From assembly GCF_963675165.1 (NCBI RefSeq), contig NC_087390.1, positions 1,135,501 through 1,199,500 on the forward strand: DNA of 64,000 nucleotides, read 5' to 3'. This DNA comes from Halichondria panicea. Lineage: Eukaryota; Porifera; Demospongiae; Suberitida; Halichondriidae. Of the stretch, positions 1-64,000 are shown piece by piece; the first letter of the stretch is position 1; each line of letters opens with the position of its first letter. Position numbers and translations under genes: made by a program. The notes beneath the pieces were generated by a model. That model saw nothing but the letters and a program-made list of their open reading frames with translations, did no database searches and was not told where the DNA came from.

Positions 1-350
1 CAAGTCAACAGAGCCTTGCAGCTCTCTTCTCACTCTTGCAGCTACCAATAGCGTGCAGAACTAACTACTAAGTAGAGTAGCAACATTCGGTAAACAAGTT
101 TGGCTACGTGCATGCTCTTCTGAAAAGGCTGCAATGGCATTCCAAGTAGGCATAACTCGAGACAAAGCATTATTTTGCAAATCCACGAATTAAAATCTAA
201 TTAAACATGACTAGAAGCCTATAGAAACTCTTACTTGCACTTGATTCATCCTTGATCAGCTGTAGCAGTCTGCACAGACACACACACAAACACACTACCG
301 TATACCTCGCTTGCGCATGCACACCGAGGCATAACTATGGCTTGCACAAA
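1..350. repeat. Dispersed repeat, left-truncated by the window edge
   Basis: This sequence recurs at 29930-30290 and, more diverged, at 14290-14643 (continuing at 16613). Partial reverse-complement pieces occur at 25680-25962 and 27345-27470. Full copies begin with a short palindromic end (GAAAGCACC...GGTGCTGATGCC) visible at 14059 and 29717. Here it lies in what should be the last intron of SMARCAL1 copy 1, matching its place in copy 2. No coding capacity is seen. It is probably a non-autonomous element. The stretch 350-609 shows nothing else recognisable. Confidence 0.75.
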
Positions 351-609
351 TGCACAGTAGAATATAATAATTAAGCAACTGAATTGCTTGGGGAAATGGT
401 CTCTGTGTGTATACATTCGTAGTAGATTTGAAGCATCACAGATCTTGAATTATCAGACCTAAACACTTTATTCGTACTTTATAAGCTCTCTACTGTTAAT
501 ATTATTTGAACAGTCACACATGGAATAGCCACATAAGATAAGCCACATAAGATAAGCCATACAGTAGTTTCAGTAAGGGACCTATAATTATAGTGAAGTC
601 TTTGCTGAC

Positions 610-3600
610 CTTGGCTGTGAGTACTGCGCTCTCTGCACTGGAGAAGTCATCTTTAGCCAGACCAGCTTGACTCAACACTGACAGTTTGTTCTGAATCAAG
701 GGCCTGCATGTGTGAAGTGATGACATTGTGTTTAATGAATGGCTTGGTTCAAAACTAGATCTACATGTAATTAAATGCCACAACAAAATTACTTTCACAT
801 TACATAGTTACACTTACAGCATAAGACACTTATACATGTACTGTACATACGTTCTAATAAAACATTCAAGCACAACCTAGCTCTTACCATATAAAGTCAT
901 CCACTGTGTCCTTCGCAATGAGGTAATGGACATTGACTGACGACTTTTGGCCTATTCTGTACGCCCTGTCCTCAGCCTGTACCAGTATCTATATACAGAG
1001 ACCAAACCCATAATAACTATGACAAAGCAGAACCGCTGATAAAAAGGGGACCCTCTACGAGATACTGTATCAATATAACCTATGTAAGCATTGCAAAAAG
1101 GAAAACTTCTCAACAATGTATTTTCCCCGAAGTGTTCTAAGTACATCAAGCCTTCAAGAGTGTGTGCATGACTATACTTACTCCTGGGTTCCAGAACAAC
1201 TCAGCAAAGATAACAGTGGAGGCAGCAGTGAGGGTGAGTCCTGACCGTGAGGAGAGACAGTCAATTGTTAGAATACTTATACAATCCACTCGAGTTATTC
1301 AATTTCAAACATTTTATGATTTTCAGAAGGCTTTTTAGATGGTATGCTCAATTCTCACATTTGGGCACATTTGGAACGGACCATAATTTTCTTCATGGGC
1401 TATGGGGTCTATATAATAATACCTGCATTAGCCGTGGTGATGGAGAGTACAGCCACTTGACACTGCTCGCTGTGCTGGAACTGATCACACAGGGCCTGTC
1501 TCATATCAGCTGGGGTCTTGCCGTCGATACGAATGTAGGTGATGGCCTGTGTATGGGTGAAGTGGGTGGGTTGTGTGAGGGGGGTGGGTGGAGGATCAGC
1601 AATTGATAGCGATCAACCATTAGTGTGTGTGTGTGTGTGTGTTAGTGTCTACATAAGTACGTAATGCTCCTAGAAGATATAAATAGCTAGAGTAATAAGT
1701 TTTAGTTTGGATATAATTATAGTACGCAGGATGAAATGCTGAGTCAGCAACTCTTTCTCACAGGTGCCTGTACACACACTAATCCCAACCTTCTTGTCCA
1801 AAGCCTCACAGAGACCATTCAGTACAGACACGTGATGGCCGAACACGATGATCTTCCTACCACCCTCCAACATGTCCAGGATATAGTCCTTCACTGCCGG
1901 CAGCTTCATCTTGCCTGTCACATCAAACAGAGGGAGGAGGGCGGTCCGTCGCTCAAGCTTCTGTGGGTAATGGTGGGTGGGTGGATAAGTACACAACAGC
2001 AGGTCTGATGAACTTAAGTTCCTATAGACAACTTGGACACCATACAATAACATTGATTGTAACACATACATGTAGCAAAACGCTAAAAAAAAAAAGCAAA
2101 TTTGGTAAGCTAATCTGTTTAGAAACACTGTTTTTAGAGCCTCATAGCATACACTATATGAAGTGTATGAACTTACTTTGAGTTTGCCAGCATCGTTGAG
2201 TTGTCTTTTATAGTCTTTCCATTCTTTGCTGCCTCCCTTTGGTAACGAGAGATCCAACAACACCTGTCATATGAATCAATTGTCAATCTAATGGTTTCAA
2301 TTAACCGTGACTAGTTACCATCTTCCTTGTTTTAGAAGGAAGTTGATCGAGAACTTCGGACTTCATCCTCCTAAATAGAAATCATACAGTTAGTTAATAT
2401 ACGTTACAAATTAATAACACTACAGTGTGCACAACACTATAGACAGCATCACATGATGCATATATTATAGTAGGATGATGCTATTATTGTGTAGCTACGT
2501 ATGTACATGCTTTGATTAACACGGAAGTACGATGTTCTTGCACACCCAGTGACATCACATGATCCCATAGATACCTGATCATGATGGAGTCTTCTAGGTA
2601 GAGCTGCAGTTCTGACATGTTGGAAGCACCACTGAAGTCCCATCCAAACTGATTCTAATGCATAATTAATTATGGGATGGTATAATAATTTCAATGGTGT
2701 TACAGTACTCTGACAGACAAAAACAACAGGAAGAAAATATTATCAGTATTTACGTCAAACAACAGCAGTACACACACACACTGAAAACTAACAAGTTTCT
2801 AGAGTTCAATATCAAAATGATCCTTCATAAACGTCGAGACTGCATCACATAAAGAGTGTGTTAAGCTCCACAAAAAGTACATCAAATTTTTACACTGTTC
2901 GAAATAAAGATACGGATCGTCCGGATGGCTTGTTACACATCTGTATAAATATTCTAGATAATCTCCCGGGACTTCTCCTAGCAATTTTTGGAAGTGTACT
3001 TTTTGCGGATCTTGAAATAGTTTGCAATCGATGCTTGAAAAGTAGTTGAGGCTTTTCTTAGTTACAACACAGTGTATTCCATGATAGAGATGTAAGATAG
3101 TTGATAGACCATCAACTGAGGAGAGAACGAGATCAGTCACTTGATATTCTTTATGACAATACGATGCTTTGATTGGAATCACAGCACTAGAAAGGCTGAG
3201 TGTAGTACCAGTAGATTCAAAGATTTCCTTGAATGTCTCATCGATGCCATTGGCTCCATCGAACACGGGGACAACCTCATCACATTTGGCCAATAGATAC
3301 TGCTTGTAGCTATCGAAACTGTCCCTCCAAAGCTCTGGGTGAGGTAGGAGGTACGAGCTCATTTCAAAGGCTGCCTTTTTATCATCTTTGGAGGAGTGGT
3401 GTAGTAGAGAGTGTGCCACAACTTCTTGAAGATGGGGAGTTAGTTTGTTAGTTTCTTTGGATGTTGATGAAGCCAGAAGCTCTTTAAACACAATTTCTAC
3501 GGTTTCTTTCAGTAGATCTTTGATGAATATTTCCAACATTTCCATCAACTGATTAAAGTGAGGCCAAAGAATTTTTGAAAATACGTCTCTAGAAAATGTC

Positions 3601-6600
3601 TTCCGTCTTTCATTAAATAAGAGGACAATCTTTTTTTTAGAAGCATCAAATTCATTGACAAAATTCACTAGACAAGTGAATTTATTTGAAGCTTCTTTTG
3701 TTGCCATAATTATTACAACTATATAATTATACAGAAGGCCTCGTCTTGAAAATAAAATGTGCAACTGCATGCATGGTGTACTTTCTTATATACTGACCTA
3801 AAACACAGCAATGTAGTTAGTCAGCTTACTTAGCCAGCTAAGCAAGTGCAAATAAATTCACAGTTTACACGAAACTAATTATGGTATTGCACAAGCTTCA
3901 TGCAACTAGTCTATCAATATTCATGTAAACAGTCGTGCATTCCAAGAATAGAAACATGACTGAGATTCCAACAAAATAACATAGTATATCATGACACCGA
4001 GTGTTGTAGCGTGCTGCCTGTACACAATTTTCATGTTATATCACAATGACCCCGTACCAGAGGCTACGCGACCGTGTGATAAGAAAAAGTGAAACGCAGA
4101 AGGGCTGTATGTGGCTTCTATTACACGCTTATCGCTATAAAACAAGGCAATGAAAACACCAAACATAATGTCAGCCATAATTAGCCCTAGTTGCAGATTC
4201 TTCAATAATGGAGGTCACGATGGTTTTCATTACTCTTGATTCACCTTGACTCCATTGCAGTACCTCAGTCCGAACTGGGTGTGGGACACTAGTCTGAAGT
4301 TCTTGTCCACTGCAGTTATCTGTGTGTACAGCTCGATGGGTCGGGATAGGGCAGGTGTCCCTGACAACAGGACAGCCCTCCGAGCACTCTGGGGGGGGGG
4401 GCGGCGGGTGAACATACTGGTGTATAGTAACTAGGTATGTGTATGTATGTACAGCGTTTGTGTATGCATGCAATGCACTGTGTTTTCACAGAATGCCTTA
4501 AAAAATATGACTGGATGCTGTTTCAGAGAAAGCTGGCAATTAATATTCAATAGAGCTAATGAATTTACTTTGAGCCATCAAATCTACGTACTTGGAATCC
4601 TTTCAAGTAATCATAGCTTCTGGGCAACCCAGCATAACTACCAGACACTATACACTGTCTACTGTGTACCTTGATGACTGGAATGGCTGCTTTGGAGCGA
4701 GCAGTGCGATAGTTCTTGAGAAAGTGAGACTCATCCTACACAACAAAACACATCATGATTATACCAACTCCTCATTGTAGGACATTTACAAGTCAGAATT
4801 AAGCGATTCAATCTCCATTTTAGTTTGTAGAAGTGACTTTGATAAAAGTAGTTGCATATCATGGACCATTAAAAGTGGTCACTCAAACTCGAGTGGGTTA
4901 GTAATCTATCCCCCTCAGGTATTTAGCGATTAATTATAGCTGAATATGCATCATTGGCTGTTATGTAACATACAGTAACACAGGTGCACTAGATACCGCA
5001 ATGATGGCTGAGAATCTGTGCTCCGTGATGTCCTTGCTCATCCTGACCAGCAAGTCATAGCTAATGATATTCACGAGGCAGAACGAGCCACACCCCTTTG
5101 TCGTTAGGATGACATTAATATCAGCGACCACCAGTGAAGGAATCCATCGTTTGAATGCCTGCACAGGGGGTGGGCATAATATGAACTGTATGCTTACGCT
5201 ATACGTATATACACATCATACGAATGGTCAGTGAAACATCAGCACCACAACTCACTTAAAAAATTCATTTCCACATAAAGAGCAGAACACAGACTAGCGC
5301 TATTTCAACAACCCTCTATCTAAGCTCCTTTGGCCTTGAAATTAATAGTATTCGAGTCTCACTGACATACATGCAGCTACTTTAGCTATATACTAACTCA
5401 CACAATTCTACTACATGTATAATTATCTGAAATAATTGCTTAGTAGATAATAGTTTACGCTCAACAGAGATAGCCTCGCCCACTCACCTCAGCCCAGGTG
5501 AGTCTCACTGACGAGGGGCACACTACGAGGAGGGGCCAATCAGAGCGGTAGTAGGACATGACGGCTATGGCCTGAAGTGTCTTGCCTAGTCCCATATCAT
5601 CAGCTATCAACACTCGGCCATCACGCTTGATCGAGTATCTGTGGGGGGGGGGGTTAGAAGTACATTTGCATTAGTTGGGATAATTGTAGAAAGAATCTAT
5701 CAAGGAAATGAATGGGTGTATATAAAACTGTGTGTGTTTTGTGAGTATAACAAGTTCCTGATGACCTACAAGCTATGGCTGCCGCTCTAAAAGACAAAGT
5801 ACAGTGTCAGTATCAAGACAATAACTTACTCCACTCCTTCTTTTTGGAACTCCATCAGAGTGGTGCTCAACTTTGTCTCGATCCTGCTCCAGTCAATGAC
5901 ACTGGGATGGGACTTGGACTGTATGGAATGGTACTGTGCCTGTAGCTGTGATAGGAACAGGTTTATGACTGGTCTGGGTATGAGGTCCAACTCCACATGC
6001 TTGCAGCTGCTCTGGATAGCTTTAACTGCAGAGGGGAGGGGCTGTTACAGTGACATGGAATCAACAACATACCCAGTGAATTGTAGTCTTCTATTCCAAA
6101 GCTCCATAAGGACATTTTGGTATCTATAGAAAAATTTTTGAAATGAATGATATGAATGGCGTGGTCTGGGAGTGCTTCTGGTAAGCAGTCAATCCATGAT
6201 TTTTATTCAACAAAATACTTTTAGAGGTCATTCCATAATGCTTTGAAAATTTCACGTTTAAGGTAGAGAGGAGGATGAGGTAATTATATACCGGTATGTT
6301 TATACATAATTATGTTTACAATATTAGTCTAAAACATAATCTTACTGTAAGCTCTTGTAGGCATCTTCTTGAATATCTCAATGAGGTCATGATCGTACTG
6401 CACTTTGACCTCCAGCCTTGTCTTGGACACCATACAAACCCGTGCCTTCTTCTTGTCTCTCAGCTGGGTACACTTCACAGGGGGAGGGTGGTCAGGCGGT
6501 AGTGATGGTGATGGCTTGCGGCTCATCGCTGCTGCCACTTTAATGGAAGCATCCGGTACTGAGGTGACGAGATGAGGTGCATTCAGAGGTGGCTTAGAGT

Positions 6601-7152
6601 AGAACGAAGGAATTCTCGAATTTACTGGAACTGCTTTATTAGGTGCCGATTTCGGAGGAGAGTTATATGGGACAATGTAGACAAATGAGAAGTGGATGGT
6701 TTGGAATAAAATGGTGGTTGTTGGAGACCAGTTTGAGATGTCTTTGATGATGGGAGTTCATTGTGTAATGTTCCTGTTCTTGGTAATGATAGTGTCTTTG
6801 TGCTGCTGGAGCTTCCTTGGTGTGATATTAGAGGATTAGAGGATTTTGATTCTTGTACTTGATTTCCTGCACTGGAACTTGAGCTAGATTCAGCAGAATT
6901 AGGGTGAGATCTAACGTTGTCATAGGAACTCGAACTAGGAAATGTAGACGCCATCTTTGCCGTAGTAGCTGCAGACGTAATGTAAGTGTGTCTCTTTGCA
7001 AGAGGAGGTCCATGCACACCAGTGTGGGGTGGAGCCACTCTCCGCTTGGCTGTTAGTTTGGCTTGAGCTCTTCTTCTGTTTGCCTCCATTCTCTGCAGCT
7101 GCTCAGTAGACATTCCTCCACTGCCACTAGCTGATGGTCTACCAGGATGCAT
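610..7152 (-). pseudogene. SMARCAL1: SMARCAL1-like annealing helicase, copy 1, frameshifted; 3' exon outside the window
   Basis: SMARCAL1 (HARP) is an SNF2-family ATPase that rewinds RPA-coated DNA at stalled forks. Exons read right to left: 6346-7152, 6073-6123, 5830-6025, 5488-5638, 4997-5158, 4670-4735, 4245-4388, 2575-2648, 2319-2370, 2177-2263, 1790-1960, 1423-1546, 1182-1240, 888-988, 610-703. All junctions are GT-AG and in phase. Visible motifs are an N-terminal RPA-binding helix ([19 protein letters not shown]), one HARP domain, Walker A (DDMGLGKT), DESH box, SGTP, and motif VI ([11 protein letters not shown]). The first exon carries two extra bases near 6667-6672 relative to copy 2. 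This shifts the frame in the Ser/Pro-rich linker and ends the N-terminal reading frame at 6622. An ATG at 6538, in frame with HARP, could restart translation without the RPA-binding helix. The final C-terminal exon should lie left of base 1. Confidence 0.85.
2799..3707 (-). CDS. Intronless nested gene of unknown function (302 aa), copy 1
   Basis: A single uninterrupted frame lies inside the 1.6 kb SMARCAL1 intron between 2648 and 4245, on the same strand as its host. I prefer the start MATKEASNK; an ATG at 3770 would add 21 hydrophobic residues. I do not recognise the family. The product is mostly helical-looking, has no clear membrane segment, and is rich in Leu, Lys, Ser and Asp. It contains several Cys and His residues (for example ASYCHKEY) but no metal-binding spacing I would trust. 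The second copy at 32908-33816 differs by only a few residues near the N-terminus, whereas the host gene here is frameshifted. This suggests the open frame is real. The start context resembles that of the two nested GTPases at 47043 and 52680. The function is unknown. Confidence 0.6.
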   Translation of the reverse strand: MATKEASNKFTCLVNFVNEFDASKKKIVLLFNERRKTFSRDVFSKILWPHFNQLMEMLEIFIKDLLKETVEIVFKELLASSTSKETNKLTPHLQEVVAHSLLHHSSKDDKKAAFEMSSYLLPHPELWRDSFDSYKQYLLAKCDEVVPVFDGANGIDETFKEIFESTGTTLSLSSAVIPIKASYCHKEYQVTDLVLSSVDGLSTILHLYHGIHCVVTKKSLNYFSSIDCKLFQDPQKVHFQKLLGEVPGDYLEYLYRCVTSHPDDPYLYFEQCKNLMYFLWSLTHSLCDAVSTFMKDHFDIEL

Positions 7153-7227
7153 GGTAGTCTCTTTAGTGTGAATAACTGGCTCTTAGTCTAGGAACATGTA
7201 AATCTCTAATTGTTGTATATATTGAGT

Positions 7228-8530
7228 TTTAGACCCTCGATAATTAGAGACCAATCGGGAATATCCACCATGGTGGAGAACTAGCTGGGCGGAGCCCGGC
7301 ACCCGTTCCCAACGTACTATAGTAAACATCACTTCTAGACTATTCTAGATGTGTTGCAGTAGATCATGTGTTTTGTTAGTAGAACATTCTAGAAACAGGT
7401 GTTTAGTATTTAAGTGTTGAGTTTTGTATTAATTTTGTTGAGTGCCATGAATTGACTGTGAAAACTGAATCAATGTTATCTCTAAATCCCTGATCCCTCG
7501 AGCTCACACCACGCACAGGGGGTACGATTCTGATAACCCCCTCGCCGTTAGGGACATCCAGCTCCAATGACCAATCTCAATGAAAAGTAGCTGCTCCTGT
7601 TTGGAGCATTTTCTCTATATAATTATGGATTGCAGAGAGTAACTCTAGAGATTGTAAGATGGAGAATTGATACTTCTTTTTATTGTTGATATTCTCTGTA
7701 AACTTTACTACAATATTAATTCTGGTAAAATTCAACAACAATATTATTCTGACATGAGATCTAGATATTATGGATTAGAGTTTAATTAATAGAGTCTAAT
7801 GTATATATTCACGTAGTAGGGAGCCCCATATTACGATTAACTGATCAATAAATTATTGGACTAGCCAATGGCTACACTACACTGATAGCAGGTAGATCAC
7901 ATGTCGCCCAGGGCACGGTATTATATATACAATATTCATTCATGCTCTTTAGGAAATCTATATTCGTGACCAATTTCTTTTGTCGATAAACGTTTACCTT
8001 AAGGTGGCATATTTTCTGCTATTTCTGCGAATGAGAGTAAAATCGCAAAAATTGATACTAGCAAATAATTGGCTGCCCTCTTGTTCAGATCGACATTTCG
8101 CAAAAAATTATACCAGCAAAATGCACAAAACTGTAAAAACGCAAACAAATCTACCTGTGAAAATAATTTATGTCACCTTAAGGTATTTATATACATCCGC
8201 ACATTCTAAGTGTTTAGTGTACTGGAGAGGATATTTGTCATCAGCATGCAGGGAGGGATCTTGTATCGTAAATACACTGATAGCAGGTAGATCACATGTC
8301 TCCCATGGGCACGGTATAACATTCATTCATTGTAATTCTCTCTTTAGAAAATCTATTAGTGACCAAAACGCTTCAATTTCTTTGGTCGATAAACGTTTAC
8401 TTATACATCCGCACATTCTAGGTTAACAAAGTGCTTAGTGTACTGGAGAGGATATTTGTCATCAGCATCTTGTATTGGTAAATACCATGAAGTATGATCG
8501 ATAAGTTCCTATTGCTTCATCTGGTTAGAG
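7228..8530 (-). pseudogene. Decayed NACHT-LRR exon remnants
   Basis: Scattered pieces match the intact NLR exons elsewhere in the window. Bases 7228-7275 match the LRR end near 37440-37500. Bases 7880-7990 and 8270-8400 match the NACHT stretch near 13180-13220 and 13610-13690. Bases 8397-8560 match the 5' end of the NACHT exon near 13690-13858. Some pieces appear twice, so the remnant has itself been rearranged. No long open frame survives; the 148-residue plus-strand frame at 7980-8426 is antisense to these pieces and not a gene. The position, directly upstream of SMARCAL1, is where unit 2 carries its intact NLR. Confidence 0.75.
7512..7560 (+). pseudogene. Displaced fragment of a MUT exon
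   Basis: About 45 bases match the middle of MUT exon 5 (44535-44590, the part encoding HRGYDSDNP). They are stranded within the NLR remnant, ~16 kb from the unit 1 MUT pseudogene, which lacks this exon. The rest of 7560-7880 shows no gene. Confidence 0.6.
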
Positions 8531-8764
8531 ATGCATGGTGGAACAATTATCGGATTTGGGTTTTGAAACGAAAATAATAAAGTGGAACATTCAACAACAT
8601 TGGGTCCTCCAAACTATGTATAGGTAAAAGTGAGAAATATACATTAATATATAGGACCAAACTTTCTTATACTTGAATAATGTATGTACAGTAATCTTTG
8701 AGATAATTATGTTTTATTCTATCACTATCAACATAAATTAAGCCGATTAACTAAGGTGATTCAA

Positions 8765-10558
8765 TCACTGCATGGTTGGTCCAGAAGACAATTGTTGCCT
8801 CTTCGATGGCCCAGGCAAAGTATCATCATCTGCATGAAAGTATAAAGATGGTACATGTATAATAGGATGGCAATTGCATGCTATAATTATAGTATCTAGT
8901 TTTACGTTCCTGACTATAGACTGTGGTCAATAATCCATTCACATGTCTCTAAGCTGCATGATGTCTACTCCTAGAAATTAATGTTTATATAATGTGGTCG
9001 AGGTTAACCTATTCTCACCTGTAAATTCCTCCTTTATAGCATCAGCGAGGGCATCTTGTCTAACTGCTGGTGCTCTGAGACTCTGACATATTTTAGAATA
9101 GGTGAGATTGGCAGTCTCCAAGCAAACAGTTAGCATTTCACGTAGATAGTCCTTGCTCTTGCGATAGTCTTGTTCTATATTTTTGAGGGTTCCAGAATGT
9201 AATCCCAGGGCAAGTCCTAGTTCCTTCCAGTTACCAGCGACTTTGATCAGTTTCTCATTAACAGACCCCAAATCATCGAGAGTCAGAATGGAGCCTTTTT
9301 ATAGGTACAATGGGATACATGCATGTGGTTTTACTATATGAAATAGCTGATAAATTACTTGTATACGCATATATATAGGAGACATCTGCTTACCAAGCGT
9401 TGGTCTTCCTGACTCGTCTTTTTTGTCCTCTTTTTTTCTCTTAACACCAATTATGGTTGATGGTTTGGACTCTTGAAAATATTTGTATGTAAACGTAGAG
9501 TATAATTATTATAGTTGAAATGCTAACTATAATTTATAGTGTTACTGTAATATAGCAGGTAATTTTCGTTGGTGAAAAATGAACTACCCAATTAAATAGT
9601 TCGTAATCTAAATATATTCATACAGCTCTTGGGGTAGAATAATTTCGCAGTTTTAATTTTCGTATGATGCTCTTCAATACGAAATGTATATACCATCATA
9701 CGAAAATAACCCGCTATATATATACGGTATAATATATGGCATGATTTGTACAGCTATAAAGACGATACAGAATCCACGTAGTAAGATGCTCCATTCTCTC
9801 ATGTGCTTCTGACGATATCAAGAGTTTATTAGGAAGAGTACACACATCCATTTAAAACCGTAGTATGGGGAAAATTCTGTACAGGAAATTCTGTACATTT
9901 AGAACTTAAAATTTATTTAGCTATGTACAGTATAATAACAAGGCCGTAGCGAGCAAGTTTAGAGTGGTCAGGTGGTCAGGCCAAGGTAAATTTTGAAAAA
10001 AACGTTAACACAACGACCATTACCAGGAAACCATCAGGCATTTTCAACAATGTAACGACTATTACCTACTTAGGTCCAAAAAGTGGTAAGACTAAAATCT
10101 GACCAGCCTGACCGCTTGCTATGGCCTTGAATAATTGTGCAATCTACGTTTTTGCATGGGGTTATAGTACTGGATTTGGACCTACGTACATTCTAATACT
10201 CAGATTACCAGGTTTCATATTTTATGTATCAAATCGAGGGTAGGTATAGGTGTATAGAGCAATATAATTATACTTAGTCGCATGTGATTAAGGTTGCATT
10301 GCTAATAGAAAGATTTGTAACACCTGTTAATTAGCACGCATCTATTATAATATCTGTGTAAAAAGTGAACAGTGACACATACATACATGCAGTACCGTCT
10401 ATACTGACATATTAAAGCTATAAACGATGCATGCAACATGCATGCAGTGAAGGGGGTTAATTAATACCTTCCTCAATAGAAGCACGAGTATCCGAGGTAT
10501 TATAATATGGCGTCTGCTGCATGGTCAACGATTGGCTCTCTCTCGTGGTCTCAGCCAT
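8765..10558 (-). CDS. DEATH-domain-only protein (169 aa), probably derived from an NLR
   Basis: Four exons join in phase 1 throughout: 10468-10558 (start MAETTRESQS), 9394-9471 (basic stretch KRKKEDKKDE, NLS-like), 9019-9294 (the 92-codon DEATH domain, ALGLHSGTL core) and 8765-8829 (linker with PSKRQQL). The linker exon in related genes ends with a GTGAGT donor into a NACHT exon. Here that donor is disrupted by a small insertion and the frame meets TGA within a few codons, giving a short DEATH protein. The downstream NACHT exon is decayed. DEATH domains act by homotypic binding, so this could be an adaptor or a decoy for the neighbouring NLRs (inference). Alternatively the exon starting at 10600 is spliced from the NACHT-LRR exon upstream (GC donor at 10718), making DEATH a C-terminal addition. 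Confidence 0.6.
9551..9720. mobile_element. Small inverted-repeat element (MITE-like)
   Basis: Ends read TATAGCAGGTAATTTTCGT and, inverted, CGAAAATAACCCGCTATA. The same termini bound elements at 58930-59131 and 62784-62995. No coding capacity. The neighbouring stretch 9720-10467 contains no gene I can support. Confidence 0.6.
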
Positions 10559-10706
10559 ATTGTATGGCAGCGGTTGATTAGATATACTAGACGGATATCC
10601 CTGCATGGTGCATGTAGATCACATGTTTAGCTAAAAGCTGGTACTATATTATAGATCTACTATAGATTAGACATCTGTTACAGAGAGAGATATATATATA
10701 TACTGG

Positions 10707-13700
10707 TTAAATAAATAAACTTGCCTCGTCGGTAGACGACATCTCATGAATCTCATAGACCACCGCAAACTTTATTCTACTCCTAACATGAACATAGTCG
10801 ATGCATTTTATAGCACTTCCTCTTGCACTTAATGGAATATGTAATTCTTCAATTGTTTCATTGAGTTTTAGACCCTCGATAATCGGAGACCAGTCGGGAT
10901 TAGTTTTAGAGTTAGGGTTAGGGATATCCACCATCAGGTGGAGAAAACGAAGAGCCTTATTTTCTTCCAACATATCACCAACAGCTTTGATATCTTCTGA
11001 AGTGTAGAGTTCCAAGCTTTCTTCTGTAAGTTTAAACTCCAATATCAAAGTTGTGAGACTTGAATTCTTACTCAATGCTTTTGCGATAGGTAGTAAGAAA
11101 CGTTGGTCTGGTTTCACACACATAGTTGGCAAATGCAGATACTCAAGATTCTCATTATTCTCAAGTACATTGCAAATAGCTACAATTGTATCGTTGTTGG
11201 CTATCACTGGACTATGAAAATTAATTCTAATCACAAACTTCTTAAGCGTCGGCCTGCATACTGTCTCCATTATTTGTTCTAGCTTCGGATCACTTAATCT
11301 ATTAAGCACCTCAAGATCTATTTCCTCTAGAGAAGTGTTTTGCTGCAGCTTGGTACAGAAGTGATCGATAATTTCATTTGATGTGAAGCCCACTTTTATT
11401 TTACAAGATAATTCTCTAACTGAAGAATTTTCTTTGAGTGCAGTGAAAATACTATCAAGATTTTGCAGTGTTAAATCTTGTCCACTTGCAGCAATTGGAT
11501 CTGGTGATATAAAATCAATAGTTAGCTTTTCCAGCAAAGGACACTTTGAGAGGGAATGACAGACTAAGCGTTTTATTATAAAAGTGGGTAGTCGACTATA
11601 ACCAGTGAATAGTGCAAAATATTTCAAAAAGTCAGCAAAATGATCGGTAAATTTATTTGCCTGTTCGATAAAATCACCTGTGCATATTGGACCAAAATTC
11701 GAAGGGAATAATTGACAACGCTTTAGTTCTTTGAACCTTTTTATGTTCAATCCAAATAGTAGGTATTGTTCTGATTCTTCATCATGTCTATCATCAACGC
11801 TTATGGCTATCCTAACTTCCATATATTCCAAAGAGGTATAGAATAACGGAATTGTTTCATTCATAATGATAGGCATGTTCGAGTCATCAATATGACAATG
11901 TAATATCTTCAGAGTTATAAAATAGTTAATTACTTTTAATGAATTCAGCGAATTGGATGAGGGTATATTCTCTATATTATGTTGAATGTTTAATTGTGAA
12001 ATTAGGAATTGTGAAAATCTGCTTGCCATCGGATTGCAGCCAGCATTATATACACGTAGCACTCCTTGTTTTGCATCTGGAACATAGTTGAATAATTTGT
12101 ACAAACTATCAGGGAATGGGTGTTTACCCCACAGTATATCTAAGAATTTGATTTGTGAAGAGCATTTGTCTCTCTTGAGTCCAGCCATAAAATGAAGATG
12201 ATTTTGATCTTCCATTAATTTTTTGTTGGCGAACCTGACCTTTATTTCTAGCATGAATTTTCCTACTGCTATGCAATAGCCTAGAGCAAGGAAATACAAG
12301 GGATCCAAACCTGACTGTATTAGTTTCATAGGGAGTACAACATTCTCAAAAGAAGAAATTAGTTGTTTATTTTGAGTTTCATAAAGCCAGAGTATGTGTT
12401 CTCTATTGAGGTAAATCACCAACTCATTGTCTGATGATCTAACTCGTGGAGCAGGTAGAATACATTTTGTCCAGTCATCCGACAATTTTGTGAGACCAAC
12501 TAAAAATAAGATGATCATATTGTACTTTTCAGAATGTGTCTCAATGAACTGTAGCTGTTTCTGTTGGGGGTATGTTCTCCATATATGGAATGCAGCCAAG
12601 AACTCCTGCAGTGTTAGATGAAGGAAATTGTAAGATGGAGAACCGTTGCTTTTATTTGTAAATTTATGTAAAGGATGTACACTGTTCATGAATCCGAGTG
12701 TAGTGCTAGCATCAACAACATCTTCCTTGAAGAAAACCAATTGTTGTTTTTCTTTTGTTATTCCTTTGTACGCAATTCGGCAGAGTTTATCAAAATGTAC
12801 CTGAAGTGACGAAGGTAACTCACTCAGCTCACCACTCCAATCACTGTCTAAGTACACTGGATTTTCATGTAAATATCTTTCAATTAAAATTTGAGAGTAT
12901 GTGGTGTAAAGTTCGGTTGTTGTGTTAGGAAATATGCTATTGCTTTTTTTGTCATGGCAATCTTTGTCATGGCATTCTTGGTAAATTTCAACTACAATTC
13001 TGGCATAAAGAGGGTTATACATTGCACTAGATATTTGTGGATTAGAGTCAATGTATTCACGTAGTTCTGGTGGAGCTTTCCCATCTTTGATCATTAGATC
13101 AATATATTCTTGAATTTGTTTGGAAGAAAAACCTAAGATTTCAATGAACTGATCAACTCTTGAGCTACAAGTGACAGGTAGATCACATACAGCCCAGGGC
13201 CTAGTGGTAACAAGCACGGTACTAGCTGGCAGAAGACGTCCAGTTATTAGCTTCATAAACATGGACTTTTTTTCTCTAAGGGATGGTGGCAACTCATCCA
13301 GGCCTTCCAAAATGAAAAGAATACCGCGCCCATGATGATTTTGTATAGTAGTAGTAGCAACAATACTTGTGGAAGCATCAGTATTTTCACATTGAAATAG
13401 ATCAACTAATTCTACAGCTTCCTGAACATTCTTATCTCGAAGTCGGAGCAATATAACGAGGGAGTAATCTCTCCAAAAATCACCATTAGCCCATCGTCTG
13501 CACAGTTCCCATGACAAAGTCGTCTTACCTCCTCCAGGGGCCCCTTTAATGACAACTAGTTTCGAGAATTTGCCCTCTACTTTGGAAGCTAACTGGTCCA
13601 TTGTGATTCTCTCTCTAGGAAATCTATTCACTGGCAGCTCGCCCTGAACAATTTTTGACCAGGACTCTTCGATATCTTTTCTGGATAAATGTTTACTTAC

Positions 13701-13858
13701 ATCCACACATTCTAGGTTAACAAAGTGTTTAATGCACTGGAGAGGATATTTGTCGTCAGCAGGGAGAGATCTTGTATCGTAAATACTAGTTAAGTATGAT
13801 CGATAAATTCCTATTGCTTCATCTTGTTGGATGGTGGAATGATTATCGGATTTGGGTT
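10707..13858 (-). CDS. NACHT-LRR receptor exon, intact but without its own leader or DEATH exon (NLR-1b)
   Basis: One large exon encodes a STAND-type NTPase with LRRs, the signalling core of an NLR. It begins at a phase 1 acceptor (TTATTATAG) with the residues PKSDNHSTIQ, as the sibling exons do. Walker A is GAPGGGKTTLSWELCRRW; Walker B is LFILEGLDELP, with Glu where many NACHTs have Asp. A sensor-like RPWAV follows, then winged-helix-like sequence. The C-terminal third carries about six degenerate ribonuclease-inhibitor-type LRRs (ALKENSSVREL, KLQQNTSLEEI, ALSKNSSLTTL). The frame also runs upstream to an ATG at 13940 with a hydrophobic start (FLYFNCFMMIFFII), a possible alternative first exon. 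No DEATH or 2A exon lies between here and the next NACHT exon at 16865. The leader/DEATH/linker exons at 19698-23079 could splice into it in phase. Confidence 0.85.
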
Positions 13859-14058
13859 CTATAATAAAAAAGATCATCATGAAACAATTAAAATACAAGA
13901 ATCTCAAATAATTGCCCCTCAAAACCTGTGCCAGAGCCATGCACGTACTGCTTTATCCCCAAATAAAATTATAACAAGAGAATAAACGTAAATTATGCTC
14001 ATTGTGGTCAAACATCAAAGGATTGTACTACTGAAATATATAGGTGTAACTATTACAA

Positions 14059-14593
14059 TGAAAGCACCGCGGGTGCTGATGCCTCGGTGGAGGTGCCAAA
14101 GCTACATAACATAAAGCTACTAATAGCTTAATTTATATACACACATGATAAACATTTTTGCATTAACTGATTTCGTTGCATGCAAAGGCAGAACCACATG
14201 CACAGCGAAACTCAAAGAGCGGGTAATGATCGATCATGATTATTATTAAAAACGATCGATGCCAAAATCCATGTCTATAGTACATGTAAGTGAATGGCTG
14301 CATCATCAGTAGAGCCTTGCAGCTCTCTTCGATATCACTCTTGCAGCTACCGTGCAGAGCTAACTACTAAGTAGAGTATAGCAACACTCCATGGACAAGT
14401 TAATCTACGCACTCTTCTAAAAGGCCATTCCAAGTAAGCAAAACTAGGCATAACTCGAGGAACGAATGCAAATCCCCGAATTAAAATCCAAGAAAACATG
14501 ACTAGAAGCCTATAGAAACTCTTACTTGCACTTCATTGATCCTTGAGCAGCTGTAGCAGTCTACACAGACACAGACACACAGACAGACAGACA

Positions 14594-14626
<33 letters not shown>

Positions 14627-14643
14627 CCGTATACCTCGCTTGC
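14059..14643. repeat. Dispersed repeat, second copy, split by a transposon
   Basis: Starts with GAAAGCACC...GGTGCTGATGCC and matches 29717-30250 and 1-320 with several indels. It contains a (CA)n tract at 14567-14622. It resumes at 16613 (GCATGTGCACTGAGGCATAA), so the inverted-repeat element at 14644-16608 inserted into it. Confidence 0.75.
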
Positions 14644-16608
14644 GGGTCATTCCATATCAATTCAACGAAATTTAAAACGTGACGTCTTCAGAATTCCACG
14701 AAACTTGGTACATGTGTGAGGAATGGTATGGTAACATATCAGAACAAATTTTGGGTTTGTAAACAATATGGCTTCTGAGATTGAGTTAATTAAAAAATGC
14801 AGAAATTCTCCACTTTTAGAAACTGGCTGCTGTTAGTTAAACTGTAACTTTCTAACCATTAACATTCAAGACTAAGAATGTATATCATCTTGTTGCCTAA
14901 GAAATTCCGCATCATTTGGTATGTTGTACGGCTTCACTTAATACATTTTAGGTATTGCATCTAATTAGTATCCTTCGAACTCTGATTTCTCAAAAAACGC
15001 TGTTTTTTTCCTGTACTTTTTTAAGTATCATGTTCCTTATACCATTCTCTTGAAGTGTGACAAGTTTGATTCTGGGATTCCAATGGGATCATGAGATATG
15101 TTGTGGGATGTAGTGTGATTTGGGCAATATTTGTGGTTTCAGAGAATAAACAGTCCTTCTTTGTTGTGTAATGTACCTAAAATATGTGTGCTAACTTTCC
15201 TGAACTTATGTTATCACAAGGAAGAATTCGAACTTTCGGCCGAGTGACATTTTCAGCCGAGGAACTGTAAAACGACTGATAGCTAAAACAAGTTTACAGC
15301 GACCATACGAGCAGCAAAATAATACTGACACCACGCCAGCTATTTGATTGAGCGGCGACAAGCATATCAGCCATTTGAGTACTGCACTACAGAGGACTAT
15401 GAGAGAGAGCAGCATCATCTTGAACAATAATTTCTTGTTTTCTCAAACGATTCCAGATACATGCAAACTACACACATTATAAATTATTTGAACCATCTCT
15501 AGCTACTGATACAGTATAGTACTGCAGTCAGAAGATGGACACTGAGTAATTTCAGTAGAAACTGAAATGCCACCAGAGAATATTTCGTGATTGGTTTGCA
15601 CAAAAAAATGGGTGGTTAGCTAGGGTGTTTTCCAAGTAAACCACACAACTCACTAGTGTGTGTACAATTTCTTTACCCTCACGGGCCATAATGCAGCTTA
15701 TTCAAGTATCCCAGCCTCAGAAATAGATAATTTTATACGTTGCCTACATGATTTTATTTTTTTAAACAATTGATCATCAAATCAGAACAGGTCGAATTTA
15801 TCCAAAAAGGAGATTAAAGCTGCATCTGAAATACTGACCAAACATTTGGGCTAGGCTTGTTAATGTTTTTAAATGTTAATGCTAATGTTTTATACTGCTC
15901 AACTTTTATGAAATCACCATTGCTACAACTAAAACGTACAATTGTTAGCTTGAACGTAGGTAATGTCGTTCATCAACTTAAAACCTACGATATATTGCTA
16001 ATTGCAATATTGCCACAACAAAGGGCCTCACACACAGCTTACTTACTAAGGAAAAGTGCACAGTAACAATTGGGAATGCAGAAAGGCTTTGCAAAATTTT
16101 TTTAAGGACTGTTTATTCTCTAAAACCACAAATATTGCCCAAATCACACTACATATCTCATGATCCCATTGGAATCCCAGAATCAAACTTGTCACACTTC
16201 AAGAGAATTGTATAAGGAACATGATACTCAAAAAAGTACAGGAAAAAAACAGCGTTTTTTGAGAAGCCGGACTTCAAAGAACACTAATTAGATGGAATAC
16301 CCAAACTTTATCGAGTGAAGCCATACAACATGCCAAATGATGCGGAATTTCTTAGGCAACAAGATGATATACATTCTTAGTCTTGAATGTTAATGGTTAG
16401 AAAGTTACAGTTTAACTAACAGCAGCCAGTTTCTAAAAGTGGGGAAATTCTGCATTTTTTAATTAACTTAATCTCAGAAGCCATATTGTTTACAAACCCA
16501 ACATTTTTTCTGAGATGTTATCATACCATTCCTCACACATGTACCAAGTTTCGTGCAATTCTGAAGACGTCACGTTTTAAATTTCGTTGAATTGATATGG
16601 AATGACCC
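14644..16608. mobile_element. DNA transposon with ~510 bp terminal inverted repeats, TSD TTGC
   Basis: Arms 14644-15158 and 16104-16608 are near-perfect inverse copies starting GGGTCATTCCATATCAATTC. The element is flanked by TTGC on both sides (14640-14643 and 16609-16612). Removing it restores the dispersed repeat seen elsewhere, which confirms the boundaries. The ~945 bp centre has only short open frames and no transposase I recognise. The element is therefore non-autonomous or foldback-like. The 4 bp target duplication does not fit mariner, hAT or Mutator; I cannot name the superfamily. Confidence 0.9.
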
Positions 16609-16864
16609 TTGCGCATGTGCACTGAGGCATAAATACCTGCATGCAGTACATGTTTGCGTGCATGGGTGATATAGATGTAACCCAGAATATGATATTCCGA
16701 TGCAACCTAAAGCACCACCCTATTGCTTTTATAAGTGCATTGAATCCCAATGCAGTCAGGTAGAATCCTGCAATCTGATTGGTCCATATAAGGTAATGAT
16801 CCTTGAAACTATTACACAATCTAAGTTATTACGTCATGCCCTCGGGCTCGAGTTGTATTAGTAG

Positions 16865-19800
16865 CTATATAATATACGCGAAACTAATTAATAATACAGT
16901 GGAACCTTCAACAAGGCATTGGCCCTCAAAACTAAGGATTATCTTTCCATAGTTGAATAATTTGTACAAACTATCAGGGAATGGGTGTTTACCCCACAGT
17001 ATATCTAAGAATTTGATTTGTGAAGAGCATTTGTCTCTCTTGAGTCCAGCCATAAAATGAAGATGATTTTGATCTTCCATTTTGTTGGCGAACCTGACCT
17101 TTATTTCTAGCATGAATTTTCCTACTGCTATGCAATAGCCTAGAGCAAAGAAATACAAGGGATCCGGTTGTGACTGAATTAGTTTGATAGGGAGTACAAC
17201 ATTATCGAAAGAGGAAATTAGTTGTTTATTTTGAGTTTCATAAAGCCAGAGTATGTGTTCTCTATTGAGGTAAATCACCAACTCATTGTCTGATGATCTA
17301 ACTCGTGGAGCAGGTAGAATACATTTTGTCCAGTCATCCGACAATTTTGTGAGACAAAAGACTATATAAATAGGAAATATGCTTTTGCTTTTTTTGTCAA
17401 CTTCAGGTTCGGTTGTTGTGCGGATTGTGCAGCTATTGCTATTCTCATGATTTTCTCTGTACACTTCGACTACAATTCTGGCATGAAGAGGGTTATACAT
17501 TGCACTAGAGATACGTGGATTAGAGTCAATATATTTACGTAGTTCTGGTGGAGCCCCATCTTTGATCATTAGATCAATGTACTCTTGAATTTGTTTGGAA
17601 GAAAAACCTAAGATTTCAATGAACTGATCAAGTCTTGAGCTACAAGTAACAGGTAGATTACATACAGCCCAGGGCCTAGTGGTAACAAGCACGGTACTAG
17701 CTGGCAGAAGACATCCGGTTATTAGCTTCATAAATATGGAGTATTTTTGTCTAAGGGATGGTGGCAATTCATCCAGGCCTTCCAAAATGAAAAGAACGTC
17801 CTGCCCTTGATTCTTTCGGATAATAGTATGAACACTTTTAGAAACATCAGTATCTCCACATTGAAATAGATCAACTAATTCTACAGCTTCGTGAACATTC
17901 TCATCTCGAAGTCGGAGCAATACAACGAGGGAGTAATCTGTCCAGCCTTCACCATTAGCCCATCGTCTGCACAGTTCCCATGACAAAGTCGTCTTACCTC
18001 CTCCAGGGGCCCCCTTAATGACAACTAGTTTAGAGAATTTGCCATTTACTTTGGAAGCTATCTGGTCCATTGTGATTCTCTCTCTAGGAAATTTATACAG
18101 TTCGCCTTTAACTATTTTTGACCAGGAATCTTTGATTTCCTTTCTCGATAAATGTTTACTTACATCCGCACATTCTAGGTTAACAAAGTGTTTAACACAC
18201 TGGAGAGGATATTTGTCATCAGCAGGGAGGGATCTTGTATCGTAAATACTAGTTAAGTATGATCGATAAATTCCTATTGCTTCATCTGGTTGGATGGTGG
18301 AACGATCAGATTTGGATTCTAAGAATAATCATGAAGCGAAGGTAATAATACAGTGGAATCTTCAATAATGGGCCCTCCAAACTAGAGAAAAACATTACGC
18401 CTCTAAATAAACGACTACCGTATGGCGAGAAATTTTTGTGGGGTGCAACATTTTGTGTTTTTCGAGGGCAGACCAGTTGATGCGAATATTAAAACTTCCC
18501 ATCACACACCGGTCAGAGGAGGTATGACACGCGTGCCTTGATTTAGCAATTATAGCCTCTACAATAACGTTGAGTATGGGCGGATAATCGAGGCATAATT
18601 TAATTGCTAAATCCTGACACGCGTGTTTTACTTTAATTCTCTGCACACCGGTATTTCACATGTAAAGCTATTGGTGGGTGTGGTTTCCTGGCATTAAAAC
18701 GCAAATATTAAAACCCACGAAATTTTTTGCTGAGGGCTCTCTCTCACCTGCGAAAATTTCCCACCGTACGGTATGCTTCTATCCCTTTACATTATAGTTA
18801 TAATTACAGTTATAGTACATAGGCATGAGGTATCTATGTGTTATAGTGTCCCAAATCCCGAGGGATGAGGGACACTATATTCATAGATACCGAATGCAAA
18901 TACCCACTTTTCATTGGCTATATATATGTACTAGCCCTGCCTCAGGCAAAAAGTGTATCTATAAAAGCAGCAAGCCTTATAGCAACAGCTTCATATTTAA
19001 AAATGTCCTGTTCTGACAGGGGGATTTCTGCTTCTCAGCTAAAAAACCTTCGCATTGGTCCTGAATTGCCCTGCTTCAACATTGGAATGGACAAGCTAAT
19101 GGATTAACTATAGCTCCACCTTCTGCAGGAAGCGTTCTGCAACAAACGAGTCAAGCCTCCTTTTTTCTGTGCACTCGAGCCCCACCCCCAGCCCAAACTT
19201 CTCAGTTCTGTATACGGCTAGCTAGCAAGGAACAGCTTGCTACACTATTGTTCCCAAAAAGACACAAGAGTCTACTAAATGGGCAGTAAACAATTTTAAA
19301 ACATGGCTGCATGCAGGATTAGAAACAGAAGTCAGGAGGATCACAAATGCCTATAGAAGACCTGCTGCTTGTGACAATGGACCCAGAACAGTTAAATCAT
19401 TGGCTTTCAGTGTTCCTCGTAGAGACAAGGCTATACCATCAACCCAGCAAGCGCTATAGAAACTGAACAGCCACAGCTAATTATCATGGCTAGAGCTTCA
19501 TTTATCATTTCTAACATTAAAAAATTATACTTGTACTTTATACCCTCAAGTTTAATTCCCTGGGAAACTATGAAATTACGGCTCATAATTCCCTACTAAA
19601 CACACACAAGTGCATGGGATTAAAATGCACAGCAATCTTTCAAAGATGTGTCTTTTACTCTATCACCATCCACACTAACTAAACTGATTCTACTCACCGG
19701 TTGGTCCAGGAGTCGTTGTGGACAATTTCTGCCTCTTAGATGGCCCTGGTGAAGTATCCTCAACTGAAAGTAAGTAATTGGATGCTATAGAATTGTGTAT

Positions 19801-22800
19801 TTAAGTACAAGTTACGTTTCTGACCAGGATTAATAGACTATAATGTCTATCCATAGAATGCGTATAGTGGGAAATACAATACCTTGCACTGTGCTTTCTT
19901 CCCAAAAGCATTTCAAACTCTTCATATTAATAATTATTTCAGAGACATGTGTTTAAGTATTGTGATCTGCTACTGACGTAGCCAAATTTAATTGAGCGTG
20001 GGCAAGAGTAAACCGCAATATCTGTCCTCCAACACACTGTGACACAGTACTTGGAGCGTTTAGGAACTAGAGGCAAAGAGTGTGTGAAGCTACAGAACAG
20101 TATGTAGAAGTTAGCTCTACAAGATGAAGTATGAAAGGCTAGAGTACTACTGTATCTGATAATAGCCCTCGTCAAAAGGACCTGGTCAAAGAAGGAACCT
20201 ATCCCAGATCCTGGACAACTCACAGCAATACTTCTGACATGCCAAAATTGAAAAACCCTACAGATCCCTTCATGTCATCAGAAGGAATGTTTTAGTCCAA
20301 GTCATAATAAAGAAGAAGAAGCTATATAGATCTATATATAGATTGCCCTGGAAAAATCACACTATCCAACTAGAAGGGCAAGGGCAACCAATTTTATCCT
20401 AGGATAATTACAGTAGAACTACAGCAGAACATTCAACTACAGACTACAAGACTCGCCTTATCAAACTCAATGTGCTCCCACTCTCAAGACCTCACGTTCG
20501 ACCAAGTCGAGTGTCTCAAATTACAGCAGACAATGTAGACCTGAGTGCTTATCTGCAGGTATTATTTCCGTATCCACTATAGAGCTGGTTCTACTGCCAG
20601 AAAGTTTCCAAAAGGAGCAAAACCTCTAAAACTACTACAATAGGATTGCACGACTATGGAATTGACTGGACCCTATCGATCTAACATCAATACAATCTAT
20701 TACATGTATTGAACTAAGGGAAAATTCGACATTGGTGCTCGTGCCCCTGTGAAAACTGTCTCATGCACACAAATTAGTATGGTTTAATCTCACTCTGTCA
20801 GTATACTAATGAGATCACAACCTTGCAACATTGTCATGTCATTCTCAAATACTAGCTCAATAATAATACTCAAGCCTCAATTTGAGGCTTGAGGATAGGC
20901 TCAAAGATAGACCTTTAGTCTCAAGCTTCACTATGCTAGGTATTAAAGCCATCGTCTATGATAATATCTCCAGACTTGCATATAAAGTACATTAAGTCTG
21001 CAATGTGTAGGCATCCTGTGGCTTTGTTGCCTGTCAGGTTCCGCCCATCTACTGAAAGCCCACGCTCATTTTCACTGTGCCACCACTGTGCCACCGTCAC
21101 GCAACTTAGCGAGGCAGGCTCTCCTTTTTCTTGGACGGTTTGTTCTTTCTTTCTTTGTTCCTCCAATTCTTACCGTATTTTATCTTATTGACCGTGTGAC
21201 AAAAAACAGAAAAAGGAGCTAGAGGCTGCGAAGGAGGCTAATGTGTTTACTCTATCACCACCCACACAAACATTAAAGTGATTCACTCACTGGTTGGTTC
21301 GGGAGTCGTTGTGCATAATGTTGGCCTCACAGATGACCCAGGTGAAGTATCGTCAACTGAAAGTCAGTAATTGGTCGTTATACAATTGATTGAAGCAAAA
21401 TTAAACATTCCATCTAAGTTACATTCTAGTTATCCATTCACTATAGTTAAGTACCGTTGACTACTCATGCATAGAAATGCTTCTATGTGGTCAAGGTTAG
21501 CCTCATGACTATTCATACCTGTACATGCCTCCTCTATAGCCTCAGCGACATCATTCCGATCAACTGTTGGTGCACTGAGACTTTGACATATTTCAAAATA
21601 GGTGAGAGGGCCAGTCTTCAAGCGAGCAACTATCATTTCACGTAGACAGTCCTTGTTCCTGTGATAGTCATCCTTTATATCATCGAGGGTGCCATGACCT
21701 AATCCCAGAGCGAGTCCCAGATTAAACCAATTTCCAGCAGCTTCTATCAGTTTTTCATAAACAGAATTCAAATCACTGAGCATCAGAATTGAACCTATAT
21801 GCCAGTAAATGGTAAATTCTGTTAATCAATGGTATGTAGACTACATCCATGGCATCCATGTATACACCATAAAACAGCTGACAGCAATAAGTGTTATATA
21901 TACATACACAAGGAGACACCTACTTACCAAGCGTTGGTCCAGGGTTTGCTTCAACATCTCCTGACTGTAACAGTAAGCGGAATATCAGTAACAGTATACA
22001 CAGACTGAGAGTGGGGGGCAACATCAGTCCATTAGTGCTCTGAACTCTCACTTGGAACTTGGTCGGTTTCTCTTGAGTATCAAAAACTAGAAACCAAAAA
22101 GTAAAAAAGTAAGAGTGTTGTGGCAGCTAGCATTTGATTATACCTAATGTAGTGCAATACTGAATGTTCCATTGTTTCCGAGGGTTCCATCTCACCAAGC
22201 AGGCAGTGATGAGTGAGTAGCAGGTGATAAGCACAGCTGACAGAATGAGAACGACCAGTGCACTCCCCCTCCATCCCAGCTCACAAGGAAACACTCCGGT
22301 CCAACTCAAGTCAACCACAGGGCAAGCAGGATGTGGGGGAGCTGTGTAGAGTTGCATAAATATATTCATGTGCTGTGACATCACAATTGTGGTCATGACT
22401 CCGTGAATACCAAGCATGCAATGCACTATTAAGGCCATGCAAAGTCAATTTGTAGTTTCTCAGGCCCTCGCGCTTTGGAAATTGACTGCTTTCCAAATAT
22501 ATCACGTGACCTCAAATTAGAGGCACTAAAAGAAAAGACAATGATAAATTTGTATGGTTTTGTGGTCATGAATATAATTATGACTAAAATTAATTATGCA
22601 CTTCCGCTTATTGAGGAAGTTAGTGATGTGTTTTCAATTAAATTCTATGAATATCATTATCATGCCTCAAATCCGCTTGCTATTTTAGGAATAATAGCCT
22701 GAGAAACTACAAATTGACTTTGCATGGCCTAAATGGCTGTTTAAAACTTATATTGTGGCCTATGCCCGGTAATAATATACTCTGTACCAAAGGTTATGAT

Positions 22801-23079
22801 AAGAAATTATTGGCGAGTATACTTCACTGACTCACAGGAAAAAGTTTGTAAGAAGAGTATGTATCTGATGGTGACCATAATGAGGTAGAGTTGGTAGAGG
22901 ACAGGGGTGATCAACACAGAGGCAAGGCTGGCTCTGAGCTGCCAACTAGGCTTACGGAAAACCAGTGTAACATTATCTTCCAGATCTTCCGGGTAGTCAT
23001 TGCAGATTGGTTGTCTGATTTTTGGAGACCATTTTCCTTCGAAGGATCTTGCTGCTGATGACCTTAAAATCCACTGCAT
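16865..23079 (-). CDS. Leader-2A-DEATH-linker-NACHT gene with shortened NACHT (NLR-1c, ~820 aa)
   Basis: Seven exons join, every internal boundary in phase 1: 22836-23079, 22144-22341, 21928-22086, 21519-21794, 21291-21356, 19698-19763, 16865-18318. The first three encode ~197 residues with three hydrophobic segments, ending in DVEANPGP. The fourth is a DEATH domain. The fifth and sixth are duplicate 22-residue linkers (DTSPGPSKRQKL type). The last is a NACHT exon with intact Walker A (GAPGGGKTTLSWELCRRW) and Walker B. Compared with NLR-1b the NACHT exon lacks ~145 residues after KSIFP, then rejoins in frame at LTKLSDDW. It ends shortly after LYKLFNY, with no LRRs. A few residues N-terminal to MQWILRSS also stay open (ATG at 23148). 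It may be a functional short form, a decaying copy, or the source of 5' exons for NLR-1b. The head-to-head neighbour is the MUT pseudogene. Confidence 0.75.
18417..18773. mobile_element. Inverted-repeat element (MITE-like)
   Basis: Bounded by ACCGTATGGCGAGAAATTTTTG and the inverted GCGAAAATTTCCCACCGTACGGTA. It lies in the intron between the NACHT exon and linker exon of NLR-1c. No coding sequence seen. Confidence 0.65.
19230..19460 (+). pseudogene. Possible relic of a Crypton/ZMYM-type (DUF3504-like) protein
   Basis: One frame contains PKKTQESTKWAVNNFKTWL, resembling the start of the tyrosine-recombinase-like domain shared by Cryptons and ZMYM/QRICH1-type proteins. It soon meets stops. The region 18774-19697 shows no other gene. 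Identification is from pattern memory only. Confidence 0.35.
20400..20720 (+). pseudogene. Relic of a LINE reverse-transcriptase C-terminus
   Basis: The translated stretch YKTRLIKLNVLPLSRPHVR, followed by a broken RIARLWN-like piece near 20640-20665, resembles the C-terminal tail typical of non-LTR retrotransposon ORF2 proteins. It is interrupted by stops. The rest of 19770-21290 is non-coding intron of NLR-1c as far as I can see. Confidence 0.45.
21928..22086 (-). other. 2A ribosome-skipping exon, unit 1
   Basis: A 53-codon phase 1 exon encoding a hydrophobic helix (LSLCILLLIFRLLL) followed by QSGDVEANPGP. The C-terminal part fits the 2A consensus D-x-E-x-N-P-G|P exactly. The skip would fall between Gly197 and Pro198 of NLR-1c. 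The exon is nearly identical to the unit 2 copy at 41122-41280, although surrounding introns have diverged. Confidence 0.85.
22433..22730. mobile_element. 298 bp MITE with 34 bp terminal inverted repeats
   Basis: Ends AGGCCATGCAAAGTCAATTT and its inverse. It lies in the first intron of NLR-1c. The matching intron of unit 2 (near 41950) lacks it, so insertion followed the duplication. The 75-residue frame inside (22475-22702) has no recognisable domain. Confidence 0.8.
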
Positions 23080-23322
23080 CTCTTCAGAATATTTATTTTC
23101 AGTTTCTAGTGAAAGAGTACGAGCTAGCTCAATTATATAGCTACACATTACGAGCCACTCCCACTTTTCTACTCCCACCTTGTCGCATTCTCCACTTTAT
23201 ACATGTATACCTCTCATGCCTCTTGTCCAGTGAGAGGAGATACAACAACACAACTCTTTGCAGCTAGCTCTGCTGATCCTAGGAGAGTGTTTGACTGAGG
23301 TCTCAAGTTGTTGATCTGAGCA
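23080..23322. promoter_or_regulatory. Bidirectional promoter region between NLR-1c and the MUT pseudogene
   Basis: Only ~243 bp separate the NLR start (minus) from the MUT start (plus). The arrangement repeats in unit 2. No TATA box or named factor site is obvious. The part nearest MUT (GCTAGCTCTGCTG..TCCTAGGAG) is shared with unit 2. Confidence 0.5.
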
Positions 23323-24635
23323 ATGCTGAGGGGCAGCAAATATCTAAGGTGAGCCAGGTTTGATCAGTTGATCGATTGCCCTAGTGTACGTGTACACTAA
23401 ACCATACTGTTATGAGTATTCGATATGTATCTGTGTGTGTACTCCAGACTGGTGAGACTGAGGTGTGGAGGAGGGAGACCACTGACGGCCGGACTGTGTG
23501 GTGATCACCATGGCAAACACAGGCTATTGCACACCACCAGAACCAGGTATTAGTGGTATTATGTGTAGAACGAACATAGTTACACGTACAATGACTGATA
23601 ATGGTTTTCGTAAACGGTATGGCTGTTGAAATAATTTATGTTTTATACAACCCCTTCCCCCCCTTTAACCAATGGTTCGGGGAGAAATATAAACAATACC
23701 ATCTATACCCCCAGCTGAGATGACACTGTGGGGGGTGATGAAAGAGCCAAGCCGAAGGTTCCACTGGACGAGGAGTGGGCGGCTCTAGCCAGGAAGATGC
23801 TCAAGGGGGCTGATCCGGAGGAGAGGCTCATTCTGGAGAACCCCGAGGTGTGTGAGGGGGAGGGGTCTAGTCTAGAGTACCCTTACCACTTTCAGGATAC
23901 TATATACAACAGCTATTCCTAAATCACATAATTAAATATACATTACGCTTCCTGTGCTATGGAGGGGCTGTTAACTTTGCACTAGGAAGCGTAGAAATCA
24001 TCAGTGTCTAACTATTATACAATTCCCAGCACTAACAAGCACTAACTGACTGCACATGTGCTCCCTCCCTCCATCATGCACAGGGATTTGACCTGAAGCC
24101 ACTGTACACTGCAGAGGACACCGGGTCATGAGAAGGAGTTACCCGGGAAGTACCCGTTCACCAGAGGGCCCTACGCCACCATGTACACTCAGAGGCCCTG
24201 GACCATTAGACAGGTGATGAGTCACTGTCTCTAAGTGAAAGAAATCCGGTTCAATTCAATTCTAATTATTATTTATGCTTCACTTAGTACCAACAGTCAA
24301 TTAGTAGTTTCTGATTTTGAACCCATACAATAATTATGGCATATAAATTTTCTTGATTTTGGATATTAGGAAGAATTAAGAAAATAAGCACACCCTCACA
24401 CACCCCCCCCCATGGGTATTATTAATCATTACTGTTCTAAAAATTAATTTCGGTTAGCAATTAATTACCTACGTACGTAGCTGTATTAAAATTTAGATGT
24501 ACAGATGCAAATAAAATTATTAGTGGATACTTTTTGTTTTCCTGCAGATACTGTTTGATAGAATACCTCTCAACAAGATGTCTGTTTCCATGACAATGAA
24601 CGGAGCAGTACTCCCGGTACTAGCCATATACATGT

Positions 24636-27600
24636 TTCATGTACTCCTGATATAGCCCAAAGTTTATATCAATCAGTATAGATAGGTATTTCAAAGGACT
24701 ACAAACTTTAATTGCATAATCTTGACTTGATCACTCCATCAAAACGGGACCATTTTGGGAAAATCACCAAGGCTTTACATATGTACACCTGGTATATACC
24801 CTGATCTCAATGTCCTCACACAATATACATGACCCCAATGCATGAACCTTTAAATTATTAGCCCAGGACTTTCCCAAATTCAATTAGCTTATCAAACACT
24901 GTTCACACAGGACTTATACAGATTCCCAAATTCAATTAGCTTATCAAACCATAGATTGAAAAGGAAAGGAGATTAGAAACCACCTTGGGCCTCCCTGTCT
25001 AAGGTTGAAACACTCCCGTTATGATGTAGCGATCACGAAGTAGATTGACCGATCACGAAGTAGATTGACCATTCTGTGGTAGGTAGTATTTACTATAGCT
25101 CTCCATACCCACTATAGCCATCACTCAGGGGCTGGGAGGTACTCTAGAGAAGTATAAGGCTTACATCAATGACTAAATCCAATTTTTGTTGACTTTTAGC
25201 CTGTGTCAACTTTTCTCTTTCCTTGCTGTTAAGCCAAAACAGCGAAGGACATCGCTTGACTTGGTTATTATGTATCTAAGTGCTATATAGAATGGTTTCG
25301 TGCCATGGGTAAGCTGTACTGTTCATAAACGTTTGCAGTATAGTCCTTCAAACTGCTTTAGTATACTTTTAGACACACCACGGGCCTTGAGAGTATTGCC
25401 GCAGGGCAGGTGTGTACTGATTGCTTTAGAAGAGGAGAGTATGTGTACATGCAGTTTTTAAAGTTATTCTCAATGCTCATTAAATTAATGGTCTTGGAAT
25501 CATGGCACATTTGTACTCTCATGATTATAATTATAGTTATAGTAAACCAACTAGATGTGTGTGGAATGTGTGCAGTTATAGCATGCATGCAAAGTACTTA
25601 TATGTACTCCTGATGTAATAGTTAGACACTGTTTAGCTATAGGTTTGCTTACTAGTAATGCCATTGTAGCCTTTTCAGGAGAGTGCGTAGCAAAACTGGT
25701 CCATGCATGGAGTGTTGCTACTCTGCTTAGTTAGCTCTGCACTAGAACGCTAGCTATTAGTGGCTGCAAGAGTGAGAAAAGAGCTGTACTTAGCTCTTTT
25801 ATATGCATCAGCCATTAATTTTATGGACTTAATTGGTATCCAGCAATGATCATGGTCAATCATTTCCTACTTTTTGCACCAATGTAAATTTAATAGCTAT
25901 ATTCTAGTGGCTTCATGTTTGGTGTCTCCACCGAGGCATCAGCACCCACGGTGCTTTCATTACCCTGTGCGTACTAGCCATGTACATAGTGGCAGCTTAA
26001 GAACAAATGAGATTGACCTAGTACAGAAATTTTATTGCCTCTAGCTGTTTACACTATTCCTAAGATCTTTCACCACAAAAAATGTTGTGGCAATAGGGCC
26101 TATATTCTAGATGAAATAGTTCAAAGGCATGCATTAATTTTGTTTGCAACATGCAACATACCGTATTACTAGAATGTTTTGCGAGCATCAAACATTTGCG
26201 AATTTTGCGAGGGTTGTTCAATAAAATCCGCAAAACCTAAATTAAATACACACGATCCTTGCCAGAACACAATAGTTAGATCGCAAAGGGTCAAATTTTC
26301 TGTTGATTTGGCTCATTCGCAAAGGTTTTTCACCTGCAAAATATTCTAGTAATACGGTAATTACCTTTTTATCCTGCAGAAGCCAGGAGTTCATGAATAT
26401 TCATGTTCTCCTATGATATAGCCCAACGTTTATATCAAAGGTAATAATCATATAGATAGGTATTTCAAGGGACTACAAACTAACCTGTACATGTATGTGA
26501 CCACTCAAAATTAGCTAGCCCATTTTGAGATAATTACTAAGGCTATACATACAATGTACACCTGGTACCCATGATCTCAAGCACACTGGCCAATACATGA
26601 CCACAATCCATGAATCTGTACCAGGTCTTTCCCAAATAATTTATTCATCAAACACTGTTCACACAGGACTTATACAGATTCACAAATTCAATTAGCTTAT
26701 CAAACACTGTTCACACAGGACTTGTACAGATTCACAAATTCAATTAGCTTCTCAAAGGAAAGTGGATTGAAAACCACCAGGGCCTCCCTGTGTAACTGTT
26801 GAAACACTCCACGTATGATTTAGTGATCACGAATATTTTTTAGTAGGTTGACCATTCTGTAGTTGTATTTACTAGCTCTCCATACCCACTAGCCATCACT
26901 CAGGGGCTGCATGGGAGATACTCTAGAGAAGTAAGGTTTACATCTAAATCCGTTGTATTGACTTTTAGCCTGTGTCAATTTTTCTCTTTCCTTGCTGTTA
27001 AGCCAAAACAGCGAAGGATATTGCTTGACTTGGTTATTATGTACCTAAGTGCTATATAGAATGGCTTCATGCTATGGATAAGCTGTATTGTTCATAAACG
27101 TTTACAGTATATGTAGCCTTCAAACTTCTTTAGTATATATACTTTTAGACACACCACGTCGAACGGCCAAGACCCGAAAGTCCATTGTAAATGTCGTACG
27201 CTTATTTAAGTATGCATTATGCATTACATCATTGCTTGAGTTAGTTCGAGAAAGAGGGTTGACTTCAGTACTGCATTGTGCAGAAGAGAATATTCAAGAG
27301 CAACTGTGACTGTCATATCCAGATAATGTAGAATGCCATTGTAGCCTTTTCAGGAGAGTGCGCAGCAAAACTGGTCTATGTAGTGTTGCTACTCTGCTTA
27401 TAGTTAGCTCTGCACTAGAACGCTAGCTATATATTGGTGGCTGCAAAGTGAGAAAAGAGCTGTACTTATATATATAAACTTATACTCTGCCCCTCCACCT
27501 GCCCTGCCCACACAAGGAGTCAAGCTGGAGGAGCTTCAGGGGACTATCCAGAAGGACATCTTGAAGGAGTTCATGGTCCGCAACACGTACATCTACCCAC

Positions 27601-28290
27601 CAGAGTTCTCCATGCACATCACAGGTTAGAATGGGTGTGCATGGGTACTTAGGGGATTATGATTAATGTGCTTTGTTAAGTGATGGGTGGATCCTTGTAA
27701 GCAATAGCATCTGTACCTTTATCCTGCAGAAGCCAGGAGTTCATGAATATTCATGTTCTCCTATGATATAGCCCAACGTTTATATCAAAGGTAATAATCA
27801 TATAGATAGGTATTTCAAGGGACTACAAACTAACCTGTACATGTATGTGACCACTCAAAATTAGCTTCAAAACAGGCCCATTTGGGAACATTACTAAGGC
27901 TATACATAATGTACACCTGGTACCCATGATCTCAAACACACTGCACAATACACGACCACAATGCATGAATCTGTACCAGGACTTTCCCAAATTCAATTAG
28001 CTTATCAAAACACTGTTCACACAGGGCTTATACAGTTTCCCAAATTCAATTAGCTTATCAAACACTGCTCACACAGGGCTTATACAGTTTCCCAAATTCA
28101 ATTAGCTTATCAAAGCAAAGGAAAGGGGATTGGAAACCACCTGGGCCTCCCTGTGCAATGGTTGAAACACTCCCGTTATATGTAGCGATCACGAATATTT
28201 TTAGTAGGTTGACCGTTCTATTTAGCCCACTAGCCATCACTCAGGGGCTGGGAGGTACTCTAGAGAAGTAAGGTTTACATCAATGACTAG
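24636..28290 (+). repeat. Three diverged copies of a ~0.6-1.1 kb block inside the MUT pseudogene
   Basis: Blocks 24640-25395, 26398-27160 and 27752-28290 share the series GATATAGCCCAA, ATAGGTATTTCAA, CACTGTTCACACAGG and CACTCAGGGGCTG. The first and second also share AAGCCAAAACAGCGAAGGA. Parts match the intron after exon 7 of the intact MUT gene (45410-45610). The arrangement suggests intron sequence that was copied locally, with dispersed-repeat pieces in reverse orientation at 25680-25962 and 27345-27470. The small frames here are not convincing genes. Confidence 0.7.
26159..26359. mobile_element. ~200 bp MITE, ends ACCGTATTACTAGAAT
   Basis: Perfect-looking inverted ends (TACCGTATTACTAGAATGTTTTGC versus GCAAAATATTCTAGTAATACGGTA). 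Located within the MUT pseudogene. Related in style to the other ACCGTA-ended elements of the window. Confidence 0.75.
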
Positions 28291-28999
28291 CTCACTTTTT
28301 TAACTAAGACTACTATATTCCTTTGTTCAATATATTCATACTTTTGTACAGTGTAATTATTATATAATTATTATGTGAACACATTGAATAAAAATGGAAG
28401 CTTTAATATAACTTCCGAAAATTGTTTTGAAATGATGTATTAACCTTCATTTGTGTATGTAGGTCAGTGGATTTTAGTGCTATTCAATTTTCAATCAAAT
28501 GATAGGCAATTTGGGCTTGTTTCAATAAGAATCATGGAATGAATGTTTAATTTCTGCGTATATAGATGTTTGAAGACAGTGCATGTATGTGAATTTTATA
28601 CACGATAGAGCATTACAACTTTGCCCCCCCCCCCTTTCCAGATAGGTGATCCTTGGGGAGGGTCTTATCTGATGGAGGCCCTCACTGATCAGGTGTACGA
28701 GTCAGCACTCAACACCATCAATGAGGTACAAGGGTCACCTTGCAGTTGTATTCTCCTAATGTATAGTGCTTACTCAAGTTTAACCATTGAATTCCAACCC
28801 TATATATATATAAATGAATTGTACACTGCAACAGTTTTGTTCAGCCTCTGACTCTGATTGTATGTACAACTGTATGTAACTTATGTCACATCAGGAGTGC
28901 ATGGTCACGTGTATAGTAAAATTAGGTTTTATAATTAGCTATAACAACTTAATTGCTCTTGGGTACCGATTATACGTAATATGTGTGTGTTTATGTGTG

Positions 29000-29290
29000 T
29001 AGGTTGCTGAGATTGCAAAGCTGATGACAGCGTATATTCGTCTGGTGGTGGTCAGAATGAAGTGATAATCTAATTCAACAGAACATTTTTATGCTGATCA
29101 CACAGTTCCCCAAAACATGAGCTAGACTGTCAGTCTGCTTGGATTCATCCTGTACTGCCTCCTGGCTCGCTGGTACAAGACGAGAGTTAGAGACGAGGAC
29201 TACAATGCACACAGAGTGGTGGAGGAGGTCTATGATCGATATCTAGCTTCACTAGGCAGACTATTGTTATTGTATGGTGAATTGTAATTT
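29000..29290 (+). pseudogene. Unidentified gene fragment at the junction of the two units
   Basis: A frame from about 29130 reads LLGFILYCLLARWYKTRVRD and continues acidic and helical for ~20 more residues, with an AG just before it. It looks like one membrane segment plus a following helix, perhaps a LEM/MAN1-type nuclear-envelope protein, but I cannot confirm this. A preceding piece at 29002 (VAEIAKLMTAYIRL) is preceded by GTGTAG and may be another exon. The fragment may mark the left neighbour of the ancestral locus, cut by the tandem duplication. Bases 28730-29000 and 29290-29526 show no gene. Confidence 0.35.
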
Positions 29291-29526
29291 ACTTTAATGC
29301 TTAATTATAATTATAGTCATCATCTCACATGCTGTTGTTTGCAAGCACATTCATATTCAGTTATAACCAATAATGATTCCATAAGAACTTTTCGATATAA
29401 AAACAATGCCAAAAATCATTGAACTTTGAAACTTTGACTACAGAAATTGAGCGATATAGAATTCCAGTGAAGCAGTAATAAATAAAGTAGTGATTAAATA
29501 GGTGACTGTGGTATGGTACTATAACG

Positions 29527-32500
29527 TTATGACACACTAGTACCTGGTGTGTCTAGTTCCAATGTATCGTCAAAGTTTGATAGCTGGTCCATTTCAGACT
29601 TTGATACGAAATCTCCAAAACAGTCCATCAGAGTCTTTTGTGTTGCATCCTACAGAGAAGTGAACATGCACGAGGATGATACATTTAACACAGTTGTAAG
29701 TTAAGCTGATTAAATGAAAGCACCACAGGTGCTGATGCCTCGGTGGAGGTGCCAAAGCTACATAACATAATTAAAGCTACTAAGCTACACACATTGATTA
29801 TAATTATCATGATAAACATTTTTTTCATGCAAAGTCCAGGGAAACTCAAGGAGTGGGTAATGATCGACGATGATTGTTGTTAAAAACGATGGATGCCAAA
29901 AGTTCAAGCCTAAAATTAATGGCTGCAAGTCAGCAGAGCCTTGCAGCTCTCTTCTCTCACTCTTGCAGCTACCAATAGCGTGCAGAACTATAACTGCTAA
30001 GTAGAGTAGCAACACTCGGTAAACAAGTTTGGCTACATGCTCTTCTGAAAAGGCTGCAATGGCATTCCAAGTAGGCATAACTCGAGAACGAAGCATTATT
30101 TTGCAAATCCACGAATTAAAATCTAAGTAAACATGACTAGAAGCCTATAGAAACTCTTACTTGCACTTGATTCATCCTTGAGCAGCTGTAGCAGTCTACA
30201 CAGACACACACACAAACACACTACCGTATACCTCGCTTGCGCATGCGCACCGAGGCATAACTATGGCTTGCACAGATGCACAGTAGAATATAATAATTAA
30301 GCAACTGAATTGCTTGGGGAAATGGTCTCTGTGTGTATACGTTCATAGTAGATTTGAAGCATCACAGATCTTGAATTATCAGACCTAAACACTTTATTCG
30401 TACTTTATAAGCTCTCCACTGTTAATATTATTTAAACGGAACAAACCATATCATCAGTTTCAGACCTATAATATAGTAAGCTATTATAATAATTACAAGT
30501 ACGTGCATGGCTTGCACTGAATGCATGGGAATAAAATAATGTATCTGTGTGTATACATTTGTGTTGATAACAGTGGAAGCATCACAGATCTTATCAGACC
30601 TAAACACTCTTTATAAGCTCTCTACTGTTTAAACGGTCACACATGGAATAGCCACGTAAGATAAGCACCAGTTTCAGTAAGGGACCTCTATAGTAAAGTC
30701 TTTGCTGACCTTGGCTGTGAGTACTGCGCTCTCTGCACTGGAGAAGTCATCTTTAGCCAGACCAGCTTGACTCAACACTGACAGTTTATTCTGAATCAAG
30801 GGCCTGTGCATGTGTGAAGTGATGACATCGTGTTTAATGAATTAAGTGAATGGGGTTCAAAACTACATGTAAACAAAATGCCACAAAAAAATTACTTCAC
30901 ATTACATAGTTACACCTTCATACGCCCTTGGTTACACTTACAGCATAAGACACTTATACATGTACTGTACATACGTTCTAATAAAACATTCAAGCACCTC
31001 TAGCTCTTACCATATAAAGTCATCCACTGTGTCCTTCGCAATGAGGTAATGGACATTGACTGACGACTTTTGGCCTATTCTGTACGCCCTGTCCTCAGCC
31101 TGTACCAGTATCTATAGAGAACAAATCCATAATAACTATGACAAAGCAAAACCGCTGATAAAAAGGGGACCCTCCTACTACGAGATACTGTATCAATATA
31201 ACCTATGTAAGCATTGCAAAAAGGAAAACTTCTCAACAATGTATTTTTCCCGAAGTGTTCTAAGTACATCAAGCTTTTAAGAATGTGTGCATGACTATAC
31301 TTACTCCTGGGTTCCAGAACAGCTCAGCAAAGATGACAGTGGAGGCAGCAGTGAGGGTGAGTCCTGCACGTGAGGAGAGACAGTCAATTGTTAGAATACT
31401 TATACAATCCGCTCGAGTTATTCAATTTCAAACATTTTATGATTTTCAGAAGGCTTTTTAGATGGTATGCTCAATTCTCACATTTGGGCACATTTGGAAC
31501 GGGCCATAATTTTCTTCATGGGCTATGGGCTCTATATAATAATACCTGCATTAGCCGTGGTGATGGAGAGTACAGCCACTTGACACTGCTCGCTGTGCTG
31601 GAACTGATCACACAGGGCCTGTCTCATATCAGCTGGGGTCTTGCCGTCAATACGAATGTAGGTGATGGCCTGTGTGTGGGTGGAGTGGGTGGGTTGTGTG
31701 AGGGGGGTGGGTGGAGGATCAGCAATTGATAGGGATCAACCATTAGTGTGTGTGTGTGTGTTAGTGTCTACATAAGTACGTAATGCTCCTAAAAAATAGT
31801 GTAATAAGTTTAAGTTTTGGATATAATTATAGTACGTAGGATGAAATGCTGAGTCAGCAACTCTTTCTCACAGGTGCCTGTACACACACTAATCCCAACC
31901 TTCTTGTCCAAAGCCTCACAGAGACCATTCAGTACAGACACGTGATGGCCGAACACGATGATCTTCCTACCACCCTCCAACATGTCCAGGATATAGTCCT
32001 TCACTGCCGGCAGCTTCATCTTGCCTGTCACATCAAACAGAGGGAGGAGGGCGGTCCGTCGCTCAAGCTTCTGTGGGTAATGGTGGGTGGGTGGATAAGT
32101 ACACAACAGCAGGTCTGATGAACTTAAGTTCCTATAGACAACTTGGACACCATACAATAACATTGATTGTAACACATACATGTAGCAAAACGCTAAAAAA
32201 AAAAGCAAATTTGGTAAGCTAATCTGTTTAGAAACACTGTTTTTAGAGCCTCATAGCATACACTATATGAAGTGTATGAACTTACTTTGAGTTTGCCAGC
32301 ATCGTTGAGTTGTCTTTTATAGTCTTTCCATTCTTTGCTGCCTCCCTTTGGTAACGAGAGATCCAACAACACCTGTCATATGAATCAATTGTCAATCTAA
32401 TGGTTTCAATTAACCGTGACTAGTTACCATCTTCCTTGTTTTAGAAGGAAGTTGATCGAGAACTTCGGACTTCATCCTCCTAAATAGAAATCATACAGTT

Positions 32501-35500
32501 AGTTAATATACGTTACAAATTAATAACACTACAGTGTGCACAACACTATAGACAGCATCACATGATGCATATATTATAGTAGGATGATGCTATTATTGTG
32601 TAGCTACGTATGTACATGCTTTGATTAACACGGAAGTACGATGTTCTTGCACACCCAGTGACATCACATGATCCCATAGATACCTGATCATGATGGAGTC
32701 TTCTAGGTAGAGCTGCAGTTCTGACATGTTGGAAGCACCACTGAAGTCCCATCCAAACTGATTCTAATGCATAATTAATTATGGGATGGTATAATAATTT
32801 CAATGGTGTTACAGTACTCTGACAGACAAAAACAACAGGAAGAAAATATTATCAGTATTTACGTCAAACAACAGCAGTACACACACACACTGAAAACTAA
32901 CAAGTTTCTAGAGTTCAATATCAAAATGATCCTTCATAAACGTCGAGACTGCATCACATAAAGAGTGTGTTAAGCTCCACAAAAAGTACATCAAATTTTT
33001 ACACTGTTCGAAATAAAGATACGGATCGTCCGGATGGCTTGTTACACATCTGTATAAGTATTCTAGATAATCTCCCGGGACTTCTCCTAGCAATTTTTGG
33101 AAGTGTACTTTTTGCGGATCTTGAAATAGTTTGCAATCGATGCTTGAAAAGTAGTTGAGGCTTTTCTTAGTTACAACACAGTGTATTCCATGATAGAGAT
33201 GTAAGATAGTTGATAGACCATCAACTGAGGAGAGAACGAGATCAGTCACTTGATATTCTTTATGACAATACGATGCTTTGATTGGAATCACAGCACTAGA
33301 AAGGCTGAGTGTAGTACCAGTAGATTCAAAGATTTCCTTGAATGTCTCATCGATGCCATTGGCTCCATCGAACACGGGGACAACCTCATCACATTTGGCC
33401 AATAGATACTGCTTGTAGCTATCGAAACTGTCCCTCCAAAGCTCTGGGTGAGGTAGGAGGTACGAGCTCATTTCAAAGGCTGCCTTTTTATCATCTTTGG
33501 AGGAGTGGTGTAGTAGAGAGTGTGCCACAACTTCTTGAAGATGGGGAGTTAGTTTGTTAGTTTCTTTGGATGTTGATGAAGCCAGAAGCTCTTTAAACAC
33601 AATTTCTACGGTTTCTTTCAGTAGATCTTTGATGAATATTTCCAACATTTCCATCAACTGATTAAAGTGAGGCCAAAGAATTTTTGAAAATACGTCTCTA
33701 GAAAATGTCTTCCGTCTTTCATTAAATAAGAGGACAACCTTTTTTTCAGAAGCATCAAATTCGTTGACAAAATTCACTAGACAAGTGAATTTATTTGAAA
33801 CTTCTTTTGTTGCCATAATTATTACAACTATATAATTATACAGAAGGCCTCGTCTTGAAAATAAAATGTGCAACTGCATGGTGTACTTTCTTATATACTG
33901 ACCTAAAACACAGCAATGTAGTTAGTCAGCTTACTTAGCCAGCTAAGCAAGTGCAAATAAATTCACAGTTTACACGAAACTAATTATGGTATTGCACAAG
34001 CTTCATGCAACTAGTCTAGCAATATTCATGTAAACAGTCGTGCATTCCAAGAATAGAAACATGACTGAGATTCCAACAAAATAACATAGTATATCATGAG
34101 ACCGAGTGTTGTAGTGTGCTGCCTGTACACAATTCTCATGTTATATCACAATGACCCCTTACCAGAGGCTACGCGACCGTGTGATAAGACAAAGAAGGGA
34201 CTGTATGTGGCTTCTATTACACGCTTATCGCTATGAAAACAAGGCAATGAAAACATCAAACACAATGTCAGCCATAATTAGCCCTAGCAGCAGATTCTTC
34301 AACAATGGAGGCCACGATGGTTTTCATTACTCTTGATTCACCTTGACTCCATTGCAGTACCTCAGTCCGAACTGGGTGTGGGACACTAGTCTGAAGTTCT
34401 TGTCCACTGCAGTGATCTGTGTGTACAGCTCGATGGGTCGGGATAGGGCAGGTGTCCCTGACAACAGGACAGCCCTCCGAGCACTCTGGGGGGGGGGCGG
34501 GTGAACATACTGGTGTATAGTAACTAGGTATGTATGTACATGTATGTATGTACAGCGTTTGTGTATGCATGCAATGCACTGTGTTTTCACAGAATGCCTT
34601 AAATATAATATGACTGGATGCTGTTTCAGAGAAAGCTGGCAATTAATATTCAGTAGAGGTAATGAATTTACTTTGAGCCATCAAATCTACGTACTTGGAA
34701 TCCTTTCAAGTAATCATAGCTTCTGGGCAACCCAGCATAACTACCAGACACTATACACTGTCTACTGTGTACCTTGATGACTGGAATGGCTGCTTTGGAG
34801 CGAGCAGTGCGATAGTTCTTGAGAAAGTGAGACTCATCCTACATAACAAAACACACTATCATGATTATAAACTCTAGCCAGAATTAAGCAAATCATTTAG
34901 TTAGTAGAGGTGGCCGCATATATAAATTAATTTTTAAATAAGGCAATTCGCAATTAAATGGCCCTCAGCTATACAATAATATCCAAGGTACATATTGCGA
35001 TTATAGCTGAATATGCAATTTGCTGTTATGTAATAGCACTAGATACCGCAATGATGGCTGAGAATCTGTGCTCTGTGATGTCCTTGCTCATCCTGACCAG
35101 CAAGTCATAGCTAATGATATTCACGAGGCAGAATGAGCCACACCCCTTTGTCGTTAGGATGACATTAATATCAGCGTCCACCAGTGAAGGAATCCATCGT
35201 TTGAATGCCTGCACACGGGGTGGGCATAATATGAATACTATATGCTTACGCTATATATATATACACATCATACGAATGGTCAGTAGAACATCAGCACCAC
35301 AACTCACTTAAAAAATTCATTTCCACATAAAGAGCAGAACACAGACTAGCGCTATTTCAACAACCCTCTATCTAAGCTCCTTTGGACTGACATACATGTA
35401 GCTATATACTAACTCACACAATTCTACTACATGTATAATTATCTTGAAATAATTGCTTAGTAGATAATAGTTTACGCTCAACAGAGAAAGCCTCGCCCAC

Positions 35501-37152
35501 TCACCTCAGCCCAGGTGAGTCTCACTGACGAGGGGCACACTACGAGGAGGGGCCAATCAGAGCGGTAGTAGGACATGACGGCTATGGCCTGAAGTGTCTT
35601 GCCTAGTCCCATATCATCAGCTATCAACACTCGGCCATCACGCTTGATCGAGTATCTGTGAGGGTGGGGTTAGAGGGTAATCAAATGAGTGTGATATTGC
35701 AGCGGTAATAATTGTCAAAACAACCTAACAGGGAAAATTGGATATATTAATAATCAACTGTGTGTGTTTTGTGAATATAGCAAGTTATGATAATAATACA
35801 GGCTATGGCTGCCGCTCTAAAATATTATCAGTACCCAGACATTAACTTACTCCACTCCTTCTTTTTGGAACTCCATCAGAGCAGTGCTCAACTTTGTCTC
35901 GATCCTGCTCCAATCAATAACACTGGAATGGGATTTGGCCTGTATGGAATGGGACTGGGCCTGTAGCTGTGATAGGAACAGGTTTATGACAGGTCTGGGT
36001 ATGAGGTCCAACTCCACATGCTTGCAGCTGCTCTGGATAGCTTTAACTGCAGAGGGGAGGGGCTGTTACAGTGACATGGAATCAACAACATACCCAGTGA
36101 ATTGTAGCCTTCTATTCCAAAGCTCCATAATGACGTTTTGGTATCTATAGAAAGAAATTTTGAAATGAATGATATGAATGGCGTGGCCTGGGAGTGCTTC
36201 CGGTAAAGCAGTCAAATAAATGCTTTCAGAGGCCATTCCACAAAACTTAAAAGCTTCGAAATTTTCGCGCTACACGGTAGATAGCAGGCTGAAGTAATTA
36301 CATAATTATGCGTACTATAAAATCGCTAGTCTAAAACACAATCTTACTGTAAGCTCTTGTAGGCATCTTCTTGAATATCTCAATGAGGTCATGATCGTAC
36401 TGCACCTTGACCTCCAGCCTTGTCTTGGACACCATACAAACCCGTGCCTTCTTCTTGTCTCTCAGCTGGGTACACTTCACAGGGGGAGGGTGGTCAGGCG
36501 GTAGTGATGGTGACGGCTTGCAGCTCATCGCTGCTGCCACTTTAATGGAAGCATCCGGTACCGAGGTGATGGGATGAGGTGCATTCAGAGGTGGCTTAGA
36601 GTAGAACAGAGGAATTCTCGAATTTACTGGAGATGCTTTATTAGGTGACAATTTCGGAGGAGAGTTATGGAACAATGTAGACAAATGAGGAGTGGACGGT
36701 TTGGAATAAAATGGTGGTTGTTGGAGACCAGTTTGAGATGTCATTGATGATGGGAGTTCATTGTGTAATGTTCTTGTTCTTGGTAATGATAGCGTCTTTG
36801 TGCTGCTGGAGCTTCCTTGGTGTGATATTAGAGGATTAGACCATTTTGATTCTTGTACTTGACTTGCTGCACTGGAACTTGAGCTAGCTTCAGCCGAATT
36901 AGGGTGAGATCTAACGTTGTCATAGGAACTCAAACTAGGGAATGTAGACGCCATCTTTGAGGTAGTAGCTGCAGACGTAGTGTAAGCGTGTCTCTTTGCA
37001 GGGGGAGATCCCTGCACACCAGTGTGGGGTGGATCCACTCTCCGCTTGGCTGTTAGTTTGGCTTGAGCTCTTCTTCTGTTTGCCTCCATTCTCTGCAGCT
37101 GCTCAGTAGACATTCCTCCACTGCCACTAGCTGAGGGTCTACCAGGATGCAT
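29527..37152 (-). CDS. SMARCAL1: SMARCAL1-like annealing helicase, copy 2 (16 exons, ~819 aa)
   Basis: The exon plan is that of copy 1, with an unbroken frame. The first exon (36348-37152) holds the RPA-binding helix, a Ser/Pro-rich linker and the first half of the single HARP domain ([20 protein letters not shown]). Other exons checked are 31305-31363, 31011-31111 and 30710-30803 ([15 protein letters not shown]). The terminal exon 29527-29649 encodes [13 protein letters not shown] and a stop. The summed exon length is divisible by three when copy 1 exon sizes are used for the rest. Walker A (DDMGLGKT), DESH and [11 protein letters not shown] are present. Vertebrate proteins usually have two HARP domains; I see one. 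A dispersed repeat sits in the last intron and the unknown nested gene in the large intron. Its start lies only 182 bp downstream of the NLR-2 stop, so its promoter must be compact. Confidence 0.92.
29717..30300. repeat. Dispersed repeat, third copy, in the last SMARCAL1 intron
   Basis: Begins GAAAGCACCACAGGTGCTGATGCC; aligns with 14059-14643 and, from 29930, with the first 350 bases of the window. A short duplicated stretch follows at 30480-30640, repeating GTGTGTATACATT and CATCACAGATCTTATCAGACC. No gene. Confidence 0.7.
32908..33816 (-). CDS. Intronless nested gene of unknown function (302 aa), copy 2
   Basis: Nearly identical to the copy at 2799-3707. The replacements I see are Ala to Val, Lys to Glu and Ile to Val, all within about 30 residues of the N-terminus; the other nucleotide difference noted is synonymous. 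It sits in the same intron of SMARCAL1 copy 2 and reads on the host strand. Start chosen at MATKEVSNK; an ATG 63 bases upstream is also in frame. The family is not recognised. Preservation in both units argues for a coding function or for recent gene conversion over the tract. Confidence 0.6.
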   Translation of the reverse strand: MATKEVSNKFTCLVNFVNEFDASEKKVVLLFNERRKTFSRDVFSKILWPHFNQLMEMLEIFIKDLLKETVEIVFKELLASSTSKETNKLTPHLQEVVAHSLLHHSSKDDKKAAFEMSSYLLPHPELWRDSFDSYKQYLLAKCDEVVPVFDGANGIDETFKEIFESTGTTLSLSSAVIPIKASYCHKEYQVTDLVLSSVDGLSTILHLYHGIHCVVTKKSLNYFSSIDCKLFQDPQKVHFQKLLGEVPGDYLEYLYRCVTSHPDDPYLYFEQCKNLMYFLWSLTHSLCDAVSTFMKDHFDIEL

Positions 37153-37334
37153 GGTGGTCTCTTTAGTCAGAATAGCTGGCTCTTAGTCTGAAACTGTCAT
37201 ACACTTTACATGAGCCCATGCCCACTACCCAGTTTTACACTATAATTATAATTATAATTGGAAATTGGAAATGATCATGAAACATACTAACATAACCTAG
37301 ACACCTAAAGTATAGACACACAATTCATTACACA

Positions 37335-40300
37335 TTATTGTGTGGGATACTTTATTCTACTCCTAACACTGTCATAGTCGATGCACTTTATAGCACTTTG
37401 TCTTGCACTTAATGGAATATGTAATTCTCTAATTGTTGTATTGAGTTTTAGACCCTCGATAATCGGAGACCAGTCGGGAATATCCGGCACCATCAGGTGG
37501 AGAACACAAAGAGTCTTATTTATTTTCAACATATCACCAACAGCTTTGGTATCTTCCGAAGTGATGAGTAGCTTCTGAAATTCAGAGTATGTGTATTTAC
37601 ATTCAAGTATCAACTCCAATATCAAAGTTGTGAGACTCGAATTCTTACTCAATGCATTTGCGATAGGTAGTAAGAAACGTTGGTCTGGTTCCACACACAG
37701 TGTTGGCAAATGCAGGTGCTCAAGATACTTTTTATTCTCAAGTACATTGCAAATAGCCATAATTGTATCGTTGCTGGCTATTAGATCTACTTGTTTATAT
37801 ATGTTTAGTCTAATCACAAACTTCTTTAGCGTCAGACTGCAAACAGTCTCCATTATTTGTTTCAAAAATGTTGATGAATGTATTGGAAGCAGACAATCTT
37901 GTCCGCCATACAAGTTTATGTCAGCGGTTTCAAGTTTAATACCATCACACACCTGAATACATATTTCTTCTAGAACACTGTTTTGTCGTAGCAGGGCACA
38001 GAAGTTTTCTATCATATCATCTGATGTGAACTCCACGTTACAATATAGTTGTTTAACTGAAGAGTTTTCTTCGAGTGCCTTGATAATGTTATTAGACTGA
38101 ACATTAACCTCTTGCAGGGTTTTATGTTTACATACTGCAGATGCTGTGATGTTTTGAGAAAGATCGGAGCCCACATCAACTGCTAGCTTTTCCAGCAATA
38201 GACACTTGGAGAGAGAAGAATGATAGATCGAGAGTGTTAAGGAACTTCTGCACAGTACGCCATCTAGTGGATCATCAGTAAATAGTCCGAAATAACTTAA
38301 AAAGATAGCGAAATGATCGATACATTTAATTACCTGCTCTGTAAAATCCCCTGCAAATATTGAACCCAAATTCGAAGGGAATAATTGAGGTAGATTTAGT
38401 TCTTTGAACCTTTTGATATTCAATCCAAAGTTTAGACGTGTATTGCAATCAGCTGATTCATAAATATCTAATATATCACCGTCAGCACCGCCTACGTATA
38501 TGGTAACTTCCAAATATTCTAAAGAAGAACAGAATTCTGTAATTGTATCATTTAAAATGCCAGTTATTTCTAAGTCATTAATATGAAAATGTAATGTCTT
38601 CAGAGTTCTCGAATATTTCAATACTTCTAATAAGATCGGCAACGATGAGATAGTAACCGTCTCAACATTCTCTAGGAATTTTGATAGTTTGCTTGCCAAC
38701 GGCATGTGTTGGCCATTATATACTTGTAGCACTCCTTGTGTTGCAGCTGGAATATAGTTTATTATGTCGCACCAACTATCAGGGAATGGGTACATATCAC
38801 ATATCACATTTAAAACTTTGATCTGTGAAGAACAATTAGATTTGTGTCTCCTGAGTCCAGCCATTAAAAAACGCATATTTTTCGAAATGGAGAACCAGTA
38901 ATTTAATTCTAACATGAAGTTCCCTACTGCTATGCAATAGCCTAGAGCAAGGAAATACAAGGGATCCAATTGTCGGTGCATTAGTTCGATAGGGAGTATA
39001 ACATTTTCGAAAGAGGTAATTAGTTGTTCATTTTGAGTTTCATACAGCCAGAGTATGTGTTTTGTATCGAGGTAAATCACCGTTTCATTGTCTTCTTCTC
39101 TAACCTGTGGAGCAGGCAAAACACACCTTGTCCAGGGATCAGAAAAATGTGTGAGACCAGCTAAAAATAAGATTATCATATTGCTTTCGGATTTAGATTG
39201 TGTTTCAATAAAAAATAGCTGTTTTGGTTGAGAGTATGTTCTCCATATATGGAATGCAGCCAAGAACTCTTGCAGCGTTAGATGAATGAAGTTGTATGAA
39301 GGAGATACGGTTTGTGTGATGGATTGATACAGTGGGTGGACACTGTTCATAAAACCAAGTGTAGTACTGCTTTCGGGAATGTCGTCCTCATAGAAAATAA
39401 GCTGATTTGCGTTCTGTATTGCTAATCCTTTGTGTGCAATTCGGCAGAGGTGAAGGAAATGAGGTTGAAGTGATTGAGGTAACTCTTGAAGATTACCATT
39501 CCACTCTTCTTGCACTGGGTGGTCAGTAAGGTATCGCTTTAGCAAAACACTGGAGTATGCAGTATAAAGTTCTGTTGTTGTGTTTGGAAAAATATTTTGT
39601 TTTCTGGTATGGCATTCCATGTAAACTTGAATAACAATACGAGCACAGAGAGGATTGTACATGGCACTGTTAATGTGTGGGTTGGCAGCAATATACGTTC
39701 GTAAATCATCTGGTGCTCCATCCTTAATTGCCTGATCAATGTACTCTTGTATCTGTATCTCTGTAAAACCAAGGACCACAATTTTTTGATCAATTCGACT
39801 GCTACATTTTTTAAGTGAATCTAAAGCCCATGGCCTGCTGGTTATGACAACAGTACTTGCTGGTAAAAGTTTTCCATGTATGAGTTTCATGATAACGGAG
39901 TATTTTCTACTAGTAAAACTTAGTGCTTGCGGAAATTCATCGAGACCCTCCAGAATAAACAACAATCCTTCACCTTCTGATTGAGATACTTCGTTACTAA
40001 CTTTCTGGGATCTAACTTTATCTCCACATTCAAAAAGGTCTGCCAAGTTATCAGCTTCTTGAGTGTACTTATCACGCAGTTGCAGCAATACAACGAGAGA
40101 GTAGTCTCTCCAAATCTTTCCTAAACTCCACCGTCTGCACAGTTCCCATGACAAGGTGGTCTTACCGACTCCTGGAGCTCCTTCGATGATAACTAGTTTG
40201 GGAAATGAGTCACCAATTTTACATGCAATTTGTTCAATACAAACTTGGCCTTTATCTACAAGATCAATTTTACCGTGCACTTGGTGTGTTTGAAGTTTGG

Positions 40301-42714
40301 GTTGAGCATTTCGATCACAATTATTAACGATCATCAGATTTATAAAATGTTTCACACAGCCAAGAGGACAGCGCTCATCAGCAGGAAGCTGTCTTACATT
40401 GTAAGTGCTAATAAGGTATGTTTTGTATGTTTCAATAGCACACAACTTTGGACTTCTTGATGGCTCAACCAAAGTATTGGAATCTGAGAAGATAGATTGT
40501 ACGCATAACTACACGCATAACTCTACACGCATAATTTACTGTCTTAGCCTATATGTAAATGAATTCATCTACTTCTGGTATATGTCATACAAGTCTATAC
40601 TATATACAGTATAATTATATAGCTCTGTATAGTATCTGGTATAGAAAGTAAATTGTAATGGACAAGAGCTAGCGTTGTAATGCATACTACAGCTGCATGA
40701 TATCATGCACTAAAATTAATGTATATACCGGTACATTCTTTCTTTATAGCCTCCGCGACATCATTCCGATCAACTGTTGATGCTCTGAGACTCTGACATA
40801 TTTCAGAATAGGTGAGAGGGCCAGTCTTCAAGCGAGCAGTTATCATGTCACGTAAACAGGTTTGATTATCTCGATGTTTATCACTGATATTATCGAGGAT
40901 GTGAAAGCCTAATCCCAGATCAAGTCCCAGGTCGAACCAGTTACCAGCAGCTTTTATCAAGTTCTTATAAACAGAATTCAAATCATCGAGAGTCAGAATT
41001 GAGGCTATAAAACAAATGATAAGTGCAATGTCGTACACATGGTTTACACATGTATGTTCTATAAAATAGCTGATGAGCAACTTGTATATTATATACGCAT
41101 ACATAAGGAGACACTGCTTACTAAACGTTGGTCCAGGGTTTGCTTCAACATCTCCTGACTGTAACAGTAAGCGGAATATCAGTAACAGTATACACAGACT
41201 GAGAGTGGGGGGCAACATCAGTCTATTAGTGCTCTGAACTCTCACTTGGAACTTGGTCGGCTTTTCTTGAGTATCTAAAACTAGAAAATAAGAGTGACGT
41301 TTATAATTATTGTGTTAGTCATTTGATTACCTGATGTTGTGCAATACTGAGTGTTCCATTGTTTCCGAGGGTTCCATCTCACCAAGCAGGCAGTGATGAG
41401 TGAGTAGCAGGTGATAAGCACAGCTGACAGAATGAGAGCGGCCAGTGCACTCCCCCTCCATCCCAGCTCACAAGGAAACACTCCGGTCCAAATCAAGTCA
41501 ACCACAGGGCAAGCAGGACGTGGGGGAGCTGCATGTGTAGAGTTGCACAAAATTAAAATTAATTCTGAGCGAATCGAGGCTCTAATCAGGTCACGTTAAG
41601 ACTTTAGACACACGAGAACTAGTGCCTCTGGTTGCTGCAGACTGTAACGGATTTCAAAGTTGAAGGACGTGTTAGTGATTGCACAGAGGCTCACAACTCT
41701 ACTGCTTAGAAGGGATTTGTTCAAGCATTCTGGTCATAATTATGGTTTTTATGTTTTTAAATTGACTATTAATTTTGTGACATTACCTACAATCATTACA
41801 GCTCTGCCGCCACCTCTGACACACCCCAGTATTATTGAATGTCAGACCTGATCAGAGTGATGAATATGCATATCTAGGTTGCAGTCCAGTATATTCACGT
41901 GCTGTGTCATCACAATTGTGGGTCATGAGATTTCGTGAATACCAAGCAATGCAAGCATGCTGTTTAAAACTGACCTAAGTTAAATATGTGGCCTATGCCC
42001 TGTAATATGCTCGGCATATACTAGTTGGGCATAGTACCAACCCTGGACGCTCACGTAGGGTTGGGAATCACTGCCATGTCAGGATTTGTGTCACTGCAGT
42101 TTACACGTAACAGCCCAATCAGATTGCAGCGTTCAAGTGCTGAAGGCGTGGTGAATGAGTGAATGAGCCAGAAAGTCAGTAATTCTGTCTGCCAAATCAA
42201 TAGTAGACAAGCCAGCTTGATCCAGGAACACGCCTAGTCAAGTTAGAGCTAATGGAATGCAAAATTGACTCTTGCAGTGGCATTCAAACTGAGCTCTTTG
42301 CGATTACCATCATATATAACTACACCTAAATACCGGTTGCACGAAAACCCTGACAGGGCAGTGGTTTCCAACCTTACACGAGCGTCCAGGGTTGGGCCAT
42401 GCCCAACTAGGTATATACCAAAGTGTATGATAAGAAATGTTATGCAATTATTGGCGAGTATGCTTCACTGACTCACAGGAAAAAGTTTGTAAGAAGAGTA
42501 TGTATCTGATGGTGACCATAATGAGGTAGAGTTGGTAGAGGACAGGGGTGATCAACACAGAGGCAAGGCAGGCTCTGAGCTGCCAACTAGGCTTACGGAA
42601 AACCAGGGTAACATCATCTTCCAGATCTTCTGGGTCTTCATAGGGTGGTCTGATTTTTGGAGACCATTTTCTTTCAAAGGAGCTTGCTGCTGATGACTTC
42701 AAAATCCACTGCAT
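37335..42714 (-). CDS. Full-length leader-2A-DEATH-NACHT-LRR receptor (NLR-2, ~1339 aa before skipping)
   Basis: Five exons, all internal boundaries phase 1: 42477-42714, 41331-41528, 41122-41280, 40729-41004, 37335-40483. An in-frame TGA six codons before MQWILKSS fixes the start. Residues 1-195 form a leader with hydrophobic segments near 48-75 (ACLASVLITPVLYQLYLI), 105-130 (SALAALILSAVLITCYSL) and 172-186, ending SGDVEANPG; Pro196 starts the second product. DEATH occupies 199-290. NACHT follows with Walker A GAPGVGKTTLSWELCRRW and Walker B LFILEGLDEFP. The last ~350 residues carry degenerate LRRs (NSSVKQL, NKKYLEHLHL, NSSLTTLILE). NLRs sense microbial or stress signals and oligomerise in the cytosol; the leader would be made separately by ribosome skipping or keep the receptor on membranes if skipping fails. 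Unlike NLR-1c there are no 22-residue linker exons. It shares a promoter region with MUT. Confidence 0.87.
41122..41280 (-). other. 2A ribosome-skipping exon, unit 2
   Basis: Phase 1 exon of 53 codons. It encodes a hydrophilic stretch, a hydrophobic helix (LSLCILLLIFRLLL), then QSGDVEANPGP, followed by Thr-Phe and a GTAAGC donor. The last eight residues match the 2A consensus fully. The predicted break is Gly195-Pro196 of NLR-2. The helix before it could act as a signal anchor if translation continues. Confidence 0.87.
42014..42418. mobile_element. ~405 bp MITE with ~50 bp inverted ends, unit 2 only
   Basis: Ends TATACTAGTTGGGCATAG and CTGGACGCTCACGTAGGGTTGG have inverse partners at 42367-42418. 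It lies in the first intron of NLR-2; the unit 1 intron lacks it. No coding capacity. Confidence 0.8.
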
Positions 42715-42984
42715 CTCTTCAGAATATTTTCAGGCTATTTGTAACAGTTTCCAGATGGATCTTGTAAGAGTACAAGCTAGCTTGTAAAGCCTACAAGCCA
42801 AATACGAGAGTAAACAAAATACAAGCCACTCCCCCTTTTCTGAGTAGAAACTTTACCCCACCTCGTCCTCCACCCTCCAGTGCAGTGAAAGTCTCAGAGA
42901 GGGAACAACACAACAATCTTTGCAGCTAGCTCTGCTGGTCCTAGGAGTGTGTTTGATTGAGGTCTTAAGTTGTTGAACTAAGCA
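42715..42984. promoter_or_regulatory. Bidirectional promoter region between NLR-2 and MUT
   Basis: The two start codons are 270 bp apart and point away from each other. The same geometry is kept in unit 1. The sequence contains CCACCTCGTCCTCCACCCTCC, a GC-richer patch, but no TATA box near either start that I trust. Confidence 0.55.
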
Positions 42985-44351
42985 ATGCTGAGGGGCAGCA
43001 AATATCTAAGGTGAGCCAGGTTTGATCAGTTGATCGATTGCCCTAGTGTACACTAAACCAGAGTATTCGATATGTATCTGTGTGTGTACTCCAGACTGGT
43101 GAGACTGAGGTGTGGAGGAGGGAGACCACTGACGGCCGGACTGTGTGGTGATCACCATGGCAAACACAGGCTATTGCACACCACCAGAACAAGGTATTTA
43201 ATAGTGGTATTATGTAGAACGAACATATAGGTAGTTACAAATCAGTTCAATGACGATGCATGGTTTACACGGTTACTTTATCTTAATAACAACAAATAAA
43301 GTACTAAAGTTATGGCTATAAAAAGATGTTCAATTACTACATCCCCCCTCAATCAATTTAATTTTAATCATGGTTCGGAGATCTTTCAGCTGCCATATTA
43401 TTGAATTCCATGTATCCAATTTCAACGATTTTATGATTTTCTGAACGCTTAGAAAAAATGGTGTCATCAAAGTGATTACCATGCCCGTGGTCCAAGGCTG
43501 ATAACATTAATGACAATTATGGCCCCCATGCCCCCCAAAAAAATTATGATTTAAACATATCATTTGAATGGTTTCTTTCTAAGCTTTAGCATTGGATCAA
43601 CAGTACTAAAGTTATGGCTGTTGAAAGATGTACAACTACAACCCCCCTCCCTCTGTTTAATCAATGGTTCGGGGAGAAACAGAAACTCACCAGTTAGTGC
43701 ACTGTGTCTATCTATACCCCCAGCAGAGATGACACTGTAGGGGGTGATGAGAGAGCCAAGCCGAAGGTTCCACTGGACCAGGAGTGGGCGGCTCTAGCCA
43801 GGAAGATGCTCAAGGGGGCTGACCCGGAGGAGAGGCTCACCTGGAGAACCCCCGAGGTGTGTGTGGGGGAGGGGTCTAGTAGTACCATTACCACTCTCAG
43901 GATACTGCAACAGCTAGTATCCCTTTACATCCTAAATCACATAATTATAAATACCTCCATTATTCACTAGGAAGCGTAGAAATCATCTGTTATACAATTC
44001 CCAGCTCTAACAAGCTAACTGACTGCACATGTGCTCCCTCCCTCCATCATGCACAGGGATTTGACCTGAAGCCACTGTACACTGCCGAGGATACGGCGGG
44101 TCATGAGAAAGAGTTACCCGGGAAGTACCCGTTCACCAGAGGGCCCTACGCCACCATGTACACTCAGAGGCCCTGGACTATTAGACAGGTGATGAGTCGC
44201 TGTCAAAGCAGAAGTCCTGTTCAATAACAATTAGTGGTCAATTGTAGCTTCTGATTATAAACTATGGTGTATATAATTATTTGCTTGATTTTACTGTAAG
44301 AATCATTTAATAGCTATACACAATTAATATGAATAAGCACGCACACACACA

Positions 44352-44419
<68 letters not shown>

Positions 44420-47400
44420 ACCCACACATACACACACACACACAGTACGCAGGATTCAGTACAGTTGAGGAGAGCAACAAGTTCTACAAGGCCAACATAG
44501 CAGCCGGTCAGCAAGGGTTGAGTGTGGCCTTTGACCTTCCCACTCACAGGGGGTACGATTCTGATAACCCCCTCGCTGTGGGGGACGTGGGAATGGCAGG
44601 GGTCGCTGTGGACTCAGTGGAGGATATGAAGGTACCTAGCCTGTGTCTGTATAATGTATGGTCTGACTATAATGGTGTTTTAGAGTACTTAGTGTTGATG
44701 GAATTCTTGCTGCTAACTAAATATTGGTTATAGTTATCAAAGCACAACCTTTTTCACCTTATTTTTAATGCGCTATTCTACCAGCTTGATGAATAATTAG
44801 TCTAGCATTTCTGCTCTTTGCTAATTCCGTGAAAAGGGTTGTACACCTTTTGTAAAAATAATGATCAGTTACATGTCAGTATTAGGCATGTATACATAAT
44901 TTTCTGCAGATACTGTTTGATGGAATACCTCTCAACAAGATGTCTGTGTCCATGACAATGAACGGAGCAGTACTCCCGGTACTAGCCATGTACATAGTGG
45001 CAGCTGAAGAACAAGTGAGGTTTAGTTGACCTATAGTACAATCATCACTTGTTTGACCTTCTGTTTATACGTACTGTTTTTATCTCACCACATAAATTGT
45101 TATGGCATTCATTTGTTTGCAATACGGTATTATAATTATGTGTAAGAATATAATTTCTTCCTTTCTCTCTGATTCCTTTGCCCCTCCCCCTGCCCCGCCC
45201 ACACAGGGAGTCAAGCTGGAGGAGCTTCAGGGGACTATCCAGAACGACATCTTGAAGGAGTTCATGGTCCGCAACACGTACATCTACCCACCAGAGTTCT
45301 CCATGAAGATCATCGGAGATATCTTCACCTTCACATCACAGGTTAGAATGGGTGTGGCTTGCTGTGTTCAGGGTTGATTTGTTAATGTGTGGTGTAAGCA
45401 ATGCCATCTTCTACGTTTATCCTGCTGCATTAATTTTATTGATTGCAAAAAATAACCCATACTTTTCTCGCGAACCAAATATTTTGATAATTATCCTTAT
45501 AGATAGGTATTTCACAGGACCACTGCATAATTATTCGAATTGTGAAATCTTAATTCAAGTTACAATCACTCAAAATTAGTAATCAAAACAGGCCCATTGC
45601 CAGCTATAGGCTATACGTAGTGTGTTTTTATGCTGTACCTTGATTGTCTTCTGTATTAATGCTTCCTCTCTGTGTGCAGCACATGCCTCAGTACAATTCC
45701 ATCTCCATCTCTGGCTACCACATCATGGAGGCTGGTGCTGACCCTGTGCTAGAGTTAGCCTTCACTGTGGCTGATGGGCTAGAGTACTGCAGGACAGGTG
45801 TGTGAGGTGTGAGGGGTGTGGGAGGGGGTGTGGGTCTGAAGTTACTAGCTACTACATTGTGGAGTTAAAAGTTAAATTGGTGAGCATTCCTGTCAACAAT
45901 GTTCTATATTGCGTATGTGGGGGTGTGTAAGAAGAGGAGAATCTATGGTTGGTATAATTATACTGGTTTTAAATTAGCGTCGATCCCAGCCCCCTCACTA
46001 GAGGACCTGGTAACCACCGTTTGTGTGGGTGGACTCAATAGTAAATTTTTTCTTTATAATTAATCAATTAACCTTTAATTTGTCTATGGTCACCCACGTG
46101 GTTGATAACTTTAGACAGAAATCGCCATTACAACTCTAGGCTCATACGAGGAGCACTGATCTTACTGATATGGCATCAAACAAGCATCTAGAAGCAAGTA
46201 GACTTGCCAGAGCCGGTCAGTACTGACAGAAAAACGCCCCCACTCTATCACAGTACAAAACCAGACTTTTCAACACTGGAGAGAGCGTGAGCAAGAGCAG
46301 AAGAGAAGTGGAAACCATTATAGTCACTATAGTCTAGGCCATAAATGTTGTAAGTATCTTATTAAAACGTGCTATGATTTGTGCAATGACATCATTGTAA
46401 AATATATAATAATTAATTTACTAAGATATTTCGACCCCCAATAATCTGGGGGGGGGCAATTGACGCATGCGCAGACAGTGTATACCAGGTGGTCTTTGAG
46501 CGGCCTGGAATCGAGGCTAGTTTTAAATTTACTCATTAATTTTCTGCTAGTCTTGTGGCTCATCACATTTCATTAAGGCATGCATTCCTACTCTCATAAC
46601 ACTATACTAAATATATCTTTTGTGAAGAGGTCAGGGCCTTTATTCATAGTAAATTCATTTGGTTTGCTGTACTCCCGTTTGAGACCTCGTATTTTGAATG
46701 TCTTTCACACTGGTCCCAATAAGGGGGTGTGTCAGTCCGGCTGTTCAAAGTATTGTTAGCAAAGCTTGCAATGTGACTTAGCTAGATAGAGCAAGTTCTC
46801 AGATTAACAAATAAGGAAGATATCATGGACTGACTAAGCACATGGTCACAATGACCTAAATACATAACACAAGAAAGTTCTAGAATGTTCCAGACTAGTC
46901 TAAACATAGATATAACATCATTATCAACTAAGTGTACCCAAGGGCGTATACAGAGTATACGCCCTTGGTGTACCTATACTAACAGTATAGCTGTTGCAGG
47001 ATCACAGTGCTGTACATATATATATTTATATATATCGTGATTATGGCCACAAAATATGATCCTTCCATTGAAGAACAGGGACTACTTTCACCGATCGATT
47101 CGTTCCGTGAAGAAGATCCTGTTCCTGTTTCTGATGATGCTCTTAGGGTAGATACAGATGAGGAAAAAGACTATGATGAAAGAAAATTTTATCGATTTGT
47201 TGATAATTTCCCAGAAGAACTAAAAGGCAAATGCGACCCCTCACAAGTGAAGGCAGCATATAAAAATGCCAAACAGCTCAGAATTCTTGTGACTGGAAAA
47301 ACTGGATCTGGAAAATCTACTCTTATTAATGGGATTCTTGGAGTTGCTGTAGCTAAAGAAGGAGACAGTATCAGCAAGGCCTGCACAACAAAAGTCACAG

Positions 47401-50400
47401 ATTATCATGTCACTAAGTGGAAGGTTGACATGATAATTTGGGATAGCCCTGGTCTACAAGATAGCACCGATAATGAGCAGTATCTGAAACAAATGAAGAA
47501 GAAGTGTCAGGAGAGAGATTTGACGATGTACTGTATCGATGTGCGTCAGACGAGGTTGATCAGTGGGAGTAGCAACCCAGACATTGTTGCAATGAAGAAA
47601 CTGACGCAAAAATTTAGTTCTCAGTTTTGGAACAACACCGTGATTGTTCTGACATTTTTCAATTACATTGCTAAAGAGGAAAAGATTATAGATCTTCCAC
47701 CTGCAGATAAGAAAACAGCAGTCGAGGCTAAACTGCAGGAGTGGAAAAATCAGATCGTGCACATTTTAACTCATGATGTAGAGATTGACCAAGAAGCTGC
47801 TGAGAAGGTACTCATTGTTCCGGCTGGTTACTACCGTAAGCCACATCTTCTAGTCTGTGACTATTGGCTATCGAACCTCTGGTTTCATTGCTTTGCTGCT
47901 ATTTCTACTCAGGAAGGCCGGTTAGCATTACTCAAAGCGAATTTCTATCGCATGAAAAAGGACACCAGAGTACAAAAAGAGGATTTTGAAAAAAATATAG
48001 AGGATCAGCCGATTGTGAAGATAAGTAGTTGGTGGCAAAAGTTGGTGCAATTACTTTTGGATATTTTTATTTATATAATTTTGTGATTTCCAAGAATACT
48101 TGTGTAGTACGCAACATGTTAAGATTTGCCTTTTGTTGTATACATGCACATTCTTTGCACCATGGACATTTTGTTGTTGTTGTTTTTTTTACCATGAAAA
48201 CATTTTTTGCCTGCATAAATAATATCAGGTAATGTACTCCTAATAATATCAATGTACAATCTGCTGCCTTTATGGCTATATAAGAAGTAGTATACCCTAA
48301 AGAATATACTCCACTCCTTGCCTCCATATATAGGTGTGAGTGCTGGCATAGACATTGACTCATTTGCGCCTCGTCTCTCATTCTTCTGGGGCATTGGTAT
48401 GACCTTCTACACTGAGATAGCCAAGATGAGGGCAGCCAGGAGACTCTGGGCTCACCTCATGAAGGAGAAGATGGGAGCAAAGAACCCAAAGTCTATGATC
48501 CTGCGATGTCACAGTCAGACCTCTGGATGGTCTCTCACTGCTCAGGTATAGGTGTGCATGAGTGTTTTTATTTGTAGACAGATGAATATACTTTTAGCGA
48601 GAAATTGTGTGTTAATTTGTGCCAGCTTCAGTTTAACTGTATGTAGGAAGAAGTATACCACTGTTCCCAGCCCATATTATTGTAGCTATATTAAATGCAT
48701 TGCCATTTGAGCTCTAATCTCTTACAGGACCCCTACAACAATATAATGCGTACGTGTATTGAAGCAATGGCAGCTGTGTTTGGAGGCACTCAGTCGCTAC
48801 ACACTAACTCGTTTGACGAGGCCCTCGCTCTGCCCACTCCCTTCTCAGCTCGTATTGCCAGGAACACCCAGATCATACTTCAGGAGGAGACGGGGATCAC
48901 CAAGGTTAGTGGTCGGTTAGTAGGTTTTGTCTTACTGACTATATGCATGTAAAGCCAGCTAGGCGAGGCTAGCTAGGATTGGCACTATTTTTGTAGAAGT
49001 TTACATTGGGAGTCATGTTCAGAAAGCATATATTCAATAATTAGAACTTTACCCCCCCCCCTTCCTTCTAGATAGGTGATCCTTGGGGAGGGTCTTATCT
49101 GATGGAGGCCCTCACTGATCAGGTGTACGAGTCAGCACTCAAGATCATCAATGAGGCACGTACAAGGGACACCGGCCTTACAGTTGTATATTCGCTCTAA
49201 TGAAAAGTGCTGTCTCTAACTTTCAAGTTTAATCATTCAAATTTCAACTCTGTAACTTGTCACACTGCATTAGTAATTGTTTCCCTTCTATATAGATTGA
49301 GGACATGGGTGGTATGGCTAAAGCTGTTGCCTCAGGCATGCCCAAGCTGAGGATAGAAGAGTCAGCTGCTAGGAGACAGGCTCGGATTGACTCGAAAACG
49401 GGTGAGTGAGTGCATGGTCCTGGTTAAGGTTCGTGATGATTGAATCAGTATAGTCTTGAAAGCTATAAGCATATTGTGTAGGCCTATAGGCTGATTATGT
49501 TGGTACAGTGACTTTATACATGTACCTGATGCATGTAGTAGCTAGGGTAATGTACGCTTATATCGTTTGTGTACTCAACAATGTTTTTATTAAAAGTACG
49601 CTCCAATTGTTAGATATTACTTCCTGCCACAGACACGATAGTTGGTGTGAACAAGTACACTCTGGACAAGGAGGAGCCATTGGAGGTGCTCTCCATCGAC
49701 AACGCTAAGACCATTGAATCACAGGTGAGAGGAATAGTTGCCAGGGATACCTGTCTGTAGTGATATAGTTGCCAGGGATACCTGTCTATTAGCTATCCTC
49801 CTTACTAATTGGGCAGACCAACAGTGGCTGCAATAAAGAGGTCGCCCTGCAACGTATACAAGTATGGATGTATTACATATCTAAGATGAGGTGAGCACAG
49901 TAGACAGGTTCACCCTCCTTTAAGAAATTGTTAGGCACCGAAATCGGTTACTAATAAAAATTATGTCTCATATTATTCATGACGGAATGTGACAAACAAG
50001 TAAAGTATATTCACGTGCATACCTACACACGCACATGTACACCATCTGTTGCAATATGAATAGAGCAATAATTATAGGCCATAGTTTGGTCCCCACGCCC
50101 ACTTCCTCTCCTTCTTGGTAGAGGCCTGTGGAGGGGAGGAGCTTATAACTATTGTCTAATCAGACCCACCACCATTGCAGAAACGTAAACTGGAGACCCT
50201 CCGCTCCACCAGAGACCAATCAGCTGTCAGCTCTGCCCTAACCGCCCTCACTCAAGCTGCTGAGAGTGGGGACGGCAATCTCCTTCACTTGTCCATTCAG
50301 GCATCACGTGCTCGCTGTACCGTGGGGGAGATATCAGATGCTCTGGAGAAGGTTCATGGTCGCCATGTTGCTGTGCCGAGGATGGTCAGTGGAGCGTACG

Positions 50401-51553
50401 TGTCCGAGTATGGACAAGCAGAGGAAGTGGACAAAGCTATGAGGAGAGTGGAGGTGTGTAGTGTGTGAGGGGTGTGTAGTGTGTGAGGGGTGTGAAGGTG
50501 TGTAGTGTGTGAGGAGTGTGGTGTGTGATGTGTGAGAGCATTGTGTCAACCAGTATAAGGCAATTATTTCTTTGGAACGGACATGCAATGAATGTAAGAA
50601 TATTAATCGTTGTTTGGTAGCATCTTGTTTTGATTCCTGAAATTAATTCATCCTCTCCCCATGTGTGCAGGCGTTTGAGGTTAGAGAGGGGCGTCGTCCT
50701 CGTATCCTGGTAGCCAAAGTGGGGGAGGATGGTCATGACAGAGGATACAAGGTCATCGCCACAGGGTTCACTGACCTGGGGTTCGATGTGGACATTGGAC
50801 CACTCTTCACGGTGAGTACAGATGACTGTGTTGAATCTCTGTACTAGACCTGGCTGAAAGGTACGTACGTACGCTAGTGAACGAGGCAAGCCTATAGGTA
50901 GTAGTGGCTGATAATTAATTTTAAGCCACTGCGAACCTCTTCATACCTTTAAAACTTCCTTTAGAATAGCGTCAGCTTAATTCAGAAACAAATATGTTTG
51001 CTATCCTCCTTCCTTAATTTTCCTCCAGACCCCCGCCCAGGTGGCCCAACAGGCAGTGGATGCTGACGTCCATGTGGTGGGTATCAGCTCCCTCGCTGGA
51101 GGTCACAAAGTCCTCGTCCCCAAGGTGAGGTGCTATACCCACTCACTCCAGTGGAGCCTCTGATTATATAGTGGGATAATTCATCACCGTTAATTGTCCT
51201 ATACTTAAACAGAGGTCCAATTCCTTCGATTAATTCCCTTTCTTTCCTAAACTCTATAGTCTTTAGAAACATTCCATGCAGTATAGCTGCATGGAATCGT
51301 AATATTGAGCTGATTTTCTTTGCTACAGGTAATTGAGGAGCTGGGGTCCCTGGGTCGCCCTAACATCCTGGTGGTGTGCGGGGGAGTTATCCCTCCCCAA
51401 GACTACGCTGCTCTCTACCAGTCTGGAGTGACGGCTATCTACGGCCCTGGTACCAGCATCCCTCTGGCTGCCTATGACCTGCTTGATGTTATTGAGAGTG
51501 CTCTTGACAATGGTGGCAGTGGGGGAGGAGGGAACGATAGACAGAAACTGTGA
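42985..51553 (+). CDS. MUT: Methylmalonyl-CoA mutase, mitochondrial (17 exons, ~779 aa)
   Basis: Adenosylcobalamin-dependent isomerase converting L-methylmalonyl-CoA to succinyl-CoA in the mitochondrial matrix. Exons: 42985-43010, 43095-43193, 43724-43856, 44057-44188, 44446-44631, 44910-45014, 45207-45341, 45680-45797, 48334-48545, 48728-48904, 49072-49155, 49296-49401, 49633-49724, 50181-50453, 50671-50811, 51029-51124, 51329-51553; total 2,340 bases, in frame. The first two exons encode an Arg-rich, almost acid-free presequence. Substrate-barrel motifs include [24 protein letters not shown], and [15 protein letters not shown]. The cobalamin domain shows DGHDRG with the lower-ligand His, then GPGTSIP. 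The intron after 49155 must use a GC donor (GAG|GCACGT) to keep the frame. The intron 45798-48333 houses a GTPase gene. This is the only intact MUT in the window. Confidence 0.97.
44337..44445 (+). repeat. (CA)n-rich microsatellite ending at a MUT splice acceptor
   Basis: GCAC/CA repeats of ~100 bp run straight into the CACAG that precedes MUT exon 5. Similar CA tracts abut acceptors of NDUFS1 at 58716, 59781 and 62037. Confidence 0.85.
46938..46968. other. Perfect 13 bp hairpin upstream of the nested GTPase
   Basis: CCAAGGGCGTATA and its exact inverse are separated by CAGAG, ~75 bp before the GTPase start. It may be a cruciform or the footprint of an element. The surrounding intron sequence 45798-46930 contains no gene I can support. 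Confidence 0.7.
47043..48086 (+). CDS. AIG1/GIMAP-like GTPase nested in a MUT intron (347 aa)
   Basis: An intronless frame on the same strand as its host. The ATG at 47043 (MATKYDPS) is chosen; the upstream extension lacks ATG. The P-loop is GKTGSGKST at residues 85-93, switch I threonines lie in ACTT near 114-117, and G3 is DSPG at 134-137 within [10 protein letters not shown]. The usual T/NKxD base-specificity motif is replaced by LTFFNYI, as in its sibling. An acidic, low-complexity N-terminal 45 residues precede the domain. AIG1-type GTPases form membrane-associated polymers and act in immune survival. The C-terminus ends in a short hydrophobic stretch ([11 protein letters not shown]) rather than the glycine-zipper tail of the sibling at 52680. 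A different frame here encodes VGAITFG, so a frameshift probably removed that tail. I am confident of a GTPase, less so of the subfamily. Confidence 0.85.
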   Translation: MATKYDPSIEEQGLLSPIDSFREEDPVPVSDDALRVDTDEEKDYDERKFYRFVDNFPEELKGKCDPSQVKAAYKNAKQLRILVTGKTGSGKSTLINGILGVAVAKEGDSISKACTTKVTDYHVTKWKVDMIIWDSPGLQDSTDNEQYLKQMKKKCQERDLTMYCIDVRQTRLISGSSNPDIVAMKKLTQKFSSQFWNNTVIVLTFFNYIAKEEKIIDLPPADKKTAVEAKLQEWKNQIVHILTHDVEIDQEAAEKVLIVPAGYYRKPHLLVCDYWLSNLWFHCFAAISTQEGRLALLKANFYRMKKDTRVQKEDFEKNIEDQPIVKISSWWQKLVQLLLDIFIYIIL

Positions 51554-51956
51554 ACATGACTCCGTATATAGTTAATGTTCATACTTATGTGACATTATAA
51601 TTTATTTCTGTTTGTTTCATTCAGTATTATTTTAATTATGATCAACTTATATAATCACGATTGCTCATGATTGCATTATCATGCGGAAACACTTCAGAGC
51701 TATGAGAGATCAAATTTTACACGGCCAAAATCCATATATAGGTTTGTTTCAGGCTATTAGTATTAGGTGCTATCACATGTACATATTCTTCACTAATACT
51801 TGGAGTTTTCATATTCTCAGTACATTTTTTATCCCCCCCCCTAGCCTCGAGATCAGGCCGATTAAAATACGTGCAGGCTTTGAGGTTACAATATATATAT
51901 GTACATGTATATCGTATAGCCATGCATGCATGCATGCATAATTATAATTATCTGCA

Positions 51957-54720
51957 GATATTGTTTGATGGAGTCATGACTCAACCTTCAACAAGATGTC
52001 TGTTTCATCTGTCAACTGAAAGGTCAGCAGCATTATAGGTATTGAACCTGTTGCAGAATCCATGAGAATCTGGCACACACAACAACCCTCCTTCAGAACC
52101 ATAGCTGAAAAGGAGGCTGGTGGTGACCTTGTACTGGAGAGTTGGCCTTTCTGTGGCTGAAGGGCTAGAATTGCAGGACAGGTGTGTGAGGTATGCATGG
52201 GTGTGGGGTGTGGGGTGTGTTGGTGTGTGGGTGTGAAGCTATATATACTATACATGGTATTTAATAGTCATCAATGTGTTCTAGGGTGCTTCCCGGCCTG
52301 CACTGCCCTGCAGTAAATGCATGTGGGTGTGTATATATATATATATATATATAGTGCTATATAGCAAAGCACCCCTGGTAGTTTTAGAAGAGAAGATGTG
52401 TAGATCTAACTGTTTCAATATCTTTCTAATGGTCATGTGACTCATCGCACATTCATAAGGATATTGAAGGCATGTATTCGTACTTATAAAATTATAGTTA
52501 TTGTAAAATATGTGTGTATAACCACATGGGTTCATAGTTCATAATATTCATTAGTTTCGCTATACTCCCCTTTGAGAGCTCATTCTTTGAATGTATTTAA
52601 CACTGATCACAATAATAAGGAGAGTGTGTGTTAGTCAGTCAGAGTCTGTTTGAGTATAGTATACATACTATAGCTAATTATGGCCACAAAAAACGACTCT
52701 TGCATAGAAAAGTTTGAACGTTTATCAACCGATGACAAGGTAGTCTCTGATAAGACGGATACAGATGACGACACATCTGAAATTTCTGCTGGTACTCAAC
52801 AGCAAGGCAGCTCAAAAACTAAAGTTCGAACTAAAGTTGAAAACGAGTTCTACAAATTTCTCAAAAATTTACCAGAAGAATTAAAAGGTAAAATTGACCC
52901 CAAACAAATGAAGACAGTGTACGAAAATGCTAAATCTTTCAAACTTCTTGTGACTGGAAAAACTGGCTCTGGGAAGTCTACTCTTGTTAATGGAATTCTT
53001 GGAGTTACTTTACCTAAAGCTAAAGAAGGAAGCAGTATTACCAAGGCCTGCACAACTGATGTCGAAGCCTTTTATACCAAAAAGGAGGACATCGACATGA
53101 CGATTTGGGACAGCCCTGGTCTACAAGATGGCACCGATAACGAGGATTACCTGCAACAAATGAAGGAGATGTGCCAGGAGAGAGATTTGACCATGTACTG
53201 TATCGATGTACACCAGACAAGATTCATCAGTGGTGGGGATGACAACCCAGATGTTGTTGCGATGAAGAAACTTACGAGAGAATTTGGTCCTCAGTTTTGG
53301 AGCAACACCGTCATTGTTCTGACCTTTTCCAATTACATTGCCGATGATGTTCACATCAAATATCTCCCACTCGCAGAAAAGAAAATAGCAGTCGAGGCTA
53401 AACTGCAGGAATGGAAAAATCAGATCGTGCACATTTTAACCCATGATGTAGAGATTGACCAACAAGTTGCTGAGAAGATACTCATTGTTCCGGCTGGGTA
53501 TTATCGTGAACCAGATCTTCCAGTCTGCAAGTATTGGCTATCGAACCTCTGGTTTCATTGCTTTGCTGCTATTTCTACTTGGGAAGGCCGGTTAGTGTTA
53601 CTCAAAACAAATGCTGATCGCATGAAAAGAGACACTGATGTACAAGAAGATGATTTTAAAAAGCCTATAGGGCAGCAGCCGATTGTGTATGACAATAAAA
53701 AGATAGAGTATATGCTACGTAAAGCAAATGTAATAGGGGGTGTGGGTGGGTTTATTACACTTGGCACTATTGGAGCTCTTATTGGTATTGTTGGAGGCCC
53801 TCCTGGAATAATAGTTGGTTTGATCGTTGGAGCGTACGTTGGAGCCGTGAGTGGTGCTGTCGCTGGCACAGCTATCGCAGCAAAGTTAGACTAAACAACT
53901 CTTAGAATTATGTATGTATAAATAATGGTGTTTGTCCTGTTGCACGTATATATACTTAATTAATTGCTTTCGTTGTATCATGCACTCCTGGTTGTATCCA
54001 TTCATTGCTTTTTTACCCTGATAAAGAAATTAATGTTGTTGTTGCTGAAACATTTGTAATTACAGAGCCTGTTATCAAAAATGCTATAATCTCTATAAAG
54101 CTGTTGCTTCAGGCATGGCCAAGCTGCATGAGGATAGAAGAGTCAGCTGCCAGGAGGTGCTCTCCATAGACAACGCTAAGACCATGAAACACAGGTGAGC
54201 GGAAAACAGTTGCCATGCATGCATGCGCAGTAATATACCATAGTATATATATAGTGTTCCCCCTTGTTTGGGCAGACCAACAGTGGCTGCTAGGTTTCTT
54301 GTTTTTTGTGTGTGTTTACATAACTTCAAACTGTAATTATTCATAACTTAATGTGACAAACAATAATTGAAGTCTATATTCACGTGCATACGTACATTGT
54401 ACATGTATACCACCTGCTTTAAATGAAAGAGGTGGTATATAGCCTATAATTATATGCATGTTGTCAAATCAGATCACCACTCCCCCACCATTGCAGAAAT
54501 GTAAAGGAGAACGTTTAAGAGGAAATGCATGGATAAGGCTATGAGAAGAGTGTAGGTGTGCATGTAGAGTGTTGACGGCTATAATATACGGCCCTGCATG
54601 GTACTAGCACCCCTCTGGCTGCCTATGATCTGCTTGATGTTGATTATTTGTCACGTTGAAAGTGCTCTGGACAATGGTGGCAGTGGAGGAGGGAACGATA
54701 GCTAGACAGAAATTGTAAAC
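51957..54720 (+). pseudogene. Third, scrambled MUT remnant surrounding a GTPase gene
   Basis: Pieces in gene order match the intact MUT: 51957-52020 (exon 6), 52050-52185 (exon 8), 52555-52650 (intron upstream of the nested GTPase, like 46668-46760), 54098-54196 (exons 12 and 13 fused by a deletion), 54480-54515 and 54521-54560 (exon 14), 54575-54720 (exon 17). Frames are broken by indels and deletions throughout. A (TA)n tract lies at 52330-52352. Between 54200 and 54480 there is only intron-like sequence resembling 49860-50170. Confidence 0.85.
52680..53894 (+). CDS. AIG1/GIMAP-like GTPase with glycine-zipper tail (404 aa)
   Basis: An intronless intact frame, clearly the sibling of the gene at 47043 (shared stretches such as [20 protein letters not shown]). 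The P-loop GKTGSGKST is at residues 93-101, ACTT near 124-127, DSPG at 144-147; the base-recognition motif is again atypical (LTFSNYIA). The last ~55 residues are Gly/Ala/Ile-rich (GGVGGFITLGTIGALIGIVG), a glycine-zipper able to insert into membranes. An acidic Ser/Thr-rich N-terminus precedes the domain. It is embedded in a ruined copy of the MUT gene at the position its sibling occupies in the intact gene. It was therefore carried along in a duplication and has outlived its host. An immune or membrane-remodelling role is inferred from the family. Confidence 0.88.
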   Translation: MATKNDSCIEKFERLSTDDKVVSDKTDTDDDTSEISAGTQQQGSSKTKVRTKVENEFYKFLKNLPEELKGKIDPKQMKTVYENAKSFKLLVTGKTGSGKSTLVNGILGVTLPKAKEGSSITKACTTDVEAFYTKKEDIDMTIWDSPGLQDGTDNEDYLQQMKEMCQERDLTMYCIDVHQTRFISGGDDNPDVVAMKKLTREFGPQFWSNTVIVLTFSNYIADDVHIKYLPLAEKKIAVEAKLQEWKNQIVHILTHDVEIDQQVAEKILIVPAGYYREPDLPVCKYWLSNLWFHCFAAISTWEGRLVLLKTNADRMKRDTDVQEDDFKKPIGQQPIVYDNKKIEYMLRKANVIGGVGGFITLGTIGALIGIVGGPPGIIVGLIVGAYVGAVSGAVAGTAIAAKLD

Positions 54721-54949
54721 ATGACTCAATTAATGTTCGTACTTATGTAACAGCAATTATAATTATATCCAGGCATGTGTGGATCCATGTTTGTGTTCAT
54801 GCATCTGTGCTCATTATGCATGCAAAACTGACACAATCAATTTGAGAACTTATTCTGAACCTATGCATGAGTATAATTATAATTATATAACATACTTTCA
54901 AAGAATGAAACAAATTTATAAGTGATGATTGAAATGTATTTCCTGTTAG

Positions 54950-55435
54950 CTATCTAGCATTCAATTGTTTTCTCATCCACTCTGAGTCCTCGTAATATTT
55001 GTTATCACCTAGCCTCAGGGCGGCTCGTTTGTAGAAGTAGTAGAATATCACCGCTATAAGCTTCTGAAGTACGTACACAGCTTGAAGACCCTCAGTCCAA
55101 TGGTACATGATGGGCTGCTCCCACCTTACGGCTAAATTCCATATTTGGTATGCAACCGTTAGCGACAGGTACAGTAGTCCAATGAGTAGAGACGCAGAGA
55201 ATTTCTTGATGAGACTTGAAATTAGTCCAGCCTTGAATGCGAACGTGCTAAAGAAGGCAACAAATAGGAGAATGATGGAGAAGACGAGGGCAATATCTTG
55301 TACCATGTAGAGGACTAACAGAACGATTGTGTTCTGTCCCAGTAGGATTGAGAATGAGTTACAGACCAGGTCCACCAGTAGAAGCAGTAGTTGAAGCGTG
55401 AGGATGATCGTATAGCCAGAATTAAGTAACACCAT
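54950..55435 (-). CDS. TMEM138: TMEM138-like ciliary membrane protein (161 aa)
   Basis: A single-exon frame with four hydrophobic segments, of the same length class as vertebrate TMEM138 (~162 aa). Matching features are an N-terminal LQLLLLLVDLVCNSFSIL, a central VQDIALVFSIILLF, FKAGL, the WTEGLQ motif, and a C-terminal YFYKRAALRLGD followed by YYEDSEWMRK. TMEM138 is a transition-zone/ciliogenesis protein. The gene starts 343 bp from NDUFS1 in divergent orientation. The stop lies just beyond the third MUT remnant. Absence of introns contrasts with neighbouring genes. Confidence 0.9.
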   Translation of the reverse strand: MVLLNSGYTIILTLQLLLLLVDLVCNSFSILLGQNTIVLLVLYMVQDIALVFSIILLFVAFFSTFAFKAGLISSLIKKFSASLLIGLLYLSLTVAYQIWNLAVRWEQPIMYHWTEGLQAVYVLQKLIAVIFYYFYKRAALRLGDNKYYEDSEWMRKQLNAR

Positions 55436-55778
55436 CTCTCAGCTCATGTTTTGTAGTAGGAGGTACAGTTGTTATGGATACAAGAAAAGTTCTATTTCAG
55501 GAGCACCTCTGTTCATCTGTTCTTTGGATTTGCTGTTCCACAACGTCCACAGAAGTCTTTACAGCAGCATAGGGCACTGTCTGAGATTGCACACACCATT
55601 GACCAAACAAATGAAGCTAGACTTGGATAATATCCCACCTCCAAAACCTGCATCTGCAGCAATGGTCAGCCCCTCCCCCTTTTCTGCACACGTGAATTTA
55701 GCTAGAAACACATGACACAGTGAGATCCACAAGATCAGAAGAAGAGTTTCTGATCTTCTCTTGTCTCTCTTCCTAAGG
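55436..55778. promoter_or_regulatory. Bidirectional promoter region, TMEM138/NDUFS1
   Basis: Divergent starts 343 bp apart. A small inverted repeat (ATCAGAAGAAGAGTTTCTGAT) lies at 55734-55755, close to the NDUFS1 start. No TATA box is evident. The 89-residue plus frame here has no recognisable domain. Confidence 0.5.
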
Positions 55779-58207
55779 ATGCTACGTCACTTGGCAAGGA
55801 GAGCTTGTAGCCTACCCAGGGCTATAGGTAAGAACATTTGTGCTTACTGCTAAACCTTGATGTACATGAACTAAATAAAAATACAAATAATTCCAAGAAA
55901 TTTCATAATTTAATTTTATCCATTTCCGTGCACACACAGGTGGTACCCAGCATGCATACAGTGCTGCGGCTGGAGAGCCTCCCAAGAAAGTCGAAGTGTT
56001 TGTGGACGATAAGCAAGTGATGGTCGACCCAGGTACCACAGTCCTACAGGCGTGTGCGATGGTTGGCGTGGAGATACCGAGGTATTGTTATCACGAAAGG
56101 CTCTCAATTGCCGGGAACTGTCGAATGTGTTTGGTGGAGATTGAGAAGTCCCCTAAACCAGTGGCAGCCTGTGCAATGCCTGTCATGGCTGGCTGGAGGA
56201 TCAAGACCAACTCTGAAATCACAAGGAAGGCAAGGTTAGAGATGTTCTCCTACTAACTGTACGGCTATTTGTGTAGGTCATAAAGCATACCACTAGTATC
56301 TGCATACAGTGTGCATTTCTACACTTTTGCTAGCTATTGAGTATTTTTCTTTTAGTCATGTTCACACAAATCCCTACCCACCGTTTGCATAAGAAGCTCT
56401 GAGCAAAGACTGTGTACAGATATTCCTATAGAGATTCCTTCCACACACCACCCACACCACACACACTTAGGGAGGGTGTGATGGAGTTCCTGCTAGTGAA
56501 CCATCCACTGGACTGCCCCATCTGTGACCAAGGTGGAGAGTGTGACCTACAAGACCAGTCAATGGTGTTCGGGAGCGATAGAAGTCGATTCGTGGACAAT
56601 CAGTACTCAGGGAAGAGGGCGGTGGAGGATAAGAACATTGGTCCCCTCGTGAAGACCATCATGACTCGCTGCATCCACTGCACCAGGTGTATCAGGTAAG
56701 TGTGTGTGTGGGGGAGGGGGGTTAGTTCATTCAACTGCGTAGTGGTGTCAATCGTGATGGCGTAGTACTGTATTTAACGAAAATTACAAAATTCTCTTCA
56801 TACTCTCAGTATGTACTGTGAGAGCCATAGCGCCTAAACTTACTGTACGCCGTCGTTACGATTAGTCAATTACTTCGATTACTGTACATGTCATGATAAT
56901 TGTCTGTACGCAAAATATACAGTGGCTTAAGTTAAGTTGGTTCAATACATTTTACTGTACAAATAGTACGTACATGTATACAGTGGCTAAAAAAGTAATG
57001 CTAATAGCTCAGTACTTACAGCACCAACTTTAGTCTGAGTTGCCCATTCTCTGCCCCTCCTCAGGTTTGGCACAGAGGTGGCTGGAGTGGAGGACCTGGG
57101 CACCACTGGCAGAGGGGGGGACATGCAGGTCGGCACTTATGTTGAGAAGATGTTCAGGTCCGAACTATCGGGAAATGTCATCGGTGAGTTGTGGAGTGAA
57201 CTTTGCAATACAGATTATTGTAGGACTTGTAAAGACTCACTCCAGTTATGTCTGTACTGTAATTTTAGCTAACGTAAAGCGGAGTAGGATCTTTGTTAGG
57301 CCATAACTTGCGTTCTGGTCGTCCAATTCCTATAAATTTTTGAACTTTTGAAAGCCTGAAATGATATCTTTGAAATGGTGGGTTTGAAACAGAGGTCATT
57401 TTGGGGCCATTTTCGACAAGGAGGGAACAGTGAAAAATAATTATAGTGAGAGCCCTCTCAATGAGTTCACATCGTACAGACACTGTAGCTAATGAGATTC
57501 CTCTGATTCCCTGCAGACTTGTGTCCGGTTGGAGCGCTTACGTCCAAACCTTACTCCTTCACTGCCAGACCCTGGGAGCTCAGGTAACTATCACTCAGCC
57601 TTTGTGCAGCTATACATACGTTTAATATAAACGATTACCCTGCTGTGTTTTTGAGCTTCCTCAAGGTAGCTCATACTTACTTACTCAGTTGTCTATAATT
57701 CATTCTCTTGAAACCCCTCCCCCCTTGTCCCTGTAGGAAGACTGACTCAGTGGATGTGCTGGATGCAGTAGGTAGTAACATAGTAGTCAACACTCGTGGT
57801 GGAGAGGTGATGAGGATCCTGCCTCGGCTTAATGAAGACATCAATGAGGAGTGGATCTCAGACAAGACACGGTGGGTCACATGACTACCTGGTATATACA
57901 CCACACTAGATGCTTAGTGCACAGTGTAGTGTGTTGTAGCTATCAAGGCTACTGTAGGTACCTCTGATGATAGTATTGCTTGAGCAGGCTAACTCCATTG
58001 ATGTAGTGTGCAGTATTAATAATAAGTACAGTCTAAAAATTTACGCTACTCCCGTTTATGCATGTAGCATGTTTATGGTGTACATAATTGTACATGTACA
58101 TTGTATGTTGTTGAGTCCTTTTTTTCAACTAAATGCTATGAACTATCTAACTTGTATTCCTTAATTTTGTGTTTTTAGTGTGTTTTGACAACCCCCACCC
58201 CACACAC

Positions 58208-58290
<83 letters not shown>

Positions 58291-61200
58291 TGCAGGTTTG
58301 CCTATGATGGTCTCAAGAGTCAGCGTCTAACAGTCCCCATGGTGAAGAATGAGTCGGGTCAGCTGACAGAGGCCAGCTGGGAGGAGGCTCTCATGTCTGC
58401 AGCTGCTGGGGTACGTTTCTGCTCCATTAATTTGTACAGTGGATTTCAGTGCACACCTTAAACTTGCACCAAGCAAGAGTACTCTTTCTTGCAGGTAATG
58501 TAGAAAGAATAGGGCCAAACTGACCGTTTCAACAGACCAAACTCGTGTATTTATTCTGTTCATGGGGTTTTAGAGTATCAAAATGTAGAGAAGCAGATTT
58601 ACATTTTATCTTCAGCATAATTGTATCTTCGTATACGTGTAGCTCCTTTGCAGTACTTGTCCTGCCCCCCCCCCACACACACCCTCCCACACACACACAC
58701 ACACACACACACACAGATGAGCACGAGTGAGGGTGACCAGCTGGTGGGTGTGGTGGGTGATCTAGTGGACGCAGAGTCACTGGTCTCCCTCAAAGACCTG
58801 CTCAACAAGATGGGATCGGAGAGACTCCACACGGAAGAGGCCTTCCCCTCCATTGGACCAGGGACTGACCTGAGATCCAGCTATATCCTCAACTCTGGCA
58901 TTGCTGGCATTGAGGTGTGTGTATACCGTATAGCGGGTAATTTTCGTGGGGTAAAATATTCCTTATTTTGTGGGCAAGCTGACCTCCACGAAATTTTAAC
59001 GTAGGCGTGGCTTACCATAACGTACATGTATGAATGCAGTTCAGGCAACGAGACTAAACGAAATTTTAATTCACGAATACCACCGTTTTTCGAGTTGAAA
59101 GAATTTTTACCCCACGAAAATTACCCGCTATGTTGTGAAAACACATGGTCTGATGCATGTACAAGTAGCATACCTACATGTACATACCTCATCAGCGTAC
59201 AAAACACATTTACGTTTTTGCTTGGCTGTATTTTTCTCCATGTTTTTGCATCACATGCAGCATGTTTAATGGTTGCATTATCCCCTATACAGGAAGCTGA
59301 CTTGTTGCTGCTGGTTGGGACTAACCCACGCTTTGAGGCTCCTCTTATCAATGCCAGAATCAGGAAGAGGTATGTGGTTGAGGGATGGCCTTACAATTTG
59401 ATGCTCCTTACCCAATCTCAGTGTAACTCATTTAACTTCATGTACATGTACTACCTAAGACTTAGGAATAAATTATACAGATAGATACAAAAGAAATGCT
59501 TTATCCATATTTTCATGCAGGCCGTGAAAAGTGTGACATGTTGACACTTGTACACAATAGTACTTTGTGTATCCCTTAATCGTATACAGTACTTACTGTC
59601 TTTATCTGTGTGTATGTAGCTTCATCCACAATGAACTGGAGGTGGCCATGATCGGTCCCAAGCTGGACCTCACCTACGAATATGAGGTGAACCACATTCT
59701 CTGTATTCACTGTGGTGTGGTCAACTCCCATGTGTGTACTATCGGCTAACACTACATGTCTGCACACACACACACACACAGCATCTTGGTGACTCAACTA
59801 CCGTCCTACAAGACATTGCCAGTGGAAAGCATCCTTTCAGCAAGGTGAGACAGATATCCACGATTTTCCATTCACTGGTGTGCATAAATTATATTCTACT
59901 GTGAATAACCTCCCTCCCCCCCCCTCCCCCCAGAAACTGTCCTTGGCTAAGAGACCACTCATCGTGGTTGGTAGCTCTTGTCTCCAGAGGGAGGATGGTG
60001 GAGGGCTACTATCAGTGGTGACCGGGATCACTAGCGCTCTCTCTGGGTCAGACCAAGGCTGGACCCCACTCAACATTCTGCACAGGGTGAGGAGGTGGTG
60101 AGGGGGGCTGAAATATGGGTCTGTAATACTGCAAAGTTAGTGACTTGGTATTACAATGATTATTACACAGAAACGGATATTTTGTGTGTGTTTTTTCACG
60201 GAGTATTAAGGGGGCTTCTATATAGGTCTAAAATACGTGACTTAGTATAATAATAATACATAGAAACAGGTGTTTTTTGTACGTGCGTGTTATTTGAAGG
60301 GGAGTCTTCCATATCACATTAAATATTAGTAAATTTCCTTGTTTATGGGCTCCTAGTGTTACAGTATAATTATTGAGTAGATCTATTACACAGAAACTTG
60401 TATTTGTGTATGTTCTTTGACCATTGGCTTATTTATAATGGCTAGGAAAATATGTATACTGAGTGTGCGTGTGTTTTGTGTCCAGGTTGCCAGTCAGGTG
60501 GGTGCACTGGACCTTGGCTACACGGCTGGACTAACAGCGGACAGTCTCAGTGCAGCCAAGTGCCTCTATCTACTAGGAGCAGTAAGTAGCTATACTAGTT
60601 AGCATTTCACATGCACATGCATGATAGCATAATTATGTAGAAGTGAAGTCATGTACTGTAATTGGAGCATAATTATTATTAGTGTCCCTGACATTAAACC
60701 AATCCCAACTGTATGGAACAGCCACTCGAGTTATCAAAAACATACATACATACATACAGCCACTCGCATGTACATGTAGTTTGTCCTCAAGTTTTCACTC
60801 TTTATGTAGGACGGAGACAAACTGAAGAAGGAAGACATTCCTGAAGGTTGCTTTGTCATCTATCAAGGTACATTGAGTACATTTAGTTTCACTTGGCATT
60901 GTATAATGTACTACTGTATGCTCATTGCCGTGTTGGTCATGTGACTAGGTCACCATGGCGATCGTGGTGCCTACCTTGCGGACGTTGTTCTGCCTGGTGC
61001 TGCCTACACTGAGAAGAATGCCACCTATATCAACACAGAGGGAAGGGCACAGCAGACCAGGTGGGTACAGTTGATCCATTCCATACAAATGCTCGTTTCC
61101 TAGAGAACAGTTTTAACTAATGACTGGATTGGAATGTGTTTCATTGTTTGTACCAGGAGTGCATTCATGCACTCCTGTTAGTACATATAGTGTTATGTTG

Positions 61201-62181
61201 TCATCTTCTTTCTCTTGTGTGTGCCCATGTTTGAACTCTGCTAGCTACGTGTACTAGATGTGAGTTGCATGCCCTCTCCTTTATACAACCTTGATTTTAT
61301 ACACCCTTGATGTTACAATGTCATCTTCTTTCCCTTGTGTGTGTGTGTGTGTGTTCAGAGTGGCAGTGACTCCACCTGGACAGGCAAGGGAGGACTGGAA
61401 GATCATCAGAGCTCTCTCTGAGGTTGGTATACCACTCTATAGCCACACTACTGTTACATGTATAATGTAATAACTTTATAACTTAATTGTTAATGTAATG
61501 ATGCTTACCCGTTTGGTGTTGTACAGCTACTGCACCAAGCTTATAATGAGAACAGCTTTAAAAACCCTTGGTACAGTACTCGATGTAGCATTGCATGTAC
61601 TATATATAGCTGCACGTATGCATGTACAGGGTTGGTGTTTAATTCTTTGGTTCATGATATTCCCCCCCCCCCCCTACAGATATCTGGATTCACGCTTCCC
61701 TACGATGAGTTGCCGGGGGTGAGGAAAAGACTGGCGGAGGTCGCCCCGCACATGGTACGATACGACGACCTGCAACCAGCCAACTTCTTTGCTCTGGCAG
61801 GAAAACTACTCAAAGTGAGCGCTTATTATGCTGTGTACTGAGAAATGTACATGTATACATGTGGATGAAGCCAGTCGCCCATAATACCTTACTATAATTG
61901 TGTCTGTATACCGTGTTCAACTTAGTTTGATATACATAATTATACTTGTACATGTATGATTGTACTTTTGTATCCTCTTGTCCTTCTTTGTCTCCATATA
62001 TATTTAACCTCTACCCCCCCCCCCCACACACACACAGTCTTCCCAAGCGTCCCTCAAGCCCACCCCCCTCTCCGTGAACCAGGAGAGGCTGGACCAGTTC
62101 TATATGACAGACTCCATTAGTCGATCATCGCTCACAATGGCTAAGTGTGTGAGCGCTGTCAAGGCAGACTCAAGCGAGTGA
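55779..62181 (+). CDS. NDUFS1: NADH:ubiquinone oxidoreductase 75 kDa core subunit (18 exons, ~723 aa)
   Basis: The largest iron-sulfur subunit of mitochondrial complex I, passing electrons from FMN along Fe-S clusters. Exons: 55779-55827, 55940-56234, 56471-56695, 57065-57183, 57517-57583, 57737-57871, 58296-58410, 58717-58914, 59293-59369, 59620-59686, 59782-59844, 59934-60086, 60486-60581, 60810-60867, 60949-61060, 61359-61422, 61680-61814, 62038-62181; total 2,172 bases, in frame, close to the animal length of ~727. It begins with a mitochondrial presequence ([17 protein letters not shown]). The 2Fe-2S ligands lie in [18 protein letters not shown], the next cluster in [17 protein letters not shown], and CIHCTRC follows. 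The C-terminal two thirds are molybdopterin-oxidoreductase-like ([20 protein letters not shown]). Several acceptors are preceded by (CA)n or poly-C instead of a mixed pyrimidine tract. One MITE lies in the intron 58915-59292. Confidence 0.97.
58199..58289 (+). repeat. (CA)n microsatellite next to an NDUFS1 acceptor
   Basis: About 45 CA units run up to CTTGTGCAG, the acceptor of the exon at 58296. A second shorter (CA)n run at 58690-58715 directly forms the acceptor of the next exon. Confidence 0.9.
58930..59131. mobile_element. ~200 bp MITE in an NDUFS1 intron
   Basis: Ends TAGCGGGTAATTTTCGTGGG and its inverse (CCCACGAAAATTACCCGCTA). Nearly the same element lies downstream at 62784-62995. 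Confidence 0.85.
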
Positions 62182-62615
62182 CTCATCATCACTGTTGTAC
62201 TGTATTAGTGTCCATCTATGTTGTACTGTATGTATGTATGTATGTATGTATGTATGTTAGTTATAATTGTCAGTTGCTTTTGTGCTACACACATTCTTCA
62301 ATAATTGTATATTAACATAATTATTATAGCACGACGGCATGACCTCATACGGTTTGGTACAGTTTCTGCCCCCAAAATAGGATTGTATAGGGTCCTTCTA
62401 TTCGTAATTAACACATCTTCAAACAGCCATTTTATATTAATGATGTAACAGGTGCATGATGGTCCAATGGAAGTGCCAATAGTTGAACTTTCAGTACCTA
62501 GCGCTGCACTAAATCACTTTTAATTACTTCAGCATAAAAATGTGTATAATTATTATACTCTCATTGTTGCACTATATATAAGTAAACAATAATCTACAGT
62601 CCAATTGTTAATGAT

Positions 62616-62658
62616 TAGGTAGCCTCGATTCAAGGCGGCCTGGAATCGAGGCTACCTA
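62616..62658. other. 16 bp hairpin downstream of NDUFS1
   Basis: TAGGTAGCCTCGATTC and its exact inverse flank an 11-base loop. One half with loop (CGGCCTGGAATCGAGGCTA) recurs at 46500, so it is part of a dispersed element rather than a gene-specific terminator. A (GTAT)n run lies at 62224-62257. Confidence 0.65.
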
Positions 62659-62783
62659 TCAGGCAGCTGTGGGCCGGAGTGGTATAGGGAGGAGTTCGTT
62701 CCTCAAAAACATAAAGTCCTACATGAAAGAGAGCAGAACAATATAAGCTCACTGACTTGCATATACATTTATCTATTATAATT

Positions 62784-62995
62784 ACCGTATAGCGGGTAAT
62801 TTTCGTGGGGTAAAATATTCGTTATTTTCGTGGGCAGGCTGACCTCAACGAAATCTTATCGTAGGCGTGGCTTATCTGAACGTAGGAATGCCGTGCAGCC
62901 ACGAGACTAAACGAAATTTTTACTCACGAAAACTACCGTTTCTCGAGTTTAACGAATTTTTTTACCCCACGAAACTTACCCGCTATACGGTATAC
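62784..62995. mobile_element. MITE, second copy of the TAGCGGGTAATTTTCGTG family
   Basis: Bounded by TACCGTATAGCGGGTAATTT and AAACTTACCCGCTATACGGTA. Internal sequence matches 58930-59131 over most of its length (CTGACCTC, GTAGGCGTGGCTTA, GAGACTAAACGAAATTTT). Confidence 0.88.
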
Positions 62996-63209
62996 CATGT
63001 ACCAGGCGGCATGCATCGATCTTCAGTGCAGCCTGGGATAGAGGCTAAAAATCCCCTTCCTCCTACGTTTTTGAGTTGTTGCAGTTTACCCCAGAGGAGG
63101 TACGACAGGCGCGGTGCAGCTCAAACAATAATATTAGCCTTTGATCTATATCTGTGTACCTTTGCCCTATTTATTTGCATAAACTTGTTTTAAAAAAAAA
63201 ACCACTGTA

Positions 63210-63985
63210 GCTGGGCCTGTTGCCTATAATGAAAGACATCTCTGCTGTTGTCTAATGAAAGGCAGCATGCAGGAGGCTGCATGTTGTCTAATGAAAGACA
63301 GCAGGAGGCTGTTACCTATAATGAAAGGCAGCAGGAAGCTCAAGCAATTAGCCTTTGATTAATATTAGCTCTATATAAATCTATATAGTTTCTGTGTACC
63401 TTTGCCCTATAAACTTGTTTTAGTAAAAAAAACAAAAAAAAAAACGACCACTGTAGCCGGGGCTGTTGCCTAATGAAAGAAGCTATCTATTCAAGTACCA
63501 TGCATGCATGCATGTACTATATACATGTAATTATTATAATTATTATGCTGTTTCTGCATGTATTATCATATGTTATTATGCCTCGAGCACCTACAGTACT
63601 TCTTTCATTACTGAGCCAGCAGCCCTGTTGTCTTTCATTACGGGTAGCAGCCCTATACTGTCTTTCATTAGGCAGTAGCCCTACTACACTGCACTGGGAT
63701 TAGTAGCACCTAATGTCTTCAGCAGTAGCAATTACGGTTTATTTTTTATAGTATTTAATACTCGAAGTATAAAAAAAAAACTACTGGCCAGTAGCAACTA
63801 AGGAACTACTACCACTGTAGTAGGGCTGCTGACTTTCAAATGAAAGACAGTAGGGCTGCCACCTAATGAAAGGCACCAGGAAGGAGCCTACTGACTGACA
63901 TAAAATGAAAGCCAGTAGGGGCTGCCACCTAATGAAAGGCACCAGGAGCCTACTGACTGACATAAACCAGTAGGACGTGGCCTGG
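63210..63985. repeat. Irregular minisatellite with inverted arrays
   Basis: A ~30 bp motif around TAATGAAAGACAGCAGGAGGCTG recurs at 63225-63345 and 63830-63975, and in reverse complement (CTTTCATTAGGCAGTAGCCCT) at 63600-63690. A tighter ~70 bp tandem pair lies at 63850-63970. Short frames here are repeat translations, not genes. The array runs to the window edge. Confidence 0.75.
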
Positions 63986-64000
63986 ATGACCAGTTTCCCG

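Follow-up and report, generated by a model that had tools for sequence, protein, structure and literature searches.

Does an immune-receptor gene of the sponge Halichondria panicea, located in the 64,000-nucleotide stretch of DNA analysed here (hereafter the window), specify a single membrane-bound receptor, or do its mRNAs yield a membrane protein and a separate receptor through a 2A peptide that makes the ribosome skip one bond? The original prediction was that five phase-matched exons join a 195-residue leader with three hydrophobic segments, a perfect 2A motif, a DEATH domain and a NACHT-LRR exon. To our knowledge, few cases of cellular, non-viral 2A recoding have been described, chiefly in sea-urchin NLRs.

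Exon chain, leader and receptor domains of gene A

The five minus-strand exons of this gene, called gene A (Table 1), measure 238, 198, 159, 276 and 3149 nt (sum 4020 nt) and form a single reading frame of 1,339 residues with a single terminal stop codon. All four introns are GT-AG and in phase 1, in agreement with the predicted phase-matched chain. The leader ends with GDVEANPG at residue 195, and 19-residue windows with mean KD >1.5 revealed the three expected hydrophobic stretches at about residues 47-76, 101-131 and 163-192, the last of which merges into the 2A.

By sequence analysis and structure prediction, the receptor exons encode a DEATH and a NACHT domain. The Pfam search of exon 4 gave no match; the DEATH domain is nevertheless borne out by a family profile search (FADD, E 5e-4) or by the predicted fold, as the model of the exon product has a pLDDT of 95.8 and the top Foldseek matches are DEATH domains with a probability of 1.00, the lowest E being 0.013 and no match reaching 0.001. 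Regarding the proposed NACHT-LRR exon, its NACHT part is well supported, with a Pfam match to PF05729 over the cut-off (7.7e-20) and additional matches to NLRP3 chains. Its LRR part was not recovered, as Pfam yielded no LRR match in gene A and the AlphaFold model was poor (mean pLDDT 38.4). The window also harbours gene B, whose exons are listed in Table 1.

Table 1. Features of genes A and B, numbered according to the window
Feature	Position	Strand	Description
Gene A exon 1	42477..42714	-	Leader start (MQW...); first hydrophobic stretch about 42487-42570 (residues 49-76)
Gene A exon 2	41331..41528	-	Second hydrophobic stretch about 41374-41454 (residues 105-131); basic loop 2
Gene A exon 3 (2A exon)	41122..41280	-	Third hydrophobic stretch about 41156-41221 (residues 166-187), continuous with the 2A core
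Gene A 2A core DVEANPGP	41129..41152	-	Predicted skip between G and last P
Gene A exon 4	40729..41004	-	DEATH domain
Gene A exon 5	37335..40483	-	NACHT and C-terminal part (putative LRR); stop codon
Gene B exon 1 (leader)	22836..23079	-	Leader copy
Gene B exon 2 (leader)	22144..22341	-	Leader copy
Gene B exon 3 (2A exon)	21928..22086	-	Exact motif at 21936-21958
Gene B DEATH exon	21519..21794	-	DEATH copy
Gene B NACHT reading frame	16865..18328	-	487 aa between stops; ~110 aa missing relative to gene A

The leader-2A-receptor arrangement in the genome

At the DNA level, the exact DVEANPGP pattern has 39 matches in the genome and none for the backwards control, and 37 of the 39 are found on contig 14 (C14), to which the window belongs. 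Across the 131 Mb of the genome, the relaxed DxExNPGP pattern was matched 116 times as opposed to once for the backwards control, which led us to reject a chance motif. A single contig carries an array of 42 2A exons of the leader-linked kind. In this array, 30 of the 31 close-family NACHT exons scored are preceded by a 2A exon, and 12 of the 42 2A exons have no close-family NACHT among the matches listed.

E-x-NPGP is kept in all 47 close 2A exons, as D-x-E-x-NPGP in 45 and with N for D in the other two. The 22 full copies all harbour D(V/I)ExNPGP with LLLQSG before the 2A core; L13 and L14 (sea-urchin 2A numbering) are present in each of them, and R11 is replaced by Q. In 21 of the 22, a GT-AG chain starting at a leader ATG stays open through the whole DEATH exon. 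For this chain we used the conserved acceptor of the 2A exon (exon of 150-159 nt), with which it is also open in the 21 copies; another acceptor, found in some copies, gives a longer 2A exon. Copy L052 has lost the acceptor of its 2A exon and otherwise looks intact.

Leader exon 2 is adjoined by a 2A exon in all 47 copies found. Within the array, leader dS is 0.04-0.05 and dN/dS is 0.46-0.58; as synonymous divergence is equally low there, we dropped the high leader identity as proof of constraint and used the comparison between the C14 and C2 clusters instead. Its dN/dS values, taken from rows that leave out L059 (no synonymous difference), are 0.09-0.11 in 5/5 C2 copies, with a third-position excess, and those relative to the C7, C16 and C14:3.45M copies are 0.61-0.84. 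The C14-C2 values show that selection acts on the coding sequence of the first two leader exons; the leader exons are coding and are part of the gene, as proposed.

Elsewhere in the genome, unrelated-looking leaders are found 5' of 2A and DEATH exons. The 2A is located behind a conserved membrane leader in the array, additional DEATH-type families of this genome carry it behind different leaders, and the membrane leader-2A-receptor arrangement, as read from the genomic sequence, is a system rather than a single gene.

A few other loci caught our attention. A putative multi-2A polyprotein at C2:7823380-7829646 (4 motifs ~2 kb apart) is not claimed, because 3 of the 4 motifs are preceded by just 12 open codons, beside a CA repeat; these three appear to have arisen by segmental duplication. 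The motif spacing at C14:1232991-1237226 resembles that of this region. A CARD after the 2A on C1 and C2 was a by-eye impression that we do not put forward as a finding, as Pfam searches of two exons gave nothing at E ≤0.01. For a P-loop frame lying downstream on C2 (L063), the Pfam matches are all below the cut-off.

A proposed two-product model and its alternatives

As a whole, these features are probably best explained if each mRNA gives rise to two products, of which one is a small membrane protein and the other the receptor on its own. One transcript per gene, presumably spliced as the genomic junctions suggest, would carry both: exons 1-3 would yield a protein of ~174-197 residues with two hydrophobic spans and a third stretch, ending in the 2A, and the following exons would yield a DEATH-NACHT receptor that has no initiation site within its own exons. 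The first span would carry the ribosome to the ER and spans 1 and 2 would insert, with the next loop predicted to be cytosolic. The third stretch, probably in part the hydrophobic context of the 2A itself, would still be in the exit tunnel when, at the 2A, the bond between Gly and Pro is skipped. The leader would then remain in the membrane as a presumably stable product, and the receptor would be a separate cytosolic protein with Pro as its first residue.

Should skipping fail, the leader-receptor fusion would enter the membrane system. A membrane-tethered fusion had been proposed for this case, and we modify this point as to its orientation: Lys and Arg residues number 8 in the N-terminus (together with 8 Asp and Glu), 2 in loop 1 and 6 in loop 2, and on the positive-inside rule an unskipped fusion with its third stretch inserted would carry the receptor on the lumenal side, like its sea-urchin counterpart, rather than on a tether facing the cytosol.

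We counted several observations against the two-product model, namely the replacement of R11 by Q, the two N-for-D copies, the acceptor loss in L052, the higher dN/dS of the leader within the array and relative to the C7, C16 and C14:3.45M copies, the 2A exons for which no close-family NACHT is listed, and the report that a translocated upstream region can inhibit 2A (PMC2978324). Two of these bear on its main competitor, an unlikely one, in which the 2A is weak or inactive here and the main product is the fusion, a membrane-bound DEATH-NACHT receptor. It would fit with the inhibition of 2A by translocon engagement (PMC2978324), with the N-for-D copies and with the interpretation of sponge NLR models with transmembrane segments as membrane-bound receptors (PMC12909245). 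However, E-x-NPGP is kept throughout the 47 close 2A exons, and the diverged C2 cluster, like other leader families, encodes D(V/I)ExNPGP with different codons; a plain anchor would not need such a motif.

Alternatively, translation might start inside the 2A exon and produce a short N-terminal signal of the sea-urchin type, the upstream exons being untranslated. Gene A does have an ATG immediately 5' of the hydrophobic stretch of this exon, and in sea urchin such an N-terminal 2A, 26 residues long, is functional (PMC4981915). Nevertheless, the 2A exon lacks Met in 16 of the 22 copies, so that translation must start upstream; exons 2 and 3 are both devoid of Met in 14 of the 22, and exon 1 has its ATG in all 22. 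With the first two leader exons also under coding selection, such a start is improbable.

We give a slighter chance still to the leader exons being a separate neighbouring gene, or being joined to the receptor in just some of the transcripts. The exons are all in phase 1 and symmetrical, and the frame would therefore survive skipping of exon 2 or 3; L052 in addition shows an apparently intact copy without the 2A-exon acceptor. A separate gene is disfavoured because the phase-1 junctions are conserved, with GT-AG borders and frame in 21 of 22 copies, and because the linkage between exon 2 and the 2A exon is invariable. Moreover, only 117 nt lie between the 2A and DEATH exons of gene A, and in 13 of the 22 copies Met is missing from exons 2 and 3 as well as from the first 45 DEATH-exon codons. 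Last, although 2A-bearing elements are present in the same genome (L012, with an endonuclease and a PHD finger, and, by sequence, L014, L016 and L028), a retrotransposon remnant is hardly credible and largely refuted for the present gene because the exon structure is conserved, no endonuclease or reverse transcriptase domain was detected in gene A (Pfam, E up to 1) and the four element 2As have no hydrophobic run (KD 0.16-0.95 versus 1.5-3.1 for leader-linked ones), an old origin of the 2A exon from an element being conceivable.

If the two-product model is correct, it could explain the puzzling transmembrane segments on sponge NLR models, as the membrane part and the receptor may be separate proteins from one mRNA, and it would be a natural means of co-expressing an immune receptor and a membrane partner at a fixed ratio. 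More speculatively, and with rather low odds in our view, the leader might by analogy be a built-in switch: ER docking would precede the 2A, and translocon inhibition would set the ratio between freed cytosolic and membrane-fused receptor. The location of the receptor would then report the ER or secretory state, and the ratio might be tuned differently from one leader family to the next, over dozens of immune genes of the DEATH type.

Comparison with known systems

The sea-urchin precedent invoked in the original prediction is in print: SpNLR2A are 2A-like signal sequences at the N-termini of NLRs in the purple sea urchin, where 85 of 241 NLRs have a 2A (Roulston et al. 2016, PMC4981915). D(V/I)ExNPGP peptides, including one from a sea-urchin NLR, recode, and in SpNLR2A6 mutation of L13 and L14 lowered recoding, R11 being important as well (PMC4981915). 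The sponge genes share with SpNLR2A the D(V/I)ExNPGP motif after a hydrophobic run, its position 5' of DEATH-NACHT receptors and its presence in a substantial fraction of a large NLR family. However, the peptide characterised in sea urchin has 26 residues and sits at the extreme N-terminus (PMC4981915), whereas the sponge 2A lies behind a ~174-197-residue, three-exon leader with two more hydrophobic spans, itself under selection; with its end at residue 195, the 2A of gene A is not an N-terminal signal of ~26 residues. The same article also mentions 2As 'within the N-terminal region', so that longer sea-urchin leaders are possible, and its accessible text makes no mention of sponges.

Viral and non-LTR retrotransposon 2A or 2A-like peptides have the core motif in common with those described here (PMC11512398), which in contrast occupy their own exon inside intron-containing host receptor genes. 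Gene A also differs from 2A-bearing non-LTR retrotransposons by its lack of endonuclease and reverse transcriptase, the former being present in L012. In artificial polyproteins, a nascent chain engaged with the translocon was reported to inhibit the 2A reaction (PMC2978324).

The NLRs of the sponge Dysidea avara similarly combine predicted membrane segments with a large NACHT expansion and were read as putatively membrane-bound (PMC12909245), in an article whose accessible text contains neither 'NPGP' nor 'ribosom'; in the genes described here, the leader is seen to end in a 2A motif. The association of 2A with NLRs is of a known kind, and what appears to be new is a 2A that follows a separate, multi-span leader.

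Structure of gene A

Gene A is a five-exon gene on the minus strand of the window, whose exons join in frame (table below). Splicing in silico yields 4,020 nt with a single stop, at the end, and all introns are GT-AG and of phase 1, which bears out the phase-matched chain of the original prediction. The 1,339-residue product begins with the predicted 195-residue leader, which ends in GDVEANPG, followed by the P that completes a perfect 2A core (DVEANPGP), the DEATH domain and the NACHT exon. The three hydrophobic segments claimed for the leader correspond to residues 49-76, 105-131 and 166-187, the third of which adjoins the 2A motif.

A Pfam scan of gene A exon 4 shows no DEATH domain. Pfam Death matches at E <= 0.1 were found for 13 of 31 aligned DEATH-exon family members (best 1.1e-4), and a profile of these 31 members recovers FADD (E 5e-4). 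The predicted fold of the DEATH exon (pLDDT 95.8) has DEATH domains as its best Foldseek matches (2of5, FADD, TNFR1 and RIPK1; probability 1.00, best E 0.013, none at E <= 0.001). The proposed DEATH domain after the 2A motif is supported by both family profile and fold. As for the proposed NACHT-LRR exon, the NACHT domain is clear (Pfam 7.7e-20), with a family profile that also recovers NLRP3 chains, and LRRs were not confirmed in gene A. The initial observation on gene A is confirmed, as part of a large system.

Features of the window (aa, amino acid residues)
Feature	Position	Strand	Description
Gene A exon 1	42714-42477	minus	joins in frame with exons 2-5
Gene A exon 2	41528-41331	minus	joins in frame with the rest of the chain
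Gene A exon 3	41280-41122	minus	2A exon; joins in frame with the rest of the chain
Gene A exon 4	41004-40729	minus	DEATH; joins in frame with the rest of the chain
Gene A exon 5	40483-37335	minus	NACHT; joins in frame with the rest of the chain
Gene B 2A motif	21936-21958		exact DVEANPGP, in the second family copy
Gene C	10707-13952	minus	intact same-family NLR frame, 1081 aa between stops
Paired frame	2799-3785	minus	328 aa
Paired frame	32908-33921	minus	337 aa
GTPase-like frame	46983-48086	plus	AIG1/GIMAP-like by eye
GTPase-like frame	52674-53894	plus	AIG1/GIMAP-like by eye

The paired frames are near-identical, an apparent sign of segmental duplication inside the window. The two GTPase-like frames are similar to each other and share a 10-residue loop motif.

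A family of leader-2A-DEATH genes

The occurrence of the 2A motif is not due to chance. Over 131 Mb in 39 contigs, the DxExNPGP DNA pattern gave 116 matches versus one for the same pattern read backwards, and the exact DVEANPGP pattern gave 39 versus none, 37 of them on contig 14 (C14), to which the window belongs. The N-for-D variant pattern gave two matches versus one for the control, both within the leader-2A family; these two leader copies, L059 (C14:1031503-1031525) and L061 (C14:3451483-3451505), carry NVEANPGP instead of DVEANPGP and are perhaps natural weak-skipping variants. 2A motifs are also found at ~2-kb spacing at C14:1232991-1237226 and at C2:7823380-7829646 (L023-L026), where three of the four motifs, next to a CA repeat, are not preceded by an open leader.

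We compared 22 full copies, two from the window and 20 from contig 14. All harbour exons 1 to 3 followed by the DEATH exon, and in 21, including L054 (exon-2 donor GT present), the frame stays open across GT-AG junctions from an ATG in the leader until the DEATH exon ends. The lone exception, L052 (C14:713800-722000), has lost the 2A-exon acceptor; were its exon 2 spliced directly to its DEATH exon, the reading frame would be preserved and the fused product would lack 2A, which makes this copy a natural point of comparison. Exon 1 starts with MQW in five copies and MK in 17, with a common membrane core, and exon lengths indicate leaders of about 174-197 residues where the 2A-exon acceptor is conserved. 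Downstream of the first, L056 (three; 224-3336, minus) and L058 (two; 571-2707, minus) have further exons of DEATH type, which share 38-42% identity with exon 4.

A start within the 2A exon could suggest a short signal like that of sea urchins, and gene A does carry a Met there. However, this Met is absent from 16 of the 22 copies, whereas exon 1 supplies an in-frame ATG in all 22. Exons 2 and 3 both lack Met in 14 copies; in 13 it is also missing from the DEATH exon as far as codon 45.

Linkage and selection of the leader

A genome search with the exon 1-2 protein gave 92 exon matches, 47 of them to exon 2. Of these, the contig-14 array of such genes accounts for 36 and a diverged cluster on C2 for seven; C6, C7, C16 and C14:3.45 Mb contribute a single copy each. 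All 47 are followed within 500 bases by a 2A motif (DxExNPGP in 45 and NxExNPGP in two). Searching with the 2A exon returned 52 rows representing 47 distinct close copies, all with E-x-NPGP; for the C13 copy and six of the array's 2A exons, the exon 1-2 protein search found no exon 2.

Judged from sequence comparisons, the leader is coding and under selection. Between C14 and C2 (5/5 C2 copies compared), synonymous sites approach saturation (pS 0.72-0.73), pN is 0.22 and dN/dS 0.09-0.11, and there is an excess of third-position changes (26/40 and 26/49 codons). Comparisons with the C7, C16 and C14:3.45M copies, of low divergence, gave a weaker signal (dN/dS 0.61-0.84), and within the array divergence is too low for proof of constraint (dS 0.04-0.05, dN/dS 0.46-0.58). 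The array leader looks homogenised or of recent spread, because the DEATH exons (dS 0.25, dN/dS 0.66), NACHT exons (dS 0.33, dN/dS 0.36) and introns (divergence 0.11-0.29) are more diverged.

The array contains 42 close 2A exons. Out of 31 close-family NACHT exons scored in the array, 30 have a same-strand 2A exon upstream with no other such NACHT in between; NACHT counts are lower bounds, as scoring covered 126 of 252 first-look candidates, and 12 array 2A exons had no close NACHT among those scored. The exception is gene C: neither a leader nor a 2A exon lies directly upstream of it, and the NACHT of gene B separates it from the nearest 2A. Less closely related NLRs (34-37% identity) at C14:5.39-5.48 Mb have no 2A among the matches listed (100 of the 116 DxExNPGP places, and places whose middle codon begins with a base other than G).

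Other leaders and retrotransposon-type 2As

In 17 of 30 further 2A loci (L009-L038), on C1, C2, C3, C4 and C5, a DEATH-type exon lies within 1.5 kb downstream. A second leader type (MGISVELWRARIGLFSGGRG...) gave 31 matches at 30 loci: 19 stop exactly at 2A, one of them split by a frame change, seven match N-terminally, with 2A following after ~300 bases, and the remaining four, most of them truncated, lack a 2A among the matches listed. A third type, on C1, places up to three hydrophobic stretches ahead of 2A, followed in L011 by a NACHT frame. Downstream of a C2 leader-2A, L063 harbours a 745-aa P-loop frame (4767-7001, plus), GTPase-like by eye, with sub-cut-off Pfam matches only.

Leader-linked 2As have a hydrophobic run ahead of the motif (best 19-residue KD 1.5-3.1, excluding three C2 remnants too short to score), and four retrotransposon-type 2As do not (0.16-0.95); the unclassified locus L015 scores 2.16. 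The retrotransposon-type loci are L012, with endonuclease and PHD by Pfam, and L014, L016 and L028, judged by sequence. In all four, 2A directly precedes a PHD-like finger.

Proposed mechanism and relation to known systems

From predicted topology and skipping, we infer that a small membrane protein is made along with a separate DEATH-NACHT receptor in the cytosol, plus a minority fusion. The multi-span leader would make contact with the ER well ahead of 2A. Its charges (K+R 8, 2, 6 and D+E 8, 2, 2 in the N-terminus, loop 1 and loop 2) and the positive-inside rule predict that spans 1 and 2 form a hairpin with loop 2 cytosolic, so that the chain ahead of 2A would not be in transit across the membrane at the time of skipping. 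This position may matter, because an upstream region can, if translocated, inhibit the 2A reaction and yield a fusion protein (PMC2978324). The receptor part of the fusion may face the lumen.

Cellular 2As on NLRs are already known, and were noted in a 2024 review (PMC11512398). What is new is a multi-span leader under selection that recurs across a large array, plus other leaders in other families. Dysidea NLR models with transmembrane segments were interpreted as putative membrane-bound receptors (2026; PMC12909245); the available portion of that paper contains neither 'NPGP' nor 'ribosom'. In the open-access library searched, we found nothing joining NPGP with sponge NLRs or ribosome skipping with sponge NACHT; NPGP with NACHT listed a picornavirus 2A review alone, and 2A-like with Amphimedon gave works on other subjects, by their titles. 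The accessible text of the sea-urchin NLR 2A study (PMC4981915) does not mention sponges. According to that text, the 26-residue 2A recodes at about 80%, a qualitative estimate by its authors, and the protein enters the secretory pathway when recoding is abolished. Of the sea-urchin 2A residues described there, the important L13 and L14 are also found in the leader-2A family, whereas R11 is replaced by Q.
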